From Hydrogenophaga sp. (GTDB lineage Bacteria > Pseudomonadota > Gammaproteobacteria > Burkholderiales > Burkholderiaceae_C): a stretch of DNA of 64,000 nt. This document shows, piece after piece, positions 1 through 64,000 of the stretch (positions within the stretch are counted from its first letter, which is position 1; each line of letters begins with the position of its first letter). The stretch spans positions 62,001 through 126,000 of the forward strand of contig JAGXSV010000083.1 of the NCBI GenBank assembly GCA_018333605.1, given 5' to 3'. Both the position numbers and the translations under genes were made by a program. The notes below the pieces were generated by a model. The model did no database searches, had not been told where the DNA came from, and worked only from the letters and a program-made list of their open reading frames with translations.

Positions 1-249
1 AGTACACCTGATAGTCCGTACGAAGTGGCCAGACAAGCACAAGCGTTCATCGCGAAGTGTCTGGGAGGTCCTGTCCAGGCAGAGCTTGAGAGCGCCGCAA
101 GGCATCTCCGGCAAGCCCGGCTTGAGCTTCACAGCAGCTCTGCCGTCTCCACGTCATCCGATGTCGAGGTTGCTGAGATCATCGAGCAGGCACGTTGTCT
201 TATCGACCGTGCCCACCATCTGCTGGCGCAGCGGAAAAAAAGAGCCTAA
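1..249 (+). CDS. hypothetical protein, probably 5'-truncated by the window edge
   Basis: The frame is open from the first base to a TAA at 247-249, with a possible internal GTG start at 25. About 74 residues are visible from that GTG. The product is helical and rich in Ala, Arg and Glu/Gln, with no recognisable domain or membrane segment. It may be the C-terminal end of a longer gene that starts upstream of the window. Function unknown. Confidence 0.4.
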   Translation, partial: STPDSPYEVARQAQAFIAKCLGGPVQAELESAARHLRQARLELHSSSAVSTSSDVEVAEIIEQARCLIDRAHHLLAQRKKRA

Positions 250-337
250 CGATCGAAATCAGTCGCCGCGCAGCTGACGGCTGGGGGACGGGCTGTGCTT
301 CACCGATCCGAAGCGCACACACAGATAAAGGCACAAC

Positions 338-664
338 ATGGAACTGATGACCCGCGACGAAATGCGCCTGCTGCTGTACTTCGAGACGCAGGCTTCCGAA
401 TACGGCGGAACGCTGGAGAGCGTGCGCATGAACGCCGACGACTTCGAGCTGGCGAAGCGCTGGCACGCGGCCGGGTTCATCCAGTTTGGGCGCATCGCGT
501 TCAACGATATCAAGCGCCAAAGCGGCGTGGCCCGAGATCACTGGGTGGTACTCAGCGAAGAGGCCTGGAAGCTGGCGCACGCCGAGCGCCGGGCGCGCTG
601 CGAGCGAGCGATGGCGACGCTGATGGTGGAGCGCAGGGGCCTGCAAGACCCGCAGGCAGCGTGA
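338..664 (+). CDS. hypothetical protein (108 aa)
   Basis: Starts MELMTRDEMRLLLYFETQAS after an AAAGGCAC ribosome-binding-like stretch. The product is soluble, alpha-helical and Glu/Arg-rich, with no signal peptide or transmembrane segment. The composition (MTRDEMRLLLYFE, FELAKRWHAAGFI) resembles small plasmid or phage accessory proteins with a winged-helix-like N-terminus, but I do not recognise the family. It lies 20 bp upstream of the DUF1643 gene in the same direction and may be cotranscribed with it. Confidence 0.6.
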   Translation: MELMTRDEMRLLLYFETQASEYGGTLESVRMNADDFELAKRWHAAGFIQFGRIAFNDIKRQSGVARDHWVVLSEEAWKLAHAERRARCERAMATLMVERRGLQDPQAA

Positions 665-684
665 AGCACAACGGGGTCAACGTC

Positions 685-1170
685 ATGTCCGCCTCAATCA
701 GTGCATGTGGCCGGTATCGATACAGGCTGGAGCGCGATGTAGCCCTGACTGGCCCGGTCTACGCCTTCTTCGGGATCAATCCAAGCATTGCTGATGCAAT
801 CAGAGATGATCCTACCGTTCGCAAGTGGATCGGGTTTGCAAGGGTGTGGGGTGCGAGTCGATTCATCGTCGGCAACGTATCTCCGCTTCGGGCAACGGCT
901 GTTCGATTGTTGAAAACGCAGCCGGTCGAAGACCATGCGTATCAGGCCAACCAGGCTGCTCTGAGGCAGATCATTTTGGATGCCGATTTTCTGGTCCCCT
1001 GCTGGGGTGATCGATACAAAGTTCCACGGGTCGTTCACGCGGAGATAGACGAGCTCCTGTCCCTGATCAAACGCAGCGAAAAGCCTGTCATGCATCTCGG
1101 CCTCACAAAGGGGGGAGATCCCAAGCATCCACTGATGCTCGCATATGACACACCACTGACTCCACTCTAA
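685..1170 (+). CDS. DUF1643 domain-containing protein
   Basis: About 161 aa from ATG 685. It carries the family pattern: an N-terminal YRLERD segment, the FFGINPSIAD core (Asn-Pro-Ser), DPTVRKWIGFA, FIVGNVSPLRAT, a central PCWGD, and a C-terminal LGLTKGGDPKHPL. DUF1643 proteins are common on plasmids and phages, and their biochemical role is not established. The open frame extends upstream (GTG at 661), but ATG 685 gives the N-terminus expected for the family. The upstream gene ends at 664. Confidence 0.85.
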   Translation: MSASISACGRYRYRLERDVALTGPVYAFFGINPSIADAIRDDPTVRKWIGFARVWGASRFIVGNVSPLRATAVRLLKTQPVEDHAYQANQAALRQIILDADFLVPCWGDRYKVPRVVHAEIDELLSLIKRSEKPVMHLGLTKGGDPKHPLMLAYDTPLTPL

Positions 1171-1185
1171 TAATTCGTACACTCG

Positions 1186-1449
1186 ATGTCCGTACCTCTC
1201 GCTCTGCTCTCCGAGTACATATGGGTTGTCGCTCTAGTCCTCTCGGCAATCAACTTCCTAGGTGCTGCTCGCAGCGGCGATCCTGGGCACAAACTCTATC
1301 AGCGCCAGCAGTGGCACTTCAGTGGCTCTCGACGCTGTCCCAGCAAGATGACACATCGCTCGATAGCGCGCCGCGTCATTGTGCGATTGAGCGATCCAGC
1401 ATGGCTGGGCTCTTTTGGTCCGCAGAGTTCCGCAACTGAGTACAGATGA
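1186..1449 (+). CDS. possible remnant of a small membrane protein
   Basis: From ATG 1186 the first about 30 residues form a convincing hydrophobic helix (EYIWVVALVLSAINFLG). After residue 45 the translation becomes Arg/Ser/Cys-rich and looks non-coding, which suggests a truncated or frameshifted gene. No strong ribosome-binding site precedes it. It may simply be a spurious ORF. Confidence 0.25.
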   Translation: MSVPLALLSEYIWVVALVLSAINFLGAARSGDPGHKLYQRQQWHFSGSRRCPSKMTHRSIARRVIVRLSDPAWLGSFGPQSSATEYR

Positions 1450-1679
1450 TCGAGAGCGCCAGGGGCGCGGCCCCGTTTGACAGAGGCAGGCGTGCTGCAT
1501 TGAGAGGCAGGCCGAAAAAATCGAACCCGTTTGACCAACCGCAGACGCAGACCCAAAGAGGTCTTGCGTGGGAGCGCAAATGCAGCGAATGGGATGAAGG
1601 CTGGGAGGCTGGAAAGGCTGAGTTGCAGAACGATCCAGGTGAGGCGGGCGCCCACAGAAGGAGCAACGATGACTACTGA
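1446..1679 (+). CDS. small Rmf-like hypothetical protein
   Basis: 77 aa. The C-terminal half reads RGRPKKSNPFDQ, then GLAWERKCSEWDEGWEAGKA. This resembles small plasmid/phage proteins related to ribosome modulation factor, which share an NPF/NPY element followed by W-x(n)-W-x-x-GW. The stop overlaps the next gene's start by 11 bp (ATG 1669), so the two may be translationally coupled. The N-terminal third is less convincing and the start may lie further downstream. The family match is by eye only. Confidence 0.4.
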   Translation: MIESARGAAPFDRGRRAALRGRPKKSNPFDQPQTQTQRGLAWERKCSEWDEGWEAGKAELQNDPGEAGAHRRSNDDY

Positions 1680-2094
1680 AAGCACGTCGGGCGGCCTCGC
1701 CTCGACCGAGGGATTAGGAATGTTTGCGGCACTCGCCCGCGTGCTGCCCGGGGCCTACTGCGTGGACGTGAAGCGCCCGTGGTGGCGCTGGTGGCAACCG
1801 TCGGAACGCGGAGGCTGGCTGACGGTTGAGCGCTGGAATGACGGCAGTACCTCTGTGATGTGGACGACCGACAAAGACACGCACTGGCCGCACGGGCCCT
1901 GGGGGTGCGCGCGATCTGTGACGCTGGGGCCGGATGGCGCGCTGTTGGCTTACTTCGAGAGCGCTTTGAGTATGTGGATGCAGTGGGGCTACGGGCGCGG
2001 CGGCGAAGCCGAACTGCGCCACGCCCTGGACTTTGCTGCGTGGGCGCAACGCCGCCTGTGTGGCATGCGTAACACCAAAGATGAGCAGCAATGA
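1669..2094 (+). CDS. hypothetical protein (141 aa)
   Basis: ATG 1669 follows AGAAGGAGC, a good ribosome-binding site, so it was chosen over the ATG at 1531. The product is Trp-rich (KRPWWRWWQPSERGGW) with repeated two-strand segments, and ends in a helix with FAAWAQRRLCGMRN. There is no signal peptide. The stop TGA overlaps the next ATG at 2091 (ATGA), which indicates an operon. Family not recognised. Confidence 0.65.
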   Translation: MTTESTSGGLASTEGLGMFAALARVLPGAYCVDVKRPWWRWWQPSERGGWLTVERWNDGSTSVMWTTDKDTHWPHGPWGCARSVTLGPDGALLAYFESALSMWMQWGYGRGGEAELRHALDFAAWAQRRLCGMRNTKDEQQ

Positions 2095-2335
2095 GCGAAG
2101 CGACGCAGTCTGATTCGACCGACGAGTTGGGCAAGCTGCCCGCCATGGCGAGATGGACCTGTCATACCCGGCCGAGCGTCGGGCCGAGTACCGGTGCGAG
2201 CGACTGCATGCGGCAGGCGTACTGGAGCGCAAGGTTGAGCGGACAAAAACGCTGGCTCTGCGGTGGCTGTACAGGCTGAAGACGCCCAACTTGCAAGCCG
2301 ATCAGTTCGACACCAGCTCGCACAGAGGATGGTGA
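2091..2335 (+). pseudogene. small gene, probably frameshifted
   Basis: ATG 2091 overlaps the preceding stop, but the frame it opens loses protein-like character after about 18 codons. The neighbouring frame from about 2140 (ATG at 2153) then reads like a real basic helical protein: DLSYPAERRAEYRCERLHAA, followed by ALRWLYRLK, ending at 2335. Joining the two frames near 2130-2150 would give one small protein. Either a 1-nt indel split the gene, or the true start is ATG 2153 with a weak ribosome-binding site. The segment also contains one half-site of the 22-bp palindrome (2237-2247). Confidence 0.35.
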
Positions 2336-2496
2336 TTGGTTGTTGTTGGGAATCTCCCGGTCCCAACCGATCTGGACTTGCTTTCGGCCATTTTCAGGGC
2401 AATCTGGACTTGCCTGCCTGTGGTGGTCCGACTGCTGCGTCGCATGCAGTTGCTTCTCCCGCGCGGCGCCAGATGAAATTCAACCTCGGAGGTCAC

Positions 2497-2802
2497 ATGA
2501 AGATCCAACTCAAACACCTGATGGGCATTGCCTTGCTCGTAGCCGCAGTTCTCGCTCCCCCTGCCGTGGTGGCCAACGTCCTGGCTGGCGCTGCTGGCCT
2601 GGCCATGCTCAGCTCCTCCATGCAGGTGAGTGGAACGGCGTTCCCCACCACCGTCTCTGCCCAGAGCTTCACCCCCAGGCCACGAGCCAGTGACGAAACC
2701 GAATGGCATCTGCGCGAGCTCCCTCAGGGTGGCGTGGTTGCATTTCGGCAGGTCAACGGCAAGCTGGTGAGTCGGTATTTCCGATCCCGCAGTGTTCGGT
2801 GA
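2497..2802 (+). CDS. small exported or membrane-anchored hypothetical protein (101 aa)
   Basis: ATG 2497 is preceded by CTCGGAGGTC, a strong ribosome-binding site. Residues 1-30 are a signal or anchor sequence (MKIQLKHLMGIALLVAAVLA), followed by a second hydrophobic patch (LAGAAGLAMLSSS). The C-terminal half is polar and ends WHLRELPQGGVVAFRQVNG, a short beta-rich domain. It is probably periplasmic or inner-membrane. Family not recognised. Confidence 0.6.
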   Translation: MKIQLKHLMGIALLVAAVLAPPAVVANVLAGAAGLAMLSSSMQVSGTAFPTTVSAQSFTPRPRASDETEWHLRELPQGGVVAFRQVNGKLVSRYFRSRSVR

Positions 2803-2836
2803 GCGCCTCACGACTCCCGATCCAGAAAGGCTTTCG

Positions 2837-4096
2837 ATGAACTCTCGAAGCTCTGCACCAGTTGCGTTTCAGGCGGTCCCAAAGCGTTCATCTTGGGCTG
2901 CGCTGTGCTCTTTCTTCGGCCGTGTGTTGCGCTGGTCGCGTAGCGCCTTCTCGACGGCCCTTGCCTATGGTGAGGTTTCCCGCGTTGACTGCGGACCTCT
3001 TTTGGACGGTTCATGCGAACCGGTGGGCCCCCAGGTGCTTGGCGCCGAGGCAGAGCACGCGCTGTCGTCTGCACCTGTTGAAGCCCTTCTGGGCGCGCGA
3101 TCGCTTCTGACAGACATCGAGCGCAATGGTCTGACAGATGCCCAGGAAATCTCTCGACGCCTTTCACGCGTCAGGCCCTCCCCTTTGTCTCCGCTTCGCT
3201 GGGTGCTTGGTGTGCAGCTGGTCATCGAGTGGCTGTTCCCGAAGCTACACCTGGCGCTGGCTTCGCGGGTCGACGCGGTCCGATTGAAGGCACTACAGCT
3301 CAAGAAGGAAGCCGTTGCCTCCCGGATCGATGCTCACCTTGGCCGTGGAGGCGCAGCTGAGGCCGTTGTCTCTACCTACATTGAAGACGTTCGATCTGCA
3401 GCTGGAACTGGCATTTTGACCTGGCGGCCCGCTGACCAAGGCGTGCAGTCGATCGTCATGCCGCCTTCCCTTCGCTGTGATTCCAGCCACGAGCTCGACG
3501 ATGTGTTCATCACCTGCGCCGGCGTCTACCTGTTGGAGGTCAAAGGCTGGCGGGATGTCCGGCCAAACGGTGGCCACCAAGCGCAAGACGGAACCGAGCT
3601 TGACCCGGCCCACCACCAGTCGATCGCCAAGGTGCGGCGTCTGCGCGACCTCTTCGGCCCTGACGTCCCGGTCCACAGCCTGGTCATGCTCCCCAATGTC
3701 GCGCCGGCGCAGTTGCCTTGGGACCTGGGCGCCACGTACCTGACCGGCCCTGCCGACCTGAGTCTGACCTTTCGCGCCCACTTTCACGCGCGTCGTCTGG
3801 CTGGCCTCCCCATGCTGGATCCATTGTGTCTCGGTTCGCAGCTAATGCCCGAACTGGATGGCCGCCCTCAGGCCAAGCTGCACCACCTGCTGTGGTTGGC
3901 CGAGCGGTATCCAGGTGACGGCCGGACCCAGGTCAAGGAGTTGTTCGATCAGCTGCTGGACCTGGAGCGCCAGGCTGGCGTCCGGCTACCTCTCGTTGTT
4001 CGCCCACGTCGACATCTTGTCATCGCTATCGCGGCCCTTTTTCCCGTTGCCACCGCTGCGTATGCCGCCATGTGGGTGCGCCAGCTACTTGGATGA
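2837..4096 (+). CDS. NERD domain-containing protein
   Basis: 419 aa from ATG 2837, which follows AGAAAGG with 6-nt spacing. The central region (about residues 195-280) carries the nuclease-related NERD signature: SSHELDDVFITCAGVYLLEV then KGW. This matches the D-(x)n-E-x-K catalytic arrangement of the PD-(D/E)XK superfamily. Residues near the C-terminus (LVIAIAALFPVATAAYAAMW) form a transmembrane helix, so the nuclease-like domain is probably anchored in the inner membrane. NERD proteins are frequent on plasmids and presumably act in DNA processing; the substrate is unknown. Confidence 0.8.
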   Translation: MNSRSSAPVAFQAVPKRSSWAALCSFFGRVLRWSRSAFSTALAYGEVSRVDCGPLLDGSCEPVGPQVLGAEAEHALSSAPVEALLGARSLLTDIERNGLTDAQEISRRLSRVRPSPLSPLRWVLGVQLVIEWLFPKLHLALASRVDAVRLKALQLKKEAVASRIDAHLGRGGAAEAVVSTYIEDVRSAAGTGILTWRPADQGVQSIVMPPSLRCDSSHELDDVFITCAGVYLLEVKGWRDVRPNGGHQAQDGTELDPAHHQSIAKVRRLRDLFGPDVPVHSLVMLPNVAPAQLPWDLGATYLTGPADLSLTFRAHFHARRLAGLPMLDPLCLGSQLMPELDGRPQAKLHHLLWLAERYPGDGRTQVKELFDQLLDLERQAGVRLPLVVRPRRHLVIAIAALFPVATAAYAAMWVRQLLG

Positions 4097-4106
4097 GATC
4101 TGAGAG

Positions 4107-4271
4107 ATGCAAGGCAATTTCAAGTCCGCTGGATTGGTGACTGCACACCACGCATTGACACAGCTTGGGCAGGCAGCTTTGCAGCAGTCCAAGGTAACCG
4201 CCAAGGCAATGGAGCCGTATCGCCGCCCAGTTCCCCTTGGGTCACCAGGTTCTATGGGGAAAGGGAACTGA
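4107..4271 (+). CDS. small hypothetical protein (54 aa)
   Basis: An open frame from ATG 4107 to TGA 4271 fills the gap between the NERD gene and the next gene. It ends one base before the ATG at 4273. The protein begins MQGNFKSAGLVTAHHALTQL and continues as an Ala/Gln-rich helix with a Pro-rich end. The TGAGAG stretch just upstream is only a modest ribosome-binding site. Coding status rests on tight packing and plausible composition. Confidence 0.45.
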   Translation: MQGNFKSAGLVTAHHALTQLGQAALQQSKVTAKAMEPYRRPVPLGSPGSMGKGN

Positions 4272-4272
4272 C

Positions 4273-4797
4273 ATGCCCGCCTACAACTTCCAACCTCGGT
4301 TCGCCGCTCTCGTGGAGAGTGGACAGAAGCGGCAGACGATTCGCCAAACTGCGAAGGGCGCGACGCGCGGTTCGACAGCTTATCTCTACACCGGCCAGCG
4401 CACCGCCAACTGCCGCAAGCTCGGCGAGGGCACGATCACTGATGTGCTGGCGATTGAGATTGGCCGGCACGCCTGCAGCGAACCCTACGCCTGCATCACC
4501 GAGCGCGACGGGAAGAAGACCCATCTGGCGCACGAGCACCTTGACTCGCTGGCGAGGGCGGACGGTTTTGCTAACGGCGAGGAAATGGCCGAATGGTTCG
4601 AAGCTCAGTATGGCCTACCTTTCACTGGCTACTTGCACCAGTGGGTAGCTTCGACCAACGCAACGCCTACAGGCGTCGTGTCGAACATGGGGCATGAAGA
4701 CGATGCCGAATGCAGTCGATGCCGCGGAGACGGTATGGACCCTTGTAACGACTACCTTCTGCCATGCCCTGTGTGCGGAGGAAGGGACGCTCCGTGA
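4273..4797 (+). CDS. ASCH-like protein with C-terminal zinc-binding motif
   Basis: 174 aa from ATG 4273, preceded by GGGAAAGGGAAC. The N-terminal part (YNFQPRFAALVESGQKRQTI, then the GSTAYLYTGQRT and LGEGTITDV strands) fits the ASCH/PUA-like RNA-binding fold common in phage and plasmid proteins. The C-terminus holds ECSRCRGDGMD and LPCPVCGG, a CxxC...CxxC pair like a DnaJ-type zinc ribbon. This suggests nucleic-acid binding, but the target is unknown. The ASCH assignment is by pattern, not search. Confidence 0.65.
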   Translation: MPAYNFQPRFAALVESGQKRQTIRQTAKGATRGSTAYLYTGQRTANCRKLGEGTITDVLAIEIGRHACSEPYACITERDGKKTHLAHEHLDSLARADGFANGEEMAEWFEAQYGLPFTGYLHQWVASTNATPTGVVSNMGHEDDAECSRCRGDGMDPCNDYLLPCPVCGGRDAP

Positions 4798-4888
4798 GCT
4801 CCGAAACTGATCGGTGCAGGCCTGCCAACTTGGTTCAGTGGAAGTCCAGCATGGCCCCTGTCGAGCACCCGAATCCGGCCGTTTCTCG

Positions 4889-5347
4889 TCAGTCCAAACT
4901 GGCGTAGTGCGTCTCGCTCAGATCAGATGGCCTGGCGTACCCTGGCCGTAGCTGGTCAACCGAGTGTCCTGGCGGGCGTGCACGTCGCCAATACACCCGC
5001 TCTATCTTCAGGCGGTGCAGCAACGACGCGGTGTGCCTGATCCACGCTTCGCATTGGCCTTGCTTGAATGCGTCCAGCGCAGCGGCATCTGCTGCGACGT
5101 CAATCAGCACCAGGTACGTTTGACCGGCTCGATCAAGCATCAGCATCTTGAATCTGGCTTGGTGCGCGAGCACGCCTGCACGCAGAAGCCCCTCGCGAAC
5201 CACATTGACCACCAGCGCTTTGTGGACCTTGTGCTTTTCCTCAAAGGTGGCTTCAACCTCCTGCTCGGGTGACCGAACGTCGCATCGCTTCGGCGGCCGC
5301 CTGAACAACGCGCCAGAGAGCCAATCTGACTTGTAAAACGGGAACAT
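4889..5347 (-). CDS. hypothetical protein (152 aa)
   Basis: Leftward gene starting MFPFYKSDWLSGALFRRPPK. A central alpha/beta stretch (KMLMLDRAGQTYLVLIDVAA) is followed by a helix (RHTASLLHRLKIERVYWRRA). No signal peptide or metal-binding motif. It follows the chalcone-isomerase-like gene by 27 bp and may be the last member of the pilU operon. I do not recognise the family. Confidence 0.6.
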   Translation of the reverse strand: MFPFYKSDWLSGALFRRPPKRCDVRSPEQEVEATFEEKHKVHKALVVNVVREGLLRAGVLAHQARFKMLMLDRAGQTYLVLIDVAADAAALDAFKQGQCEAWIRHTASLLHRLKIERVYWRRARPPGHSVDQLRPGYARPSDLSETHYASLD

Positions 5348-5374
5348 CTACAGGGCCTTTGCACGCTTTCGAAT

Positions 5375-5944
5375 CTACTTGCCTCCCAGCAGCGCATTCT
5401 TGAGCTGCTGATCCGCCGGGGCCGGCCCCATCCAGATTCGGAGCACCATGGCGAAGAACTCTGCATCCCCCACAGGAGCACCCTGTGGAACATCCTGGAT
5501 GTAGAACAGAGTCCCCTTTCCGGGCAGGTACTCCATGGCGAAGTGATCGCCAGGCATGAGCCGCTGTTTGCCTGAGAACACCTCCACCAGTCTGGCTGTG
5601 GACGCCACATGCCTTTGGACCGCCTCCCTTGGCGAGTTGGCGGCCATACCCTTGATGAAGGCCAACCCCAGGTCTGTTCCCGGCAGTTCTCGAAGAGCAA
5701 CAAATGACAGCCTTGTGGGCCCCGGCGTGCCAATCAGCTCCTGAGCGCTGCTGACAGGCCTTTGCGTGTACAGCGCCATCTCGTATACCTTGAAGACCAC
5801 CCGGTGGCGAATGCCCTGACCATTGAGCTGAAGCTGGGTGTCGCCCACCGTTATCGTCGACGGGAATGCGGCCATGGCCGGCCAGTGCACGGCCATCAGC
5901 GCCAGCATGCAAACGAATCTTGTGAGTCGCGCGTTCATGGTCAT
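5375..5944 (-). CDS. chalcone isomerase-like periplasmic protein
   Basis: 189 aa with a signal peptide (FVCMLALMAVHWPAMAAFPS). The mature part carries the bacterial chalcone-isomerase-like pattern: LQLNGQGIRHRVVFKVYEMA then LYTQRP, and further on MPGDHFAMEYLPGKGT and FAMVLRIWMGP. Bacterial homologues are exported proteins of unknown role and are not shown to be flavonoid enzymes. Its ATG overlaps the stop of the upstream pilU-like gene (ATGA at 5944-5941), so translation is coupled and a link to pilus retraction is possible. An alternative in-frame start lies at 5938. Confidence 0.8.
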   Translation of the reverse strand: MTMNARLTRFVCMLALMAVHWPAMAAFPSTITVGDTQLQLNGQGIRHRVVFKVYEMALYTQRPVSSAQELIGTPGPTRLSFVALRELPGTDLGLAFIKGMAANSPREAVQRHVASTARLVEVFSGKQRLMPGDHFAMEYLPGKGTLFYIQDVPQGAPVGDAEFFAMVLRIWMGPAPADQQLKNALLGGK

Positions 5945-7077
5945 GCGATCGCCAGGTGGTCTGTTCCGTGCGAGAGATCCCGCACCCTGCTGCGACTTCC
6001 ATTGAGCTTGATCTGCAGCCTCAAGTCGTTGATCGAGTCGGCATTGCGCAGCGCATCTTCGTAGCTGATCAGGCCTTTCTCGTAGGCTTCGAACAGTGCC
6101 TGGTCGAATGTCTGCATACCCAAGTTCTGGCTCTTCTTCATCACCTCTTTGATCTCGGCCACCTCACCTTTGAAGATCAGATCGGCGATCAAAGGCGAGT
6201 TCAGCATGACCTCAACAACCGCATGCCTTCCCTTGCCGTCCTGTCGAGGAACCAGACGCTGGGAGACCAAGCCGCGCAGGTTCAACGAGAGGTCCATGAG
6301 CAGCTGTGCTCGGCGCGACTCAGGAAAGAAGTTGATGATCCGATCGAGCGCCTGGTTGGAGCTGTTGGCATGTAGCGTGGCCAGACACAGGTGACCGGTC
6401 TCGGCGAATTGGACCGCGTACTCCATGGTCTCTCGATCCCTGATCTCTCCCATCAGGATCACGTCAGGCGCCTGCCGCAACGTGTTCTTCAACGCCGCTG
6501 CCCAGTCGTTCGTGTCAATGCCCACCTCGCGTTGGGTGATGACGCAATTCTTGTGTTGATGCACGAACTCGATCGGGTCTTCGATCGTGATGATGTGCCC
6601 CTTGGAGTGCTCGTTCCTCCAATCGACCATGGCTGCCAGCGAGGTGGACTTGCCCGAGCCCGTTGCTCCTACCAGGATACACAGCCCCCGCTGGGTCATC
6701 GCCACATCCTTGAGCACCGCCGGCAGGCGCATTCCGTCGAGCGTTGGTATCGTCTTCGGGATGCTGCGCAAGACGAGACCGATCTTGCCCTGCTGGACAA
6801 AGGCGCTCACCCGAAACCTGCCTACCCCCGCCGGCGCGATTGCAAAGTTGCACTCCTTCGTCAGCTCAAACTCGGCCGCCTGCTTGTCGTTCATGAGGGC
6901 CCTGGCCAACTCCTGCGTGTGAGCACCTCTCAGCTGATCGGACGAAATCTTGAGTACCGAGCCGTCCACCTTCATAGCCGGAGGGAAGTCAGCAGTCAAG
7001 AACAGATCACTGCCACCGCGCGAGAGCATGAGCTTGAGCAGCTGATGGATGAATTGGGTGGCCTGGTCTCTTTCCAT
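5941..7077 (-). CDS. pilU: PilU/PilT-family type IV pilus retraction ATPase
   Basis: About 378 aa. The order matches PilT/PilU: an N-terminal LMLSRGGSDLFLTAD and CNFAI domain, Walker A GATGSGKSTS near residue 140, an Asp box (ITIEDPIEFVHQHK), Walker B VILMGEIRDRETMEYA, a His box (TGHLCLATLHANSSNQALD), and LGMQTFDQALFEAY near the end. The FVHQHKNCVITQREVGIDT stretch and the C-terminal part are closer to PilU than to PilT. It would be a cytosolic hexameric motor that disassembles pili. ATG 7077 has an AGG just upstream; an earlier GTG at 7125 is possible. It lies 14 kb from the thin-pilus operon. Classic R64 pili lack a retraction motor, so this is a candidate partner. Confidence 0.9.
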   Translation of the reverse strand: MERDQATQFIHQLLKLMLSRGGSDLFLTADFPPAMKVDGSVLKISSDQLRGAHTQELARALMNDKQAAEFELTKECNFAIAPAGVGRFRVSAFVQQGKIGLVLRSIPKTIPTLDGMRLPAVLKDVAMTQRGLCILVGATGSGKSTSLAAMVDWRNEHSKGHIITIEDPIEFVHQHKNCVITQREVGIDTNDWAAALKNTLRQAPDVILMGEIRDRETMEYAVQFAETGHLCLATLHANSSNQALDRIINFFPESRRAQLLMDLSLNLRGLVSQRLVPRQDGKGRHAVVEVMLNSPLIADLIFKGEVAEIKEVMKKSQNLGMQTFDQALFEAYEKGLISYEDALRNADSINDLRLQIKLNGSRSRVRDLSHGTDHLAIA

Positions 7078-7266
7078 AGCCTGCATTCTTCGATCTTCGG
7101 TCCTCAATCTGCGACCGAATGACACGCTTTTGACCTACCCAATCGATTCTTTGCAGTTCAACATTCTGAAATCTTGGGTTACGGCTGTTGCATTCGATTT
7201 GAAAACCCCGAACGCTCGTGCGAGGATGGCTAGCACCTTTGGGCGTTCTCATCCATCCATCCCGCC

Positions 7267-7938
7267 ATGACATCCTCCCTTGTGCCCACATACGCCGGCA
7301 TCGGCTCACGCAAGACGCCTCCTCGCGTTCTTGAGTTCATGGACTACCTCGGGTGGCGCCTTGCTCGCAATGGCTATCTGCTTCGCTCGGGGGCTGCACC
7401 GGGCGCAGATACTGCATTTGAGACGGGCTGCACCAGGGCACAAGGACAAAAGGAGATCTGGGTTCCATGGAGTGGCTTTGGCGATCGCTGCGGGCCTGGC
7501 TATCTCCCGCTGGATGAGCACTTCACGCTTGCACAGGACCTGCACCCGAAGTGGCAATGCCTCAGCGCAGCAGCTCGAAAGCTGCATGCTCGAAACGTCG
7601 GCCAGATTCTCGGTGCCGACCTGGCCAGTCCCGTCGACTTTGTGGTCTGCTGGACCCCTGACGGGTGCAACCAAGACTCTTCGCGGACAGCTGCCACAGG
7701 AGGCACAGGCACTGCGATTGCTCTGGCCTCCCGCCACGGCATCCCGGTCTTCAACCTGCAGGCAGACGGAGCCTACGAGCAGCTGGTGGCACATTTGCTG
7801 TGGATGCGCGACACGATTGCTGCACGTCGCGCCTCGGCGCCCGGCTATCAGCGCCCTGCGCTCTCCGTTCTTCCCGGATTGACCTCTCCGCCCGTTGTTG
7901 GCGCCGCTGGCGATGCTTCACTGGTACGGGCGGCTTGA
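7267..7938 (+). CDS. DprA/SLOG-like hypothetical protein
   Basis: 223 aa. The N-terminus TYAGIGSRKTPPRVLEFMDY and NGYLLRSGAAPGADTAFE form the nucleotide-binding GxGSR...SGxAxGAD signature of the SLOG (YspA/DprA-like) Rossmann superfamily. PVDFVVCWTPDG and TGGTGTAIALASRHGIPVFN complete the fold. Family members bind nucleotides or nucleotide-derived ligands, and this phage/plasmid subgroup has no defined function. The C-terminal about 40 residues are low-complexity. No helix-turn-helix is visible, so it is not a classical DprA. Confidence 0.75.
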   Translation: MTSSLVPTYAGIGSRKTPPRVLEFMDYLGWRLARNGYLLRSGAAPGADTAFETGCTRAQGQKEIWVPWSGFGDRCGPGYLPLDEHFTLAQDLHPKWQCLSAAARKLHARNVGQILGADLASPVDFVVCWTPDGCNQDSSRTAATGGTGTAIALASRHGIPVFNLQADGAYEQLVAHLLWMRDTIAARRASAPGYQRPALSVLPGLTSPPVVGAAGDASLVRAA

Positions 7939-7995
7939 TCACGAGTGAGCCACAATGATGATGTGGCGCTTTGTTCGCAATTTGAGGTTGCCAAG

Positions 7996-8202
7996 ATGAA
8001 CCTGCCAGACCTACTCCGTTTCTCGCCAGCTGAACGTCGTTTGGCGGCCATCTACGCCACAGGCTTCAGCTTGATCATCGGCCTTTCACTGGAGGCCCCT
8101 TGGCCGATTCTTCTCGGGTGCGCAGCCTTGGCCGGCTTGTTGACCTTCGCGGTGGCCCATCTGCTGTCCCGATGGCATATGGAAGACGCGGATACGCCTT
8201 GA
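7996..8202 (+). CDS. small membrane protein (68 aa)
   Basis: From ATG 7996 the protein begins MNLPDLLRFSPAERRLAAIY, followed by two hydrophobic helices (GFSLIIGLSLEAPWPILLG and ALAGLLTFAVAHLLS). A GTG at 7945 would add 17 residues. It is predicted to be an inner-membrane protein with two helices. Function unknown. Confidence 0.55.
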   Translation: MNLPDLLRFSPAERRLAAIYATGFSLIIGLSLEAPWPILLGCAALAGLLTFAVAHLLSRWHMEDADTP

Positions 8203-8373
8203 CCCCTGTGCGCTACAGGCACCCGTAAGTGGATTGAGAGCAAGTGATGGCCCTCACACTCACCACTGGTCATTCTTGCACCTACGCACGAGGCCGGGCT
8301 CGGCCCATATCAGCGGCTTAGAGGGCCCCAAATCCTGGCCGGCAAATGCCAGGTCTGGGATCCTCGATCTGGC

Positions 8374-8685
8374 TTACTTCTTCGCCTTCTCAGCGCGACG
8401 CTTTGCCGCCTTCGGGTCGACCGCATCCTTGAACTTCGCGCCGGCGACGAACTTGGGCAGCGTGGTCGCCGGGATCTTGATCTTGTCGCCTGTCGATGGG
8501 TTCTTACCGGCACGGGCCTCGCGTTTGACGGCCTTGAAGGTACCGAACCCCACCAGCTGAACCGCATCGCCCTTCTTCACGGTGGTCTGAATGGTATCGA
8601 TGAGGGTGTCGAGCACGGCGCCGGCGGCAGCCTTGGACAGTTCGTTCTTGCTGGCCAGGATCTCGACAAGTTCTGCGCGGTTCAT
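8374..8685 (-). CDS. HU-family DNA-binding protein
   Basis: 103 aa. Typical HU/IHF layout: N-terminal MNRAELVEILASKNELSK helices, VQLVGFGTFKAVKREARAGK leading into the beta-arm, GKNPSTGDKIKIPA with the DNA-intercalating Pro, and FVAGAKFKDAV. The C-terminus is extended by a basic Lys/Arg/Ala tail (AAKRRAEKAKK), which is longer than E. coli HU (90 aa). It bends DNA and helps fold the nucleoid; a plasmid copy may buffer host HU or assist transfer or partition complexes. It is divergent from the 8868 gene. Confidence 0.95.
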   Translation of the reverse strand: MNRAELVEILASKNELSKAAAGAVLDTLIDTIQTTVKKGDAVQLVGFGTFKAVKREARAGKNPSTGDKIKIPATTLPKFVAGAKFKDAVDPKAAKRRAEKAKK

Positions 8686-8867
8686 GGTTCAGGTTCTCCA
8701 GTTTGGTTGCGAAACCGCGGGTTATACCACCGGGCTCTTGGCCAGAACCGGCCCAGTCGTCCTGCGCGCCCCTGTCTGCGAGGGGCAAACTCGACCCGCT
8801 CGACATGATCGGTTACACCGGTTATCATTGATACTCTATCCTTCCTCATCTTCACCGGGGGTGATCT

Positions 8868-9533
8868 ATGAACGCAGTGCACGGATACGCAGATGCGGCC
8901 AGCATCAAGACCGGATCACCAAGGGACATCCCACGGTTGGTCAAGGGCATGGTCGCGGATCAGGTGCTGGTGATTCCCCTTGGCAATGCAACGCCCGAAC
9001 GCGCCTCAGAAATCGCACTGACTGTCGGACAAGTCGTGCAACTGGTCGGCCAGAACCTGTCCCGACAAGACTCTTTGGAGGATCTGGTGCTGGCTCTGCT
9101 GCCCAAACGGCCGCCCGAGCCCACGCAGCTGCGGGCCTTGGCCATGCAGGCCAAAGCGCGCAATGCGATCCTGAATAGCGGCGACTGGATGACCGCCAAG
9201 CAGATCGCTGAAGTGGCTCAATTCAGTGCATCGAACCCGAGCGCACAGCCCAGCAAGTGGAAGCGCGAAAAGCGAATTTTCAGCCTCATGCACCGGAGCA
9301 CGGACTACTACCCAGCCTATGGGATGGACCCAGGCACCGCCCGGCCACTCAAGGCTTTGGGCGAGGTGATCAAGGCCTTCGGTAGCGCCAAGGACGACTG
9401 GGGGTTGGCCTACTGGTTCTCCTCAGCGAACAGCTTTCTCGGCGGGAAGCGGCCACAAGACCTGTTGGCCAGCGATCCCAAGGCAGTCCTTGCCGCGGTC
9501 CAGGACGAGCTCGAACCGGTGGCACATGGCTAA
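8868..9533 (+). CDS. ParS/MbcA/Xre-type antitoxin of a RES toxin-antitoxin pair
   Basis: 221 aa, with GGGGGTG as ribosome-binding site. The C-terminus carries the ParS/MbcA-type signature: KALGEVIKAFGSAKDDWGLA, then SANSFLGGKRPQDLLAS and AVLAAVQDELE. The N-terminal half is longer than in minimal antitoxins and contains an unusual MTAKQIAEVAQFSASNPS segment with a helix-turn-helix look. It should bind and neutralise the RES protein encoded 8 bp overlapped downstream, and probably represses the operon. The upstream sequence has direct CGGTTA repeats around 8810-8825 that could be its operator. Confidence 0.8.
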   Translation: MNAVHGYADAASIKTGSPRDIPRLVKGMVADQVLVIPLGNATPERASEIALTVGQVVQLVGQNLSRQDSLEDLVLALLPKRPPEPTQLRALAMQAKARNAILNSGDWMTAKQIAEVAQFSASNPSAQPSKWKREKRIFSLMHRSTDYYPAYGMDPGTARPLKALGEVIKAFGSAKDDWGLAYWFSSANSFLGGKRPQDLLASDPKAVLAAVQDELEPVAHG

Positions 9534-10209
9534 GGGCATTCATTCAGGGGCGGCGCCCTGGCACACCAGGATCACACCATCGCCACCGGTCGCCCCCGCT
9601 GTCACCAGCGTCAAACTGCCCAAGAGCAGCCTCCTTCACAGAGTCCACCTGGCTGACTACGGAGCAACAGTGTTCAACCCGGGTCTTCGAGGCAATGCCC
9701 GCTTCAGCCCCATCGTGAACGCCGGCGGCACGGCAATTCCCACCATGTATGCAGGAAGCACGTTCGCTTGTGCTGCCATGGAGACGGTGTTCCATGATGT
9801 ACCGTTCTGCCAAGGCCTCAAGACCATCGACGAGGCCAAGTTTGCCAGCCAGGTACATTCCACTTTCCTTACCAAGTCCGACCTTCAGTTGGCAGATCTA
9901 CGAAGCATCGCCTTGCGCAAGCTGGGTGTCTCCCGGGAACAGCTGATCGCCACAGAAAAGGACCAGTACCCCTACACCCGCGAGTGGGCTGCAGCCATCC
10001 ACACTGCTTTTCCCGACATCCAGGGGCTATTCTGGATCTCCAGGCAGGACGACGACGCGAAGGCCTACATGTTCTTTGGCGATCGCATCCCTGCGGGCAC
10101 CCTGGTTCAAACCGGCACATCTTGCAGTCTGCTGGATGACAAGAACACCTACGCCGGCTTGCTCGATCTTGCTGAGCGCCTGGACGTGTGCATCGTCCCG
10201 GGAAAATGA
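9526..10209 (+). CDS. RES-domain toxin (NAD+-degrading family)
   Basis: 227 aa from ATG 9526, overlapping the antitoxin gene by 8 bp. RES signatures: LLHRVHLADYGATVFNPG (Arg39), NARFSP, TMYAGSTFACAAMETVFHD with the Tyr and Glu of the active site, and LFWISRQDDDAKAYMFFGDR near the end. Characterised members (MbcT, Res, ParT) use NAD+ or a related substrate and stop growth. Here it forms an antitoxin-toxin pair that probably stabilises the replicon. Toxicity is inferred from family and context only. Confidence 0.85.
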   Translation: MAKGIHSGAAPWHTRITPSPPVAPAVTSVKLPKSSLLHRVHLADYGATVFNPGLRGNARFSPIVNAGGTAIPTMYAGSTFACAAMETVFHDVPFCQGLKTIDEAKFASQVHSTFLTKSDLQLADLRSIALRKLGVSREQLIATEKDQYPYTREWAAAIHTAFPDIQGLFWISRQDDDAKAYMFFGDRIPAGTLVQTGTSCSLLDDKNTYAGLLDLAERLDVCIVPGK

Positions 10210-10613
10210 GACTACCCATGGATCCCGACAGCGCCAACCCGACGGCCTCTCCGATGTCCAAGTCTCTGCAGTCGAAGATTCGGCAAACAAGACTGAACGC
10301 TCCCTTGGAGGTCCCAAAGGCCAGACTCTGTTCTCGGGTGATCATCGCCATGGCCATGGGGCATCCATTGGACGGTCCAGTTCAGGCCCTCAAGTCGGGA
10401 CTTGGCAACAACTGGTCCCCGGTTCTGGCCGTGCAGTTCATGTCCGGCCGGCGCGGGCAGATGGCGGCCCAGTCGGCACCCGATATCGAGCGGGAAGCCA
10501 TCTACCTGGCGCACCTGGTGGCCAAGGAGATCGCTGATCGCCAACCAGTCACCAGGGCAAGGCTGGACGTTCTTCGTCATTTGGCAATCGTCGCCGGCAA
10601 GGACAGTTCATGA
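10206..10613 (+). CDS. hypothetical protein (135 aa)
   Basis: ATG 10206 overlaps the RES gene stop (ATGA) and follows CCGGGAAA; ATG 10218 is an alternative. The N-terminal about 35 residues are polar. Then follows a helical domain (RVIIAMAMGHPLDGPVQALK, AAQSAPDIEREAIYLAHLVA, VTRARLDVLRHLAIVAG). No recognised family. The overlap suggests cotranslation with the toxin-antitoxin pair. Confidence 0.6.
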   Translation: MRLPMDPDSANPTASPMSKSLQSKIRQTRLNAPLEVPKARLCSRVIIAMAMGHPLDGPVQALKSGLGNNWSPVLAVQFMSGRRGQMAAQSAPDIEREAIYLAHLVAKEIADRQPVTRARLDVLRHLAIVAGKDSS

Positions 10614-10843
10614 ACGCTCCTGATGATCATCTGGTTTGGAGCTTGACCGAGGGGAGCACGATCACCTGTCGTCGATCGATGGTGATGCAAGACGGGGGTG
10701 AGGTGGCCTTCAGTGCTGGTCAGGCCTACCGCGTGTCATCCATGCACCCAATCGCTGATCCGCCCTTCGTTCGCGTGCCCGATAACCAGGGGCACTCGCA
10801 CATCCTCACTGCCGAGCACCTTCGAGGTTACTTCGGCTTGTAG
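10610..10843 (+). CDS. hypothetical protein (77 aa)
   Basis: The start ATG overlaps the preceding stop by 4 bp. The sequence is beta-rich (GSTITCRRSMVMQDGGEVAF, AGQAYRVSSMHPI, ILTAEHLRGYFGL), resembling a small SH3- or barrel-like plasmid protein. No signal peptide. Function unknown. Confidence 0.6.
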   Translation: MNAPDDHLVWSLTEGSTITCRRSMVMQDGGEVAFSAGQAYRVSSMHPIADPPFVRVPDNQGHSHILTAEHLRGYFGL

Positions 10844-10871
10844 CCTTCAACCGTCCTGTCGAGAACAGCAC

Positions 10872-11312
10872 ATGCGCCATTCTTTTCCTCCTCCTCAAGA
10901 TGCCCCTGTGGTGGCAGAAAACTCCTCGCAAACACCGTTCACCCAGCGGCTGCTGGAAATTCGCAAGCGCCAGGCGTCTCGCCCGGCGATCGAGGCGGCA
11001 GGACGGCAGGCTCTTCATCGCTTGTTCACGGTGGCCCAAGGCGATACCGGCCAGAGCCGGCGCGTTGCCGCCTTTCTCCTGGGTTGCTACAACGGCGACC
11101 GGTTCCCGTTCGACCTCACCGACTTCCGCTCACTGGATTTCGAGCTCTTCGACGACTGCATGGCTGTTCTGGCAATGGATGCGCAACCGCGGCAGGAGGT
11201 GCACCTCTACTTCGAGAACGGCGGCCAGCGCTTCGAGGAGATGGCCAAGCGGCATGCCATCCCAGATATCTGGCGCATGAACCAGGAGCTGCGCCAGCTC
11301 AAGGGCGAGTAG
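10872..11312 (+). CDS. DUF7673-like hypothetical protein
   Basis: 146 aa from ATG 10872. The core (HRLFTVAQGDTGQSRRVAAF, LLGCYNGDRFPFDLTDFRSL, DCMAVLAMDAQPRQEVHLYF) matches the pattern I recall for a family of small ICE/plasmid proteins annotated DUF7673 (AQxDTGQSRRVAxFLL). It is a cytoplasmic helical protein without a known role. Typical of conjugative elements of gamma- and betaproteobacteria. Confidence 0.7.
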   Translation: MRHSFPPPQDAPVVAENSSQTPFTQRLLEIRKRQASRPAIEAAGRQALHRLFTVAQGDTGQSRRVAAFLLGCYNGDRFPFDLTDFRSLDFELFDDCMAVLAMDAQPRQEVHLYFENGGQRFEEMAKRHAIPDIWRMNQELRQLKGE

Positions 11313-11423
11313 CCCGCATCCGGTTCACACCGGCGCCACCTGGGGCCCACGGGCCACAAGTCGTCAGGATCTCGCAGCACTCGCGCGTATTGACCTGCGA
11401 GGAATCGCTGCTACCGTAGGTGT

Positions 11424-12041
11424 ATGACGTCTCTCGCTTCCCTTCTGGCCATACCGCCACTCTCCAAGCTCCAGCTCCAGAGCCAAGCTGTTTTGCGCGA
11501 GGCGGCTATCGCCTCACCTGGTTTCATCGAGCTTCCGTTCTGGTTCTCCCAGTGCGTTGTTGGGGATCAGCTGGAGATCCGATCCCCGGGCGGCTATGTG
11601 GCCAGGGTCAGTCCTGGTGACATTTGCGACATCGTGCCGGCTGACCCGGTTGTGGTTCAGGCCATGCCGCGCCACGTGCTGGTCCAGCGGCAAAAGCTGC
11701 CAGTTCGGGAGCGCCAGACCGAACCTGGCCCGGAGTGCTACCGGCCGGCCTACCTGATGTGGGTCATGAAGGACCGGTGGAACCGCCTGGATGCCGCTTT
11801 TGTGCGCTTCCTGGATGGGACACTCAATGAAGAGGCTGGTCCGCAGCAGGCCCCCCTCGACACGGCGTCACATCAGCTCCTGCGCTCAATCGCTCGCCGC
11901 GACAGGATGCCGGTGGCCTCTCGTGCTGGTCGAGCCTCATGGAGCGCCGTCACTCGGGAGCTTGCAACCCACCGAGAGGCACGCAAGGCCTCAAGGAAGT
12001 TCTTTGCGGCGGCGCTGTCGTCTTCCTCAGGCTGCGCCTAG
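11424..12041 (+). CDS. hypothetical protein (205 aa)
   Basis: Starts MTSLASLLAIPPLSKLQLQS. The middle is beta-rich (CVVGDQLEIRSPGGYVARVS, PGDICDIVPADPVVVQ), followed by LMWVMKDRWNRLDAAFVRFL and a basic Ser/Ala/Arg-rich C-terminus. No transmembrane segment. The 111 bp before it carry no obvious gene. Family not recognised. Confidence 0.6.
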   Translation: MTSLASLLAIPPLSKLQLQSQAVLREAAIASPGFIELPFWFSQCVVGDQLEIRSPGGYVARVSPGDICDIVPADPVVVQAMPRHVLVQRQKLPVRERQTEPGPECYRPAYLMWVMKDRWNRLDAAFVRFLDGTLNEEAGPQQAPLDTASHQLLRSIARRDRMPVASRAGRASWSAVTRELATHREARKASRKFFAAALSSSSGCA

Positions 12042-12130
12042 CAAGTCGCTGCCAGGGATTTGGAATCCTGCTTTTGGTATCAGCCCATAAATTACTGGAC
12101 CGTTTTCAAGCTTCTCAACCGGGAATCAAC

Positions 12131-12517
12131 ATGCGCCTGCTATTCCTTTCACTTGTCGCCGTATACGTTGCGTCGATCATCTCCAACGGTCTGTCAAGTG
12201 ATGCCAATGTGGCACTGGAAATCGGTCGGCATGAAGCACAATCCAAGCTCGACGAAGAGCAGCGTGATATTCTGGCCCGCCTTGAGGCGAAAAGAGATGC
12301 CAAGGTGTCCGAGTTCGTGCAAGACTGGCGCAGGGCATACCCAGCCGTCAGTGCAGAGCGACTGCAAGAATTGCGGCTGATCGAGCAGAAGGTCAACAAC
12401 GACATCACCGTCGCCGCTGATTTCACTATCGCGGCCAAGCAGAAGAAAGCTGACCGGCTAAACGATGCCATCGCGGTACCCTTCGGCCGCAAGTTCGAGG
12501 CCAATCCAGGGATGTAG
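12131..12517 (+). CDS. exported or membrane-anchored coiled-coil protein (128 aa)
   Basis: From ATG 12131: an N-terminal signal or anchor (MRLLFLSLVAVYVASIISNG), then a long charged helix (GRHEAQSKLDEEQRDILARL, EAKRDAKVSEFVQDWRRAYP) that looks like a coiled coil in the periplasm. The adjacent downstream gene also encodes a membrane protein. Function unknown. Confidence 0.6.
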   Translation: MRLLFLSLVAVYVASIISNGLSSDANVALEIGRHEAQSKLDEEQRDILARLEAKRDAKVSEFVQDWRRAYPAVSAERLQELRLIEQKVNNDITVAADFTIAAKQKKADRLNDAIAVPFGRKFEANPGM

Positions 12518-12527
12518 CGGAGCTACT

Positions 12528-12791
12528 ATGGTCGAAGTTCAGTCACTTTTATCGGTCCTCTGGTGGTTCCCATACATCACCATGTTTTTCGCCGCTGGCT
12601 GCATAGCTGCAGGCCTTTGGCACGCCTACAGCTGCCTTCGGATTTGGAGAAGCCGTGGCACACCGGTATCCGATCCCATCGTTGCCGAGGTCCTTGAAGG
12701 GGTCAAGCCTCCGCCATATGCCTTCTACTCGGCCTTTTGGTGTGTTGCAGGCATCGTTCTAACTGGCCTGACCATCATGTTGTGGCACTGA
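12528..12791 (+). CDS. small two-helix membrane protein (87 aa)
   Basis: ATG 12528 follows GCGGAGC. Two transmembrane helices are clear: VLWWFPYITMFFAAGCIAAG and FWCVAGIVLTGLTIMLWH, with a cytosolic or periplasmic loop of about 40 residues. It lies 10 bp after the coiled-coil gene and probably in its operon. No family recognised. Confidence 0.6.
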   Translation: MVEVQSLLSVLWWFPYITMFFAAGCIAAGLWHAYSCLRIWRSRGTPVSDPIVAEVLEGVKPPPYAFYSAFWCVAGIVLTGLTIMLWH

Positions 12792-12813
12792 GGACGAAAC
12801 AGCCAGAGCACCC

Positions 12814-13653
12814 CTAATCCTTTTCCGGATCCCCTCCAGCCTCATCTGAGGCCGCTACGCCGGCCGGTTCCGTGGCCGAAAATGAGGTCTGCTCCACGGA
12901 AACGAACAGGGATCCGCAGGTCATGCACATCGCCGCGAGCGACGGCTTGCCCCACAGGTTATTCCCACACGAGCAGCGGAACTTGGATCTGGTCTGCTTC
13001 TTTGCCTGAACGCCAGGTGTCAGGCCCTGTGTGACCACCATACTGGCTACCAGCGGGGAGGCTGCTATGGGTGGGGCACCACCGCCTACAGCGGGGCTCA
13101 ACGAAACAGACTCGGCCTGGCCACCAGCGGCGACATGCGAAGGCGCTGGGAAGCGGTCAAACCAGCTCAGGCGAAAGTCGGCCGTAATCAGCCGCTCGCA
13201 GGACTGCAGGAAACGACCTCCTTCCAAGGCGTAGTCGGCGACACGATCTCCAGTGCGTTTCCCCCCAGGCCTCCCGGTCGAAGATGGCATCAGACCAATC
13301 GACTCCATCTTGTCCGCCCATTGGCGGTTGTGGTACCGCGTGCGGCCGACGTCCCCGAAGTGGGCCTGCCATAGGTGCACCATTTCATGGACCATTGTCT
13401 GCATTGTCTCTACCAGTGGCACCACGCCGAAGTAGCATGGGTTCATCGCGATTTCATCCGTCGTACCACCCATCAAATTCGCGAACCTCTTGTGCGAGAA
13501 GTAGCCGAACGATCTTTTCTCTCGCTGCAGGGTGATCAGGCACGACGGCAGCTGCCCGTCGAAGAGTTCCGAGTTGAAATGATCGAACGCCCGCTGAAGC
13601 TCTTCGTAGTTCTGCAGGGTTGGACTCGTGTCCTCAGGGATGGCGTGAGTCAT
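12814..13653 (-). CDS. SprT-like zinc metalloprotease-fold protein
   Basis: 279 aa from ATG 13653. The N-terminal SprT domain includes ELQRAFDHFNSELFDGQLPS, the zinc/catalytic motif VHEMVHLWQAHFG (HExxH-like HEMVH) near residue 90, and TRYHNRQWADKMESIGLMPS with the third ligand region. After a Pro/Ala/Ser-rich linker a C-terminal zinc ribbon follows (FRCSCGNNLWGKPSLAAMCM then TCG). SprT/Spartan-like proteins process DNA-protein crosslinks in eukaryotes; bacterial plasmid versions are uncharacterised. A 16-bp inverted repeat sits just upstream of the start. Confidence 0.85.
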   Translation of the reverse strand: MTHAIPEDTSPTLQNYEELQRAFDHFNSELFDGQLPSCLITLQREKRSFGYFSHKRFANLMGGTTDEIAMNPCYFGVVPLVETMQTMVHEMVHLWQAHFGDVGRTRYHNRQWADKMESIGLMPSSTGRPGGKRTGDRVADYALEGGRFLQSCERLITADFRLSWFDRFPAPSHVAAGGQAESVSLSPAVGGGAPPIAASPLVASMVVTQGLTPGVQAKKQTRSKFRCSCGNNLWGKPSLAAMCMTCGSLFVSVEQTSFSATEPAGVAASDEAGGDPEKD

Positions 13654-13657
13654 CTTT

Positions 13658-13673
13658 TGTATTGCACAATACA
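13658..13673. promoter_or_regulatory. inverted repeat, putative operator of the SprT-like gene
   Basis: TGTATTG-CA-CAATACA is a perfect 7+7 bp inverted repeat located 4 bp upstream of the SprT-like start codon on the minus strand. A protein bound here would cover the ribosome-binding and initiation region. The repressor is unknown. In RNA the same sequence could form a short hairpin next to the start codon. Confidence 0.55.
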
Positions 13674-13722
13674 CTAATTATGAGAAGGCCCGGTCCATCG
13701 GTGGCAGGTCTTCTTGCGGCTA

Positions 13723-15015
13723 TCACAGAGCGGACAAATTTGTCCGCTCCTGTCGCTTCCCAGGAAACGCTGGCATAGGGACCCCTTGCGATGCGTTCCA
13801 TTCCCAGGTCATCCTCCCTTCCTCACGGTAGATCCTGGTCTTCTCACGTTTCCTCGCAAGGTATTCCGGCGTTTGCATGCCGTACACCTCCATCACCACA
13901 CCGCCAGGGGTTGCGTCCGTCAGGACGAAGTCAGGGTGTGTCTGGGCAGAATGGTCGTATCTGAGCGGCTTGTAGAAAGACCTCACCTGGCGGACAAGAG
14001 CCTCTGCCACGGTCCGCTCATACCGGCTATCGACAGGGATGTAGTCGTCGCTAAGGTCCATCCAGGCACCGTAGACCCAGTTGAAGTTTCCCTCGCGACT
14101 GGCCTGCACCCCTGCCATCAGGAATGCCTTCGCTGCCGGGGCCGACTCTTCCGCCTTGCCGCCAATCCATTGCGTGACGGATGGCCAGCTACGTTGGAGG
14201 CGATCCATGGAACTGGTTGTGAGCCAGATCGGTCGGTCATCGGGTAGCCCCTTCAGCCGCAGGCCGTACCCGTAGGCGCTCTGGAAAATGTTCCGGACCT
14301 CGCCAGAGACCATCAAGACCGGGCGGCGGCCATGGTGCTCTTGGGACTGAAGGTGCATGTACATCATGTCCATTGCTTCGCGCTTTCGCGTCATCGCCGT
14401 AGCGTCAAGGTGAGCGTCAGGTACGAACCACCGCTCCGAGGCTGGTTTGCCGGCGATCGCAAGCTCTTGAACCTCCTGCGCCAGCTTGTTGTACACGGAG
14501 CTCAGTCGGCGCTGCACCTGGCCAGCATCGGCCCCCCAGGCATTGAGTCCGGCTCGTTCCCACACGAGGTGCAACAGCCCGAGCAGCGATAACTCTCCAC
14601 GGCCTGGCACACCAGACTGTGGCAACGGCCGTCCTTCTGCCTTCCCGTCGCCGCCACCAGCACCGACTACCGTGCTCAACGGAACATCCAGATGGACGTC
14701 AAGTAGCCCAGAGCCGAGCTTCTGCAGAGCGTTACGGCGGTCGCCGAGCTTCGGCCCGCGTCTTTCGTTTCCTCCATGGCTTTCACAGGTCGGATGGTGG
14801 TCTTGCCCGCTGTTTGGCATCCGCTTCAGGAACAACACCCGACCCATCTCTGCGACAACCATTGGCAACGCCCTAGCCTGCCCCTGACATAGGCACTCCG
14901 GGCGCACGCCACTTCTCACCGCCCTCCCCAATAGACGTTGCCACCTATCAGGGTCGTCCTCGCGAACGGTGCGATGGAGCACCACCCCAGCGATGCGCAC
15001 GAGATCTCGACTCAT
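13723..15015 (-). CDS. DUF1173 family protein
   Basis: 430 aa from ATG 15015 (an earlier in-frame ATG lies at 15039). Family features: an N-terminal RPECLCQGQARALPMVVAEM and FLKRMPNSGQDHHPTC metal-binding-like segment (Cys/His), a middle helical domain, and a C-terminal domain with DDYIPVDSRYERTVAEALVR, THPDFVL and GVVMEVYGM. The latter resembles a restriction-endonuclease-like fold. DUF1173 proteins are found on conjugative elements with no known function. The last residues (ERTNLSAL) are encoded by palindrome copy 1. Confidence 0.8.
   Translation of the reverse strand: MSRDLVRIAGVVLHRTVREDDPDRWQRLLGRAVRSGVRPECLCQGQARALPMVVAEMGRVLFLKRMPNSGQDHHPTCESHGGNERRGPKLGDRRNALQKLGSGLLDVHLDVPLSTVVGAGGGDGKAEGRPLPQSGVPGRGELSLLGLLHLVWERAGLNAWGADAGQVQRRLSSVYNKLAQEVQELAIAGKPASERWFVPDAHLDATAMTRKREAMDMMYMHLQSQEHHGRRPVLMVSGEVRNIFQSAYGYGLRLKGLPDDRPIWLTTSSMDRLQRSWPSVTQWIGGKAEESAPAAKAFLMAGVQASREGNFNWVYGAWMDLSDDYIPVDSRYERTVAEALVRQVRSFYKPLRYDHSAQTHPDFVLTDATPGGVVMEVYGMQTPEYLARKREKTRIYREEGRMTWEWNASQGVPMPAFPGKRQERTNLSAL
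13728..13749. repeat. 22-bp perfect palindrome, copy 1 of 4
   Basis: Half-site GAGCGGACAAA followed by its exact complement TTTGTCCGCTC. This copy lies inside the last codons of the DUF1173 gene and about 75 bp upstream of the SprT-like start. The same palindrome recurs at 38134, 38179 and 54718. It is a candidate operator or structural element. Confidence 0.85.
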
Positions 15016-15845
15016 TCCTCGCCACTCCAATACCGGCACTAGGGAACAACCAAAGTGCCCCTAGGCCGCAGCCAACTTCTCTCACACAAACGCACGGTAC
15101 TTAAACGAATTCGGTTTGACAGCAAGCCTGTGCCACAGCTTGCCGCCCCTGGACCTCACGGCACCCAGGTTGGACGAGCGTTCCGAAGAACTATCCCATT
15201 CCAGTAGGACCTTCACGCGACCCAATCGCATGCGTATCCCTCCAATGAGGGCCGGGGGACGCATGAGCCCCCTGTCTTGTTCGCGAGATGGCGTTACGCA
15301 CCTCACAGCTCCGACCGCATCGGAGATGACCATTCCCACTCTGGATATCCACCAACCAAGGTGACCATCTCCAGCGCCCGGTGCTACCCGGCAGGTCAGA
15401 ACTCAAAGCTCGTGTTCAACGATAAGCAGCCTCGGCAACCGCCAGAAAACCCACTGAATTCCAACATTCAGTAAACCATTCTGTATGCCTTCAGCCACTT
15501 ACACAATCGCGTAACCCATTGCCACACATAGCTTTTTTGCCATGTTTTTGACACTCTGTATGGTTCTAAACTTGAATTCTGTAGGACCCAAGAGAAGCCG
15601 GCACCACATGGGCCAGCAAAAAAACCAGCGTTGGAGCTGGTTGGGGTCGGTTCAAAGCGGTGACCACGGCAGTGGTCCTCCTGATCTTCCCGCAGAAGCG
15701 GCGTTGGTGATCAGTGCCCCTTTGGGCGTAGGGCGAGTCTAGCACCAGCCAAGTTCGAATGCGAGGCTTGAATGCTCATGTTTTCGCCCACGCATTCAAC
15801 CGTGAACTCACGGCGCTGTAGGGGAGACTTTCTCGGTCTCCATGG
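15016..15845. other. intergenic region upstream of the partition locus
   Basis: About 830 bp without a convincing gene. It becomes A/T-rich around 15440-15600. There is a 7-bp inverted repeat ACTGAAT/ATTCAGT at 15453-15472, hairpin-capable segments near 15625-15645 and 15660-15680, a 14-bp inverted repeat CCGTGA-AC-TCACGG at 15800-15813, and a TTGACA at 15548 without a good -10. Short ORFs here (for example 15082-15339, minus strand) are of doubtful coding status. The layout suggests a regulatory or origin/centromere region. Confidence 0.5.
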
Positions 15846-15978
15846 CCGGAAACCGGCAACGCGTACCGGATTTCGGTAGGCATTCCCAGAAGGCGTCAAG
15901 AACAACCGGAACTCGGCATGCTGCACCGCCTCCCGGCATTTTTTACCGGAAATCGGCAACGGGACACGGAAATCGGCA
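15846..15978 (+). repeat. seven 20-bp-phased iterons, putative centromere (parC-like)
   Basis: A 13-bp motif with best form CCGGAAATCGGCA recurs at starts 15846, 15866, 15886, 15906, 15926, 15946 and 15966, exactly 20 bp apart. Copies 1, 2, 4, 6 and 7 are close to consensus; copies 3 (CCAGAAGGCGTCA) and 5 (CCGCCTCCCGGCA) are degenerate. The core is partly dyadic (CCG...CGG). The array ends 29 bp before the ParR-like start. Regular iterons before a ParR/ParM operon match the design of ParMRC centromeres. An origin-type iteron array is the alternative. Confidence 0.8.
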
Positions 15979-16007
15979 TTGGTTCAATCCCTGAACGAAC
16001 ACTCCTC

Positions 16008-16544
16008 ATGAAGTTTCGAATCACTTTCACCAGGACCGAGATCGCTTTGACTCCGGTGTTTCTTCGTCTCGCCTGCCAAGAAGAGGGGCGCAGGACACGG
16101 GCCGTCAGATACGCCTTACCCATGCTTTTGGAGACAGGCCGCCTGCCGGGGTGGTTCACCTCCATGCCAACGTCACCAGATCCATCCTCAACGCCTCGCT
16201 CCTTGACGGTTCGAATCAGTCTCGCGTCGTCGGATCCGAGCGAGCAGTGGGTGATCAATCGCTTGAGTTCCATGACCGAGTCGGACCGTGCAACATGGAT
16301 CAAGACACTCATGGCCAAGAGCTTAGACGTACAGCCCAACTCCACAAGTTCGCTGGCCGACGCCACCCCACTCCGCCTGCCGATGACTCCACGATCCGTT
16401 GAAGCCCCCGCTATTGGTAGCCAGGACATCGTTGGAGCTTCAGACGCACCTCATTCACAGCGAGACAACCCAGCACGCCAACAGCTCTTTCGCAACGCGC
16501 TCAAAACGTTCCAGGTGACGCTGGGTGACGCACAAGACAACTGA
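16008..16544 (+). CDS. ParR/StbB-like centromere-binding adaptor
   Basis: 178 aa from ATG 16008. A ribbon-helix-helix-like stretch lies in the middle: SLTVRISLASSDPSEQWVIN, RLSSMTESDRATWIKTLMAK. This resembles the ParR/StbB pattern RISL-(x)n-DxxEQxxI-(x)n-RxxWI. The N-terminal segment MKFRITFTRTEIALTPVFLR could be a second such unit. The Ser/Pro-rich tail ends QQLFRNALKTFQ, possibly the ParM-binding end. The position between the iterons and parM supports the role: it would bind the iterons and cap ParM filaments. The assignment is inferred from pattern and context. Confidence 0.65.
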   Translation: MKFRITFTRTEIALTPVFLRLACQEEGRRTRAVRYALPMLLETGRLPGWFTSMPTSPDPSSTPRSLTVRISLASSDPSEQWVINRLSSMTESDRATWIKTLMAKSLDVQPNSTSSLADATPLRLPMTPRSVEAPAIGSQDIVGASDAPHSQRDNPARQQLFRNALKTFQVTLGDAQDN

Positions 16545-16569
16545 ATCACATCACTGGAGAAGCACACTC

Positions 16570-17625
16570 ATGAATCCACGCACTGTTATCGCTATCGACA
16601 TCGGCTACGGCAACACCAAGGTTGTCTGGAGCCACGCCCTGGACAAACAAGGCAAGTCTCGCTGGGGAGAACTCTGCTTCCGATCGATCACTCCACCGGT
16701 GGTGGTCGATGAAGAGTCGACCGGAATCGGCAGCCATCCCGACCGCGTGCTTATCGAACTCAATGGCCAGTCCTACTACGCTGGCCCTGCAGCGACCCTG
16801 GGGGTAGAGGCCCGCGCCCTGGACCCGAACTACATCGACACCGACCAACATGAGGTCCTACTTCGGGTTGCCATCCATCTGGCCATGCGCGAGCTGGGAC
16901 GATTCGTCAGCGACATCGACATGCTGGTTCTGGGCCTGCCGGTCAGCGGGTTCGCCAGCCGCGGAGGTCGCCTAAACGAGATCGCGCTCAAGCCACGTTC
17001 GATCCCTGTGCCCAGAAACATGCGCCAAGACGGGCGGACCAACATCACCGTCAAAGCCAAGGAGTGCCTGGTACTCCCGCAACCTTTCGGCGGGCTTCGG
17101 GCTGCTTCCGAAAACGCTGCATCCGATGATCCGATCTTCCAGTCCGGGAAGCTGAGCATGATCATCGATCCGGGCTACCGCACGCTCGATTGGTTCGTGA
17201 GTAACGGCATGTCTCCTGAACTCAAGCTCAGTGGCTCATTCGATGGCGGGGTTTCCAACGTCCTGCGGGAGGTCAGCCAACGAATTGGTTTTGACCATGG
17301 GACAGGAAGCCTGGAGTTCGATCAGGTTGAAGAAGGCCTCCAGCACGGCCAGATCAATCTTGGGTTCAAGGTGATTGACATGAAGCCCTACGAGAAGGTG
17401 GCTTCTGACGTTGCAAGGCGGGAGATCGCTGCCTTCCTTGGACGCATCGACTCCAATCGGACCAAGGTATCGAAAGTGCTGCTCACAGGTGGCGGTGCGA
17501 AGTACTACGAAGCAGCACTGAAGGAGAAATTGCCCGGCTACCAGATCGAGACGATGGCGTCGAGCGTGATGTCCAACGCGAGAGGATTCTGGCTGGCCGG
17601 CTGCGATGCCGTCTCCAATCCCTGA
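16570..17625 (+). CDS. parM: ParM/StbA-family actin-like plasmid segregation ATPase
   Basis: 351 aa from ATG 16570, preceded by TGGAGAAG. Actin-fold motifs are visible: phosphate 1 (VIAIDIGYGNTKVVW), a second phosphate region (SMIIDPGYRTLDWFVSN), and the adenosine motif (KVLLTGGGAKYYEAALKEKL). The protein would polymerise with ATP and push plasmid copies apart via the ParR-iteron complex. It lies 25 bp downstream of the parR-like gene, so one operon is likely, autoregulated at the iterons. Confidence 0.9.
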   Translation: MNPRTVIAIDIGYGNTKVVWSHALDKQGKSRWGELCFRSITPPVVVDEESTGIGSHPDRVLIELNGQSYYAGPAATLGVEARALDPNYIDTDQHEVLLRVAIHLAMRELGRFVSDIDMLVLGLPVSGFASRGGRLNEIALKPRSIPVPRNMRQDGRTNITVKAKECLVLPQPFGGLRAASENAASDDPIFQSGKLSMIIDPGYRTLDWFVSNGMSPELKLSGSFDGGVSNVLREVSQRIGFDHGTGSLEFDQVEEGLQHGQINLGFKVIDMKPYEKVASDVARREIAAFLGRIDSNRTKVSKVLLTGGGAKYYEAALKEKLPGYQIETMASSVMSNARGFWLAGCDAVSNP

Positions 17626-17712
17626 GTCGACTTGACAATCCGAATTTGTGTGTCAACCTGAAGGCATCGAACATGACCCTCAACAATCCAGTTGATCACC
17701 AAAGGAAGCAAG

Positions 17713-18039
17713 ATGAGCAAGACTCACATTCACCTTCACGAAAAGACCGAGACCGAGCGTCTTCTGGAGAATTTCAACCAGGATCACTTTCCGCAAGTAC
17801 CACTGACTCACAAGGGGGTGATCGTGTCATCAGTGGTGCAAGCGCTGATCGGAACGATGCTGGTGAGCTACGTCGCCCCGAAGGGCGTCATCTCATCAAT
17901 CGCGTTTCTCGTTGGCCTCATTCTGATGTTCTTGGGCACCTGTGGGACGCTGATGGCCAGCAAGGACCTGATGAAGCGAGACCAGAGAGAGAAGGCGCTC
18001 GCCGCGAAAGTGACGTCCGAGCGAGGCGCCAGGCACTGA
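17713..18039 (+). CDS. small membrane protein (108 aa)
   Basis: ATG 17713 follows AAAGGAAG. After a charged N-terminus (MSKTHIHLHEKTETERLLEN) there are two hydrophobic segments (IVSSVVQALIGTMLVSYVA and ISSIAFLVGLILMFLGTCGT) and a basic cytosolic tail. No family recognised. It stands between parM and the bactofilin in the same direction. Confidence 0.6.
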   Translation: MSKTHIHLHEKTETERLLENFNQDHFPQVPLTHKGVIVSSVVQALIGTMLVSYVAPKGVISSIAFLVGLILMFLGTCGTLMASKDLMKRDQREKALAAKVTSERGARH

Positions 18040-18110
18040 GCTACAGGCTGCTGGTAGTCCTGGACGTCGTATTTCAGGTCGCTGCAGCGCGGCGGCGGCT
18101 GTATGCCTCA

Positions 18111-18422
18111 ATGAGAGCCTGCGGAGAGGCGCCGGACTCGGCCAACCTGCGCATCCTGGCGATCATTCGGTGGTGGTCCATGAGGTCCACCATAGGATGG
18201 TTGGCAATCGCCCACTCGTTTTTGCTGATGCGGTTGGTGGTGCAAGAGGCCGCCTCGCAGTCTTCTACCGTCTGGTGGCTGACGATTCTCTACACCACGG
18301 GAATCTTCATGGGCACAGCAGCTGGGATCAGGCTCATCCCGCTCACAAACGACGACAAAGTCCAAGCCTACTTGACGGAATACCGCGAGGTCAACGACAT
18401 GGTCGATGGACATATTCATTGA
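18111..18422 (+). CDS. membrane protein (103 aa)
   Basis: From ATG 18111 the protein has helices around GWLAIAHSFLLMRLVVQEAA and VWWLTILYTTGIFMGTAAGI, then a short charged tail. The frame is open further upstream without an ATG or GTG before 18111, so the start is uncertain. It ends inside the first possible codons of the bactofilin gene, which suggests coupling. Confidence 0.5.
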   Translation: MRACGEAPDSANLRILAIIRWWSMRSTIGWLAIAHSFLLMRLVVQEAASQSSTVWWLTILYTTGIFMGTAAGIRLIPLTNDDKVQAYLTEYREVNDMVDGHIH

Positions 18423-18432
18423 CGAGCTGGCA

Positions 18433-18912
18433 ATGGCATTCTTCAAGCTTTTCAACAAACAGAGACGCCCAGAAGTTTTCGATCTGATCACTCGACCAGA
18501 CGAAGTGCTTCAGAGCGGCATGGTGTTTGACGGCGGCACGATCTTCGCAAGCGGCGCGCTCCAAATCGATTCGAGCATGCGCAACGTCAGCGTCGTAGGC
18601 AAGGCTACCCACCCAATATGCATCTCTGCTTTGGGCCGGCTACTCGAATGCAGCATTTCGGGTGGTGACGTCTTGGTTGAAGGCGACTTCGCGGGCGAAA
18701 TAGAGGCGACTGGAGATGTGGAAATCACCAACACGGCCCAGGTTAGAGGCCTGATCAAGTATGGGGGCGAGTTGCACATAGGGCTCTTGGTAGACCGGTC
18801 AGCTCTCAAGTTGCAGCGGATGACGAAAGCGGCAGAGGTGGTTGAACTTCCGCAACCGGCCGCGGACTTGGCGGAAACAACGCCCACTGGATCCCGCGAA
18901 GAGGCTGTGTGA
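18433..18912 (+). CDS. bactofilin-like polymer-forming cytoskeletal protein
   Basis: 159 aa from ATG 18433 (an in-frame ATG 18406 is possible). N-terminal MAFFKLFNKQRRPE, then the right-handed beta-helix repeat core: GGTIFASGALQIDSSMRNVS, ISGGDVLVEGDFAGEIEATG, VEITNTAQVRGLIKYGGELH. This is the bactofilin pattern of repeated G-x-hydrophobic strands. Bactofilins form nucleotide-free filaments that scaffold cell-wall or DNA-segregation machinery. The C-terminal about 40 residues are acidic and probably disordered. The location directly behind parR-parM is notable. Confidence 0.8.
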   Translation: MAFFKLFNKQRRPEVFDLITRPDEVLQSGMVFDGGTIFASGALQIDSSMRNVSVVGKATHPICISALGRLLECSISGGDVLVEGDFAGEIEATGDVEITNTAQVRGLIKYGGELHIGLLVDRSALKLQRMTKAAEVVELPQPAADLAETTPTGSREEAV

Positions 18913-19934
18913 TGAACCACGAGTTGTCCCATCCCCAGGTCACCCTGGTAGCTGCAGCCCGCCTTGAGGCGGCCGCCCGTGCTCGAGGGGCTTCGCGGCG
19001 CTACATCATGGCCAGTTCTGCTGTATCTGAGGCCTATGCTCTCTCCCGCCTGCGGCGCAATACCTGGCGAAATGGAACGCTTCGACGGACGGCAGCCTCT
19101 GTGGTTCTGGCTATCGCCATCGCGTCTATTGTCACTTCCGAGCAGGAGAAGGTCTCCGGATGGATTGCCAGTCAGTGGATAGATGTCGCAACAATTCTTC
19201 AACCGAGTGTGGAGGCTGTTCGATCATGGAATCTGACCAAGCCGACCTCAGATCAACCAGACCACATAGCCAACACGACGAAAGCAGCGAATGAACCACA
19301 GCCTCCCACGGTACTGGGCGCAACTGCGGCCGATGGGAGTGGATATGACGCGCAGGACCATCAGGGTGCGAGTGATGGAAGTCCCGTTGCAGAGTTGATC
19401 CCGATCAGCGAGCCTGCACTTATGCCCTCACCTATCCCGGGTGCACCACTGGACGATCTGATTGCATCCCAGCCCAGACATCCGCCGACCTTGGGACCAG
19501 TGAAGCTCATTGAGGAAGGTCATGCCTCCCGAAAAGAGACTGCGTCGTTGGCCGCAGACGGAACGCAAGACGAGCAGGAGAAAGCTGTCTCGAACGAGCT
19601 GAGAGCCGCTATCGATGAAGCGCGCTCGCGGCGCTCTGGTTCACCACGCGAAGCTCCAGCACCTCGCAAAGTCACTACGGGTGGTGTTGACGTTCAATTG
19701 CGCAAAAGGGCAACGGCGCAGCCCGCCAAAGTGGATACAGTCACCACGAAACCTGCCTCTCACGCCGATGAGGCCGTCTCGGAAACGCCATTTTCTGTGG
19801 TGAGTACCATCCCAGGTGGGCTGCTAATACGGGTTGGGAGCGAGGTCAAGCCTGTGCGGATCGGCGAACGGCTCCCAGATGGGACGCGATTGAAGCAGGT
19901 CGACGAGTCCGGACGCAACCACTTGTTCGAATAG
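18912..19934 (+). CDS. single-pass membrane protein with PilP-like C-terminal domain (hypothetical)
   Basis: 340 aa. The start overlaps the bactofilin stop (TGATG). Residues about 60-75 form one transmembrane helix (TAASVVLAIAIASIVTS). A long Pro/Ser/Ala-rich, probably periplasmic, region follows. The last about 45 residues (FSVVSTIPGGLLIRVGSEVK and PVRIGERLPDGTRLKQ) form a small beta domain like those in PilP/TrbG-type pilus or secretion factors. It may link the cytosolic bactofilin/ParM module to the envelope; function unknown. Confidence 0.6.
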   Translation: MNHELSHPQVTLVAAARLEAAARARGASRRYIMASSAVSEAYALSRLRRNTWRNGTLRRTAASVVLAIAIASIVTSEQEKVSGWIASQWIDVATILQPSVEAVRSWNLTKPTSDQPDHIANTTKAANEPQPPTVLGATAADGSGYDAQDHQGASDGSPVAELIPISEPALMPSPIPGAPLDDLIASQPRHPPTLGPVKLIEEGHASRKETASLAADGTQDEQEKAVSNELRAAIDEARSRRSGSPREAPAPRKVTTGGVDVQLRKRATAQPAKVDTVTTKPASHADEAVSETPFSVVSTIPGGLLIRVGSEVKPVRIGERLPDGTRLKQVDESGRNHLFE

Positions 19935-19998
19935 ACGGGCAATCAGTGCGCGGTCGCTTGTCCACTAACATCACGGGCGTACTTTTCGTCAGGGGTAA

Positions 19999-20232
19999 AT
20001 GATGTCGATTCTCAGACTGGTTGTTTCCGTGGCGCTGGCCAGCGCTACGCTTGCTGGATGCGACAACGGCATCTCAGAGCAGGTCAAGCAAAAGGAAGAG
20101 GCTGAGGCCAAGAAGGAACAGAGCAGGCAGGAGGCTTTGGCGGCCTCGCGACGAGCAAACGCCAAAGATGCCGAGCTGTTGAAGGGTTTGGGAGCTGCAC
20201 TGGAGGCGCAACGCGCTAACGACGGAAAGTGA
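19999..20232 (+). CDS. small lipoprotein (77 aa)
   Basis: Signal sequence MMSILRLVVSVALASATLAG ending in the lipobox LAGC, then a short highly charged helix (VKQKEEAEAKKEQSRQEALA). Starts at 19999 or 20002 follow a GGGGTAA. Such Lpp-like helices tether or span the envelope; in conjugative elements they are sometimes entry-exclusion or VirB7-like proteins. Role not assigned. Confidence 0.65.
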   Translation: MMSILRLVVSVALASATLAGCDNGISEQVKQKEEAEAKKEQSRQEALAASRRANAKDAELLKGLGAALEAQRANDGK

Positions 20233-20373
20233 GCCGACGAGGCATGATTGCCGCCGGCGCTCATGCTGCTGTCACTTCTACCGGTTTCGAACTTGAATTT
20301 CGAAACTCCTGTGATATCTTGGTTTTCAAGGGCCAAGTGATGGTCCGAAGATCAACCTCACAAGGAGAATTCG

Positions 20374-20898
20374 ATGAACAACAAATTCAAGTCGCTCGCA
20401 GCGGTATCAGCCCTGGTGTTTCTCTCGGCCTGTGGTGGTGGCGGCGGTGATGCTGCTCCAGCAGGGCCTGGAGATCCGGCCGATGTGCCGCTGGCCCAGG
20501 CGCCGGCGCTGGTACAACAGTACGCCGCACTCTTCAACAACGCCCGAGCACAGTCCAGGACGTGCGGCACCGTGCAGGCGCCTGCGGTTGCGCCGCTGAC
20601 CAAGTGGAATGCCAAGATGCAACAGGCGGCCCAGAAGCACGCCGATGACATGGCAACCAACAGGTTCTATTCACACACCGGGAGTGACGGATCGGACGTC
20701 AACGCGAGAAACCTCGCGGTCGGCTATCAAGGTACAGCGGTCGCAGAGAACCTGATGAGGGGCACTGGAAGCCCGCAGGCCATCGTGCAGGCATGGATGA
20801 ACAGTCCTGGTCACTGCCTTGGCATCATGGCTGGCTTGGCCCAAAGCGTGGCCATCGCCAACAACGGGGTCTACACGGTCATGGTGTTTGGTGACTGA
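20374..20898 (+). CDS. CAP/SCP-domain lipoprotein
   Basis: 174 aa. Lipobox LSAC at residues about 17-20 followed by a Gly-rich linker. The CAP domain is seen in YAALFNNARAQSRTCGT, PLTKWNAKMQQAAQKHADDM, NRFYSHTGSDGSDVNARN, VAENLMRGTGSPQAIVQAWM and NSPGHCLGIM. CAP catalytic-like His and Glu residues (KHADD, SHTG, AENL, SPGHC) are conserved. Bacterial CAP proteins are secreted and mostly uncharacterised. AAGGAG precedes the ATG, and a strong terminator follows. Confidence 0.9.
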   Translation: MNNKFKSLAAVSALVFLSACGGGGGDAAPAGPGDPADVPLAQAPALVQQYAALFNNARAQSRTCGTVQAPAVAPLTKWNAKMQQAAQKHADDMATNRFYSHTGSDGSDVNARNLAVGYQGTAVAENLMRGTGSPQAIVQAWMNSPGHCLGIMAGLAQSVAIANNGVYTVMVFGD

Positions 20899-20926
20899 CA
20901 ACCAACAAGGTTACGAACTGGAAAGC

Positions 20927-20952
20927 AAAAAGCCCCTTAGCAGGGGCTTTTT
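20927..20952 (+). terminator. Rho-independent terminator after the CAP gene
   Basis: Stem AAGCCCC-TTAG-CAGGGGCTT followed by a T-run, with an A-run on the other side. It can therefore terminate the rightward CAP gene and probably also the leftward pilus operon that ends at 20974. Confidence 0.9.
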
Positions 20953-20973
20953 CATGGAAAGAAGAGAAGCACT

Positions 20974-22260
20974 TCAACCGCCAGGCTCTGCTGCCCAGCA
21001 CGCACGTCGGAGAACCACATACGATCCACCCTGACAGCTCAGCTCAATCCACCCGCCGCGATACAGCGATAGGGACGGCGCCGATATGGAGGATGGGTTG
21101 ATGGTCCCCCTCCAGCCTTCTGCCCGGACACCAGTCGTCGCATAGCAAGTGGTGGAAGCATTCTCACCACACGCAGGACAGGGGTCTACCCAGGAAATTG
21201 ATTGACTTGTGCATCCATCCAACGGATCGAGAGTTCCTCCGCCACCACCTCCTGTTCCTCCAGACACAGAGGTCCAACTTGCCGTAGCCGTAGCCGTCCC
21301 TCCCGGGCCGGTAGCGGTGAAAGTACAGTTCGCAGTCCCTGGACTGCCTGGGACATTGTGGTTGGATCGGACGGTACCAGTGGCGCGACTCGTGTTTGAG
21401 TTCGTCCACCGACCGGTGCATGACCACTGAAGACTCGTTGCATTGGTGGTCCGAGTTTCAAGCTCGACTCTGCCGCCAGCCGTTGGCCGCGTAGGATCGA
21501 ACGTTGCTCGCACGGTCGGGGCCGGTGGAGGATTCTGGGCAACAAACGAGGCAGTGGCCGAAGCGCTGCCGCGTGCATTGGTCGCGGTCAACGTGCAGCT
21601 CGTTGTGCCAGCGTTGAGCACGGCTTGCGGAGCGAAACTGTGCGTTGAATCAGCGTAGGCATCCAGGTTCGTAAGGTTGAAGGGAGAGTACCCGAAGTTT
21701 GCACCAGTGCAGGTCATGCGCAGTTGCTCGGCATGTGGGCTGCTGATGGCCAGCACGACGTTCTGCCCCACCTGCACAGAGGTACCAGTCGCCTGTCCGT
21801 TGAAGGTTGCAGAGACGCTGGGAGGCATTGGGCATCGGCCGCCGATTGGCGGCAGTCCGGTGTTGACGCAGCGCAGGTCGTCTGGGTCCCTGACAGGGTT
21901 GGCGCTTGGGGTTCCGTTCGGGTCACCACGAGGCTCTCGCCGGCTGAAGGGCACAACCGTGCAATTCCATGAGCCTGGCAAAGCCGCGTCTGTCAGGCAA
22001 TAGGGTGGCGGCCCGCACCAGAACTGGGCCGACTGGCCAGGTTCATCAGACGAGGTGATTCTCTGGAGGCCCCCAGGAACATTGCACCCCTCGATAGGTT
22101 TGAGGGTCCTGAGATCTTGCATTCCATGCCGACCAGGGTCATACCACCAACCACCCCCAGGTTGGTTCACTTGGGCCGCCGCCCAGATTGGGATGGAAAG
22201 CAGTCCTGCTACGACAGATAGGACGAGGCCCGCCCTGGCCAGACTTACTTTGAGATTCAC
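20974..22260 (-). CDS. large secreted Ig-like repeat protein downstream of pilV
   Basis: 428 aa. Signal peptide (ARAGLVLSVVAGLLSIPIWA, then AAAQ). A Cys-containing N-terminal domain is followed by at least two Ig-like repeats (VSATFNGQATGTSVQVGQNV; VRATFDPTRPTAGGRVELET) with TSCTLTATNARGSASATASF and ANCTFTATGPGGTATATAS. Then comes a poly-Gly linker (GGTGGGGGGT) and a Cys-rich C-terminal domain. It is Thr/Ser/Asn-rich and exported. As the last gene of the thin-pilus operon, 41 bp after pilV, it could be a pilus-tip adhesin or surface protein. Confidence 0.75.
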   Translation of the reverse strand: MNLKVSLARAGLVLSVVAGLLSIPIWAAAQVNQPGGGWWYDPGRHGMQDLRTLKPIEGCNVPGGLQRITSSDEPGQSAQFWCGPPPYCLTDAALPGSWNCTVVPFSRREPRGDPNGTPSANPVRDPDDLRCVNTGLPPIGGRCPMPPSVSATFNGQATGTSVQVGQNVVLAISSPHAEQLRMTCTGANFGYSPFNLTNLDAYADSTHSFAPQAVLNAGTTSCTLTATNARGSASATASFVAQNPPPAPTVRATFDPTRPTAGGRVELETRTTNATSLQWSCTGRWTNSNTSRATGTVRSNHNVPGSPGTANCTFTATGPGGTATATASWTSVSGGTGGGGGGTLDPLDGCTSQSISWVDPCPACGENASTTCYATTGVRAEGWRGTINPSSISAPSLSLYRGGWIELSCQGGSYVVLRRACWAAEPGG

Positions 22261-22301
22261 GATATTTCTCCTTTGGAAAAGCGCAGTGAACTGACGCCAG
22301 G

Positions 22302-23576
22302 TCAGACACGCTGGCAGCTTGTCAAGATGAGGGCAAGGGCACTGTTGCCGGCGACAGAGATACCATCAGACCCCGTGATGCTCACCTGCCAGGCAGCGTT
22401 GATGGATGCCTGGAAGGACCCGGTGTTGTTCCCAGGGTTGTTGATGCCGATGATGTTCGAAGCGGAGACGGCTGCGACCACAGCAGCAGGCTGATGTCCT
22501 ACAGGGCATGTCGGCGTTGGCACAACGGATCCATGCTGATAGTAGGAGGCGTTCAGCACTCCCCTGCCCTCCTGTCGCACCCACATGCCATCCGAGCACG
22601 TGAGGTGAATTCCAGTCACTTCGTCCAGCGCAAATACATCCTCCGTTCCGCCCACACACGACGCTCCCTCGGAGGCGTACGTCAATCCTGTCAGTGGCGC
22701 GAACACAGTGCCGTTGCACTGAAAGAGAAGCGCGTTGCCGTTGAGCACCCCTTGCACGATCAGGCCAGTCTCATCCACGGTGCAAGCATCACCGTTATTC
22801 ACGGTACGTTGGATGTTCACACCGCCAGCAACAGACACGTTGTTCTGGAACTGGGGATCGCGGGTATCTCGTACACGCAAAAAATTGCCGAACCCAGCAG
22901 ATCCGAAGCCAAACCGCGAGCAAACCACTCCGGCAGGCTGACCTGCGATCGGGTTGTCGACCTCCCAGGCGCCCCCGAAGCCGAAAACAGTGGAGCCATC
23001 TTCGAGCACGCTGGCCCCTCCATTCGCACCGAGGCGGTCCAACATCTTCCCAATGGCGTAGCTGTCCATTGTTTCCCCTGGACGGCGGGGATCGGCTACT
23101 GGTTGATCGAAGCAGATCAACCCCGTAATGTTGCACTCGACCCCGTTCGGTGATGCCTCGCAACCAGCTGGGACGCGTTGAATGCCGATGTTGTATCCGC
23201 CATCGGAGAGGGTCTTGTAGAAAGGCGTTTCACTCGCGTTGTTCAAGCCAAGCGCCATGGCGTTCAGTTGGGCGACCGTAGGGCTCAAAGCCTCACCGAG
23301 GCCTGCGCCGAACGCCAAAGTGACTCCATTTCGAGTAATGGGCTGCCCGGCCTGATAGTCCGAGTAATGCTCCATCAAGAGCGTTTCGGCCGCATTGCGA
23401 ATCAACTCCATCACGCTGGCTTGATTCTCAGCACGGCGGCCGTCTTCAAACTTCCAGTACTGGCTCAAGCCGAAGGCTACAGCGGCGGAGAAGACAACAA
23501 GTGCAAGGCCCACCTCGATGACGCCAACGCCTCTCTGGCTTCTACGCAAAGAAGATGGGATTGAGATCTTTTTCAT
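22302..23576 (-). CDS. pilV: PilV-type minor pilin/tip adhesin
   Basis: 424 aa. The prepilin signature RSQRGVGVIEVGLALVVFSA has a Gly cleavage site and Glu at position +5. The long C-terminal part contains PilV-like blocks (MELIRNAAETLLMEHY, FGFGGAWEVDN, NNVSVAGGVNIQRTVNNGDA, TCSDGMWVRQEG). In R64-type pili PilV sits at the tip and selects recipients through a variable C-terminus swapped by a shufflon. I see no shufflon recombinase or repeated sfx-like sites here, so the C-terminus appears fixed. Confidence 0.85.
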   Translation of the reverse strand: MKKISIPSSLRRSQRGVGVIEVGLALVVFSAAVAFGLSQYWKFEDGRRAENQASVMELIRNAAETLLMEHYSDYQAGQPITRNGVTLAFGAGLGEALSPTVAQLNAMALGLNNASETPFYKTLSDGGYNIGIQRVPAGCEASPNGVECNITGLICFDQPVADPRRPGETMDSYAIGKMLDRLGANGGASVLEDGSTVFGFGGAWEVDNPIAGQPAGVVCSRFGFGSAGFGNFLRVRDTRDPQFQNNVSVAGGVNIQRTVNNGDACTVDETGLIVQGVLNGNALLFQCNGTVFAPLTGLTYASEGASCVGGTEDVFALDEVTGIHLTCSDGMWVRQEGRGVLNASYYQHGSVVPTPTCPVGHQPAAVVAAVSASNIIGINNPGNNTGSFQASINAAWQVSITGSDGISVAGNSALALILTSCQRV

Positions 23577-23615
23577 CGGCATCTTTTGATGGGGCTGGAA
23601 GGGACGCGGGGCCGA

Positions 23616-24086
23616 TCACCGAACGATGTTCAGGATGAAGCTTTCGGAATTCGACTCACCCGTGGCCAGCCGAACTGACGACGTCACTCGGAACGGGCCC
23701 TCCGCCTTGGTCGATCCAGCGTCGGCAACGACGACGGTTGTGCGACATTCGACGGTCACGATGCTCTTGTCCGAGTCAGGGATGCTCCGTGTCCGCCGAT
23801 CTGCTGTGGCACACGATGTATCACCAACGGACACGGCACCCTTGGCCGCACCCAGAGGCTCGACCTGCCAGGCCATCGATGTGATGTCCGCGCCAAAGGC
23901 CTCGGCGACTGCCGCCACTTCCTGGCGAACGCCTTGCTTGGCAAACGCCTCGCCGGACTGGGATAGCGTGTGCACACGCAAAGCGGTTGGTGTCGAATCA
24001 GATCCGCCTCCACCGCATGCACCAAGAGCGGCCAACACCGCGGAGGCGCAAAGGGCGGAGATCGTACGCTTGCCAAAGGTGATCAT
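23616..24086 (-). CDS. lipoprotein between pilS and pilV (156 aa)
   Basis: N-terminal signal SALCASAVLAALGACGGGGS with a LGAC lipobox and Gly linker. The rest is a beta-rich domain with two Cys (DTSCATADRRTRSIP, VTVECRTTVVVADAG). It is not part of the standard R64 order. Probably an outer-membrane lipoprotein connected with pilus assembly or surface exclusion, inferred from position only. Confidence 0.65.
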   Translation of the reverse strand: MITFGKRTISALCASAVLAALGACGGGGSDSTPTALRVHTLSQSGEAFAKQGVRQEVAAVAEAFGADITSMAWQVEPLGAAKGAVSVGDTSCATADRRTRSIPDSDKSIVTVECRTTVVVADAGSTKAEGPFRVTSSVRLATGESNSESFILNIVR

Positions 24087-24167
24087 GATGTTCCTTTAGT
24101 GGTGGGGAACTGGCCAAGCCGTTCCGAAAAGCTTGGCCAGCTGGAGATTGCTCGGGATGCAGGTTGA

Positions 24168-24770
24168 TCAGAAGCGGCCGACAGACAGGACGATGTCCAC
24201 AGGCGCGTCCGCATCACAGGCATCTTCCAGTGCAGCCAGGTCAAGCAGGGCACCGTTGGCTTTGACCTCAGCACCAGCCACCGTGATCACACGAAACTCG
24301 CTTTGGACGCCGGTCACAATGTCCGAACACTGGTTCGTAGGGACTGCAGGCCAGGTGATTTCCAGCACATCGTTGGTACCGGTGAGGTCAGCGGGCTCGA
24401 TGGTGATCACGCCACCGAATCGGTTGTTCGCCTCATCGGTACCCGGCACGCGCAGGTGAGCAGGGACCACCCCCCCACGAACAGCGATGTCGGTGGTCAC
24501 GTCGCCATACCGGCCGGTCGTGCCGTACTTGGCGTTGGCATTGGAGGCCACGAAGGTGATCTCCGAGATGTTGTTGTTCACCGAGTTCTTGCGCTGCGAG
24601 TCGCGGTAGAACAGAACAGCCACGGCGACCAGCACAGCAATGACGAGCAGGGCCAGGCCGAGCTCGATCGTCAGCCAGCCCTTCTGCTTGATGCCGCGGG
24701 CGGTCTTCAGCTGGTTGGGCATGCGGCGGAGTTGGACGACCTTGCTGCGGTGGATTTCGAAAGCGTTCAT
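24168..24770 (-). CDS. pilS: PilS-type major pilin (type IVb prepilin)
   Basis: 200 aa. The long leader (about 31 residues) ends KQKG, followed by WLTIELGLALLVIAVLVAVA with Glu at +5, the hallmark of type IV prepilins. The globular part has two Cys (NQCSDIV, LEDACDADAP) for the C-terminal disulfide loop. It is the thin-pilus subunit. Cleavage needs a prepilin peptidase, which is not encoded in this window. The start may be the internal Met at residue 17. Confidence 0.85.
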   Translation of the reverse strand: MNAFEIHRSKVVQLRRMPNQLKTARGIKQKGWLTIELGLALLVIAVLVAVAVLFYRDSQRKNSVNNNISEITFVASNANAKYGTTGRYGDVTTDIAVRGGVVPAHLRVPGTDEANNRFGGVITIEPADLTGTNDVLEITWPAVPTNQCSDIVTGVQSEFRVITVAGAEVKANGALLDLAALEDACDADAPVDIVLSVGRF

Positions 24771-24799
24771 GATGAGCTCCTTAGAGAAAACGTTGATGA

Positions 24800-25996
24800 C
24801 TACTGGATTGATGGGGCGGCGGTAGTCCCCTGGCGAACCTGCGCCTGCCTCGCGGCCTCTCGCTTCATGATGGCCGACGGGGTGTTCGCCTCTTGGATGG
24901 CTGCAACGATCACCATCTGTCCACCATAGAAGTACAAGATGAGTCCCATGATGCCGGCCATCAGCACCAGGTTGAGCTTGATTGCTGCCTTGGAAACAGC
25001 GTCTCTTGCTTCCACAAGACCAGTTGTTCCCACTTCGACCAGAACTTGATCGAATTGGGCCTTCTGATCGACCCTGTTCAGACTCTGGATGGCCCCGGCC
25101 AAGTGCGCTGAGAGAATCCCATGACCAAACGCACCCACGTAGTTGCCAGGAATCTGCGTCAAGTGGTCATTGATCTTGCCCAGGTGCTTTCTCATCCAGG
25201 GCTGGGCCGACTGCGACAAGGTCTCCACGGCATCAGTGAGTAGCCGCCCCGACTGCAGCATGAACGCCAAGTCAGCCATCAAACGAGTGCCTTGGATGTC
25301 GCGGTAGAGCGTAAGAATCGGCTTGAAAGGAACAAGAACGCTCCATGCAAGCCCACGCCTGCCTCGTGCCGCCTCCGCTTTGAATCGCCACTCGCCGGTG
25401 ATGTTGGCCAAGCCCCAAGTGAGGAGCCACGTCATGAATGCCAGGAAGACGCCCAGGAAGACGAGGCCCCACCTATTGAAGAAGATGGCCGAATCACGAT
25501 AGAAGGCGTTGAAGCCGACCCATATCTCCGCGGGGGCGCTCTCCATGAAAGCCGGAATCGTTGAGCTGGTAAGGATGTAGGCGAAAGCGAACCCGACAGG
25601 CAGCAACAGGATGGGGCCGATGACTCCCTTTCGGATAATCGCGCTCATCTCTCGCTGCTGGTCGATGTTGGAGGCCAAGTGGCGCAGCGTCTCGGCAGGG
25701 TCCTTGGCCTGGTGAAGCGTAGCCAACGCCATGTGGTCCGACCGGGGCATGCTGGCCATCAGGACATCGGGCAAGGACGTGATGCCGGCCTCCATCACAG
25801 CGCGCATAAACGCCAGACCAGAGGCCTTGGTCCTGTCTTGCGTGCGTTCTTCGACGGCGATGACGTATTCGCCCTCGACAAAATCCCGAAGAAGCTCCTT
25901 CTTTTCGATGGACTTGGCCAGCGTTCGATAGAACGTTGAACGCGTGCCCCAGAAGGAGCGCAGCTTTTTCCAGCGCGACAGGTCTTTCGCGATCAA
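24800..25996 (-). CDS. pilR: PilR-type inner-membrane platform protein (GspF family)
   Basis: 398 aa. Three hydrophobic segments are visible: GVIGPILLLPVGFAFAYILT (about 125-145), WGLVFLGVFLAFMTWLLTWG (about 175-195) and AGIMGLILYFYGGQMVIVAA near the C-terminus. GspF-like cytosolic domains lie around AMNAEAG-like MRAVMEAGITSLPDVLMASM and LMADLAFMLQSGRLLTDAVE. It anchors the PilQ ATPase and the growing pilus. It overlaps the pilQ stop by 4 bp, so translation is coupled. Confidence 0.9.
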   Translation of the reverse strand: MIAKDLSRWKKLRSFWGTRSTFYRTLAKSIEKKELLRDFVEGEYVIAVEERTQDRTKASGLAFMRAVMEAGITSLPDVLMASMPRSDHMALATLHQAKDPAETLRHLASNIDQQREMSAIIRKGVIGPILLLPVGFAFAYILTSSTIPAFMESAPAEIWVGFNAFYRDSAIFFNRWGLVFLGVFLAFMTWLLTWGLANITGEWRFKAEAARGRRGLAWSVLVPFKPILTLYRDIQGTRLMADLAFMLQSGRLLTDAVETLSQSAQPWMRKHLGKINDHLTQIPGNYVGAFGHGILSAHLAGAIQSLNRVDQKAQFDQVLVEVGTTGLVEARDAVSKAAIKLNLVLMAGIMGLILYFYGGQMVIVAAIQEANTPSAIMKREAARQAQVRQGTTAAPSIQ

Positions 25997-27903
25997 TTCG
26001 CCACCCCTTTTGGTGAGAGAACTTCCATGGTTTCAAGCTGAGTGAACCGCTCGATCTCACGGGGATCGATATGCCCCATCCACGCCTTGTAGATGGCGTG
26101 CTCACTCACAAGCTTGCCGTCTTGATTTCCAGAGAAGAGGTTTCTGTCGCTGTATTCCTGTCGCCAGTACCTCATCGCTTCCCGGTCTTTCCCTTGGGAA
26201 GCCAGGTCCAACCATTGCGTGTCTGGCATGAGCATTTCGGCCAGGATCGTCAGGCCCTTCGTACCCCGACCGCGACAGTGTGGGCAGCCATCGGGGTTGC
26301 GGAAGCGAAGCGCCTTTGGATCGACGCCGAAGCGATCTCGAAGCGTCTTGGCTACGCGTTTGATGTAGGCCTCTTCCTCTTGTTCTCGCGCGTCCTTCGA
26401 GTTCTTGAGCCGACTCAGAATCGCTGCTGTGTCCAACTTGCAATGTGCGCACAGCAGCGGCGAGAGCGCCTGATAGCACAACATTCCGATGAGGCGGGAT
26501 GTCGTCAATTCGGACCGGGTCAATCCGATGTTCGGGTCCGTGAGTCGGTTGAGGGCGCCCTCGATCGAATCCACGTGCAGCGTGAATGCGCTCATGTGTC
26601 CCGACTTGGCGACGTTCGCCATCGCCCGTGCACTCAGTTTGTCCCGCACCTCACCGACATCGACGAAGTCTGGGTCGGTTCGCATCAGGCTCTCGATGGC
26701 CTCTGAGTACGGGTCCTTCTTTCCGGCCTCTGACAAGGTCAGAAGATTGCGCTGCACATAGATCTGATGGATGTGCGACATCGGGTATTCGATGGGATCG
26801 GCCACCTGATACATCGCCATTTCGCCGTACCCAGGGTGGGTCTCAACAAAGGTCTTTGCAGCTGTTGTCTTGCCCGAACCTGTCACCCCCATTTGCCCAA
26901 TGGCACCTGCCTGAAGACGCTGGGAGCGTCTGAAGACTTCGATGTGACTCGGCGCAAACCCCATCTCCATGAACGACATGGGTTTCGCTCCCGGTGTGTT
27001 TGGAAGCAGCCGACACACGACCTTTGGCCCGTACAGCCCGCGAACTGACGCGAACCGCAGTCTGAGGTTCGGGATGCCCAAGTTGGAATCGATCATCGAC
27101 GCGAGCGTCGACGTTTCTGAGAAAGTGCCGTGGTTGTTGCTGTGACGATCCGACAGGACCTCGTACCCGGCCTTCATGGCGTTGAGCACGTCGCGCTCAG
27201 AGAAGATTCCATTGGAAGACCCCGGGACGGGCTCCAAACCTCCATCGACCCGAATCATCACTTCTGCTTTTCCGCCATCGAGAATCCGCATGTGAAGGTC
27301 AGTGGCCTTCTCATCCTTGGCCAGGCGAGTCCACTCAGTGAAGAGTGCGACTCCTTCGTTCGCCTTTCCAAGGCTGCCTCCTCTGCGGCCGACGCCGTCA
27401 AGCGCAGACAGGCGAATCGAGCGAATGACCTCTTCGCTGGCACGGTACTCACGGCCACCAGAAGAGAGCCCAGCCTCGGCAAGCGCAGAATGGATGATGC
27501 CCAAGTAGGGCGTGACGGCGGCGAGCGATTTAGGGCTGTAGTAGATCCTGGCTTGGCTGTGATTGAGCTTGAGAGCGATCACTGAATCCTGCAGATCTTT
27601 CGGGATTCGTAGTGCCGGGTTGGTGGAATCAACGGCGGTGAGAACTCCGCGCACCGCCGGCATGTCCGACATGGACGTGATGGTGGCTTCCAGTCCATTC
27701 TGTGGCGGCTCAGCCGGCACAGAGTCAAGCCCACCACTTGATGGTTGTGAGTCGACCTCAGCTCCTCCAGGCATCGTATCCATCGCAACCGTTGCGAGTC
27801 GAGAGCGCCTGCGCTCTTGCGCCCCGTTTGCGCTTCGCTGTGCGCGAGATGTCGTGGGCACGGCACCAGGAGTGCCGATCATCTTGGTCAACCAACTGGC
27901 CAT
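25993..27903 (-). CDS. pilQ: PilQ-type assembly ATPase (GspE/VirB11 superfamily)
   Basis: 636 aa. The Pro/Ser-rich N-terminal region is followed by the ATPase core: Walker A GVTGSGKTTAAK near residue 340, an Asp box around ADPIEYPMSHIHQIY, Walker B DFVDVGEVRDKLSARAMANV, and His-box-like HMSAFTLHVDSIEGALNRL. A C-terminal zinc motif pairs LLCAHCKLD with DGCPHCRGRG. It powers thin-pilus extension. By analogy with R64 it is the only assembly ATPase in the operon. The start is 27 bp after pilP. Confidence 0.9.
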   Translation of the reverse strand: MASWLTKMIGTPGAVPTTSRAQRSANGAQERRRSRLATVAMDTMPGGAEVDSQPSSGGLDSVPAEPPQNGLEATITSMSDMPAVRGVLTAVDSTNPALRIPKDLQDSVIALKLNHSQARIYYSPKSLAAVTPYLGIIHSALAEAGLSSGGREYRASEEVIRSIRLSALDGVGRRGGSLGKANEGVALFTEWTRLAKDEKATDLHMRILDGGKAEVMIRVDGGLEPVPGSSNGIFSERDVLNAMKAGYEVLSDRHSNNHGTFSETSTLASMIDSNLGIPNLRLRFASVRGLYGPKVVCRLLPNTPGAKPMSFMEMGFAPSHIEVFRRSQRLQAGAIGQMGVTGSGKTTAAKTFVETHPGYGEMAMYQVADPIEYPMSHIHQIYVQRNLLTLSEAGKKDPYSEAIESLMRTDPDFVDVGEVRDKLSARAMANVAKSGHMSAFTLHVDSIEGALNRLTDPNIGLTRSELTTSRLIGMLCYQALSPLLCAHCKLDTAAILSRLKNSKDAREQEEEAYIKRVAKTLRDRFGVDPKALRFRNPDGCPHCRGRGTKGLTILAEMLMPDTQWLDLASQGKDREAMRYWRQEYSDRNLFSGNQDGKLVSEHAIYKAWMGHIDPREIERFTQLETMEVLSPKGVAN

Positions 27904-27930
27904 GGAGATACCTCAGTGATGGAGCCTGGG

Positions 27931-28557
27931 TCATTCGAACCAGCTGTGCTGCTGGCCAACAGACACCCGAAACGTCTTGGGTTCGGCCAGGCACTTTCGC
28001 CTTTGCTGCCGGACCAGCGTGCGACAGTCTTCCTGCGACTTGGGCGTGGTGAAAACCACTGTGGACTGCTCCACGGCCTTCACCACGAAACGCCCAGCGA
28101 TCTTGGAGCCCTCACTGACACGTATCAGAGCGTCATCAACCTGCAGGTCGGCTGAGAGTCGTTGACCTGCTCTGCCGTAGACAGCGCGCGTCGCCAGTCG
28201 CCGCTCCACCTTCTCTGGGAGTGCTTCTTGAGACGCCTTGCCCTCATCTTTTGGTGCGGGCTTTTCTGTTGTGAACCCAGCCTTCTTCAAGAAGTCTTCT
28301 GTGGCTTTCTGCCGTTGAATCTCGGCCATCTCGCCGATCGTCAGGGGAACGGTTGGATCGCGATAGGGTCGTTTCTCGGGCTGTGCTGGAACGTTGGCGG
28401 TCCGAGGGGCGCCGATCACCATCGTGGAGATCTGCTGCTGGCTCCTGTCAAACTCGGATTGCCCGGCCACAGCAGCCGGTGACTGAGCTGCCGTGCCGCC
28501 TGCCAGGGTCAGACCAGCAACCAAACACAGAGTGGGAATCAGACGATTACCGCGCAT
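27931..28557 (-). CDS. pilP: PilP-type pilus biogenesis protein
   Basis: 208 aa from ATG 28557 (28566 also possible). Signal peptide (LIPTLCLVAGLTLAGGTAAQ), then a Gln/Lys-rich linker and a C-terminal beta domain (DALIRVSEGSKIAGRFVVKA, VEQSTVVFTTPKSQEDCRTL). This matches R64 PilP in size, order and layout. It is periplasmic and probably links PilO/PilR to the secretin. It overlaps the end of pilO by 11 bp. Confidence 0.8.
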   Translation of the reverse strand: MRGNRLIPTLCLVAGLTLAGGTAAQSPAAVAGQSEFDRSQQQISTMVIGAPRTANVPAQPEKRPYRDPTVPLTIGEMAEIQRQKATEDFLKKAGFTTEKPAPKDEGKASQEALPEKVERRLATRAVYGRAGQRLSADLQVDDALIRVSEGSKIAGRFVVKAVEQSTVVFTTPKSQEDCRTLVRQQRRKCLAEPKTFRVSVGQQHSWFE

Positions 28558-29824
28558 AGGTTTCACCTTCCAGTTTCACGACGAAAGCGTTCGGATTCGC
28601 CGTATTGATTTCGAAAGCACTCAGGAGGACGTTCTTGGGCAACCTTGAGATCGCGTCCACCGAGAACGGATAGCTCGTCGTGATCGTGGTCTTGCTGGAC
28701 TTGACCAAGACCTCCTGCTTCACACCAGAGGACGCCACCGGTGGCCATGGAACCTGCTTGGCGTCCACGGACATCGAGAACCCGGCGTTTGCAAGCTCGT
28801 GGATTGCAGGTCGGATGACCTGGTGAAGAGCCACCAAACCATTCGGCAAGCCATCCAGATCGAGGCCTGCCCTTTGCCCGGAATTGGCAAACCTGAAGAC
28901 AGCGGAGTCGTCCGTCCTCGACTCATCGGCAAGATAGAGACCATCGGGACGAGCTGAGATGAGTTCCAACAGGTCGCCACCCTCTCTGTTCCATGTCTCA
29001 ACACACTCCTCGACGGTGCATCTCAGCTTGATCAGTGACCACCCGGAAACCAGATATGGCTGGCCCTGGAGCTCTCCGAGCTTCTGTGAGACGGATTCGA
29101 AACCCCACCCGGCCGTAGCGGAGGCTTCACGAAGCGCATTCAGGTATGGGGTTGTCCGATCATTGGCCGCCAGCCGCTTCAGTCGATCAGCTTGCTTCTG
29201 CGGCTGGATCACAAACTGGTCGTAGACGTAAGCGCCCCCGATGCCACACAGCAGCACAAAGGCAAGAATCGGCACGACGGGGGATCCGGGAACAGCCTTG
29301 AGAAGCAACTCCTTTTGCTTCAAGGGCGCTTCGATCAGATCACCCCAGGTGATGTCCGACGCCTCGAACGGCGCTTCATCGTGCTCAAAGTACGCAGGAC
29401 AGCGGCCGCCGAGCTCATTGAAACGGTCGATCGCCAGCGTCAGGATCTTGCTCTTCTGGTCGACACCGTCATACGCGATTTGGCCGTTACGAACCACGCA
29501 CAGCGCCCGCTTCTCTGCGTCGCCTTTCAGCCCCATCACAAAGATGGCATTGAATTCGTCCGGATGGTTGGCAAAAAGGAACTCTTGGCAGGCCAGGGCA
29601 AAGGGAATCGCACGCTTGTGCTTTCGGCTTTGCAGCACATCTTGTGTTTCGAGGCCGATGTACCGCGCGTCCTCGAACTCGACGACCACGTAGCGCTCGG
29701 CCGAGACAAGCTTCGCCACCTGGCGCACGCCCGTTCGCGTGATCTTCTTGCCGGGCAGCACAGACCATTTGATCCCCGCAACCACAGCCACGCCCTTGTT
29801 CGTGACATGAATGACTTTGCTCAT
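28547..29824 (-). CDS. pilO: PilO-type pilus biogenesis protein
   Basis: 425 aa. An N-terminal cytosolic domain (about 165 residues; SAERYVVVEFEDARYIGLET) precedes a transmembrane helix (PVVPILAFVLLCGIGGAYVY, about 180-200) and a coiled periplasmic domain. The arrangement matches PilO of R64-type thin pili (not the type IVa PilO fold). It forms the inner-membrane platform with PilP and PilR. Confidence 0.8.
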   Translation of the reverse strand: MSKVIHVTNKGVAVVAGIKWSVLPGKKITRTGVRQVAKLVSAERYVVVEFEDARYIGLETQDVLQSRKHKRAIPFALACQEFLFANHPDEFNAIFVMGLKGDAEKRALCVVRNGQIAYDGVDQKSKILTLAIDRFNELGGRCPAYFEHDEAPFEASDITWGDLIEAPLKQKELLLKAVPGSPVVPILAFVLLCGIGGAYVYDQFVIQPQKQADRLKRLAANDRTTPYLNALREASATAGWGFESVSQKLGELQGQPYLVSGWSLIKLRCTVEECVETWNREGGDLLELISARPDGLYLADESRTDDSAVFRFANSGQRAGLDLDGLPNGLVALHQVIRPAIHELANAGFSMSVDAKQVPWPPVASSGVKQEVLVKSSKTTITTSYPFSVDAISRLPKNVLLSAFEINTANPNAFVVKLEGETYAR

Positions 29825-29876
29825 GAAGTGGCCTTCTCGCCTTTTTCGTTGAACAACTGGCCGGACATGATCCCGG

Positions 29877-31607
29877 TCACAGCGGCGTTGCCCGCATCAG
29901 CACGAGAAAGTGCTCTCGGGACACTTCGGCTTTGAGCGAGCCGCCTGCAGCCACTGGCATTTGCCTGGTCAGGCGGTTTTGGTCGTCCTTCGAAACCAGA
30001 CGCGAAAGGCCCGTGATCACGGCGGTTTCTCCTGGGGCGAGCAGCACGGTAGAGCTTGCGTTGATCGCATCAATGCGTGGGGTTTGAACCTTCTGCAGCG
30101 TCTCGCCGGCGCCGGTTGACACATCGAATAGCCCCAACAGATCAGACAGGCTGATGCTGTACTTGATCATCACCGTGTTGTCGTTCTGCACGTATGGAAG
30201 CACGGAAAACTGATCACCAGTCGTCACCGTATCCGTCTTGAGACCCGGCGCACCAGAGCCGCCAGTTGCACTCGCTGTTCCAGGTACGGTTTCCTTGAGG
30301 TAGCCGTCCGTGCTCAGGCGCGACTTCGTGTCCCATTGCCCGTTCAGGGTCGTGATGGAGACGGGACGGTGTTGCGTTGACTGGCCGAACTGACTCAGCA
30401 ACGTAACCATCGCCCTGGAGTTCGTAGTGCCGTTGGAGGAAATGATGTTGACACCCAGTTGACTGGCTGTCGTCTCGGTGAGGCTTGCGGGGGTTCTGAA
30501 ACTGACCCCGTACCGGTTCGATAGCGACTGAAAGACGCTGCTCCAGTCCACTCCCGCTTGATCTTGGTCCCGTGTTCTGACCGAATAGATGTCGAACGTC
30601 ACATTGACCATTCGGCGCAGCGCCTTGTTCTCCAGGTCGAGGAAGGCCCGCACGCGCGATTGCGTTTCCTTTGAAGCAACAACCACGATCCGGCCAGACC
30701 CGTCGGACATGGTCACCGAAGACCCCGGATCCTGGGCAACCATGTCCTGGACGGTCTTCAACAAGGATTCACGCACGTTCATGCTGCCTTGCTGCTGGAT
30801 CGCGGTCCGGTTCGTCGTGGAGAGATTGACGCCATCCTCGGAAGCAGAACCTCCTCCACTGGCACCTGCAGACATCGAGAATGTCTGCGTTCCAGGGAAA
30901 GCAGCGACGTCGTAGCTTTGGGTGATGAGCCGCATCAGGACAACCGCCCCATCAGAGAACTCCCATGCGAGGGACAGCGAGTTGGTGACTTGATCGAGGA
31001 AGTCCCTCAGACGTCCCTTGAAGTTCATGGGGATCGAGTGGACGGTGATGGGGCGAGCTGCCGATAGCGCGTCCGCAGCAACGGAAGCACCTGGCGCACT
31101 TCTTTGCGGAGATGGATTGGGTGCGGCCGTGAGTGGTTGACCAGCAATCGGCGCCGGCATCAATGTAGCCAGCTCAACTGGCGCACCGTCGGTGGGCCCG
31201 GCCGCGGCCATGAACACGTCGTCTCGAACTCGAACAGGTACACCAGTCATCTGCGTCAGGCGGGCAGCCAACTGAGGAAGGCTGGTGTTCCTTGAAAACT
31301 CGAACGTGTAGGTCTCGTTGAATACAGCGGGCAGACGGTCTTCCATCCGAGGTACGGAGCGCATACCTCCAACCCAGGGCTGGCTCGACGCGCGAACGAG
31401 CTGGCGACTCTGAAAGTCAAGCGTTCGACCTTCAACGCGAGCCGGCGACCCGTAGGTAGCCTGTGTTCCGCCAAGGTCCCGCGGCTGCACTTGCACCGGC
31501 ACTCGCGCTTCAATTTCCCGCTGATCCTTCTTGAGCTGCGGACTCGCGCAACCGGCTGCGATGAGCGCGCAGGCCAGAATGGAACCGACATTGTGTAGAC
31601 GCTGCAT
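29877..31607 (-). CDS. pilN: PilN-type outer-membrane secretin (lipoprotein)
   Basis: 576 aa. Lipobox AAGC in ILACALIAAGCASPQLKKDQ. Two N domains (RLTQMTGVPVRVRDDVFMAA; IPMNFKGRLRDFLDQVTNSL) are followed by a Ser/Thr-rich region and the secretin core (VNVTFDIYSVRTRDQDQAGV, SSNGTTNSRAMVTLLSQFGQ). The conserved C-terminal segment is GETAVITGLSRLVSKDDQNR. It forms the outer-membrane channel for the pilus. The order pilL-pilN-pilO-pilP-pilQ-pilR-pilS-pilV matches R64 apart from the missing pilM and inserted genes. Confidence 0.9.
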   Translation of the reverse strand: MQRLHNVGSILACALIAAGCASPQLKKDQREIEARVPVQVQPRDLGGTQATYGSPARVEGRTLDFQSRQLVRASSQPWVGGMRSVPRMEDRLPAVFNETYTFEFSRNTSLPQLAARLTQMTGVPVRVRDDVFMAAAGPTDGAPVELATLMPAPIAGQPLTAAPNPSPQRSAPGASVAADALSAARPITVHSIPMNFKGRLRDFLDQVTNSLSLAWEFSDGAVVLMRLITQSYDVAAFPGTQTFSMSAGASGGGSASEDGVNLSTTNRTAIQQQGSMNVRESLLKTVQDMVAQDPGSSVTMSDGSGRIVVVASKETQSRVRAFLDLENKALRRMVNVTFDIYSVRTRDQDQAGVDWSSVFQSLSNRYGVSFRTPASLTETTASQLGVNIISSNGTTNSRAMVTLLSQFGQSTQHRPVSITTLNGQWDTKSRLSTDGYLKETVPGTASATGGSGAPGLKTDTVTTGDQFSVLPYVQNDNTVMIKYSISLSDLLGLFDVSTGAGETLQKVQTPRIDAINASSTVLLAPGETAVITGLSRLVSKDDQNRLTRQMPVAAGGSLKAEVSREHFLVLMRATPL

Positions 31608-31612
31608 CTTGG

Positions 31613-32314
31613 TTACTCCTTGTTCGGTTGATCGCCCAGACGGGTGATTCGCAGCAGAGGTGGGTCATTGGCGTAGACCACCGCTTCGAGGGGGTAGTCG
31701 CTCTCACGAATGGCAGGTGAATTCAAGACTCGGTTCAGCGCATCGTTGAACGACCCCGAGAACCGGTCCTCAGCGGTGATGAGAATGTGACGATCGGCAT
31801 CCCAGAGCAGTCGATACCCTGCTTGTTGCACCCATCGCTCCAGGGTGGTCTCCAGCCGCAAGTCACTGACCTTGACCTCCCAGGTTTGGGCAGGAACCGC
31901 CGGCCTTTCTTCGACGGTCGGCGAGGCTGCGATCCTGGCGCCCTCCGCGGAGCTTTCAACCGCTGGCTGAACCACGGCTTTTGGACTCCCCTGGTCGATG
32001 AATATCCTTCGACCAGTCGCATCGATGGTTGCCTTCAAGGCTTCAGCCTCCAGCCACCTTTCGAAGGCTGTGGTCCACGCCTCTCCGGCCACCACCGTGA
32101 TGCTGCTGGTGCGCGTGACATCAACCGAACGGCTGGTGAAGCCAGTCCAGCCCTTCGGTGCAATTGCCTTTGCAACTGCGACGATGCTCCCTTCGACCCG
32201 TTGTTGAACCTCAGAAACAGGTTGCGGCCCCAGCGCACCGATCACTTGCAGTCGGGGCTCCGCATGTGCGGCCCCGACAAAAAAGGCCGCCAAAACAAAC
32301 AGTGTTCGGATCAT
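31613..32314 (-). CDS. pilL: PilL-type protein with TcpQ-like C-terminal domain
   Basis: 233 aa from ATG 32314 (MIRTLFVLAAFFVGAAHAEP, a signal peptide). The C-terminal part QTWEVKVSDLRLETTLERWV, QQAGYRLLWDADRHILITAE and FNDALNRVLNSPAIRESDYP is the TcpQ/PilL secretin-partner domain. R64 PilL is a lipoprotein; here the signal peptide lacks a lipobox Cys. It is the first pilus structural gene, just upstream of the secretin (5 bp). Confidence 0.85.
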   Translation of the reverse strand: MIRTLFVLAAFFVGAAHAEPRLQVIGALGPQPVSEVQQRVEGSIVAVAKAIAPKGWTGFTSRSVDVTRTSSITVVAGEAWTTAFERWLEAEALKATIDATGRRIFIDQGSPKAVVQPAVESSAEGARIAASPTVEERPAVPAQTWEVKVSDLRLETTLERWVQQAGYRLLWDADRHILITAEDRFSGSFNDALNRVLNSPAIRESDYPLEAVVYANDPPLLRITRLGDQPNKE

Positions 32315-32381
32315 TGAATACCTCTTGATTGCGCTGAGTTGAAAATGGCCCCGGTACGTGGACGGTGGCGTGTTGAATAGG

Positions 32382-33122
32382 TCACCCGCGCGCTTGATCA
32401 CAGATCTGCGCGAGCGCGTGGATGTATGTCCCCTGTAGCTCGACCATGTTGCTGGCGACGCCAGCGATGTATCGGCGCTTCAATGAAGGGGTCTTGGAGT
32501 GGTAGCGTCCAACACCTTCGACCAGAGAGCCCGTTTCGACGATGTGCTCTTGCAAGATCGAGTCGGCTACTCGGATGTTCGTCACCGGATCGAACGCGTC
32601 ATTGAGACTTGCGAATCGAGTACCGTTCCATCGCCAGTTGACTTGCATCAATCCGACATCGAAGTTGTTTTCGCCCTTTTTCAGCAAGTCACGGACATGC
32701 TCAACTGCCAACTCCTTGTTGGCGAAGTAGTACGCACGCCCGGCGTGATTGACCGACCATGGCCAGTACCACCCGGCACGCCCAGTTTCCCGAAGAGCCA
32801 CAGCAGCAAGTACTGCTGCAGGCGAAGCCGTGCCGACCGCTTCGAAGAGTGCCGTTGGGGAGAGCAGTCGCCAAAACCCCAATCCCTCTGCCATTGCGTA
32901 GGCGGTAGCGGCATCAAGGACGGACGGCGACCACGTCGCGCGACCTGTCCTCACAAGCGACTCGAGGTTGGGAGCACTTGCTTCTGTGACCCTCAATAGC
33001 GCCGCGCGCTCACCTTGACACACAACAACATTTCCCTTGCGACCGCCGAAATCGGACGCAAAGGCACCAAAGCCCACCGCGAGGAGACTGGTGCCAATGG
33101 CGAAGAGGATGTTGCTTTGCAT
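32382..33122 (-). CDS. lytic transglycosylase-like protein (pilus/T4SS-associated)
   Basis: 246 aa with a signal sequence (ILFAIGTSLLAVGFGAFASD). The SLT-like domain has the catalytic Glu in AVALRETGRAGWY, FDVGLMQVNWRWN as the GLMQ-type motif, and DPVTNIRVADSIL. It would open peptidoglycan for the pilus, equivalent to R64 PilT or VirB1. It heads the leftward pilus operon. Its start lies within the region opposite the DinG-like upstream ORF, so promoters for both directions lie around 33120-33260. Confidence 0.8.
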   Translation of the reverse strand: MQSNILFAIGTSLLAVGFGAFASDFGGRKGNVVVCQGERAALLRVTEASAPNLESLVRTGRATWSPSVLDAATAYAMAEGLGFWRLLSPTALFEAVGTASPAAVLAAVALRETGRAGWYWPWSVNHAGRAYYFANKELAVEHVRDLLKKGENNFDVGLMQVNWRWNGTRFASLNDAFDPVTNIRVADSILQEHIVETGSLVEGVGRYHSKTPSLKRRYIAGVASNMVELQGTYIHALAQICDQARG

Positions 33123-33260
33123 GTCAGCAGTTTCATGCTGGGATCGCTTCCCGAATCTTCGAATGACGAGACTTTGGTTGCCTCTTTCGATCGCGCAAAC
33201 GTCCAGCGCCTGGACTCATGCGAACTTGCACGACTTGCTTTTCGAAGGACGTGGCTCATC

Positions 33261-35264
33261 ATGGGGCCAACACAACGGACCACCATGGAACATCAGATTG
33301 ATCGAGGAGAGCTTGTAGCGAGGGTTCACGCTGCGCTCAAAAAGCGCTTGCCTGGCTTCGTCGTACGGAGCCAGCAACAAGCCATGATGAACCGCGCATT
33401 AGGGCTGTTCGGTCGATCGCAGACTGGCCTCATTGAGGCTCCAACTGGCACGGGAAAGAGCCTGGGCTACCTTCTGCCGGGGTTGGCCTCCGCGCTGGTG
33501 GATGATCGCCTGTTGGTCATCGCGACCGCAACTGCATCGTTGCAGGATCAACTGGCGAAGGACATCCCACTACTGAGCGACGCGTTCGTTGCTTGCGGAA
33601 TGCCGCCCATTCGCATGGCTGTAGCGAAGGGGCGCGAGCGCCATGTTTGCCCTCTTCGGCTGCAAGACGCGACCTCTGTGAAGGACATGTTCGAGGGCGA
33701 GGACGATGCAGTCCTCGACATGATCTCAGACAGGTTCGCTGGAAAGCGTTGGAACGGATTGCGGGACACCTTGCCTGTGCCTGTCTCTGTTCTTCAGTGG
33801 AAGCGCATCAACAACACCGCGAACACATGCGCTGGTAAACGCTGTGCGCTCTACGAGGAATGTCCCTACTACCTGACCCAGGAGGCGATCCGCCAGGCCC
33901 ACGTCGTCATAACCAATCATGACTATCTGCTCAGTTGCCTAGCTCATATCCCGAGCTCTCCTTTGGCGGCTGAAGGAACGATGTACGTTTTCGACGAAGC
34001 CCATCATCTTCCGCCCAAGATGCTCTCCACCTTCGCCAGGAGGTTAGACCTTGGGTCATTCCCGGACGAGCTGCTTTCATCCGTGCTCCCCCTATGTGCT
34101 GAGCATCGCCGGACGATTGAGCTTTCAGCAGCAAGTGCGAAGGCTCGGTGGGACGAATCATCAGCAATGCTCACAGCCGCCCTGGGCTCGAAGGGGATGT
34201 GCCGTTTCCCCCTGGGAAAGCCACCAGAGGCAATCGCCGAGGTCCTTGCCGAGCTCCTCAAGGAAGTCTCCGGTTTGAAGAGTGGGCTTGACAATGCCAA
34301 GGATTCCTTCAGAACCAACCGCTCCATGTCTTCCAAGCCTAGGGCACAGAACGCTCTGCTCGACATTGGCGATATGAAGTTCGGCCAGCTCATCGGCGAG
34401 ATTGAGGCCGCGCGTTCCTGTTTGAGTGATTTCTCCAGTGACGCTGAGATCGCTCGATGGGTAACCCGCGGTCTTGGCCCAGTACTCTGTTGCTCACCGT
34501 TCGACTCCGCAGGAATAGCGAAGCGCCACGTCTGGCCTGTTGTGAAGACCGCTGTACTGACTTCGGCAACCCTGACCACACTGGGCTCCTTCAATGCGAC
34601 GCTGCGTAACCTTGGGCTGCCGCAAGAGACATCAGTGCTGAGACTGTCGTCCCCATTCGACTACACGCAGTCTCGTGTCGTAGTGCCTAGGCTAGCACCG
34701 GATGGCACCGCCAAGGCACATGCGAGACTGGTTAAGGCCTATGTGGCTGAAAAAGGCGTTCGTGCAGCTGGGCATGTAGGCGTCCTCGTCTACTTCACCA
34801 GCCGAAAACTCATGAACGAGTGCTACGAGTATCTCCCCGAGCACGAGCGCTCCATGGTGCTGCTGCAAGGGCAATGGCAGCCCTCCGCCATGATTGCTGA
34901 ACACCGACGCCGAATTGACGATGGGGCGAAGTCCATCATCTTCGGGCTGGACACCCTGGGGGAAGGGATAGATCTTCCTGGGAGGTACTGCTCCCTGGTG
35001 TTGATCTCGCGCTTGCCGTTTCCTTCACCTGACGATCCCGTCATTGCAACGCACGCCGAGTTCTTGTCCGCCAAGGGACTTGATCCGTTCCGGATGCTGA
35101 CCCTGCCAAAAGCCGGACTGAAGTTCGCCCAGGTATGCGGACGGCTGGTGCGCCGAGAGGGGGACGGCGGTGACATCGTTGTCCTGGATCAGCGCATTGT
35201 CACCAAACGCTATGGCATGAGTCTGCTTCGCGGGACAGAGTTCACGACCATCCATAGCACCTAG
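33261..35264 (+). CDS. DinG/XPD-like superfamily 2 helicase
   Basis: 667 aa from ATG 33261 (33285 is an alternative). Motifs: FVVRSQQQAMMNRAL, Walker A IEAPTGTGKSLGYLLP, iron-sulfur-type Cys cluster (NTCAGKRCALYEECPYYLTQ), DEAH box YVFDEAHHL, TSATLTT, and the C-terminal GLDTLGEGIDLPG and GRLVRREGDGGDIVVLDQRI. Fe-S helicases of this group unwind 5'-3' and resolve R-loops or D-loops. Plasmid-borne DinG-like helicases occur beside type IV CRISPR systems, but none is seen here. It is convergent with the UvrD-like gene, overlapping 4 bp at the stops. Confidence 0.9.
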   Translation: MGPTQRTTMEHQIDRGELVARVHAALKKRLPGFVVRSQQQAMMNRALGLFGRSQTGLIEAPTGTGKSLGYLLPGLASALVDDRLLVIATATASLQDQLAKDIPLLSDAFVACGMPPIRMAVAKGRERHVCPLRLQDATSVKDMFEGEDDAVLDMISDRFAGKRWNGLRDTLPVPVSVLQWKRINNTANTCAGKRCALYEECPYYLTQEAIRQAHVVITNHDYLLSCLAHIPSSPLAAEGTMYVFDEAHHLPPKMLSTFARRLDLGSFPDELLSSVLPLCAEHRRTIELSAASAKARWDESSAMLTAALGSKGMCRFPLGKPPEAIAEVLAELLKEVSGLKSGLDNAKDSFRTNRSMSSKPRAQNALLDIGDMKFGQLIGEIEAARSCLSDFSSDAEIARWVTRGLGPVLCCSPFDSAGIAKRHVWPVVKTAVLTSATLTTLGSFNATLRNLGLPQETSVLRLSSPFDYTQSRVVVPRLAPDGTAKAHARLVKAYVAEKGVRAAGHVGVLVYFTSRKLMNECYEYLPEHERSMVLLQGQWQPSAMIAEHRRRIDDGAKSIIFGLDTLGEGIDLPGRYCSLVLISRLPFPSPDDPVIATHAEFLSAKGLDPFRMLTLPKAGLKFAQVCGRLVRREGDGGDIVVLDQRIVTKRYGMSLLRGTEFTTIHST

Positions 35265-37084
35265 TGCATCGGTAAGCGCGGAATCGCGGACTCGGCGATG
35301 AAGCTCGAAGATGGCTTGGCCCCGCTTGCCGACACCATCAGATGCTGGCGTGCACGGGTCATCGCGACGAAGAACAAGCGCCTCTCCTCTTGAAGCCCTG
35401 AGCCATCGTCGGGAAATGACCCCTCTTCTGCGCCAACAATCCATACATGATCCCACTCCAGGCCTTTTGAGCCATGAGCTGTCATCAAAGCGACTTTGGA
35501 CCGCTTGTCGTCTCCAGGGTCCGCCTTGGACGGCACTCGTTTCGCCTCAAGAGCGGACACTCGCTCCTTCAGTGCCGTCATTCCAGATTCCTCTCTGAGC
35601 GGCTTGGCAAACGCTTGCTTGACGACGTGCAGCATCTTCACAGCCATCTTGTTCTCGGAAACGGGTGTGATCAATACTCCGAGTACGCCATCGAGCACAT
35701 ACTGGAGACTGTTGGCCGCCAGCAGCGTTCGCCACTCCTCCCGCCGCCTCGCCAACATAGCAATCACTTTTTTGGAACCCGCTGACAGTGTGACCTGATC
35801 GAGCTGCTTCTTGGTCAGGGTCGCCAAGCCTCTTTGGCCAATAAACTTGTGCAGCGACGTCAGCTCTTCTTCACTGCACCCACACCATGAAAGCACCTGG
35901 TCGGCATCCCTGGCTTCGTCGGCAAGTATCAACCGAAGCATGGCCATGAAGACGCCCATCTCCAGGCTGTTGAGAATGCTGCCCCCTTCCGACCGCAGGC
36001 AAGGAACATCGTGTTCGATACACACCGCTTCGACTTCGTCAAGTCGCTTGTTGGTCCGAGCCAGCACACCGACTGACCGCCCTTCCGAAAGCGCCTTGGC
36101 AGCCCATTGGACGCACTGCTCAGCCTCTGCAATGCGATCGCCGAACCGGTCCCAGTAGCTCGTTCCTCCTGGGCCCTTGAACGACACAAGATCCTTGGGC
36201 ATTCGCTCTCTGTTGAGGTCAATGAGCTGTCGCGCTGGAGCCAGCACCTCTTCATGGGATCTGTAGTTCGTTCCCAGGACGATTCGCTCGGCTCGCAACG
36301 TCCCCACGAAGTCGGTCATGCCCTTGTACCCAAGCGCTCGACGAAAGCCGTAAATGGATTGATCGTCATCGCCAACGGCCGTGAGGATCGACCCGCTTTC
36401 CGCATGCAGCAAGGCCCAGTCGTACTGCAGCTTGTCGGTGTCTTGAAACTCATCGATCATCAGGTGAGCGGTCTGCAACGGCGATATCCTCCCCGCCCTG
36501 ATCTCTTTGTTGGTCTCCAGAAGGATGTCCTGGAAGTCGATGACCCCGTGGCGCCTGAGTAGGCCTGTGTATGTCTCAACAAGCGCACGCTCTTGATCAG
36601 TCGATGGAGCGCGGTAGCCAGCTTTGAATGCCTCGATTTCGGCTGTTGCCTGGTCAATTTCCAGATCGAGTTCAGCCTGTTTGATGCTGCGATCCACGAT
36701 GCTGCGTCGCATGGACTCCTTGATGATCTCCCACTTTCGATCGAGCCGCGAATATCCGGCAGACAGGATTTCCTTGCCCATTGGGGACCGCCCTTTCCCC
36801 GGGAACGCCATCAGCATGTCAATGGAATGGAATGTGCCCACCAACAATCGGGCGATCTTGTCTTCTCCTGCCAGGGCCAGAATCCGCTCGCGTAATTCCA
36901 TCGCCGCATCACGGGTGAATGTTACTGCCGTGACCGTCTGTCCCAACATGAGCAGTCGAGCAGCCTTGACCGCCAAGGTCTTCGTCTTACCCGAGCCAGG
37001 AGCTGCCACCGCTAGGCAGTGCCTTTCGCACAAGGCTACTTCTTTCTGCTGTGGATTCAGCGACGCAATCTGATCTTCAAGCAT
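35261..37084 (-). CDS. UvrD/Rep-family superfamily 1 helicase
   Basis: 607 aa from ATG 37084. Motifs: LNPQQKEVALC (Q motif), Walker A AAPGSGKTKTLA, HLMIDEFQDTDKLQYDW (motif II), AVGDDDQSIYGFRRA (III), VLGTNYRSHEEVLAPA (IV), MTAHGSKGLEWDHVWIVGAE (V), and RRLFFVAMTRARQHLMVS (VI). A 3'-5' helicase probably acting in plasmid replication or recombination repair. The 2B domain is short compared with E. coli UvrD (720 aa). Confidence 0.9.
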   Translation of the reverse strand: MLEDQIASLNPQQKEVALCERHCLAVAAPGSGKTKTLAVKAARLLMLGQTVTAVTFTRDAAMELRERILALAGEDKIARLLVGTFHSIDMLMAFPGKGRSPMGKEILSAGYSRLDRKWEIIKESMRRSIVDRSIKQAELDLEIDQATAEIEAFKAGYRAPSTDQERALVETYTGLLRRHGVIDFQDILLETNKEIRAGRISPLQTAHLMIDEFQDTDKLQYDWALLHAESGSILTAVGDDDQSIYGFRRALGYKGMTDFVGTLRAERIVLGTNYRSHEEVLAPARQLIDLNRERMPKDLVSFKGPGGTSYWDRFGDRIAEAEQCVQWAAKALSEGRSVGVLARTNKRLDEVEAVCIEHDVPCLRSEGGSILNSLEMGVFMAMLRLILADEARDADQVLSWCGCSEEELTSLHKFIGQRGLATLTKKQLDQVTLSAGSKKVIAMLARRREEWRTLLAANSLQYVLDGVLGVLITPVSENKMAVKMLHVVKQAFAKPLREESGMTALKERVSALEAKRVPSKADPGDDKRSKVALMTAHGSKGLEWDHVWIVGAEEGSFPDDGSGLQEERRLFFVAMTRARQHLMVSASGAKPSSSFIAESAIPRLPMH

Positions 37085-37091
37085 GGTCAGA

Positions 37092-37120
37092 AAAAAAAAG
37101 AGGCAGCCGAAACTGCCTTG
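37092..37120 (-). terminator. Rho-independent terminator of the 37140-38015 gene
   Basis: On the minus strand: stem AGGCAG-TTTCGG-CTGCCT followed by C and a run of nine T. It separates the upstream leftward gene from the UvrD-like gene, which starts only 8 bp further on. Confidence 0.85.
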
Positions 37121-37139
37121 GAGAAGAAATCCGCCGTCC

Positions 37140-38015
37140 TCAGGCGGCCACAGGGGTCTCGGCGCCGGTGTTCGACTCGCTTTGCGCGCCCGCATCGTGC
37201 TCACTGGAGGCGGCCGCTCCTTCCCGGCTACCTGATCGCTTGTTTGCGGCTTCTGCGCGGCGCCGGTTGAATGCCCGTACCGCCCGGATGCATTGGCGAT
37301 TCACCTTCAAGAACAGGTTTCTCTCCCGCAGGCGCATGGTGTCGATCTGACCGATGGTTGCTCCATCGTTGAATTCCAGGGAGGCAAAGTGCAGGATGGC
37401 CTCGTCCCACATTCGCAGAGCACGAACCAGTGTCATGGTGTCCCTGGCCTTGACACCGAAGCCTGCCTCAAGCGTCGAGCTCGTGTAGCAAGGCGACAGC
37501 CAGTCGTCATTGCTCTCCTTGGCTTTGGCAACCATCACCTCACCCTGCTCCACGGCTTGTCTGGCCTCCAGCGCGTAGGCTTCGATCAGCTCTCGGATGC
37601 TGGCCCGCGTGGTTTCGACTTCGACGTCGCTCATGAAGCGCGATCCAAACCGATTGATCAGATAGAGAGTGCGGTCGGTCAAGCCGAGAAACCGGGATGC
37701 GGAGCTGGCGATGTTGGGGTCGTTGAGCTTGAGGTCAACATTCACCACGATTGCACTGGGATACTGCCTTTCCAGCTCTGCAGCTCCGTATTTGCGTTGT
37801 CGCCGGGCGATCTGCCGCGCTACTTGGGCCCTCTCCTCGGGCGACAGCTCCTGAGGCTCGATAGGAGCGGCCTCTCCGCCGTGCTCACCGGTCTGCTGAG
37901 TGGCTTGAGCGAACTGGTTTGCATCGGCAATAGCCGCCTCCGCGGCGGCCATCTCTGCGTCAACGACGGCGTTCTGTTCAACATCTTGTGGGGTTGCCTT
38001 GGTGGATTTGGGCAT
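37140..38015 (-). CDS. hypothetical protein (291 aa), conjugative-element type
   Basis: The Ala/Glu-rich N-terminus (about 70 residues) is followed by a helical core: SRFLGLTDRTLYLINRFGSR, IRELIEAYALEARQAVEQGE, TLVRALRMWDEAILHFASLE, NLFLKVNRQCIRAVRAFNRR. The tail is Ser/Ala/Glu-rich and probably disordered. It has no signal peptide. It may be a DNA-binding regulator or a transfer-associated protein, but I do not recognise a family with confidence. Two copies of the 22-24 bp palindrome lie 119 and 164 bp upstream, possible operator sites. Confidence 0.7.
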   Translation of the reverse strand: MPKSTKATPQDVEQNAVVDAEMAAAEAAIADANQFAQATQQTGEHGGEAAPIEPQELSPEERAQVARQIARRQRKYGAAELERQYPSAIVVNVDLKLNDPNIASSASRFLGLTDRTLYLINRFGSRFMSDVEVETTRASIRELIEAYALEARQAVEQGEVMVAKAKESNDDWLSPCYTSSTLEAGFGVKARDTMTLVRALRMWDEAILHFASLEFNDGATIGQIDTMRLRERNLFLKVNRQCIRAVRAFNRRRAEAANKRSGSREGAAASSEHDAGAQSESNTGAETPVAA

Positions 38016-38133
38016 GGAAGGCTCCGTGGATTGGGAAGTTCAAAAGTGGCGAAGTCCATTCTGGAAGCTCGCAGCAGGTGCAAACGCTTGAAAGACGGTG
38101 AACGGGGCCGTTCTTTTGCGGGCTGCCTGGCCC

Positions 38134-38155
38134 GAGCGGACAAATTTGTCCGCTC
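38134..38155. repeat. 22-bp perfect palindrome, copy 2 of 4
   Basis: GAGCGGACAAA followed by its exact complement. It lies in the 269-bp gap between the divergent genes at 38015 (minus) and 38285 (plus). The next copy starts 45 bp further on (38179), about four helical turns, which would place two bound dimers on nearly the same DNA face. Confidence 0.85.
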
Positions 38156-38178
38156 CCCTTGGTCTGTGAACACGAAAA

Positions 38179-38202
38179 GGAGCGGACAAATTTGTCCGCT
38201 CC
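38179..38202. repeat. 24-bp perfect palindrome, copy 3 of 4
   Basis: Core identical to the other copies, extended by one symmetrical G/C pair on each side (GGAGCGG...CCGCTCC). The rest of the 38016-38284 gap holds no other gene or clear promoter that I can identify. Confidence 0.85.
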
Positions 38203-38284
38203 AGGGTTGCAGAGACCAGAAATCTTGCTTGAAAGCGGCTGCTTTCACCACTTGACGTCGATTCGATCAGTGTGATGATGAGCC

Positions 38285-38500
38285 ATGCACCTCAAACCAG
38301 ATGACTATCTCTGCGAGTTGGAGAGCGCCGTCGAAGCGGCTTCCCGGTCTCCCGAAATGCTTGGAGCAACGGTATTGGTGAGAAGAGCTGCGGCACTACT
38401 TTCTGGGCCAAAGCACCAAAAGGCACAAGCTTCTCTCCGAAATTGGCTTGATGATGCGAGATGCCAGATGGCAGCTTCCAGCCCTCAAGTGCTCCACTGA
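38285..38500 (+). CDS. small hypothetical protein (71 aa)
   Basis: Starts MHLKPDDYLCELESAVEAAS. Helical and Ala-rich (GATVLVRRAAALLSGPKHQK, ASLRNWLDDARCQMAASS). It lies 12 bp upstream of the kinase-like gene in the same direction. No family recognised. Confidence 0.5.
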   Translation: MHLKPDDYLCELESAVEAASRSPEMLGATVLVRRAAALLSGPKHQKAQASLRNWLDDARCQMAASSPQVLH

Positions 38501-38512
38501 ACGCTGTTGCCC

Positions 38513-39061
38513 ATGAATCCTTGTGTCTTTCTCCTAGGCCTACACGGGGTCGGAAAAACAACCGTCGGCCGCAAGCTTCAATCTGAACACAACTGGATGC
38601 ACATCAGCCTGGGCGACCTTGGTCGCTTGGCAAGAGCCAGGCGCTTGCCGCGTGAGCATTCAGTGCGCTTCATGGGATACCTGGCAAGCCAGCAGCCTGG
38701 TGAGCGACTCAATCGCTCTCTGATCGATTCACTACTTCTTGAAGTCGAGAATCATCGGTCTCATCGATTGGTCTCGGTGGATGGTTTCCCCGCCGAGCCA
38801 TACCATGTGGGGCTGCTGCCCCCAAACTCTCTACTGGTGCACCTGACGGCCCCGGAAAGCACCCGAACCGAGAGGCTGACCAAGCGCGGCGAAGCAACGG
38901 TTCGACAGTGGTCAAACAAATCCGCTGGCAGCCAGCGTGACCGTGACCTCCCTGCCATCCTGGAACATCACAGAGAGAAGATCCTGGAACTGGACGCGAC
39001 AGAGCCAGTTGATACGGTAGTACGGCGAATTCTGGCGCTCCTCTACCGACAAACTACCTGA
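38513..39061 (+). CDS. P-loop nucleotide/adenylate kinase-like protein
   Basis: 182 aa. The N-terminus CVFLLGLHGVGKTTVGRKLQ is a Walker A (GLHGVGKTT), followed by HISLGDLGRLARARRLPREH and RLVSVDGFPAEPYHVGLLPP with an NMP-kinase-like DGFP motif. A LID-like Arg-rich segment follows (PESTRTERLTKRGEATVRQW). The fold fits adenylate/nucleoside-monophosphate kinases. The substrate is unknown; plasmid versions may modify or salvage nucleotides. Confidence 0.75.
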   Translation: MNPCVFLLGLHGVGKTTVGRKLQSEHNWMHISLGDLGRLARARRLPREHSVRFMGYLASQQPGERLNRSLIDSLLLEVENHRSHRLVSVDGFPAEPYHVGLLPPNSLLVHLTAPESTRTERLTKRGEATVRQWSNKSAGSQRDRDLPAILEHHREKILELDATEPVDTVVRRILALLYRQTT

Positions 39062-39091
39062 GACGACGGCATTGCCGCTGCCACCACCAAC

Positions 39092-39373
39092 ATGCACGCA
39101 CACCAAGCCCGAGCACTGGCCAGAGTAGCCAATTCGTCCAGGACGCTGGCCAGCCTACGAGATCACTTCACGGCCCAAATTGCAGCCGCAGCCGCATCCG
39201 GGAAGCGCAAACTTGCCGACCCGGCCAGCTCATACACCGGGGCGTTTTCAAGAGAAGATGAAGATGCCCTCATCTTGGAGCTCAAAGAAGACGGGTATGA
39301 AATAGAGTACACGCAGCGCGACCCCCGCCTTGCTGGAAATCGAGGCGTTTCTGTGATCGTCATCTGCTGGTGA
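39092..39373 (+). CDS. hypothetical protein (93 aa)
   Basis: Starts MHAHQARALARVANSSRTLA. A helical N-terminus is followed by REDEDALILELKEDGYEIEY, a segment like phage/plasmid proteins with a short beta-alpha unit. A bidirectional terminator follows. Function unknown. Confidence 0.55.
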   Translation: MHAHQARALARVANSSRTLASLRDHFTAQIAAAAASGKRKLADPASSYTGAFSREDEDALILELKEDGYEIEYTQRDPRLAGNRGVSVIVICW

Positions 39374-39411
39374 GCGCTACGCAATTGCGCTAAGGACACC
39401 GCAAAAAGATA

Positions 39412-39454
39412 TAGCCCCTGGAACCCGAAATCGGGCGCCAGGGGCTAGTTTTTT
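39412..39454. terminator. bidirectional Rho-independent terminator
   Basis: Stem TAGCCCCTGG / CCAGGGGCTA around an inner CCCGA-TCGGG element, followed by TTTTTT on the plus strand and by a T-rich stretch on the minus strand. It serves the rightward gene ending at 39373 and the leftward gene ending at 39524. Additional small hairpins (GCGAACC/GGTTCGC near 39495) lie between. Confidence 0.85.
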
Positions 39455-39523
39455 GCGAGGGAATGAATCCCCTCACCCTGCGTGAAGCAGGAGAAGAGCG
39501 AACCTTTTCGGTTCGCGACCAGT

Positions 39524-40972
39524 TCAGTCGTCCAGCTCAGCCTGCATCAACTCCGTTGCGACCGACGCACCGTCGGCGCAAAGCTCTTTCAGCGTCTGAA
39601 TGTACTTCGGGATGATCGAGCCGTCTTTCACCGGCCCCACAACCGTCTTCATGTAAGTCAGCACCAGGTCGTGGCTGAGGTTGAACTTCGCGATTTCTGC
39701 CTGGAAACTGAGCCACTTCCCGACATTGCTGCCAAGTCGCTGCACCATTCCTTGCCACAGAGCCACAACTTCAGCGGGCTCCTTCATCCACTCCGCTCCG
39801 AACCGCGCTTGGGCCCACAGGCTGAGATCGTCGAAGTACCCCCCCTCGCGGGCGTGTTCAATCATGCTTTGAGCAGGCGCACGCGAGCTATCGAGAGCGG
39901 CCTCACCGTTCGGCACAGTCCCGCACGGGGTTTGCACACGCTGCGTGGCAGCGTCATCGGTCAGCTGAGGCTGATTCGAAGACTCGACCCACGTCAAAGG
40001 AACGGCAGGGGAAGTACCCGAGGGCCGCTCGTCAACAGTGGTTGGCAGGAGCATGGATTCCTGTTGCTTGAGCCACATGACTTTCGGCAGTTCGATCTCC
40101 ATGTCCAACTGCGGCACCCACTGCTCGCCGATCTTGGCCTTGCCAGTTTCATCGAAGTACGTGCGGCTGACGCGTGCTTTGCTGAGCCAGAACACCGGCC
40201 GGCCGTCGGGGGTGAAGTTGGGCAACCTCCCCTTGCAGGTGTTCATCGCCTGACTGAGACGGAGGTAGATCTGCGACGCAGCCTCCGTCGATCCAGTGTG
40301 AAGCTCAAAGACACCAGCGCCGGCAATGCCAGGGATGTAGAAGCGAAGGGTTCCACTGAACTTGCACATGCCGAAGCTGTACTCCTCGCACTCCTCCGGA
40401 ACGCATGCGCCGCGAACGACGGGCTTTCGTTGTACGTGTTGCACCACCTTGCGCTTGGTCTGCTCGGTTCGTACCACCTCCGGCAGATAAACACACACAC
40501 GAGAGCCGTCCGGGTTGTAGCGAGAACGATAGCGACGCGTTTCTGCGCCACCGCCTTGCACGGCCAAACCCCCGCCAACCAGTGTGTCCAAGTCGTAGTC
40601 CTGCACATCGGGAAAGACCACCGGGAACCGATAGAGCTTGGGGCTCCTGTCATTCCCCTTGACCTCGCCATAGAGCTCCAGGATGCGTCTGGACGTGGCC
40701 ATGCCACCAGTCGCCATGTCCCACGGGTGAGCGTGAAACTCCTGGGTGTTCCGCGGGAAGAACGGATTGGAAATCTCGCAAGCCTTGTAGATCTCCTTCT
40801 CTGCTTCGCGAAAGCTCAACAGGCCTTCGACAGCCTTCTGGTAAATCGCAGCAGCTTTGGGGTTCTCGGCTGCACGCTTGCTGATGGCCTTGGTTCCTAC
40901 GCGGATCTTGCCCCCCACGCTGAACTGAGTGTCGCGTGAGGCGACGCGCTCAGCCAAAAATGAGTTTGCCAT
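39524..40972 (-). CDS. recombination-directionality-factor-like protein
   Basis: 482 aa from ATG 40972, after CGAAGGAG. The N-terminal MANSFLAERVASRDTQFSVG, KIRVGTKAISKRAAENPKAA, FPRNTQEFHAHPWDM, LYRFPVVFPDVQDYDLDTL and VRGACVPEECEEYSFGMCKF segments match a phage/plasmid family annotated as recombination directionality factor or hydrolase/metal-binding protein. Four Cys (ACVPEECEEYSFGMC, CKF) suggest a metal site. The C-terminal about 190 residues are helical. If it is a true directionality factor it should work with a serine integrase, which is absent here. Confidence 0.6.
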   Translation of the reverse strand: MANSFLAERVASRDTQFSVGGKIRVGTKAISKRAAENPKAAAIYQKAVEGLLSFREAEKEIYKACEISNPFFPRNTQEFHAHPWDMATGGMATSRRILELYGEVKGNDRSPKLYRFPVVFPDVQDYDLDTLVGGGLAVQGGGAETRRYRSRYNPDGSRVCVYLPEVVRTEQTKRKVVQHVQRKPVVRGACVPEECEEYSFGMCKFSGTLRFYIPGIAGAGVFELHTGSTEAASQIYLRLSQAMNTCKGRLPNFTPDGRPVFWLSKARVSRTYFDETGKAKIGEQWVPQLDMEIELPKVMWLKQQESMLLPTTVDERPSGTSPAVPLTWVESSNQPQLTDDAATQRVQTPCGTVPNGEAALDSSRAPAQSMIEHAREGGYFDDLSLWAQARFGAEWMKEPAEVVALWQGMVQRLGSNVGKWLSFQAEIAKFNLSHDLVLTYMKTVVGPVKDGSIIPKYIQTLKELCADGASVATELMQAELDD

Positions 40973-41094
40973 TTTCAATTCTCCTTCGAAGCAGGTGCCC
41001 GCTTCTTTGGTTGTCGTATGCAGACATTGCACAGACCTTCGTTGCCATATTCACGGCGGATGAAGACTGCTGGCCACAGGAGATGAGCGTCGCC

Positions 41095-41140
41095 ATTGAG
41101 ATCGCTTCGGTAGTGCGTAGCACCAGAACACGATCTCAAT
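41095..41140. repeat. 10-bp inverted repeat in the RDF-like/RecG-like divergent region
   Basis: ATTGAGATCG (41095-41104) and CGATCTCAAT (41131-41140) are perfect complements. Inside lies a second short repeat (GTGC-GTA-GCAC). It can form a cruciform or RNA hairpin or act as operator between the divergent genes. The remaining gap 40973-41200 contains no confident gene. Confidence 0.65.
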
Positions 41141-41200
41141 AACCTCTTCTCGCCCGACTTTCGAACTTGCAAGCTACTTTTGAGCTGATAGCCTGATTGC

Positions 41201-43054
41201 ATGGGAAAAGACGCACATGCCCAGATCCTCAAGAGCCTGGCACTGCCCTGCCTTTCGCATGTACTGTTGTGCCTGCCCCATCAGTACGTGGACCGCACGC
41301 GAGCCCTCGAATGCATTGCTCATGCACCACTGAACAGGCCTGTGATGCTTCGCGTCCACTTCCGATCGTTTCGGGCACTGGATCGCGAGGGCAACGCCAC
41401 GCGCAATCGCTTTCCCGCATCCATCGAATGGCAGCTCCTTCTTCCGGATAACAGCTCTGTGAGTACCAGGATGTTCGGTATGACCGTGGACCAGGCCGAG
41501 GCCATTGAGGGGAAGGACAGCACGATTGAGACTCAGGTCATTCAGACCAATGGGAGTCGCTATCTCCGGGGCGCTCGACTACAGCGCCTGACCGGGCGCG
41601 TCGATGCTCTATACACGGGAATCCCTGGAAAGGTCTCGGGCGAAGTGATCTCCGCTGTCGTCGAGGATCAGTGGTCCAGTGATCTGGCGATCAGTGAGGC
41701 AGCCGAAGAAGTGATGCGCTCGCATGTCATCAGTGCGTCCCTTGCGGCCCGCTCGCGAAGCCCTGTGGCCCTGCTGCGTGCCATTCACCGGCCCGACACC
41801 GTTGAGCAAGGAGAGCGTGCGCTGGCGTTTGCCAGACAGTGTGCCATCGACGAAGTACGACATGGGGCGCAAGCAGGTATGAGGAACACGTTGGGGCCAG
41901 CCCGCTTCAGCATTGACGAGCCACTGATCGCAGCGGTGGCAAACCAGCCAGAGACCCTCAGTGAATCCCAGCGCAAAGCTTTGAACACCATTCGCAGGGC
42001 GATCAACCAGCAGCAAAGCGCCAGGATCCTGCTCAACGGCGATGTCGGCAGCGGCAAAACGCTAGTTTTCTGTCTGGCCGCCGTCGCAGTGGCGCGTGCC
42101 TCCAAAGGACTTGCCGCCATCTTGGTACCCAACGAAATCGTTGCACGCCAGATCCACGAACTGACCACAGCGCGTTTCGCCGATCTCAAGCCCCAGCTGT
42201 GTACGGCTGAAGCGGGGGAAATAGATCCAGAGGCGCTCCTGTTGGTGGGTACCCAGGCTCTACTGCACCGTACGCTGACGCAGCCATTGAGCATCCTTGT
42301 GATCGACGAGCAACACAAGTTCTCGGTTGACCAGCGCATGCAGCTCGTGGGCGAGAGCACGCATGTAATCGAGGCCAGTGCGACACCGATTCCACGTTCT
42401 CTGGCTTTGGCACTGTTTGACGGCTGGATACAGGCTCGAATCTCCGGCTCGCCGGTGGCCAAGACCATCGATACACACATCCTGCGCGAGAGCGAGCGCA
42501 ACGCGGCCATCGAGCTGGTGCGTCACCACCTCCAGGAAGGGCGACGCTGCATCTTTCTCTACCCCCGGGTCAATGGGAAAGGATCGGTCACTGAGCGAGC
42601 CAAGGCATTGAATGAGCGTTTTCCCAACAGGGTGGCGGTCATCCACGGCAAGCTCAAACCGGCAGAGAAAGAGGCAGCCTTACAGCAGTTCCGTTCGGGT
42701 CAGGCGCCGATCGCCGTCGCATCCACAGCGGTTGAAGTGGGCGTCGATGTACCAGATGTGGGCATGATGGTGATCAGCGAAGCCGAGCGCTTTGGCCTGA
42801 CACAGCTTCACCAGTTGCGCGGCCGTCTCGTTCGTAACGGCGGTCGTGGTGACTTCGTGATGATGACGGCAGAGGCGACAAAGCGGGCAACGCTGGAGCG
42901 GCTGCATGCATTGCGAAAGCACTCGAACGGGTTTGATCTCGCAGAAGCGGACCTGAAGCTGCGCGGCTTTGGCGATGTCTTGGGCGACATGCAAACCGGC
43001 AAGACATTGGGAACCTTCAAACTGACACGTCTGGTCGCTGAAGACTTCCTCTGA
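41201..43054 (+). CDS. RecG-like superfamily 2 helicase
   Basis: 617 aa. A shortened N-terminal wedge/OB part (residues about 1-250, SLALPCLSHVLLCLPHQYVD, VIQTNGSRYLRGARLQRLTG) precedes the helicase: LSESQRKALNTIRRAI, Walker A LNGDVGSGKTLVFCLAAVAV, DEQH box LVIDEQHKFSVDQRMQL, EASATPIPRSLALAL, IAVASTAVEVGVDVPDVGMM, QLHQLRGRLVRNGGRGDFV, and the RecG-type end FGDVLGDMQTGKTLGTFKL. Motifs Ia-VI and the TRG-like region agree with RecG, which remodels forks and Holliday junctions. It is shorter than E. coli RecG (693 aa). Confidence 0.9.
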   Translation: MGKDAHAQILKSLALPCLSHVLLCLPHQYVDRTRALECIAHAPLNRPVMLRVHFRSFRALDREGNATRNRFPASIEWQLLLPDNSSVSTRMFGMTVDQAEAIEGKDSTIETQVIQTNGSRYLRGARLQRLTGRVDALYTGIPGKVSGEVISAVVEDQWSSDLAISEAAEEVMRSHVISASLAARSRSPVALLRAIHRPDTVEQGERALAFARQCAIDEVRHGAQAGMRNTLGPARFSIDEPLIAAVANQPETLSESQRKALNTIRRAINQQQSARILLNGDVGSGKTLVFCLAAVAVARASKGLAAILVPNEIVARQIHELTTARFADLKPQLCTAEAGEIDPEALLLVGTQALLHRTLTQPLSILVIDEQHKFSVDQRMQLVGESTHVIEASATPIPRSLALALFDGWIQARISGSPVAKTIDTHILRESERNAAIELVRHHLQEGRRCIFLYPRVNGKGSVTERAKALNERFPNRVAVIHGKLKPAEKEAALQQFRSGQAPIAVASTAVEVGVDVPDVGMMVISEAERFGLTQLHQLRGRLVRNGGRGDFVMMTAEATKRATLERLHALRKHSNGFDLAEADLKLRGFGDVLGDMQTGKTLGTFKLTRLVAEDFL

Positions 43055-43148
43055 CTGTTAAGCCATCATCCCATTCCGCAATGGCGGTTTGTAAGGACAG
43101 GTTCGATTGTATCGCGCTGGTGGCGCTTGTACAGCGCAGGAATGCCGC

Positions 43149-43182
43149 AGACCCAGCCCATGCGTTCGCATGAGCTGGGTCT
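43149..43182. repeat. long hairpin between the RecG-like gene and the next gene
   Basis: AGACCCAGC at 43149-43157 pairs with GCTGGGTCT at 43174-43182, and inside CATGCG pairs with CGCATG. This is a nearly perfect 15-bp stem. No T-run follows on either strand, so it is not a canonical intrinsic terminator. It lies in the 136-bp convergent gap. Confidence 0.7.
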
Positions 43183-43190
43183 CTGGAGGG

Positions 43191-43421
43191 TTACGCGGCC
43201 AGCTTGAGCAGTGCATCGATCTTGTCGATGATCTGCGTCGGCTGAGTGGCTGCCAGGTCAGGGTTCGTTTGCGCACCCGATCCGCCCTTGGAGGCAGACC
43301 AGAAGCACATCCCCTCCCCCGTCTTCAACCGAGAAACGGTGAAGCCACGGTAGAGGAAGCGCACGGGGATGCCGTGCCGAAGATCGTTCCTGGTGGTGAT
43401 TTCAATGGTCGGCTTGAACAT
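43191..43421 (-). CDS. hypothetical protein (76 aa) under structured leader A
   Basis: From ATG 43421 (MFKPTIEITTRNDLRHGIPV), with AGGAG nine bases upstream. The product is beta-rich (RFLYRGFTVSRLKTGEGMCF, WSASKGGSGAQTN) with a helical end. It resembles small DNA-mimic or regulator-like plasmid proteins in size only. It is the last gene of the leftward anti-restriction-like block, with its own hairpin leader. Confidence 0.6.
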   Translation of the reverse strand: MFKPTIEITTRNDLRHGIPVRFLYRGFTVSRLKTGEGMCFWSASKGGSGAQTNPDLAATQPTQIIDKIDALLKLAA

Positions 43422-43468
43422 AGTCTGCATCTCCTGGTTTCCGCAACTGCGGTGTTTACAAGGCGATG
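43422..43468 (-). promoter_or_regulatory. structured leader A (RBS-pairing hairpin)
   Basis: In RNA sense: arm CATCGCCT (43468-43461) can pair with AGGAGATG (43435-43428), seven of eight bases, hiding the ribosome-binding site. Between them lies AAACA and the mini-hairpin CCGC-AGTT-GCGG (43452-43441). Upstream hairpin-capable sequence extends to about 43540 (AGCTCGCT/AGCGGGCT). Confidence 0.65.
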
Positions 43469-43538
43469 TATTGGCTTTCTGCTGCACTGGAGTCAACGCA
43501 GTAGGAAGCCCGCTCCGTAAAGCGAGCTGGGGCTGGGC

Positions 43539-44024
43539 TCATCTGGAAGCCCGTCGAAACTCCCAAGGCGGTACCGCCTCGTGGTCACTCCAAACGCCCC
43601 TCTTTTCGTTCTTGGCCTGTTGCTGCAACTGGTACAGCGACTTGTCGGTGACATACCGGTCATAGACCCAAGCCATGCCGGCTGAGACCATGTGGCTTTG
43701 TGCGTCTACGCCATCGCAGCGAACCCGCGCAAGCTTTCGGCCAAAGCGATCTTCGCCCTCAACATCGAGCGACGCGAACTTGCCAAAGCAAATCCGCGCC
43801 AACTCCTGCCTGGACTTGTTGCCAAAGGCCTGCTTGGACTCAGGTGCGTCAATCTGGGACAGTCGCACCCTCACCTGTTGACGCTGCGGCGTAAGTAGCT
43901 TGAGCGTGTCTCCATCGCTGATTCCAACGACCTTGCCTGTCAACTCCCCGGCCATGAGACCAGAGGCGAAGAGCAGGCAGAGGAGCGTCAATAGCGACTT
44001 GTCTTTGAGAATGGGTTTACGCAT
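43539..44024 (-). CDS. secreted staphylococcal-nuclease-like (thermonuclease) protein
   Basis: 161 aa from ATG 44024. Signal peptide (SLLTLLCLLFASGLMAGELT). The SNase fold shows GKVVGISDGDTLKLLTPQRQ, VRLSQIDAPESKQAFGNKSR (Arg/Asp/Glu catalytic set), DVEGEDRFGRKLARV, and MVSAGMAWVYDRYVTDKSLY. It would be a Ca-dependent periplasmic DNA/RNA nuclease. It forms an operon with the two preceding small genes (4-bp gap). Confidence 0.9.
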   Translation of the reverse strand: MRKPILKDKSLLTLLCLLFASGLMAGELTGKVVGISDGDTLKLLTPQRQQVRVRLSQIDAPESKQAFGNKSRQELARICFGKFASLDVEGEDRFGRKLARVRCDGVDAQSHMVSAGMAWVYDRYVTDKSLYQLQQQAKNEKRGVWSDHEAVPPWEFRRASR

Positions 44025-44028
44025 GTCG

Positions 44029-44325
44029 TCAGGCAGCAAGAGCCAGTTGTTGCTTCGGAAGAAAGTCGGGCGCGACCTGCGGTTCAGTGCAGCCTATCAG
44101 CCGTTTGGTCCAGTTGCGCAAACGGGTGATGGTGCCCTGGTCCTCAAGATCGCGAACGTAGAACAAGAGGTCCTCTTCCAGCGACTCCATGCGCCGGTAA
44201 GCATGCACCTTCTTGGCGAGGTTGATCATGCTCTGGCGTCTGGCCCCTCCGGCCCGGACGTTGATCATGATGTTGCTGCAGAGGTTCTCTCGAAACGCTA
44301 CAGCACTGAGTCGTGCCTTTCTCAT
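44029..44325 (-). CDS. hypothetical protein (98 aa)
   Basis: From ATG 44325, overlapping the previous stop (ATGA). Basic N-terminus (MRKARLSAVAFRENLCSNIM) and helical segments (SLEEDLLFYVRDLEDQGTIT, RLRNWTKRLIGCTEPQ). Cytosolic; no family recognised. The 4-bp overlap indicates coupling to the 44690 gene. Confidence 0.6.
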   Translation of the reverse strand: MRKARLSAVAFRENLCSNIMINVRAGGARRQSMINLAKKVHAYRRMESLEEDLLFYVRDLEDQGTITRLRNWTKRLIGCTEPQVAPDFLPKQQLALAA

Positions 44326-44690
44326 GACAGCGACTCCGCCGGGGTACGCAACCCCAACTCGGCGATGGCATCCCTGTCCCAGCGGCGCAATACCCCTTTT
44401 GGATCTGCTTCGACCGCATGCGCCCAGCGACACGCAGCAGCCGATGATGCATCGTAGGCAATCTCCACCTCTCGGTAGACGCCAAACTCGTGCGGATTGC
44501 TGCAGATGCGAAGCCCTGCAAGGACATCCTCACACTCGGCGGGAACAGGATAGTGCCGGAGAATTTGGCGCCTGTATGCCGCGGTTTCACGCCGTGACCG
44601 GGTGGAATATTCATCGTCGCCGACCTGAGCGCACTGCTCTTCAGAAGGCGCCGGCCCGATCGACAGATAGTCAAGATTGAGTTTCAGCAT
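44322..44690 (-). CDS. hypothetical protein (122 aa) under structured leader B
   Basis: From ATG 44690 (MLKLNLDYLSIGPAPSEEQC). Acidic/helical (RRETAAYRRQILRHYPVPAE, CEDVLAGLRICSNPHEFGVY, EVEIAYDASSAAACRWAHAV). First gene of a three-gene unit with the 98-aa protein and the nuclease. Translation start is controlled by leader B. Function unknown. Confidence 0.65.
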   Translation of the reverse strand: MLKLNLDYLSIGPAPSEEQCAQVGDDEYSTRSRRETAAYRRQILRHYPVPAECEDVLAGLRICSNPHEFGVYREVEIAYDASSAAACRWAHAVEADPKGVLRRWDRDAIAELGLRTPAESLS

Positions 44691-44779
44691 GTGACTCCTT
44701 TTCCGCAGTTGCGGTGTTGATAAGGAGTCGGTCACACAAAGTGACTTTTGACTGGGGGCGAAGGGCCCACACTCAAAAG
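44691..44779 (-). promoter_or_regulatory. structured leader B (RBS-pairing hairpin)
   Basis: RNA-sense order: P1 CTTTTGA/TCAAAAG (44779-44745) with inner GGGC/GCCC, P2 GTCAC/GTGAC (44745-44731), then P3, where GACTCCTT (44729-44722) pairs perfectly with AAGGAGTC (44700-44693). The latter contains the ribosome-binding site. Inside P3: CAACA and mini-hairpin CCGC-AACT-GCGG. Confidence 0.75.
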
Positions 44780-44854
44780 CTTCCTGTGGTGATTCTGGGT
44801 ATCCGTCACAACCAGAGCAACATGGAATGCTGCATTCAAACCGCCTTGATTTGG

Positions 44855-44894
44855 AAAAATGCTGGTCCTCCGCCCGATTCGGGACGGAGGACCA
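44855..44894 (-). terminator. Rho-independent terminator of the 1657-aa gene
   Basis: Minus strand: TGGTCCTCCG pairs with CGGAGGACCA, followed by GC and a T-run (44859-44855). It separates the large methylase/helicase gene from the leader B unit. Confidence 0.9.
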
Positions 44895-44898
44895 AGCT

Positions 44899-47800
44899 TC
44901 AATCGGCCATTGCCAGTGCGCTCACGTCATCTGCATTGATCTCCAGCATGCTGTCGATCTCAGCCTGACGCTCAAGCAACAACTGCAGCTTCTTCTCGTA
45001 CACAAAGGGGCAATCCGCCCGCTGTCGTTCAAGCAGCCGCCCCTGCAGTTCCAGCAGCCGCGCTTCCGTCTTTTGAGCCTGATGGGCGATCTCCTCTGCA
45101 AACCACGAAGGCTTGAAGTACTCGATCAGATCCTGCCGATTTCTCGGCAGGGCCCTAAGCCGCATGGTGAAGGCCTCACTCTGTAGCCGGACTTGTTCGA
45201 CAGGACCAGCGTTCCACACTTCCTCGATTTCGATGACCACATTGCCCAATTGAAGGAGGACATGTGGCTCATGAGAACTTCGCCGGTCTCTGTAGTCCTT
45301 GAGGAACTTGCGAATTTTCTGCCCTCGTTTGAGAACAGCTTCTGCGCAATTTTCAAAGTCTGCGAATCGATTCCCGTCAACCTCGAACCCACGCCCATCG
45401 ACCCTGGCACGCTCACCCAAGGATCGGACGTTCTGAAGATGATCTCGCGCTGATGCGATGCCCATCTCCAGGTAGCTGACTTCGCGTCGGTTCTTGTACT
45501 GCTCATTGTCGTGCACCGACTTGAGCGCCTGCAGTCTTGCGACCTCGGCGTCCACGCCTGCCTTTTCGATCACCATGGGATTCCCGCTGGCCAGCGCCTT
45601 GACCTCGGCAAACGACAGTGCTTGCATGGAGACATCCTCCACTGTGCGCACACTACCGTTGTTCTCCATCACTTGCGCAATGAAATTTGCCTTGCGCTCC
45701 AGCCCCTGCCACATGTAGACGTCGAAAGTGGCCTCGGTCGCGTACCGGTAGATCCACACCTCTTCGTTCATGTTGCCTTGCCGGATGATGCGTCCGTCGC
45801 GTTGTTCTACGTCTCGCGGCCTCCAGGGTGCATCCAGATCATGCTTGGCGACCAGACGGTCCTGCACATTCGTTCCGAACCCCATCAGCTCCGTTGACCC
45901 GATCAGGACCCGCTTCTTTCCCGCCCGCACCATGCGATGCAATTGGGCTTTCTGCTTGTCCGTCTTGAAGTCCTGTGCGAACGCGATTTCTTCTGCAGGT
46001 ACACCCTTGGCGATCAGTGCCGCCTTGATGTGCTCATAGACCGAGAAGCTGTTGCCAGGCACACTCAAGTCACAGAACACCAGCTGCGTCAGACGTTCCT
46101 GAATGCTCTTCTCCCAGTGCCAGTAGACACGCTCGATGCATGCCTCGACCTTGGTACCCGGCTCTGGCACCAGCGTGGGGTTCACACATCGCATATCCAG
46201 CGCAGCCTTGCGGCCATCGTTGGTGATGCACAGCATGTTGTCCACTTCCGGTTTGACTTCACCCGTGCGGACCCGCTCGGCTCTTTCTACCAGCGACTGC
46301 ACGAAGCGACGCTGTCCTTCTGTCGGTGGCACGGTGACCACCGTGTGGCTTCCCCCCACCAGCTTGGGCTCGGGAAGGTTCAGTTGCTTCTTGGTCCGGA
46401 TCTCTGCGACTTCGCGGAAGATCAGCATCAGCTCGGGCACGTTCACAAAGCTTGCAAAGCGGGTGTGCAGTCGGTAGCCAGAGCCCTCGGGCTTGACTTC
46501 CACACACGTCACCTCACGCGCAAAGTTCGCCGCCCAGGCGTCAAAGCTGTCGATGTGCAGTTCGCGCAGTCTTTCCTCCTGGAGGTAGGTCTGCATGATG
46601 AACATCTCGCCGATCGTGTTGGAGATCGGCGTCGCCGTCGCAAAGCACAGGCCGTAGCCGTCATTGCTCCTCTTCTCGAAGATCACCCGGGACTTCAGGT
46701 AAAGGTCCAGCGCCCGCGATGAGCAGCTGCTGGAAATGCCCGGGATGCGCTTCTTCTTCGTGAAGAAAAAGAGGTTCTTGAACAGATCGGCTTCGTCGAC
46801 CAGCACGGTGTCGATGCCCAGCTGCTCGAACCCGAGAACCCCCGAGTCCTTCTCATTGCTGACCAGGCTCTCCAGCTTGGTTTCGACCATCTTCGCTGCC
46901 CGTGACGCTTCCCGCACCACGTTCTGATCAGTGACACCCATGACCGCTTCGCGTGCCTTGAGCTTCTGCTCGCTGATGAACTCCCTGACCACCGCTTCGC
47001 TCAGGCCGATGCGCCCAAAGGTCGCGTGCGTGACGATCACGCAGTCCCAGTCGTTCGTTGAGATGCGCATCAGCAACTCACGCCTTGCATCGCCCACCAG
47101 GTCGTCCTTGCTTGCAGCCAGGACCTTCGCGCGAGGGAACGCACGCAGGTACTCTCCAGCGAACGCCTCGAGCATGTGATTGGGCACAACCAGGATCGGC
47201 TTGTTGGCCACCCCCAGTCGCTTGAGCTCTTGCGCCACACAGATCTGGATCAGCGTCTTACCTCCTCCGACCGCCAGTGCGTACAGCGTGTTGCCGCTGA
47301 CGATACCTCGCCAGATCGAGTCCTTCTGTGCATCGCGCAGCGTGATCGCCGCACTCAACCCAGGGATGACCAGGTGGCTACCGTCATAGCTTCGGTTGAC
47401 ATGCCCGTTGTAGAGCATGTTGTATTTCTCCTGCAGCGCCGCGGACCTGTCCTTGTCGGACATCAGCCAGTCAACGAACGACTTCTCGATGGTGCGTGCC
47501 TTGTCTTGCGCGGCCAGCGATTCGTCCTTGTTGATCACGCGCCGTTCTTTTCCGTCTACTTCTATCGTGTCGTACACCTCCGGTGTTTGTTGGTTGAGCA
47601 AGTTCCCCAGGATGTCCCAGAAGTTCTTGCGAGATGTCCCCCACGTGGTGGTGAAGGTTTCGTGCTTTGGGTGACGGAAGCTGATCACCCATGAGGCGGT
47701 TTCGACCACTTGCGTGACCTCTACCGAGTAGTAGGAGAAGTTCGAATGCTCGCCCGAGAACCGACGTCCGATCTTGAACGTCTCTTCGAGCCACTGGCGC

Positions 47801-49872
47801 ACGTGCTCCTCTCCGATCCAGGGAACGCCCAGCTTGATGCCGACCTGCTCCAATGGAATGGCGGGAGGCACCACTGCCTTGAGCGCTGCCACGTTTCTTT
47901 GGAACGACGAGTCCCCCTTGACCGCGGCTTCGGCGATTCGGAGCTTTTCCCTCACGGGTCCACTTAGGTACTCCATCGAATCGACCCACTTGCCGCTTCG
48001 CGGATCCTGGTAGATCCGTTCACTGGCCAGCAGCCGCTCGACCACCTCCTCTTCAGGCACACCCATCGCGCCGGCCATCCACGCTGTGTCCATCCGCCCG
48101 AAGCGGTTGTAGGACAGCGCAATCGCGTCTTCGATGGTGTCCGCGCTCTCCTTGAGCACAGCGTTGGACACGGTGCTTTCCTGGAAGATGTCAGCCTTCA
48201 GAGCAGCTTCCTGCTCGTCGTCCCAGATCTCCAGGGACCACAACAGCGGCGCGTGGCTGTCGTTGCGGTACAAGCGCCGGTTTCCAGCGTCCAGGAGAAA
48301 GCCATGCTGCTTGACGAAGGCATCGTAGAGCCGATTGAGCTCAGCGCGATACTGCTGGGCTGCGTTGCTCTTGACCGAATCGGCCTCCAGCAGCTGCAGC
48401 ACGCAGTCCCTGATGCGTGTCATTCCCTCGATCCGTCGCAGCTGATGGGCTGGATAGTTCTCGGTGTCGGACACGCCGTTTCTGCCATCGATAAGCATCA
48501 GGCGCCCCTCTTCGTCGAAGAAGAACCCGTGGGCTACGTAGCTCTTGAGCCCCTTGGGGTCTGCTACCCGTTGCACAGGACCATCGCTGACGTTGATGGT
48601 GCTATCGAAGGTCCCCTGAATGCATGCTTCCTCGCTGAGCGCCATCAGTCGCTTTTGCCAGTCATCGTGCGCTTCGACGCCCAGCCGCGTGCCCCAGCGA
48701 TTGCTCGCGAGGCTGTACTTGCCGAGAACCCAATGGGGGTTCTTCACGAAAAGGGCGTTGACCTTCGAGGACTCAACCCAATACGTGTAGTTGGCGGTGC
48801 AGTATTCCCTTGCGGGGTTGGCCTTGTTGGGCAGTTCAAAGTTGTTGTCCCAGGGACCAACCTCGACTGACTTGTGTCGCCGCTGCAGGATGAGGACATC
48901 TGCAACAACGTCGGTGCCGCCGAGCCTTGCAAAGGCAGCCGAAGGCAGCCGGATGGCCATCTTCAGCTCCGCGCGTGAGCACAGGTGGGCCAGGAACTCC
49001 CGCGAGCCGTTCTCCAGCGTTGAGCTGGTGGTGATCAGCGCCACAATCCCGCCCGGTCGCACCAGTTCGATGGACTTGATCAGGAAGTAGTTGTGGATGT
49101 TCAGCTTGAGCTTGTCCAGGCGGGCGTCGCTCACCCGGTAGTTGCCGAATGGTGCGTTGCCGATCACCAGATCAAAGCGGCCGTTTTCACGGCTGCCCAG
49201 ATCCTGCAGCCCAATGGGCATGACGGTGGTCTGCCGGTCTGCATAGAGCTCGTCTGCCAGCGCTGCCGTGATGGGATCAGGGTCGATCATCACCACTCGG
49301 CTGTCCTGCCGCAAATCCTCGGGCATGGCACCAATAAAGTTGCCCGTTCCGCAGGAAGGATCCAGCAATCGGCCTCCTTTGAATCCCATGCGTTGGACGA
49401 TTCTCCAAATGGCCCGCACCACGGATGGTTCCGTGTAGTAGGCCGAAAGCACCGATTCCAATGCACCGTCGTACTCTGCGGTCGTGAGCAATTCCCGAAG
49501 GCGCTGCTGTTCTTGCGGGTGCTTGGTGCTGGCTGCAAAGACATCAGAGAGACCGCCCCAGCCGCTGTAGGCGACCATGGCACGCTTCTCTTCATCTGTG
49601 GCGACCATACGGCCCTCTGCACGCATGGTGCGAAGGGTTTCGATGGCCCTGATGTTTGCTGCGATCTTGGAGCTTTCGGTGCTCAGGTGCGCCAGCATTT
49701 CATCCCGGAGGACGAAGAGATCGCGCGCTGGCTTGCGGGGTTTGACCACGCTATCGACGGCCACCTGAATCTCACTCTTGCATGCCGGTGCCTCCTGGAC
49801 GGGCCTTTCGAGAACTTCGAAGTCCAGAAAGTCGAACAAGGACGTTTGGCGTTCATCAATTTTTCGTTTCAT
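44899..49872 (-). CDS. N12-class DNA methylase/SNF2-like helicase fusion (DarB-like, candidate anti-restriction)
   Basis: 1657 aa. N-terminal VAYSGWGGLSDVF, then an N6-adenine methylase core with motif I DPSCGTGNFIG (about residue 175) and motif IV GNAPFGNY (about 237). A middle linker leads to a superfamily 2 helicase: Walker A ALAVGGGKTLIQI (about 870), motif II VLVDEADLFKNLFF (about 1024), TATPISNTIGEMF, MGFGTNVQDRL, and motif VI DVEQRDGRIIRQGN (about 1352), followed by a coiled-coil C-terminus. Related giant proteins (P1 DarB, plasmid COG4646 proteins) protect incoming DNA from type I restriction. It lies directly under leader C. Enzymatic activity is inferred. Confidence 0.85.
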   Translation of the reverse strand: MKRKIDERQTSLFDFLDFEVLERPVQEAPACKSEIQVAVDSVVKPRKPARDLFVLRDEMLAHLSTESSKIAANIRAIETLRTMRAEGRMVATDEEKRAMVAYSGWGGLSDVFAASTKHPQEQQRLRELLTTAEYDGALESVLSAYYTEPSVVRAIWRIVQRMGFKGGRLLDPSCGTGNFIGAMPEDLRQDSRVVMIDPDPITAALADELYADRQTTVMPIGLQDLGSRENGRFDLVIGNAPFGNYRVSDARLDKLKLNIHNYFLIKSIELVRPGGIVALITTSSTLENGSREFLAHLCSRAELKMAIRLPSAAFARLGGTDVVADVLILQRRHKSVEVGPWDNNFELPNKANPAREYCTANYTYWVESSKVNALFVKNPHWVLGKYSLASNRWGTRLGVEAHDDWQKRLMALSEEACIQGTFDSTINVSDGPVQRVADPKGLKSYVAHGFFFDEEGRLMLIDGRNGVSDTENYPAHQLRRIEGMTRIRDCVLQLLEADSVKSNAAQQYRAELNRLYDAFVKQHGFLLDAGNRRLYRNDSHAPLLWSLEIWDDEQEAALKADIFQESTVSNAVLKESADTIEDAIALSYNRFGRMDTAWMAGAMGVPEEEVVERLLASERIYQDPRSGKWVDSMEYLSGPVREKLRIAEAAVKGDSSFQRNVAALKAVVPPAIPLEQVGIKLGVPWIGEEHVRQWLEETFKIGRRFSGEHSNFSYYSVEVTQVVETASWVISFRHPKHETFTTTWGTSRKNFWDILGNLLNQQTPEVYDTIEVDGKERRVINKDESLAAQDKARTIEKSFVDWLMSDKDRSAALQEKYNMLYNGHVNRSYDGSHLVIPGLSAAITLRDAQKDSIWRGIVSGNTLYALAVGGGKTLIQICVAQELKRLGVANKPILVVPNHMLEAFAGEYLRAFPRAKVLAASKDDLVGDARRELLMRISTNDWDCVIVTHATFGRIGLSEAVVREFISEQKLKAREAVMGVTDQNVVREASRAAKMVETKLESLVSNEKDSGVLGFEQLGIDTVLVDEADLFKNLFFFTKKKRIPGISSSCSSRALDLYLKSRVIFEKRSNDGYGLCFATATPISNTIGEMFIMQTYLQEERLRELHIDSFDAWAANFAREVTCVEVKPEGSGYRLHTRFASFVNVPELMLIFREVAEIRTKKQLNLPEPKLVGGSHTVVTVPPTEGQRRFVQSLVERAERVRTGEVKPEVDNMLCITNDGRKAALDMRCVNPTLVPEPGTKVEACIERVYWHWEKSIQERLTQLVFCDLSVPGNSFSVYEHIKAALIAKGVPAEEIAFAQDFKTDKQKAQLHRMVRAGKKRVLIGSTELMGFGTNVQDRLVAKHDLDAPWRPRDVEQRDGRIIRQGNMNEEVWIYRYATEATFDVYMWQGLERKANFIAQVMENNGSVRTVEDVSMQALSFAEVKALASGNPMVIEKAGVDAEVARLQALKSVHDNEQYKNRREVSYLEMGIASARDHLQNVRSLGERARVDGRGFEVDGNRFADFENCAEAVLKRGQKIRKFLKDYRDRRSSHEPHVLLQLGNVVIEIEEVWNAGPVEQVRLQSEAFTMRLRALPRNRQDLIEYFKPSWFAEEIAHQAQKTEARLLELQGRLLERQRADCPFVYEKKLQLLLERQAEIDSMLEINADDVSALAMAD

Positions 49873-50018
49873 GTCGTTTTCCTTTCCCGATGCCCGGGTG
49901 GTTGTGAAAACGACGGCTCAGAGCCATTCATCAGGGGTCAAGCCCTCATGAATGGGTCCGTGGTGGTGGTGGTGACTGATGGTCACTGAGCACGCACATC
50001 CTCATAAGATGTGCGTGC
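49873..50018 (-). promoter_or_regulatory. structured leader C
   Basis: P1: GCACGCACATC/GATGTGCGTGC, 11 bp (50018-49990). P2: CCATTCAT/ATGAATGG (49955-49924) with inner GGG/CCC. P3: GTCGTTTTC (49914-49906) with GAAAACGAC (49881-49873), 9 bp, ending at the start codon and including the end of the ribosome-binding site. Inside P3: ACAACCA and mini-hairpin CCCG-(5)-CGGG. Confidence 0.75.
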
Positions 50019-50031
50019 CAAGCGACTGCTC

Positions 50032-51072
50032 TCAGGTAGGACCTGCCGATTCACCGAAAGCACCTTTGGGCAGCTCCCAGTTCTCTCCGACATAGACCTC
50101 CATCGTCATCTCTCGCGAGTTGGCGGCATCGATCCACTTCTGCTCGCACTCATAGGGAGTCCCCATGTCGGCCAGCTGGTCGACTGAGTGCTTGCGTTGG
50201 ATCGTCACGCCAAAGCGTTTCTCGTAGGTGCTGATGCTGTCGAAGGCATCGGGTGCGACGAGCCTGATGGTTGCCCATTGGTTCTTGCTGCCGAAGATGC
50301 ACTGCCTGCAGCTCAGACGCCCCCAACCCAGGTGATATCCAGGGTGAGCCCGAATGCCATGGCGCCGGATGATGTCCCAGACCTGCTCCTCAAGCCAGGC
50401 ATGAATGGGGCGCCAATGGTCGATATGCCGTTGGTGTTGGCGCCCATGCCGCAGATCCGCTCGATGCGTCTCGCAGGTCCTGTACTTGGCTCGCGCCGCG
50501 CTCTCCTGCGCTCGCTCCCCGGTCACCACCAAGGTCTTGCCTGATCGATACCGCTGGTCATGCCTCAGGTACGTCGACCCGATGTCGATTTTGAGGTACG
50601 CCGAGCACCATCTTGTCGACAGATCGGCGCTGACCTGCGGGAACTTCAAGCGAGTGCCAGCAGGCCCCTGTCCGCCATGAGCGACATGGCCGCCTTTGCC
50701 GTCGGGGATCATCACTGCACCCGTGGGACTGTTCTGACGCTGCATCTCCTTCTCGAAACCGCCAGCCCGCCAGCTCGTCTCAAAGGACATGCCAAGGTGG
50801 TCGGCCACCGCCTTGCAGTACGCCTCTGTCACAGGCCAGTCCATGAGCTTCGAGCCTTCAGCACCATCCACCAAGTGGTGGTGTAGCACGATGTTCCCGG
50901 CAGGCACACCGATCTCCAGGAGGTGGAGCACACAGGCCAGGGAGTCCTTTCCACCCGAAAAGAAAACGACGTATCGGTCGTAGCTCAGGGGATCGAAGGG
51001 GGCCTCAGGTGACGACTGGCCTTGCTCGTGAGCGCCCTCGGACGCCCACAGATCTCGTTGCACGTAGTCCAT
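50032..51072 (-). CDS. phosphoadenosine phosphosulfate reductase-family protein (DndC/CysH-like)
   Basis: 346 aa from ATG 51072. The PP-loop ATP pyrophosphatase motif is VVFFSGGKDSLACVLHLLEI near residue 35-55. HHHLVDGAEGSKLMDWPVTE, TLVVTGERAQESAARAKYRT and a C-terminal Cys pair LSCRQCIFGSKNQW follow. The fold is shared by PAPS reductases, DndC of DNA phosphorothioation and tRNA-modifying enzymes. No DndA/B/D/E or sulfate-assimilation neighbours are present, so a DNA or nucleotide modification role in defence evasion is suggested by context only. Leader D precedes it. Confidence 0.8.
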   Translation of the reverse strand: MDYVQRDLWASEGAHEQGQSSPEAPFDPLSYDRYVVFFSGGKDSLACVLHLLEIGVPAGNIVLHHHLVDGAEGSKLMDWPVTEAYCKAVADHLGMSFETSWRAGGFEKEMQRQNSPTGAVMIPDGKGGHVAHGGQGPAGTRLKFPQVSADLSTRWCSAYLKIDIGSTYLRHDQRYRSGKTLVVTGERAQESAARAKYRTCETHRADLRHGRQHQRHIDHWRPIHAWLEEQVWDIIRRHGIRAHPGYHLGWGRLSCRQCIFGSKNQWATIRLVAPDAFDSISTYEKRFGVTIQRKHSVDQLADMGTPYECEQKWIDAANSREMTMEVYVGENWELPKGAFGESAGPT

Positions 51073-51171
51073 TGCTTTCTCCATTCCCCATACGGGGTGT
51101 TCTGAAAGCGATGGCGTAGAGCCACTCTCATGGAGTCGGTAACCACATGAGAGTGGCCCCGAAGGGCCACT
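51073..51171 (-). promoter_or_regulatory. structured leader D with overlapping hairpins
   Basis: P1: AGTGGCCC/GGGCCACT (51171-51152). P2: CCACTCTCATG/CATGAGAGTGG, 11 bp (51156-51122). P1 and P2 share 51152-51156, so they compete. P3: CCAT-GCTTT (51114-51105) with AAAGC-ATGG (51078-51069), which includes the start codon. Inside: AGAACA and mini-hairpin CCCC-GTAT-GGGG, then the GGAG ribosome-binding site. Confidence 0.75.
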
Positions 51172-51201
51172 AGATGAAGGCGTTCTCAAGCTCAGAATCG
51201 A

Positions 51202-51393
51202 TCACGCCGGCGTCCCGAGGTCATCCTTGTCCGCCAGGCAGATCCTGTCGCTGACTTTCAGCACACTCGCCTTGTCGCAGGACTGCATGAACGCATTGGC
51301 CAGGGCCGCTCCATTGGGCGTATTCGGGAAGTCAGCCAACAACGAAAAGCGTCTTCCATAGAGCGTAACGGTTCCTGGAGGTGTCGCACTCAC
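51202..51393 (-). CDS. hypothetical protein (63 aa)
   Basis: Starts MSATPPGTVTLYGRRFSLLA. Short alpha/beta protein (NTPNGAALANAFMQSCDKAS, VLKVSDRICLADKDDLGTPA). Three bases after the preceding gene's stop, third gene of a three-gene unit under leader E. Unknown function. Confidence 0.6.
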   Translation of the reverse strand: MSATPPGTVTLYGRRFSLLADFPNTPNGAALANAFMQSCDKASVLKVSDRICLADKDDLGTPA

Positions 51394-51396
51394 GGA

Positions 51397-51651
51397 TCAA
51401 TCCCTCCCAAAGGCGATCACGCGCTGACGGCGTTCATGCCGACGCTGTGCGGACAGAACGGGGGGAGTCTTCCACGGAAGCCACTTATCGACAATGCCGG
51501 CGCGGCGATTGATCCGTTCGTGGATCGAGCCATCGGCAATACTGGCCAGCCAACGGTAGCGCGCTGCGGTGTTGTAGACCATGCCCCGGCCGTCGAAGTG
51601 GCAGCGTTTGGGCGCACGAGCGAGGAAATCCCGAATCTCGTTGACATCCAT
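51397..51651 (-). CDS. hypothetical protein (84 aa)
   Basis: Starts MDVNEIRDFLARAPKRCHFD. Contains RCHFDGRGMVYNTAARYRWL and basic C-terminal NRRAGIVDKWLPWK, RRHERRQRVIAFGRD. It starts 2 bp after the 51654 gene's stop (operon). The strongly basic C-terminus suggests nucleic-acid binding. Family unknown. Confidence 0.6.
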   Translation of the reverse strand: MDVNEIRDFLARAPKRCHFDGRGMVYNTAARYRWLASIADGSIHERINRRAGIVDKWLPWKTPPVLSAQRRHERRQRVIAFGRD

Positions 51652-51653
51652 GC

Positions 51654-51935
51654 TCAGGCCTCCTCAATCGGTGTATCCGAGACGCAGACCGAGTTTATGA
51701 AGACCACCTGATCGTGCTGCAACAACAGAGCCTTGCGTGCCAGCGCCGCTTGTTGCTCGCTCATGCGATGCCGCTGGACCTCCGCATCCCACATTTCCTG
51801 CTCGAACGCAGAAATTGCAGCTTTGCGATCAGGAACGTGAAAGATCAGGATACTGTCCTCCTCATCTCCAGGGATTCGCCCTGTGACAGCCCAGTACCGG
51901 TTGCCAGTCCCCTGCTCGCTGTGTGATGTGTTCAT
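51654..51935 (-). CDS. hypothetical protein (93 aa) under structured leader E
   Basis: Starts MNTSHSEQGTGNRYWAVTGR. Acidic (IPGDEEDSILIFHVPDRKAA, ISAFEQEMWDAEVQRHRMSE) with a C-terminal LQHDQVVFINSVCVSDTPIE strand. Acidic surface and small size are reminiscent of DNA-mimic anti-restriction proteins, but there is no family match. First gene of a three-gene unit. Confidence 0.65.
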   Translation of the reverse strand: MNTSHSEQGTGNRYWAVTGRIPGDEEDSILIFHVPDRKAAISAFEQEMWDAEVQRHRMSEQQAALARKALLLQHDQVVFINSVCVSDTPIEEA

Positions 51936-52058
51936 GTGTTTGCCTTTCCCTCATCCGAGGTGGTTGAAAAGGCAAAAGCCACACGGATAAACGCCCAAGC
52001 GCTCAATCGTCTGGTCTTGCGCCAGTCTGAAGGCCCGCCAGCATATGGGCTGGCAGGC
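51936..52058 (-). promoter_or_regulatory. structured leader E
   Basis: P1: GCCAGC/GCTGGC plus outer GCC/GGC (52058-52033). P2: weaker GCGC/GCGC (52022-51999). P3: TTTGCCTTT with AAAGGCAAA (RNA sense; arms 51976-51968 and 51947-51939), 9 bp, covering the ribosome-binding site GGGAAAGG. Inside P3: CAACCA and mini-hairpin CCTC-GGAT-GAGG. Confidence 0.7.
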
Positions 52059-52086
52059 GTTCAGGTTGAAGTAAGGGGCGCTGTGA

Positions 52087-52476
52087 TCAGGCGTCGTCAC
52101 CCGTCTGTGCCCGGTACAGGACCTCTGCAGTGATGCAAAGCAGTTCGTGGTCCTGCATAGCGGCATCATCAAGTGGTCGATATCCGATCACCGACTCGTA
52201 AAGCTCGTTCAGGCCCTGGCGACCGACAACCGTACGCTCAGCGATCACTTGGTCATTGAGGTCCAGAACCGTGATGCGGATGACATCCGTTGCGAAGTCT
52301 GCAACCTGAAGGTCTGGTCGATTTGGTGCGCTCACCTGGACATCACCCAGCGGCAGTTTGACCGGGCAAACGAGCGGCCCGGTAGGCTGACCACGCTCAT
52401 CCACTGATGGTTGCAGCGCGATACCACCCTCTGCGATGCGGGCGAGGCGATAGTGTTGATCCATCTTCCCACTCAC
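52087..52476 (-). CDS. hypothetical protein (129 aa)
   Basis: Starts MSGKMDQHYRLARIAEGGIA, overlapping the preceding stop by 4 bp. Contains beta-rich VKLPLGDVQVSAPNRPDLQV, DFATDVIRITVLDLNDQVIA and helical LNELYESVIGYRPLDDAAMQ. Acidic. Second gene of the leader F unit. Unknown family. Confidence 0.6.
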   Translation of the reverse strand: MSGKMDQHYRLARIAEGGIALQPSVDERGQPTGPLVCPVKLPLGDVQVSAPNRPDLQVADFATDVIRITVLDLNDQVIAERTVVGRQGLNELYESVIGYRPLDDAAMQDHELLCITAEVLYRAQTGDDA

Positions 52477-52907
52477 GCCGGCAGGCGACGCTTCACTTCT
52501 GCGCCGATGCGTTCCATGATCGCCATGTGCCCGAGATTGGCCACGTCGATGAACCTCCAGTAGGTGCGACCCAGTCTTGCGTAGATCGTTGTCATCCGGC
52601 CGCTGTAGCGCTCAGCGAACGCAAAGCTCTCACCCGCCGGTGTGCGCACCCAGTTGTCGGGCGGCAGCATCTCAAGAGCATCATTGAACTGATCTTCGCT
52701 GATCATCTCCGGCGACGTTCGCAGATGCGCTTCCTGTTGCTCGATGACCTCGTCAAAGTCACGCAGCTCGATCTTGGGATAGCGCTGGCGAATCTCCTCG
52801 ATCGTTTCTCCGCTGTAGAGCCCCTTCCCTTCAGTGGTCATCTGGTCGATGACTTCCGGGTAGCCGGCATCGTTGACATTGACGAACACCTGGTGCTTGA
52901 GTTCCAT
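52473..52907 (-). CDS. hypothetical protein (144 aa) under structured leader F
   Basis: From ATG 52907 (MELKHQVFVNVNDAGYPEVI), preceded by AAGGAG. Highly acidic (ETIEEIRQRYPKIELRDFDE, VIEQQEAHLRTSPEMISEDQ) with a C-terminal RYSGRMTTIYARLGRTYWRF segment. The composition fits DNA-mimic type proteins, without sequence identity to ArdA or ArdB that I can recognise. Confidence 0.65.
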   Translation of the reverse strand: MELKHQVFVNVNDAGYPEVIDQMTTEGKGLYSGETIEEIRQRYPKIELRDFDEVIEQQEAHLRTSPEMISEDQFNDALEMLPPDNWVRTPAGESFAFAERYSGRMTTIYARLGRTYWRFIDVANLGHMAIMERIGAEVKRRLPA

Positions 52908-53010
52908 GTCCAGTTCTCCTTGATGGTGCCGAATCCTCGGCGTTGATGAAGGAGAGGCCAGTCGGCTTTCTTCAGCGTCTTCGCTCAAGAAAGCCTCCTG
53001 TGATGGAGGC
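52908..53010 (-). promoter_or_regulatory. structured leader F with overlapping hairpins
   Basis: P1: GCCTCC/GGAGGC (53010-52993). P2: GGCTTTCTT/AAGAAAGCC, 9 bp (52995-52964), with inner AGCG/CGCT; P1 and P2 share three bases (52993-52995). P3: TCTCCTT with AAGGAGA (arms 52955-52949 and 52921-52915), directly covering the ribosome-binding site. Inside P3: TCAAC and mini-hairpin GCCG-(6)-CGGC. Confidence 0.75.
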
Positions 53011-53029
53011 GTGAAAGGCTGATCAGCAC

Positions 53030-54454
53030 TTATCCGGTGGCCAGCGCGAGCTGATAAACCGGTGCGACATGCTGCCTTGTGCCAGATGCCTGGCGGTACC
53101 AGTTCAACAGGCTACTGCCAATTCTCTCGAACAGTGCCTTGACGGGCGTGAACAGCACGCTTTGACCCAGCAGCTGGTGTGCCCTGCTCTGCGACATGCC
53201 CTCAATCAGGTGCTCAGGAATCTCTTTGATCCTGGCATGTTCGTTGGCTGTGAAGAGCCGGTAGACACCATCGCGCTCAGGATGCGCCAGCAAGGGGTCG
53301 GTGCTTCCACCCTTGGCATAGCCCTTGCGGAGCACTGGAACCTGACTGTCCCCTGGCTTGACGATTTGCATTGCAAATCCGTTCCCCTTCTCCTGGTCAC
53401 GATGCTGCTTGACCTTGAGGTAGTTGAAGTCGCGCCAGGCCGGGTCGTCGGCCGGTACCGCCTCCATGACCTCGGCCAGCGTTCGCACTGCCGTGCAGAC
53501 TGGCGTGAGGTTCTCAAGCTCGATTCCGATCCCCTGAGTAGCTGCCACGAGGAACCAGCGCTTTCGATGCTCAAGAACACCGAAACTCTTGCCATCGAGC
53601 ACCACCTCCTTGACAGCGTAGCCGCAGTCTCGCAAGTGCTGTCGCATGATCTGAGCCGAGGCGCTCTGCGCGTACTCAGTGACGCATTCGACGACCACCA
53701 CAGAGGGCTGTGTGCGCTGGACCACCATCAGAAAGCTGGCTGCCAGGTGACCGACTTCCGGGTGCTCCTCCATCATGCCCAACTTGCGCTTGGACACTCC
53801 GGCACGTGACGCCCCGGAACACGGGATACCCACTGCGAGGATGTCCACTTGAGGAATCTTGGACATGAGCCATTCATCTTGGACCACCTCCTGCATAGGC
53901 GCCCCAAGGCCCATCGTAGTGCCTTGCCAGACCTCGTTGTGCACGGAGGCGTGCTCCAGCAAGTCGGTGTCGATCTCGTTGGCTATGGCCAGCTGGGATT
54001 CGATGCCTGCCTGCTTGAGTCCGGTGTGAGCAGCGTTGTCCAAGATCCCACCTCCGTGAGACAGGGACGCCGTTGTCAGCCTGCCCTGGCTCAGGTTCTC
54101 CCGCAAGCGCGAAAGCCGCCGCAGGGCGTTGAGCTCCGATGCCATGGGCATCATGCAGATCATGTTGTCCTGAATCACCAGTCTCACAGCAGCCAGCCCG
54201 TCCAGTGGATCGAGGGCGGCTTTGCTGTTGATGTCGATGACGGGAAGAACTTGGCCGTTGGCTTCCTTGCGGCTCACGCGGTATTGCCCTTGGGAATCCA
54301 CGCGCAGAACCACCCGGCGGTTCTCGTGATCGGTGTGTCGGGAGTAGGTGACCCCCGCGCCAAAGCCGGCATCTGCCAGCACCTTCGTGTCAAGGTAGAT
54401 ACGCGGCGAACCTCGGTGTGTGGTGAGGTTGCGAATAATGTATCGCCTGATCAT
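53030..54454 (-). CDS. C5 cytosine-specific DNA methyltransferase-like protein
   Basis: 474 aa. The N-terminal about 120 residues are an extra domain. C5-MTase-like motifs: SHGGGILDNAAHTGLKQAG (motif I position), AIANEIDTDLLEHA, catalytic DILAVGIPCSGASRAGVS with Pro-Cys, VVVVECVTEYAQS (ENV-like motif VI), GKSFGVLEHRKRWFLVAA (motif VIII), and a C-terminal LLGQSVLFTPVKALFERIGS. It probably methylates plasmid DNA at cytosines as protection against host restriction; the target is unknown. The sequence is divergent in motifs I and VI. Preceded by leader G. Confidence 0.85.
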   Translation of the reverse strand: MIRRYIIRNLTTHRGSPRIYLDTKVLADAGFGAGVTYSRHTDHENRRVVLRVDSQGQYRVSRKEANGQVLPVIDINSKAALDPLDGLAAVRLVIQDNMICMMPMASELNALRRLSRLRENLSQGRLTTASLSHGGGILDNAAHTGLKQAGIESQLAIANEIDTDLLEHASVHNEVWQGTTMGLGAPMQEVVQDEWLMSKIPQVDILAVGIPCSGASRAGVSKRKLGMMEEHPEVGHLAASFLMVVQRTQPSVVVVECVTEYAQSASAQIMRQHLRDCGYAVKEVVLDGKSFGVLEHRKRWFLVAATQGIGIELENLTPVCTAVRTLAEVMEAVPADDPAWRDFNYLKVKQHRDQEKGNGFAMQIVKPGDSQVPVLRKGYAKGGSTDPLLAHPERDGVYRLFTANEHARIKEIPEHLIEGMSQSRAHQLLGQSVLFTPVKALFERIGSSLLNWYRQASGTRQHVAPVYQLALATG

Positions 54455-54573
54455 GTTGCTCTCCTTTCTGCATCAGCAGTGATTGAAAGGAGAGTGCCCG
54501 TACGAGCCTTCCTCAGCCGCCAGGCTCAGGAAGGCCCACTTGACAAGCGCAGGAGCGCGTCATGCCTTGTCAA
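54455..54573 (-). promoter_or_regulatory. structured leader G
   Basis: P1: TTGACAAG/CTTGTCAA (54573-54540). P2: GCCTTCCT/AGGAAGGC with inner AGC/GCT (54535-54506). P3: CTCTCCTTT with AAAGGAGAG (arms 54494-54486 and 54467-54459), 9 bp, which contains the ribosome-binding site. Inside P3: CAATCA and mini-hairpin CTGC-TGAT-GCAG. Confidence 0.75.
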
Positions 54574-54717
54574 ATCATCGTACGAACCATTTTGTTCTGC
54601 CTGTTCCGCAATTGCGAGTAGGGTGGCAGAAAGGCGCCGAAACTGAATTGATCGACGCAGCTCGATTTTCGCAGAAAACTATGCGCGCTGGCAAGGTTGC
54701 GTGCAAGCGCTTCATCT

Positions 54718-54741
54718 TGAGCGGACAAATTTGTCCGCTCA
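54718..54741. repeat. 24-bp perfect palindrome, copy 4 of 4
   Basis: Core identical to the other three copies, flanked by T and A. The outer TGA on the minus strand is the stop codon of the DUF882 gene. It lies about 265 bp upstream of the cytosine methyltransferase start. Nothing else is seen in 54574-54717. Confidence 0.85.
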
Positions 54742-55362
54742 GCGTCCTGTCCAGGACCGCAACCGACCATCGTCAATGTGGACAAACTCCCTTTGGACGT
54801 ACAGCCCGACACCTCCCCCTTGGAGATACTTTGCCGCTTCCGCCATGCCTGAGGATGACATGCCTGGCATGCGGCCGTCCCATGCCCTTCCTTGCACATG
54901 GAGGCTGTTCCGAGCAGCCCCTTCGATGCGGCTGTTGGTTCTTCGACTGCGATGTCCAGACGTTGTGATCAGAGGCTCATCAACCCCTTGAACCCTGGCG
55001 ATTCCCTGAAGCCCACAAAGGATGTCCAGTAGCACAGGGGACATCTGCACGGCAGCGTCTTCCCGTACATCGCGCATGAGTCTGCAAATCTGAACATAGG
55101 GCTCCATCAGGAGCTGGCCGTTGGCGAAATAAACGCCCTTGAACTCTTCCACTCCGTTCGATGTATGGCGCCTCAACCAAAGGTGCCTCGGCAATGACCA
55201 GAAATCCCTTTCTCCGGCTCTCGCTAGAGCCGTTGGTGCGAAGAGGGAGCCAGCAAGAGCAGCAAAGGCCCCCTTCATCAGGCGCCTTCTTGCGTTCTGC
55301 CAGTCCAGCGATTGCTGCCCTGTAGGAGACGTTTTTTCATCAAAACAGCATGTCGTATCCAT
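54739..55362 (-). CDS. DUF882/peptidase M15-like protein with Tat-type signal
   Basis: 207 aa from ATG 55362 (55377 is an alternative). N-terminal NARRRLMKGAFAALAGSLFA has a twin-arginine pattern followed by a hydrophobic stretch ending ALARA. The C-terminal domain SGHRSRRTNSRIEGAARNSL, HVQGRAWDGRMPG and GGVGLYVQREFVHIDDGRLR is the YcbK/DUF882 zinc-peptidase-like fold with His/Asp ligands. The Asp in RAWDGR aligns with the metal-site AxD. It may trim peptidoglycan for pilus or T4SS assembly. Confidence 0.8.
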   Translation of the reverse strand: MDTTCCFDEKTSPTGQQSLDWQNARRRLMKGAFAALAGSLFAPTALARAGERDFWSLPRHLWLRRHTSNGVEEFKGVYFANGQLLMEPYVQICRLMRDVREDAAVQMSPVLLDILCGLQGIARVQGVDEPLITTSGHRSRRTNSRIEGAARNSLHVQGRAWDGRMPGMSSSGMAEAAKYLQGGGVGLYVQREFVHIDDGRLRSWTGR

Positions 55363-55635
55363 CAACAATTCCCCCATGACAAGAACACACGGTCGACCTA
55401 GCCCAGTGAAGCGCGACGAGGTAAGTGAAGGTGGGGGGCCAGCCATTCGATGGCATGAGCATCCAAGCGCCAACCGCGTACTGGCCACCACGATTGCCAA
55501 AGACTGGGCAAAAACCGGGCAGAGGTATTGGCCCCCTTTTCATCGCAAGCCCACTGTGCACCTCGCAAAGGTATCCCCAAGCCAGCCACCCTTGGCTATC
55601 GAAAGAACGCTCGATACAGCCGGAATTTGACTCCC

Positions 55636-56178
55636 ATGACCTTGAACATCTTCAGCATCAACGGCAAAGCTCATGAGTGCCTGGAACTCAGGACCCGGGC
55701 AGACATGACCGTCTGGATTGCCGAACACCACGCGCATGTCTTCGACGGTGGGGTCGGCCCTGAACTTGTCTTCACACCCTTTGACTTGGTGAAGGACAGC
55801 CCCATCTTGATCAGCAACGACATGCATGCCTACGCGATGTCGCCAGCTGGGTGGTTTCATGCGCGGCTGTACAACGTAGCCATCAACGTCGACCGGTACC
55901 TGATGTACACAGAGCGAACAAACAAGGAGGGGATCGCCCGGTTGCTACCCTTTCACATGTGCCTGCAGAACGGTTCTCTCGCAGGTTCCCAGGTGAAACA
56001 TCCCCTACCTCTTCCCTCCCTGACGAGGACAAAGCCACTCTCGCCAAGTGCCGTGAAGATGCACCGAAACAACGCTCGGCTGCTAAGGAGCCTGCACTCG
56101 TCACACGAGTGGCAGTTGCTTCCAGAATCCGACCACTTCTGTCGGGTGATCGCCACTACCTCAATTGTTGCCGCTTGA
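55636..56178 (+). CDS. hypothetical protein, possibly frameshifted at the C-terminus
   Basis: From ATG 55636 (MTLNIFSINGKAHECLELRT). The first about 115 residues look like a compact alpha/beta protein (DMTVWIAEHHAHVFDGGVGP, LVKDSPILISNDMHAYAMSP). After about 55980 the +1 frame looks more protein-like (PDEDKATLAKCREDAPKQRS) than the annotated one, so a 1-nt shift may have changed the end. There is no strong ribosome-binding site. The 273 bp upstream (55363-55635) contain no clear gene. Confidence 0.45.
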   Translation: MTLNIFSINGKAHECLELRTRADMTVWIAEHHAHVFDGGVGPELVFTPFDLVKDSPILISNDMHAYAMSPAGWFHARLYNVAINVDRYLMYTERTNKEGIARLLPFHMCLQNGSLAGSQVKHPLPLPSLTRTKPLSPSAVKMHRNNARLLRSLHSSHEWQLLPESDHFCRVIATTSIVAA

Positions 56179-56210
56179 CCAGTTTCAGTGAGGAGCCGAG
56201 TGAGTCCCGG

Positions 56211-56579
56211 TCAAAGCGGGTACTTGAACGCGACCAAACACTCTTTGTTGCACCAGCGGCCGAGCTGACGAAACGCGGCGACGTAGTAGCGAACGGTCGA
56301 ATCACTGTAGCCCTCTTCCTGGAGATTCCTCAATAGCGCCAGGACGTGCTCGGCACCAAGCTGCGCGACATCATCCAGGTGGTGCCCCAGGGCCCAGATC
56401 CGCGAGACGCCTCTGATCAGCGTCTTTTCGATGGTGACCAGCCTGTCTTTGGAAATCGAACGTCCGTGTTTACGCTTGCCACCACGGCTGACAGCCATCG
56501 TCACCGATCGAAGTAGCCGGCCCTGTCGTTCTGCTGGGTTGTGAGTATTTGTGGACACCACACTCATATCTGATCGCAA
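56211..56579 (-). CDS. tyrosine-recombinase N-terminal SAM-like domain only (integrase fragment)
   Basis: Up to 122 aa. The C-terminal part LGAEHVLALLRNLQEEGYSD, STVRYYVAAFRQLGRWCNKE is the core-binding SAM-like fold of phage integrases. No catalytic domain (R...HxxR...Y) follows; the frame stops at 56211. The N-terminus is basic (GGKRKHGRSISKDRLVTIEK). It could be a relic of an integrase or a stand-alone DNA-binding protein. The start may be 56579, 56567 or 56498. Confidence 0.6.
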   Translation of the reverse strand: MRSDMSVVSTNTHNPAERQGRLLRSVTMAVSRGGKRKHGRSISKDRLVTIEKTLIRGVSRIWALGHHLDDVAQLGAEHVLALLRNLQEEGYSDSTVRYYVAAFRQLGRWCNKECLVAFKYPL

Positions 56580-56643
56580 GGCGATTAGTCAAGATCCCTC
56601 GGTTCGTAGCAGGTGCCACTGACTTCAAGGAAGCCAGAGCCTT

Positions 56644-56988
56644 CTATCGCCTTGTCCGGACCACCGTCAATGGCAACCGCCTCCACCGTCTCTCGATGAG
56701 AATGCGAAGCTCAGATGCCGACAGGAGCTCGCCGGGCTTGACAACGAGGTACGCGCCATCCGGAACTGCCTGCACCTGGCGTCCACTTTGATCGATCACT
56801 TGATCAACGACGACCCCCTTCTCCGGGACCAGGTATAGCGTTCCGTCTGCGGCCATCCAAGAGGTGGAGATGTCCTCCGGGGCAGGCAGAAAGGTCACTC
56901 CCTCATACTGCGGTTGTCGGGAGGCACATCCGCCGAGAGCAAGCGAGGCGACCAGCACAACTACGTAAAGGCCATTCGTCTGCTTCAT
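56644..56988 (-). CDS. lipoprotein downstream of virB10 (114 aa)
   Basis: Lipobox LGGC in GLYVVVLVASLALGGCASRQ. The rest is a small beta domain (VTFLPAPEDISTSWMAADGT, YLVPEKGVVVDQVIDQSGRQ, AYLVVKPGELLSASELRILI). It starts inside the last codon of virB10 (4-bp overlap). Likely a VirB7/TrbH-like stabiliser of the outer-membrane core complex or another T4SS accessory protein, inferred from position. Confidence 0.65.
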   Translation of the reverse strand: MKQTNGLYVVVLVASLALGGCASRQPQYEGVTFLPAPEDISTSWMAADGTLYLVPEKGVVVDQVIDQSGRQVQAVPDGAYLVVKPGELLSASELRILIERRWRRLPLTVVRTRR

Positions 56989-58298
56989 GGGTAGCTCCCC
57001 CGTTGCCGTGCCATGTAGGGTTCCATTTCCACATCTCTCGTCAATGTGAGAGTGAATGGCGTTCCGATTTCGACAGTCCCTGTCGGAGGAATGCGAACGT
57101 TCTTTGCAATCGTTGCATCAATGACCTGCGAAAGCGCGGAACCCATGATGTTCCCTGCCGTCTGGCGACCTCCATCGGCTCCGGTCACAACCGTGATGTT
57201 GCGATCGTCTCTGGGCAGAAGGTAGGAGCTGGCCCCAACAACCAGTGCGGTTCCGAACATCTCCCAGAAGTGGTTGTTGATCTTGGCCGGCATTCCCGTC
57301 GCACCGGCCTCATCCCCGGCTGGGGCGCCACTCAACGCAAACGATTTGCCGTTCGGCAGGCGCAAGCGCGTACAAGCAGCAAGAATGACCTTCTGACCTT
57401 GATGCAGGTTCGAGTCGTATCGACAGGTCACTTCGCTGCCTCTGGGCACCAAAAGCACCTTCTGGGAAACGGAGTCATATAGGTCTGCGGTGACTCGCGC
57501 GGTGATCATTCCAGGCAACTCTGAGTTCAAAGCTCGGGTCAGAACTGTGCGAACGATCGTTCCCTCGTAGAGCGTGGCAGGCATACGTGCCGCCTGAAGT
57601 TGCGTCGGACTTCCAATGCTCCCGTCACCCGCGTGGTCAGCGAGAAATCGCGTGTGAGAGGATCTTCCATCCCCAGAACTCGCTGCGCGGACCATCATCC
57701 CGGCAGGTCCAGCCGACCCGGGTCCAAGTGCACCTGAGGAAAGATCCTCGATCAGTCGCGACTGCTGCTCAAGGGCCGCTGCTCGCGTCCTTTGCTGATC
57801 CTCAATGAGCCGCTCTATCTCCGCGCGTGGATCGTTGCGCTGCGGTTGTTGAGTACGGCGGGCGCTGTTGCGCAACTCCACATCTGATGCAGCCATCGGC
57901 GACAGAAGGGCCAGCTGTATGCGTTCATCGACCTCCTCCGAGGGCGCTTGTTGTACCGGCCGCTCGGGAGGAGCTTCCGGGTACTCAGGGACAGCAAACG
58001 GCGTGGGTGGGCGCTGCAGGTTGTCCACCAGGTCGGAAACCAGGTCTGTTGGTTGCGGCTCGGGCACGGCCTGCTTGCCCTTATCGCCAGACGTTGGCCA
58101 AAGCACAAAGACCAACAAGCCAACTGCCATCACCCCTACAGCAAGGGTTCTGAGGTTGCGTGCCGGCATGCCCGTTTGCAGCTTGGCGTCTTCTACGTCC
58201 TCATGCGCCTCAAACACCATCCCGGGCCCGCTATCCCGTGTGCTCTCCGCTTCGAGAGGATTGGTCTTTGCCTCCGGCATTGCTCGGCGGTTGCTCAT
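56985..58298 (-). CDS. virB10: VirB10/TrbI-like type IV secretion protein
   Basis: 437 aa. Cytosolic N-terminus, one transmembrane helix (LRTLAVGVMAVGLLVFVLW, about 49-67), a Pro-rich periplasmic linker (RPPTPFAVPEYPEAPPERPV), and the VirB10 C-terminal barrel: ATLYEGTIVRTVLTRALNSE, LVPRGSEVTCRYDSNLHQGQ, ARLRLPNGKSF-type region CTRLRLPNGKSFALSGAPAG, DATIAKNVRIPPTGTVEIGT. It spans both membranes and gates the channel. Confidence 0.9.
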   Translation of the reverse strand: MSNRRAMPEAKTNPLEAESTRDSGPGMVFEAHEDVEDAKLQTGMPARNLRTLAVGVMAVGLLVFVLWPTSGDKGKQAVPEPQPTDLVSDLVDNLQRPPTPFAVPEYPEAPPERPVQQAPSEEVDERIQLALLSPMAASDVELRNSARRTQQPQRNDPRAEIERLIEDQQRTRAAALEQQSRLIEDLSSGALGPGSAGPAGMMVRAASSGDGRSSHTRFLADHAGDGSIGSPTQLQAARMPATLYEGTIVRTVLTRALNSELPGMITARVTADLYDSVSQKVLLVPRGSEVTCRYDSNLHQGQKVILAACTRLRLPNGKSFALSGAPAGDEAGATGMPAKINNHFWEMFGTALVVGASSYLLPRDDRNITVVTGADGGRQTAGNIMGSALSQVIDATIAKNVRIPPTGTVEIGTPFTLTLTRDVEMEPYMARQRGSYP

Positions 58299-58304
58299 GG
58301 CTCT

Positions 58305-59123
58305 TCAGTCCTTGGTGACGCGCACTTGCATGCGCTTTCCGATCTGCAGCATCCATACAGGATGCACCCTGTCGATGATCAAGACGTCGCGATCACGAAT
58401 GCTCTTGCGGTCCGCCACGGTGTAGTTGATCGGCATGAGCGACTCCTTTCCACGCTCATTGGCTTCAACCATGAATACCGCAGGGAGGTCCTGAATGCCA
58501 GGCGGCATTCGGATCCATGTCTTCACACCATCGGTATAGGCATGCATCCGCTGAAGGTCTGGATCGGTTGAGTGAACCTTGTAGAAGCTCAGCTCGGACG
58601 GATCCAAGCTATCGTCGCTGAGCTGGTGTGACGCTTTGACGCGCTCTTGGGCCTCGCTGTGGGCTTGATCGGCCTGCGCCTTGCGCTCGGCGCGGATTCG
58701 CACCGCCTCCTCTTGATCCGGGTACGAGAACACGGCCTTCTGTATGCGCTCATCAGGCTTGGATGTTGCCCGAAGCTCGAACTGGTAGGTTCGTCGATCT
58801 GTGACAAGACTCAGCGATGTCACCGTATCGGGCACGGTAGCCTTGATGTAGAGGTTCTTCTCGTTCCCCTCCACTCTCCAACGCACTTTGTCGCCGATCC
58901 GCGGAATTTCAATGAGCTCCTCGTCATGAGCGAGTGCAATGTGGGTGTGCATACCCACCGTGACATTGAGTCGGAAGACCACATCGGGCGTGTATGCAAA
59001 GGTGACGATGCGACTGTCCAGATTGCCAGGTGTTGGCACGGCAATCGAGGAGACCGTTTGTCCACTGGCACCAATCGAGGCCAGAGATAGAGCTGCTGCG
59101 ACAAAGAAATGGAGCTTTTTCAC
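58305..59123 (-). CDS. virB9: VirB9/TrbG-like type IV secretion protein
   Basis: 272 aa. Signal peptide (HFFVAAALSLASIGASGQTV). N-terminal domain with IVTFAYTPDVVFRLNVTVGM, EELIEIPRIGDKVRWRVEGN and C-terminal YKVHSTDPDLQRMHAYTDGV, KTWIRMPPGIQDLPAVFMVE, NYTVADRKSIRDRDVLIIDR. It forms the outer-membrane ring with VirB7 and VirB10. 6 bp upstream of virB10. Confidence 0.9.
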   Translation of the reverse strand: MKKLHFFVAAALSLASIGASGQTVSSIAVPTPGNLDSRIVTFAYTPDVVFRLNVTVGMHTHIALAHDEELIEIPRIGDKVRWRVEGNEKNLYIKATVPDTVTSLSLVTDRRTYQFELRATSKPDERIQKAVFSYPDQEEAVRIRAERKAQADQAHSEAQERVKASHQLSDDSLDPSELSFYKVHSTDPDLQRMHAYTDGVKTWIRMPPGIQDLPAVFMVEANERGKESLMPINYTVADRKSIRDRDVLIIDRVHPVWMLQIGKRMQVRVTKD

Positions 59124-59800
59124 TTGTTATCCTCGGAAATGCTGAAGTTCATGGCCGCCAGGCCCTCGGGGTTCCTGAAAACATCGTCCCTGGTCTTGTG
59201 GCCGATCTGCACCAGGGTGACCGTCATTGCGAACGACTTGACAACTGGTGACACGTTGGCAGCCGCTCTCGACGTGAGCTCGTACCGCACCAGATACGTG
59301 TTCGCTGCTACTTTGTTGACCGACCGGCGGCGGTACTCGCGGACGTAAAGCGGATAGCGCGCGAGCAAGGACGGTGGGTTGTTGTCGGGGGCTTGAAGGT
59401 AAGCTTTGATCTGATCAAGAGCTACGCCAACAGAGCGCTGCTGCAAACTTTCGACGTTTCGCTGCCAAATGGCGGGCGTGATCTCTGTCATCAACGCGGC
59501 ATAGTTGGACGCCCACGCCATCTTGGTGTCCTCGTCGGGTTCAAACCGCGCAGCCTGACCAACGACCTGCAACTGACCGCTCGTATCCTTTGCAACCTGC
59601 ATGACGTGCACCTCCTGCTTCAGGAGTACCGTTATGAGCCCGGTCATGATCAGGATACAAAGTGCGAGCGAGCCCATCGCCACAAGCTTCCATGCGCCCT
59701 TCTGGACGGCTTCACCAGAGCCACGCTCGAAGTAGGCTCTCACAGCAGCCTCTTCCATTGGGCCAGGGACATGATCAGTTGTTCGACTCTTCTTCGCCAT
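59120..59800 (-). CDS. virB8: VirB8/TrbF-like type IV secretion protein
   Basis: 226 aa. Cytosolic tail, transmembrane helix (LVAMGSLALCILIMTGLITV, about 37-57), then a periplasmic NTF2-like domain: EDTKMAWASNYAALMTEITP, PLYVREYRRRSVNKVAANTY, SPVVKSFAMTVTLVQIGHKT and DDVFRNPEGLAAMNFSISED. An inner-membrane assembly factor. Its stop overlaps the virB9 start by 4 bp. Confidence 0.85.
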   Translation of the reverse strand: MAKKSRTTDHVPGPMEEAAVRAYFERGSGEAVQKGAWKLVAMGSLALCILIMTGLITVLLKQEVHVMQVAKDTSGQLQVVGQAARFEPDEDTKMAWASNYAALMTEITPAIWQRNVESLQQRSVGVALDQIKAYLQAPDNNPPSLLARYPLYVREYRRRSVNKVAANTYLVRYELTSRAAANVSPVVKSFAMTVTLVQIGHKTRDDVFRNPEGLAAMNFSISEDNK

Positions 59801-59909
59801 GATTGGATTCTGAGGATGCGGCGTTGCTATTGCAGAGCGAATGAGCCTCCTGGAGGCAACTCATTCGAACTCGAAGGTTGGTCGTCGCACAGATATGGTC
59901 GTGCCCTGT

Positions 59910-60305
59910 TCACCAGATCTTCACGAATCCATCTGGCACAGGAGCTGCGCTGGGAAGTCCTCCATCGTGGGCTTCAACAGGCTGATCTCCGGGGCTCCGA
60001 TCGTTCATTCGAGCGTCGACAGACCGAGGCGAACCACGCCCCTCAGCAGCTCTTTCATAGACACCCCGATCGAACCGGCCCACGCGCTCCCGTCGATGCA
60101 AGGCGTCAACCTTTTCGGTGGTCGTCTCATGCGGCCTGATCGATGCACGGCAAATCTCGTTTGCCCTATGGGCTCCCAGAGTGTTTTGCCAGATCAACGC
60201 GGCCTGGACTTCGCCCTGGGCACCTTGAACACACTGAATCTTCGATTGCGCCATGGCGGCAGCCGGAGCCAGCACCAACGACATCACGCACAACAAGGTT
60301 TTCAT
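59910..60305 (-). CDS. small secreted protein between virB6 and virB8 (VirB7/Eex position)
   Basis: 131 aa. Signal peptide MKTLLCVMSLVLAPAAAMAQ, no lipobox Cys. The mature part is short, with SKIQCVQGAQGEVQAALIWQ and a polar tail. In other T4SS operons this slot holds VirB7 or entry-exclusion protein, so this is a positional candidate. Not recognisable by sequence. The 109 bp between it and virB8 hold nothing clear. Confidence 0.5.
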   Translation of the reverse strand: MKTLLCVMSLVLAPAAAMAQSKIQCVQGAQGEVQAALIWQNTLGAHRANEICRASIRPHETTTEKVDALHRRERVGRFDRGVYERAAEGRGSPRSVDARMNDRSPGDQPVEAHDGGLPSAAPVPDGFVKIW

Positions 60306-60339
60306 ATCGCCTCTTTCAATTGATGGATTCGCAATTGCA

Positions 60340-61398
60340 TCACCGCGGCGTCAAACTGCTGATCCGCCCATAACCAGCCTGGACGTTGGCTGCCGCGGAC
60401 CTCACGCCTCCTGCCGCTGCACGCGCGTGGTTCACTGGATTTGCCGCCGAACCAATTGCCCTGCTATCGATTGCCCTGCCTGCACCAGTCCTCCCGGGGA
60501 AGATCGCGTCCGTGATTCCAGGTATCGCCTCAAACAGCTTCGCAAGTCCCGCCGCCACCATTGCGATCCCAAGAGCAATAGCAGCCGTACTGCCACCTCC
60601 CAACTGCTGGAAGGCAGGGCTAAAGATTCCCGCTAGCAAGCGAAGAACCACGACAGCGGTGACGGTGAGAAATGCCGATCCAACAAGGAAGTTCAACCAT
60701 TGTTGGAACCACTGCCTGGTAAACGAACTTGCCACTGTTGCGCACATCACAGGCCCGACAACAATGCCGACGCCCAAGAAGATGGGGCCCATGATGAAGA
60801 CCCCCATGATCGAGCTCAGTGACTTCAGGAGAAAGTAAGCGGCGATGGCCAGCACCAACAAGGCGAAGATCCCCTCAAGGAGCACCTCTGCAAATCGCCA
60901 GTTGAACTCTGCTTGTCGGCCGATATTCGAGAAGACAGACGCGACCGACGAGGCGATCGATTGAATGAACTCGCGGAAGGTGTTTCCCACATTCAGTCCG
61001 ACCGCGTTCATGGTGCCCATGGCCATTCCGTAAACGGTATCAACCAGGACGACAAAGCTTCGAATGAGCATCAGTGCGATGATCCCGAACAGCAACGCCT
61101 CAACTGCCGCCGGCACAACGGGCTTCTTCTCAAGCATTGCCAGCATGACGCCCCAGATCAGGCTGATAAGCGTTAGCGCCCCTGCCAGGCCAGTAGCCAG
61201 GCCCTGCAGCCCTCCTGACAATCCGACGGCGCTGTCCTTCACCCTGTCCGAGAAGTCTGTTCCGATCACCGCGTTGACGGTGTTCTGAAACGTGAGCGCA
61301 ATTGTCTCAAGAATGGACGTTTCCGCCGGCTGCGCATAGGCCGCAAAAGGGATTGCGACCAATGGCAGCAAACACGCCCACCTCAAGCTGATGCTCAT
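60340..61398 (-). CDS. virB6: VirB6/TrbL-like polytopic membrane protein
   Basis: 352 aa from ATG 61398. Signal-like start (SLRWACLLPLVAIPFAAYAQ), then multiple hydrophobic helices: GLATGLAGALTLISLIWGVM, AVEALLFGIIALMLIRSFVV, ILEGIFALLVLAIAAYFLLK, FIMGPIFLGVGIVVGPVMCA, GSAFLTVTAVVVLRLLAGIF, IALGIAMVAAGLAKLFEAIP. This polytopic pattern with GP-rich loops is typical of VirB6/TrbL. Inner-membrane channel component. Confidence 0.85.
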   Translation of the reverse strand: MSISLRWACLLPLVAIPFAAYAQPAETSILETIALTFQNTVNAVIGTDFSDRVKDSAVGLSGGLQGLATGLAGALTLISLIWGVMLAMLEKKPVVPAAVEALLFGIIALMLIRSFVVLVDTVYGMAMGTMNAVGLNVGNTFREFIQSIASSVASVFSNIGRQAEFNWRFAEVLLEGIFALLVLAIAAYFLLKSLSSIMGVFIMGPIFLGVGIVVGPVMCATVASSFTRQWFQQWLNFLVGSAFLTVTAVVVLRLLAGIFSPAFQQLGGGSTAAIALGIAMVAAGLAKLFEAIPGITDAIFPGRTGAGRAIDSRAIGSAANPVNHARAAAGGVRSAAANVQAGYGRISSLTPR

Positions 61399-61421
61399 GC
61401 GCAACTGCATTTGGCTGTACC

Positions 61422-62165
61422 TCAGCGCTGTCCACCACCAAGGCCGCGGATGATGCTCTGATCGCGCCGCAACGCCTCTTGCTGTCGCTCCCGCGCCTCC
61501 TTGTACCCCTGCTCTTGCTTGGCGCGATCGTCGTACTGGCGTTGACGCTCCTGCCCTGCATCTCTGGTGGTGGCCGACATCATGGCCAGCACCGCTTGCT
61601 GCTGCTGGATCAGCACACCCACAGAGTTCGCTGTTGCCTGGACAGCTTGCGTCACCCCTTCAACCATCGGCATACTGGCGGTGATTTCCTGGTGCGCATC
61701 GAAGGCCTTGCCGACTTGGTCTTCGGCGAGCTTCGCGGAGTCGTACAAGGACTTGGCTGCAGTGTCTCCCACTTGCCGGCGGCGCTCGATGTGCTCCAGA
61801 AACTCCCTGAACGATGTGTACCGGCTGGTGGCAAAGGCCCCCCCGAGGTTGTCGTAGGTGGCCTTCGCACTGCGCAGTGCACCATTCAGGTTGTCTGCCG
61901 CTTTCACCAGATCGATCAGCTGCTTCATCTCTTGTGACTTGCTCAGCTGATCGATCAACGGAAAGTCGTTCATCGTCTGTTTGATATCCTCAACAAGCTG
62001 CTTCCCCTCAATCACTGTCGACGCGGTCGACTCGATGGCGGTGATCAGGTTCTGAGATAGGTTGGTGACATCGATCACCGGCATCCCGATCGAGTGGGCC
62101 TGAAGATGAATCGAGCCAAAGCAAACGGAGACGATGCTGGCAATGAAAGTGCGACGGTTCGACAT
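61422..62165 (-). CDS. virB5: VirB5/TrbJ-like type IV secretion protein
   Basis: 247 aa from ATG 62165. Signal peptide (TFIASIVSVCFGSIHLQAHS), then SIGMPVIDVTNLSQNLITAI, the P-type VirB5/TrbJ motif, and long helices (RYTSFREFLEHIERRRQVGD, QAVQATANSVGVLIQQQQAV) ending in a charged Gln/Arg-rich tail. It forms the minor T-pilus tip component. It starts 2 bp after the virB4 stop. Confidence 0.8.
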   Translation of the reverse strand: MSNRRTFIASIVSVCFGSIHLQAHSIGMPVIDVTNLSQNLITAIESTASTVIEGKQLVEDIKQTMNDFPLIDQLSKSQEMKQLIDLVKAADNLNGALRSAKATYDNLGGAFATSRYTSFREFLEHIERRRQVGDTAAKSLYDSAKLAEDQVGKAFDAHQEITASMPMVEGVTQAVQATANSVGVLIQQQQAVLAMMSATTRDAGQERQRQYDDRAKQEQGYKEARERQQEALRRDQSIIRGLGGGQR

Positions 62166-62167
62166 GA

Positions 62168-64000
62168 TTAAATCCTCTGTGCTTGCTTGATGTAACTGGC
62201 TCTCCAGTTCGGATCGCCCTCTTCCTTGAGTCTGTCCAGAAGATCCTGGAACTTCGGCTCTGACCGAATGAGGGCCAAGGTATCCTGGCCGAAATTCGTT
62301 CGCAGAACTCGGCAAATGTTGCCGGCAATTCGTAGGTAATCGCGCTGAGGTCTGAGGCTTCCGATCATCGACACCTGGTCGTCGGTTAGGCCGAACATCT
62401 GCTTGTAGAGGGCGCGATGGCTTTCAAGCTTCGGGTTGGCCCCAAGAAGAATGTTCGGAATGTTGTCGGTCAGGGTCGCTCGAATGGACTCGCTGTCAAC
62501 ACCAGTGACGGACTCGGGAGACTGAACAGTCAACCAGACGAACGCGTTCTTCTTTCGGAACGTCTTCAGCCAGTCATCAATGCCGGCCAGGAATGACGGA
62601 TTGGAGAGTGCAAAGCTCGCTTCCTCAACATAGATAAACGTCGGCTTCCCAGTCAACATCCTTGAGATGGAGCTGAATGCATGATCGAGGAACGCGCGCC
62701 CGAGGCGATCGACCTTCATGATCTCCTTCATCTCGATGCACGTCCACTTTGCCAACGAAAGCTGATCCACATCGGATCCGAAGTAGCCATAGGGACCTTG
62801 CTCGACCCACTCATGGAGCTTCACTTGTATGTCAGAACTCAGCAATGACCACACAGTATTGAGGCTCGCCTCTTGGTGCTCCGAATCTGCCACTGCCTTG
62901 ATCTTGTCGAAGATGTCGGCACGATCCGCCGCTGTCAGCCTCTCTCCGCTTTCCTCAACCCGTCGAATGATGAACTCTCTGGCTTGCACCTGTTCAAGTT
63001 CGCCACGTCGAATGTGAGCCATAGGATTGAGTCGCATCCCCCGCTTCAGATCAAGATGTGTTCCTCCAACCAGATTGGTTATGATCCGGCAGGAATAATC
63101 ACGATCAAAGATGACCACCTGGGCATCTGGATAACGCGAAAAATGCGCAAGGCAGTAGTTGACGAACGTCGTCTTGCCGCCTCCCGTTGGCATCACCAGC
63201 AGCGCGTGTCCAACCTGCTTCACAAAGGGGTCGAAGTTGACTTCGGTGCCAAACCTTGACGTGAATGTTGCCAAGGGCGGCATAGGCCTGGAGTAGACCT
63301 CGCTGAGATGCGTGGAAGCGCGATCTCCGGGAAACACGCTACACATTGGCAGCATGTGACTCACAATCTCGTTGTTGGCCAGCATCAGTCGCTGGTTGTG
63401 CGCCCACTGGCCTGGGATCGTTGAGAGAAGGGCCGCCTTCAGGCCAATTCGTTCACGGATGTTCGGAAGGCCCCCAATCTCCTTGAGAACGGCAGAGCAT
63501 GCTTGTTGAGCCGCTTGTGCCGACTCGCCAAAGAAGGTGATGGAGGTTGAGTGCAACGAGAATCCAAGCTGCTCCGCGGTTTGCCTGCGCATGGCCTCGA
63601 CGCACTCCGCATAAAGGTCCGCTTTGCCCGGATCAACTTCGGGCTCCACGCCCCGCAGAAATGCAGCGACTCGCTGCGACAGCGTGCTCTGCGTCATCCT
63701 GTAGTAGCGCGCATGTTCGTCCACGATCGCACGCGCGTGGTCATAGCTCATGCAGTGCAAAACATGCACCAACCGAAACTCGGCCTGAGCAGCCATCAAC
63801 TTGGTCATCGATTCGATGTTGCCGGGATAGCCGCTTAGAGACACCATCGTTCCGTAGAGCGTGCGGTTCGTGCCCTGCACTGCAAACACTTCACGCCCAA
63901 TCTTGACGTCAGCCGTCGCAAGGGTCGCGTCCAGCATAGATGAGGGCCTTGGCTCAACGCGGCACTCATTTGTCAGCGTCGGAGCCGCCATGCGAAGCAA
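62168..64000 (-). CDS. virB4: VirB4/TrbE-like conjugation ATPase, partial (runs off the right edge)
   Basis: The last about 610 residues are present; the start lies beyond the window (family length about 800). Walker A LLVMPTGGGKTTFVNYCL, AQVVIFDRDYSC, Walker B TFIYVEEASFALSNPSF, RKKNAFVWLTVQSPES, and LLGANPKLESHRALYKQMFG followed by FGLTDDQVSMIG. This is the hexameric inner-membrane ATPase that energises the T4SS. Followed by virB5, virB6, virB8-10 in one operon. Confidence 0.9.
   Translation of the reverse strand: MLRMAAPTLTNECRVEPRPSSMLDATLATADVKIGREVFAVQGTNRTLYGTMVSLSGYPGNIESMTKLMAAQAEFRLVHVLHCMSYDHARAIVDEHARYYRMTQSTLSQRVAAFLRGVEPEVDPGKADLYAECVEAMRRQTAEQLGFSLHSTSITFFGESAQAAQQACSAVLKEIGGLPNIRERIGLKAALLSTIPGQWAHNQRLMLANNEIVSHMLPMCSVFPGDRASTHLSEVYSRPMPPLATFTSRFGTEVNFDPFVKQVGHALLVMPTGGGKTTFVNYCLAHFSRYPDAQVVIFDRDYSCRIITNLVGGTHLDLKRGMRLNPMAHIRRGELEQVQAREFIIRRVEESGERLTAADRADIFDKIKAVADSEHQEASLNTVWSLLSSDIQVKLHEWVEQGPYGYFGSDVDQLSLAKWTCIEMKEIMKVDRLGRAFLDHAFSSISRMLTGKPTFIYVEEASFALSNPSFLAGIDDWLKTFRKKNAFVWLTVQSPESVTGVDSESIRATLTDNIPNILLGANPKLESHRALYKQMFGLTDDQVSMIGSLRPQRDYLRIAGNICRVLRTNFGQDTLALIRSEPKFQDLLDRLKEEGDPNWRASYIKQAQRI

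Follow-up and report, generated by a model that had tools for sequence, protein, structure and literature searches.

Seven genes on the minus strand of the window, by which we mean the whole 64,000-nucleotide stretch of Hydrogenophaga sp. DNA analysed here, are preceded by leaders that resemble one another, and one must ask what such a repeated leader is and what it does for the genes behind it. All seven are copies of a single cis-acting RNA module that stands before many transcription units in a family made up of large conjugative plasmids and elements related to them. The module probably serves as an element-specific translational gate on DNA-metabolism genes that is read in trans, the repression and the reader being the parts that we infer.

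The seven leaders and their genes

A sequence-only reading of this DNA had proposed that seven leaders share one RNA architecture, and this was confirmed on the minus strand before the ATG codons at 43421, 44690, 49872, 51072, 51935, 52907 and 54454. All seven possess a hairpin, here designated hairpin (iii), a linker approximating CAACA and a mini-hairpin closed by a C-G pair, and in all seven the Shine–Dalgarno sequence lies in or beside the 3' arm of the stem, as had been proposed for most of them. The E values below come from R3, a covariance model whose 52 training matches are all from outside the contig of the window, and the z-scores from folding each hairpin against 200 dinucleotide shuffles.

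Three of the genes (all coordinates in this section are on the minus strand) encode recognizable proteins. These are a 1657-aa N6-methylase plus helicase protein (44899..49872; PF07669, 1.2e-7, and PF02384) with homologs in six of the seven other elements compared, a PAPS-reductase-like protein (50032..51072; PF01507, 1.5e-10), and a C5 cytosine DNA methyltransferase (53030..54454; PF00145, 1.9e-21). Their copies of hairpin (iii) occupy 49874..49913 (E 0.017, z -3.07), 51072..51111 (E 0.33, z -3.05) and 54459..54494 (E 0.37, z -4.19), respectively. The other four genes encode small proteins with no Pfam family: a 122-aa protein (44322..44690) and a 144-aa protein (52473..52907), each with homologs in three of the seven other elements, a 93-aa protein (51654..51935) and a 76-aa protein (43191..43421). 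Hairpin (iii) precedes them at 44693..44729 (E 5.5e-4, z -5.09), 52915..52955 (E 0.0018, z -3.10), 51940..51975 (E 5.0e-4, z -3.84) and 43429..43467 (E 1.2, z -2.56), respectively. The earlier description of an outer stem enclosing a mini-hairpin in every leader holds overall, with two exceptions in detail: the stem before the gene at 43421 contains one internal G.A mismatch, and at 54454 the inner hairpin of the best predicted fold is a different one (AUCA/UGAU), while the centroid lacks an inner hairpin altogether.

A stem within a stem is too common to be used as the sole signature of the module. A descriptor without the linker matched 31 places on one strand of the window and 32 on the other, and 5, 11 and 16 places per strand in Markov random sequence. 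Significance comes from linker, stem and position combined.

Covariance models and copies on the contig

Three models were employed. R1 was built from 21 leaders with the linkers padded with N, because the first MAFFT alignment of these leaders mispaired the arms. R2 was trained on 21 rows, the seven leaders of the window among them, taken from four sources at an E limit of 3.1 and chosen to omit rows judged false and the whole of L005; the omitted rows are a place inside the helicase gene and the L005 places, and one row that was kept, L011:31266, is not start-adjacent. No sequence of the contig entered the parameters of R3, but its discovery is not wholly independent of the window, since its rows were gathered with R2.

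When the whole 2.74 Mb assembly was searched, R3 recovered all seven leaders at E values from 5.0e-4 to 1.2. Its top 26 matches all fall on the window's 156 kb contig, on a single strand and before start codons, and the first match off that contig appears at rank 27 with an E of 9.87. R2 likewise placed 25 of its 25 matches on the contig, and the remaining 82 contigs of the assembly, which is 62% complete, gave nothing significant with either model. The contig carries 26 to 34 copies of the module, eight of the 34 being outside R3's 26. These copies beyond the window, and the two upstream hairpins described below, are additions to what had been noted before.

Covariation and constant letters

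The arms had been said to differ between genes yet remain complementary, and this was borne out both in the 21 rows of R2 and in 104 R2 matches, the alignment being fitted to the model in each case. Within the 21 rows, 93.0% of 227 pair cells are canonical (69.3% when shuffled), and both sides have changed in 10 of 11 pairs; over all 104 matches the proportion is 93.1% vs 70.2%, and the score is 0.626 vs 0.214 for shuffled and at most 0.196 for slid controls.

Eighty-four of the 104 matches were selected because they adjoin a start; the other 20 either lacked a start near enough, read a palindromic leader on the opposite strand, or stem from L059 or a single place in L007. Among these start-adjacent leaders the 5' linker A is present in 84/84, the 3' linker A in 76/80, and the C-G pair closing the mini-hairpin in 80/80. 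The nearly invariant linker letters sit in an asymmetric internal loop beside an invariant C-G pair, while the arms and the remainder of the mini-hairpin vary freely and stay paired.

Position before genes and Shine–Dalgarno access

The expectation that matches are tied to start codons was supported by start distances, by the top 26 of R3 and by plasmid pPNAP01 of Polaromonas naphthalenivorans, which contributed to no model and in which all seven matches end 1-9 nt before annotated starts. Of the 46 matches that score at least 28 bits, 43 are followed by a start codon at a distance of -1 to 8 nt. With the training rows removed, start adjacency is 26/27 at 28 bits or more, 39/42 at 22 or more and 51/56 at 18 or more, vs 24% of random positions; weak matches of 14-18 bits are start-adjacent in only 14 of 27 cases. 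In three gene blocks the module precedes 28 of the 43 called minus-strand genes with an upstream gap above 40 nt (15 lack it), and none of the 15 with a gap of 40 nt or less.

The predicted probability that the Shine–Dalgarno sequence is unpaired is 0.22 in 34 gated genes and 0.39 in a comparison set of 56 other genes of the minus strand (p 3.4e-4), the gene calls used being crude. The predicted accessibility of the wider start region is 0.46 in both sets, and only the Shine–Dalgarno sequence differs.

Two overlapping hairpins upstream

Hairpin (iii) is the end of a module of about 100 nt that includes two further hairpins upstream, a terminator-like hairpin (i) and a hairpin (ii), neither of which had been described before. 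In most copies the two share one arm by overlap and are therefore mutually exclusive. The overlapping pair occurs in 70 of the 84 leaders (shuffled mean 12.9), and hairpin (ii) in 82 of the 84 (shuffled mean 32.3), although some of the 82 have implausibly long loops.

In the window (minus strand throughout), one such layout lies upstream of hairpin (iii) of the 144-aa gene, with hairpin (ii), GGCTTTCTTGAGCG/CGCTGAAGAAAGCC, at 52964..52995 and the terminator-like hairpin (i) at 52993..53010, its 3' arm overlapping the 5' arm of (ii). The same overlap is found between (ii) at 51118..51160 and (i) at 51152..51171. Hairpin (ii) is also present at 54502..54539, at 49924..49955 and 44744..44780 (both with no detectable overlapping hairpin (i)), and as its inner part at 43479..43504; upstream of the leader of the 93-aa gene (start 51935) no convincing hairpin (ii) was found. 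For the covariation of helices (i) and (ii), 42 aligned modules were used that had been selected because both helices could be drawn: 57 modules have an overlap of at least 3 nt, 46 of them are 95-135 nt long, and 42 were aligned. One pair of helix (ii) is U-G in 16 of the 42. A further small hairpin, (ii'), which inspection by eye had suggested between (ii) and (iii), lacked support (63.1% vs 60.0% for shuffled) and was dropped.

One might expect from this arrangement that the module is primarily a transcription device, in which long transcripts cover the gene block, hairpin (i) terminates stray transcription behind each gene, a polymerase modified by an antitermination factor reads through, and (ii) and (iii) are loading sites. 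The overlap of (i) and (ii) far above its shuffled mean speaks for this, as does the distance between the preceding stop and hairpin (iii), which in 20 of 34 cases is 65-120 nt, that is, about the size of the module itself; moreover, there is one sigma-70-like promoter in 20 kb where 3.6 are expected. The boxA consensus is GCUCUUUAACA; searched as an exact string, GCTCTTTAACA occurs in 0/84 leaders and the boxA-type site was rejected, and the ops element is likewise found in 0/84. The NusG family was not encountered among the 122 genes scanned, many U-tracts are interrupted, and terminators are not in excess in the 20 kb (23 vs 18.5 +/- 4.0 expected). Since the partner of the U-tract sits downstream of it, (ii) would not yet have formed when it could still keep (i) from terminating. 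There is a precedent in the pLS20 conjugation operons, which, according to PMC8955417, combine more than 20 internal terminators with processive antitermination. A device of this kind nevertheless leaves the place of the Shine–Dalgarno sequence in a conserved stem unexplained, and we consider it unlikely.

Distribution in other elements and genomes

Leaders before related genes on other elements had been anticipated, and the module does precede genes of eight related elements. The homolog of the methylase/helicase gene in L007 likewise has hairpin (iii) in front of it, and those in L005 and L006 have a reduced form. Homologous DUF932-like genes of five elements (51-59% identity) retain the fold with different arms.

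Other plasmids with a C5-methyltransferase homolog were searched as well. In L012-L019, R1 gave nothing start-adjacent; R2 gave two matches, which both belong to L012 and of which the higher-scoring falls within an annotated gene, and no match in L061 or L062. No match at E up to 1 was found in the plasmid records of Piscinibacter, Paraburkholderia graminis, B. ambifaria, pKF715A and P. dioscoreae, and the Cupriavidus plasmid record gave one weak match.

In genome-wide searches, all of which count the own genome, matches were found in 5/399 genomes of the family (R2, E 0.05), 3/399 of the order (R2, E 0.02), 2/398 of the phylum (R2, E 0.01) and 1/369 of the class (R3, E 0.005). The family match in G213 looks false (GC 0.80, no start), the phylum figure includes a candidate match in G856, and the order matches in G513 and G687 were judged to be unrelated palindromes rather than leaders. 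Two exact patterns gave 0 matches in viral contigs, and blastn with one module gave none in plasmids and phages.

Proposed function of the module

The same Shine–Dalgarno-hiding RNA stands before dozens of genes, and therefore the DNA-handling set is probably held back and released together. By default, hairpin (iii) would keep translation of the gated genes low. A trans-acting factor, which may be a protein or a ligand and may belong to the element or the host, would read the constant internal loop, and its binding or release would alter access to the Shine–Dalgarno sequence. This would turn up the methyltransferases, the helicase, proteins of replication and repair and the small uncharacterised proteins in concert, perhaps upon arrival in a new cell, and the (i)/(ii) pair may add a second layer in the gap between genes that acts on transcription or RNA stability. 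A fuller version, in which one RNA code makes a post-transcriptional regulon of about 30 genes, every unit lying behind a two-layer gate (the choice between hairpins (i) and (ii) at the gene junction and the lock on the Shine–Dalgarno sequence), and a single factor reading the loop frees the establishment genes together, is a doubtful extension that we offer tentatively.

The module might instead be a passive, constitutive brake, or an RNA-processing or stability device, with no trans-acting reader. Many gene junctions have hairpins, and the search for a regulator was negative: the Hfq, CsrA, ProQ/FinO and NusG families were absent from Pfam scans of 122 of the 224 called genes of the contig (the remaining 102 calls, many of them probably spurious, lie outside the scans). 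As for a small-RNA partner, linker-complementary seeds outside the modules fall in called genes and there is no conserved intergenic candidate. For a brake, however, a stem alone would do, and the linker A, the 3' A and the C-G pair, invariant across elements whose arms have diverged, would have no explanation; we regard this reading as improbable. Hairpins in single-stranded DNA during conjugation, acting in priming or as single-strand promoters in the entering strand, would fit the one orientation of nearly all copies on the contig, and single-strand promoters are known in leading regions; the position locked to start codon and Shine–Dalgarno sequence, and the U-G pairs of helix (ii), which are expected of RNA, make this very unlikely. 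A FourU-type thermometer would fit the UUUU that 29/84 leaders have within the opening 10 nt of hairpin (iii), but the stems contain C-G pairs (mean -12.7 kcal/mol) and the conserved internal loop would be left unexplained; we find it scarcely credible.

The timing of plasmid establishment genes is usually attributed to promoters. If the translational gate is true, an RNA lock common to about 30 genes of the same element would be a different way of restraining and releasing a gene set. It would also offer a handle on the reader, for which the invariant internal loop could serve directly as bait, and the covariance model can be used to label members of this element family.

Comparison with known systems

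The radC RNA, a leader found before radC, methylase or anti-restriction genes, had been suggested as the identity of the leaders, and this did not hold. RF01754 is a different RNA of 149 positions with multiple hairpins and a conserved CGAUCUUCAAGGCU; comparison by eye with the true radC alignment showed this fold and sequence to be absent from the leaders. It has 0 matches at gathering score in the whole window, none up to E 10 in 43000-55000 and none at any leader. Over eight genomes or records carrying leaders, its one match above the cut-off (G377:C187) is not at a leader, nor is its sole, sub-threshold match on the window's contig (C83:43243-43385). What the two have in common is a position near DNA-modifying genes, here the methylase genes of the window and a gene with a RadC domain on the contig; in G385 a homolog of the latter, at 48% identity, has a weak leader of 17.1 bits.

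Rfam 15 as a whole gave 0 matches at gathering score in the window and in L011-L015, and up to E 5-10 none reached that score in window 43000-55000, L006, L007 or L055; we found no description of the module in the open-licence literature. CsrA/RsmA sites, in which a hairpin over the ribosome-binding site carries GGA in its loop, were rejected (GGA in just 2/104 inner loops), as were integron attC sites, whose core ends are GTTRRRY (2/84 leaders). Riboswitches, ribosomal-protein leaders and FourU thermometers also place the ribosome-binding site inside a stem able to open, although such leaders usually serve one or a few genes per genome, whereas the module is present in 26-34 copies on one contig.

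With pLS20-type operons the module shares a long conjugative-element gene block and terminator-like hairpins between genes. The conAn system, as described in PMC8955417, consists of one protein and one RNA at the operon start; the module differs in recurring before many units and in including the Shine–Dalgarno sequence.

There is also a likeness to the start-associated sequences (SAS/ESAS) of cluster K mycobacteriophages. According to PMC3203893, there are 11-19 copies per phage genome, mostly in one direction; each marks the ribosome-binding site of one of a limited set of genes, an inverted repeat directly precedes about half of them, and the function of SAS is unknown. The module, too, occurs in many copies just before the starts of a mobile genome, with inverted repeats upstream. 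SAS is one fixed 13-bp sequence (GGGATAGGAGCCC), with 0 copies on either strand of the eight element sequences, whereas the module varies in sequence and keeps its structure; its internal loop is conserved, and most copies add two overlapping hairpins upstream. The module can be seen as a Gram-negative, conjugative counterpart of the mycobacteriophage start-associated sequences.

Structure of the leaders

The seven minus-strand leaders in front of the starts at 43421, 44690, 49872, 51072, 51935, 52907 and 54454 had been proposed to pair the ribosome binding site with an upstream arm, around an A/C-rich linker and a mini-hairpin, and folding bears this out (z of -2.56 to -5.09 vs. shuffles). 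We refer to this Shine–Dalgarno-bearing stem, with its linker and mini-hairpin, as hairpin (iii); its mean predicted energy is -12.7 kcal/mol. A plain structural descriptor scanned across the window was unspecific; what is distinctive is that the structure occurs together with the linker and beside a start codon.

Relatives of the N6-methylase/helicase protein were found in Giesbergeria anulus (L005), a Giesbergeria MAG (L006), and Hydrogenophaga aromaticivorans (L007), at 52, 53, and 62% identity, and the C5 methyltransferase used as query led to Polaromonas plasmid CP087967.1 (L011). In all four, leaders of the same kind precede several genes; three more distant N6-methylase/helicase loci were left out of the models. 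Successive covariance models of hairpin (iii) were trained on 11 leaders typed with N padding (R1), 21 matches from four sources (R2), and 52 matches, none of them from C83, the contig that holds the window (R3). The training sets of R1 and R2 included the seven leaders, and the search tool itself describes the E-values it gives for such models as approximate.

The arms had also been claimed to covary, and they do: the 104 R2 rows contain 1114 pair cells, of which 93.1% are canonical, vs. 70.2% in shuffles and 45–58% in slid controls, in an alignment that is fitted to the model and so favours structure. Homologs of a DUF932-like gene in five elements (51–59% identity) keep the fold with different arms. 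Among 84 start-adjacent leaders, one linker A is invariant (84/84), the closing pair of the mini-hairpin is C-G in 80 of 80, and an A follows the mini-hairpin in 76 of 80. We infer that these fixed letters, set within freely varying helices, look like a binding site.

Association with start codons

The 104 R2 matches, spread over 361 kb, served as the set for the start-codon test. A start lies -1 to 8 nt downstream in 43 of the 46 matches of at least 28 bits, and the lower score bands give 15/17, 12/14, and 14/27. Once training rows are removed, the cumulative counts by falling score are 26/27, 39/42, 51/56, and 65/83, compared with 24% for random positions.

Distribution within the assembly

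The assembly (2.74 Mb in 83 contigs, 62% complete) was searched as a whole at E up to 10. R2 reported 25 places, all on C83, which at 155,653 bp makes up 5.7% of the assembly; 24 are on the minus strand and one is antisense to a palindromic copy. R3, built outside C83, reported 28 places, of which the top 26 lie on the C83 minus strand, all start-adjacent and with all seven leaders among them, and the remaining two lie off C83 at E 9.87. Counting weaker start-adjacent matches brings the C83 total to 34, eight of which are absent from the R3 list. A possible degenerate leader, unreported by the models, lies on the plus strand at C83:50480-50720 (L050:10481-10720).

By a rough gene call in three C83 blocks, the module stands before 28 of the 43 minus-strand genes whose upstream gap exceeds 40 nt and before none of the 15 whose gap is shorter; all six such genes called in the block of the window with a gap of >40 nt have it. 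The previous stop lies 65–120 nt from hairpin (iii) in 20 of 34 cases.

Clear C83 leaders precede the C5 methyltransferase, the N6-methylase/helicase, a PAPS-reductase-like gene, and many small proteins of no assigned function, and another, at R3 E 5.05, precedes a DUF932/TIGR03299-like gene (scoring under the cut-off of that model). Weak leaders (14.6–17.5 bits, outside the R3 list) precede genes for ribonucleotide reductase, DNA polymerase III beta, and an SbcD-like phosphoesterase (below the Pfam cut-off; its homologs on plasmids carry the annotation DNA repair exonuclease). The leaders of homologs in genome G385 score 31.6 (polymerase III beta), 15.6 (SbcC), and 17.1 bits (RadC).

C83 carries conjugation genes: TrbC/VirB2, a VirB11-type ATPase, a VirB9-like gene (below cut-off), TraI_2, and a TraD-type gene. 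Between conjugation genes, window 59718-59804 (C83:121718-121804) has 78–81% DNA identity to two Giesbergeria elements and is perhaps a short uncalled gene. Another C83 gene, at L049:4444-5016, encodes a RadC domain (PF04002, 1.2e-38); of the seven other elements compared, five have a homolog. C83 also encodes a LuxR-type regulator with an autoinducer-binding domain (C83:33717-34415; L049:13717-14415) and, as one further gene, a LuxI-type autoinducer synthase; transfer may be coupled to quorum sensing.

Distribution in other elements

Sampling was not exhaustive (399 genomes from the family, 399 from the order, 369 from the class, and 398 from the phylum, under strict filters). Eight further genomes or records were examined. 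Matches at E < 1 are confined to one region and one orientation each in G385, G379, and G377 (all from the window genome's own family), G399 (L005), G400 (L006), G401 (L007), and the Polaromonas plasmid, except for one match about 60 kb outside the region of the last; weaker matches are scattered. The matches in G213, the eighth, look false. The leader regions range from 4 kb (G379) to >70 kb (G399, G400), and element hosts are Polaromonas (two plasmids including pPNAP01 of Polaromonas naphthalenivorans CJ2; Comamonadaceae by their records), Giesbergeria (two), and Hydrogenophaga. In pPNAP01, which is in no model, all seven matches at E up to 1 end 1–9 nt before annotated starts, and 12 of 15 matches in two further stretches are start-adjacent.

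In G379, five genes behind leaders, one with a ParB-type HTH domain, lie with a phage-type integrase alongside in a 3.7 Mb contig (L056:14472-18388 and L056:11884-13083), an arrangement read as an integrated or decayed relative.

The larger module

Upstream, a hairpin (ii) ends at most 22 nt from (iii) in 82 of the 84 leaders (32.3 in shuffles), with implausibly long loops in a few, such as window leader 51935. A hairpin (i) is present as well in 70 of the 84, and its 3' arm overlaps the 5' arm of (ii) (12.9 in shuffles). The typical order is CCCGC-UUCG-GCGGG-UUUUCUACUGGG-loop-CCCAGCAGAAAGCC, then several nucleotides, hairpin (iii), and AUG. In 42 modules, hairpin (i) reaches 90.9% against 81.0% after shuffling and hairpin (ii) 93.6% against 81.7%, percentages pushed upward by the selection of modules in which both helices could be drawn; both sides have changed in 11 of 12 pairs of (ii). 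Hairpins (i) and (ii) share columns and therefore cannot form together. Hairpin (i) resembles a terminator; a 20-kb scan showed no terminator excess (23 found, 18.5 ± 4.0 expected). A further mini-hairpin in the module was not supported.

Possible mechanism

We favour the leaders as a translational gate, in which a putative trans-acting reader would recognize the internal loop of hairpin (iii). Predicted Shine–Dalgarno accessibility is 0.22 for gated genes vs. 0.39 for other minus-strand genes; over the wider start region it is 0.46 for both. Pfam scans of 122 of the 224 called C83 genes gave no known RNA-binding regulator, and no small RNA candidate was found. Transcription or RNA stability may be affected by the choice between (i) and (ii); because (ii) can form only once the RNA beyond the U-tract has been synthesized, it is not expected to work as a classical anti-terminator. 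From the gene content, our guess is that the gated genes are released on entry to a new host.

Comparison with known systems

Nearest in behaviour, to our knowledge, are the SAS/ESAS of cluster K mycobacteriophages. The study of these sequences (PMC3203893) likewise assigns them no function. The sequence-only reading had raised radC RNA (Rfam RF01754) or a relative as a candidate, and radC's own covariance model excludes identity with radC RNA. A genuine radC RNA (118 bits) is present at G377:C187:26182-26331 (L082), and the new leaders of G377 are on another contig. Across the sequences searched (the window and L011-L015; window 43000-55000, L006, L007, and L055 at relaxed E), no match to any Rfam family reached its gathering score. 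A literature search found no description of this RNA, which does not prove that none exists. Shine–Dalgarno hairpins as such are known; we know of no other conjugative element on which a multi-hairpin module recurs some 30 times.
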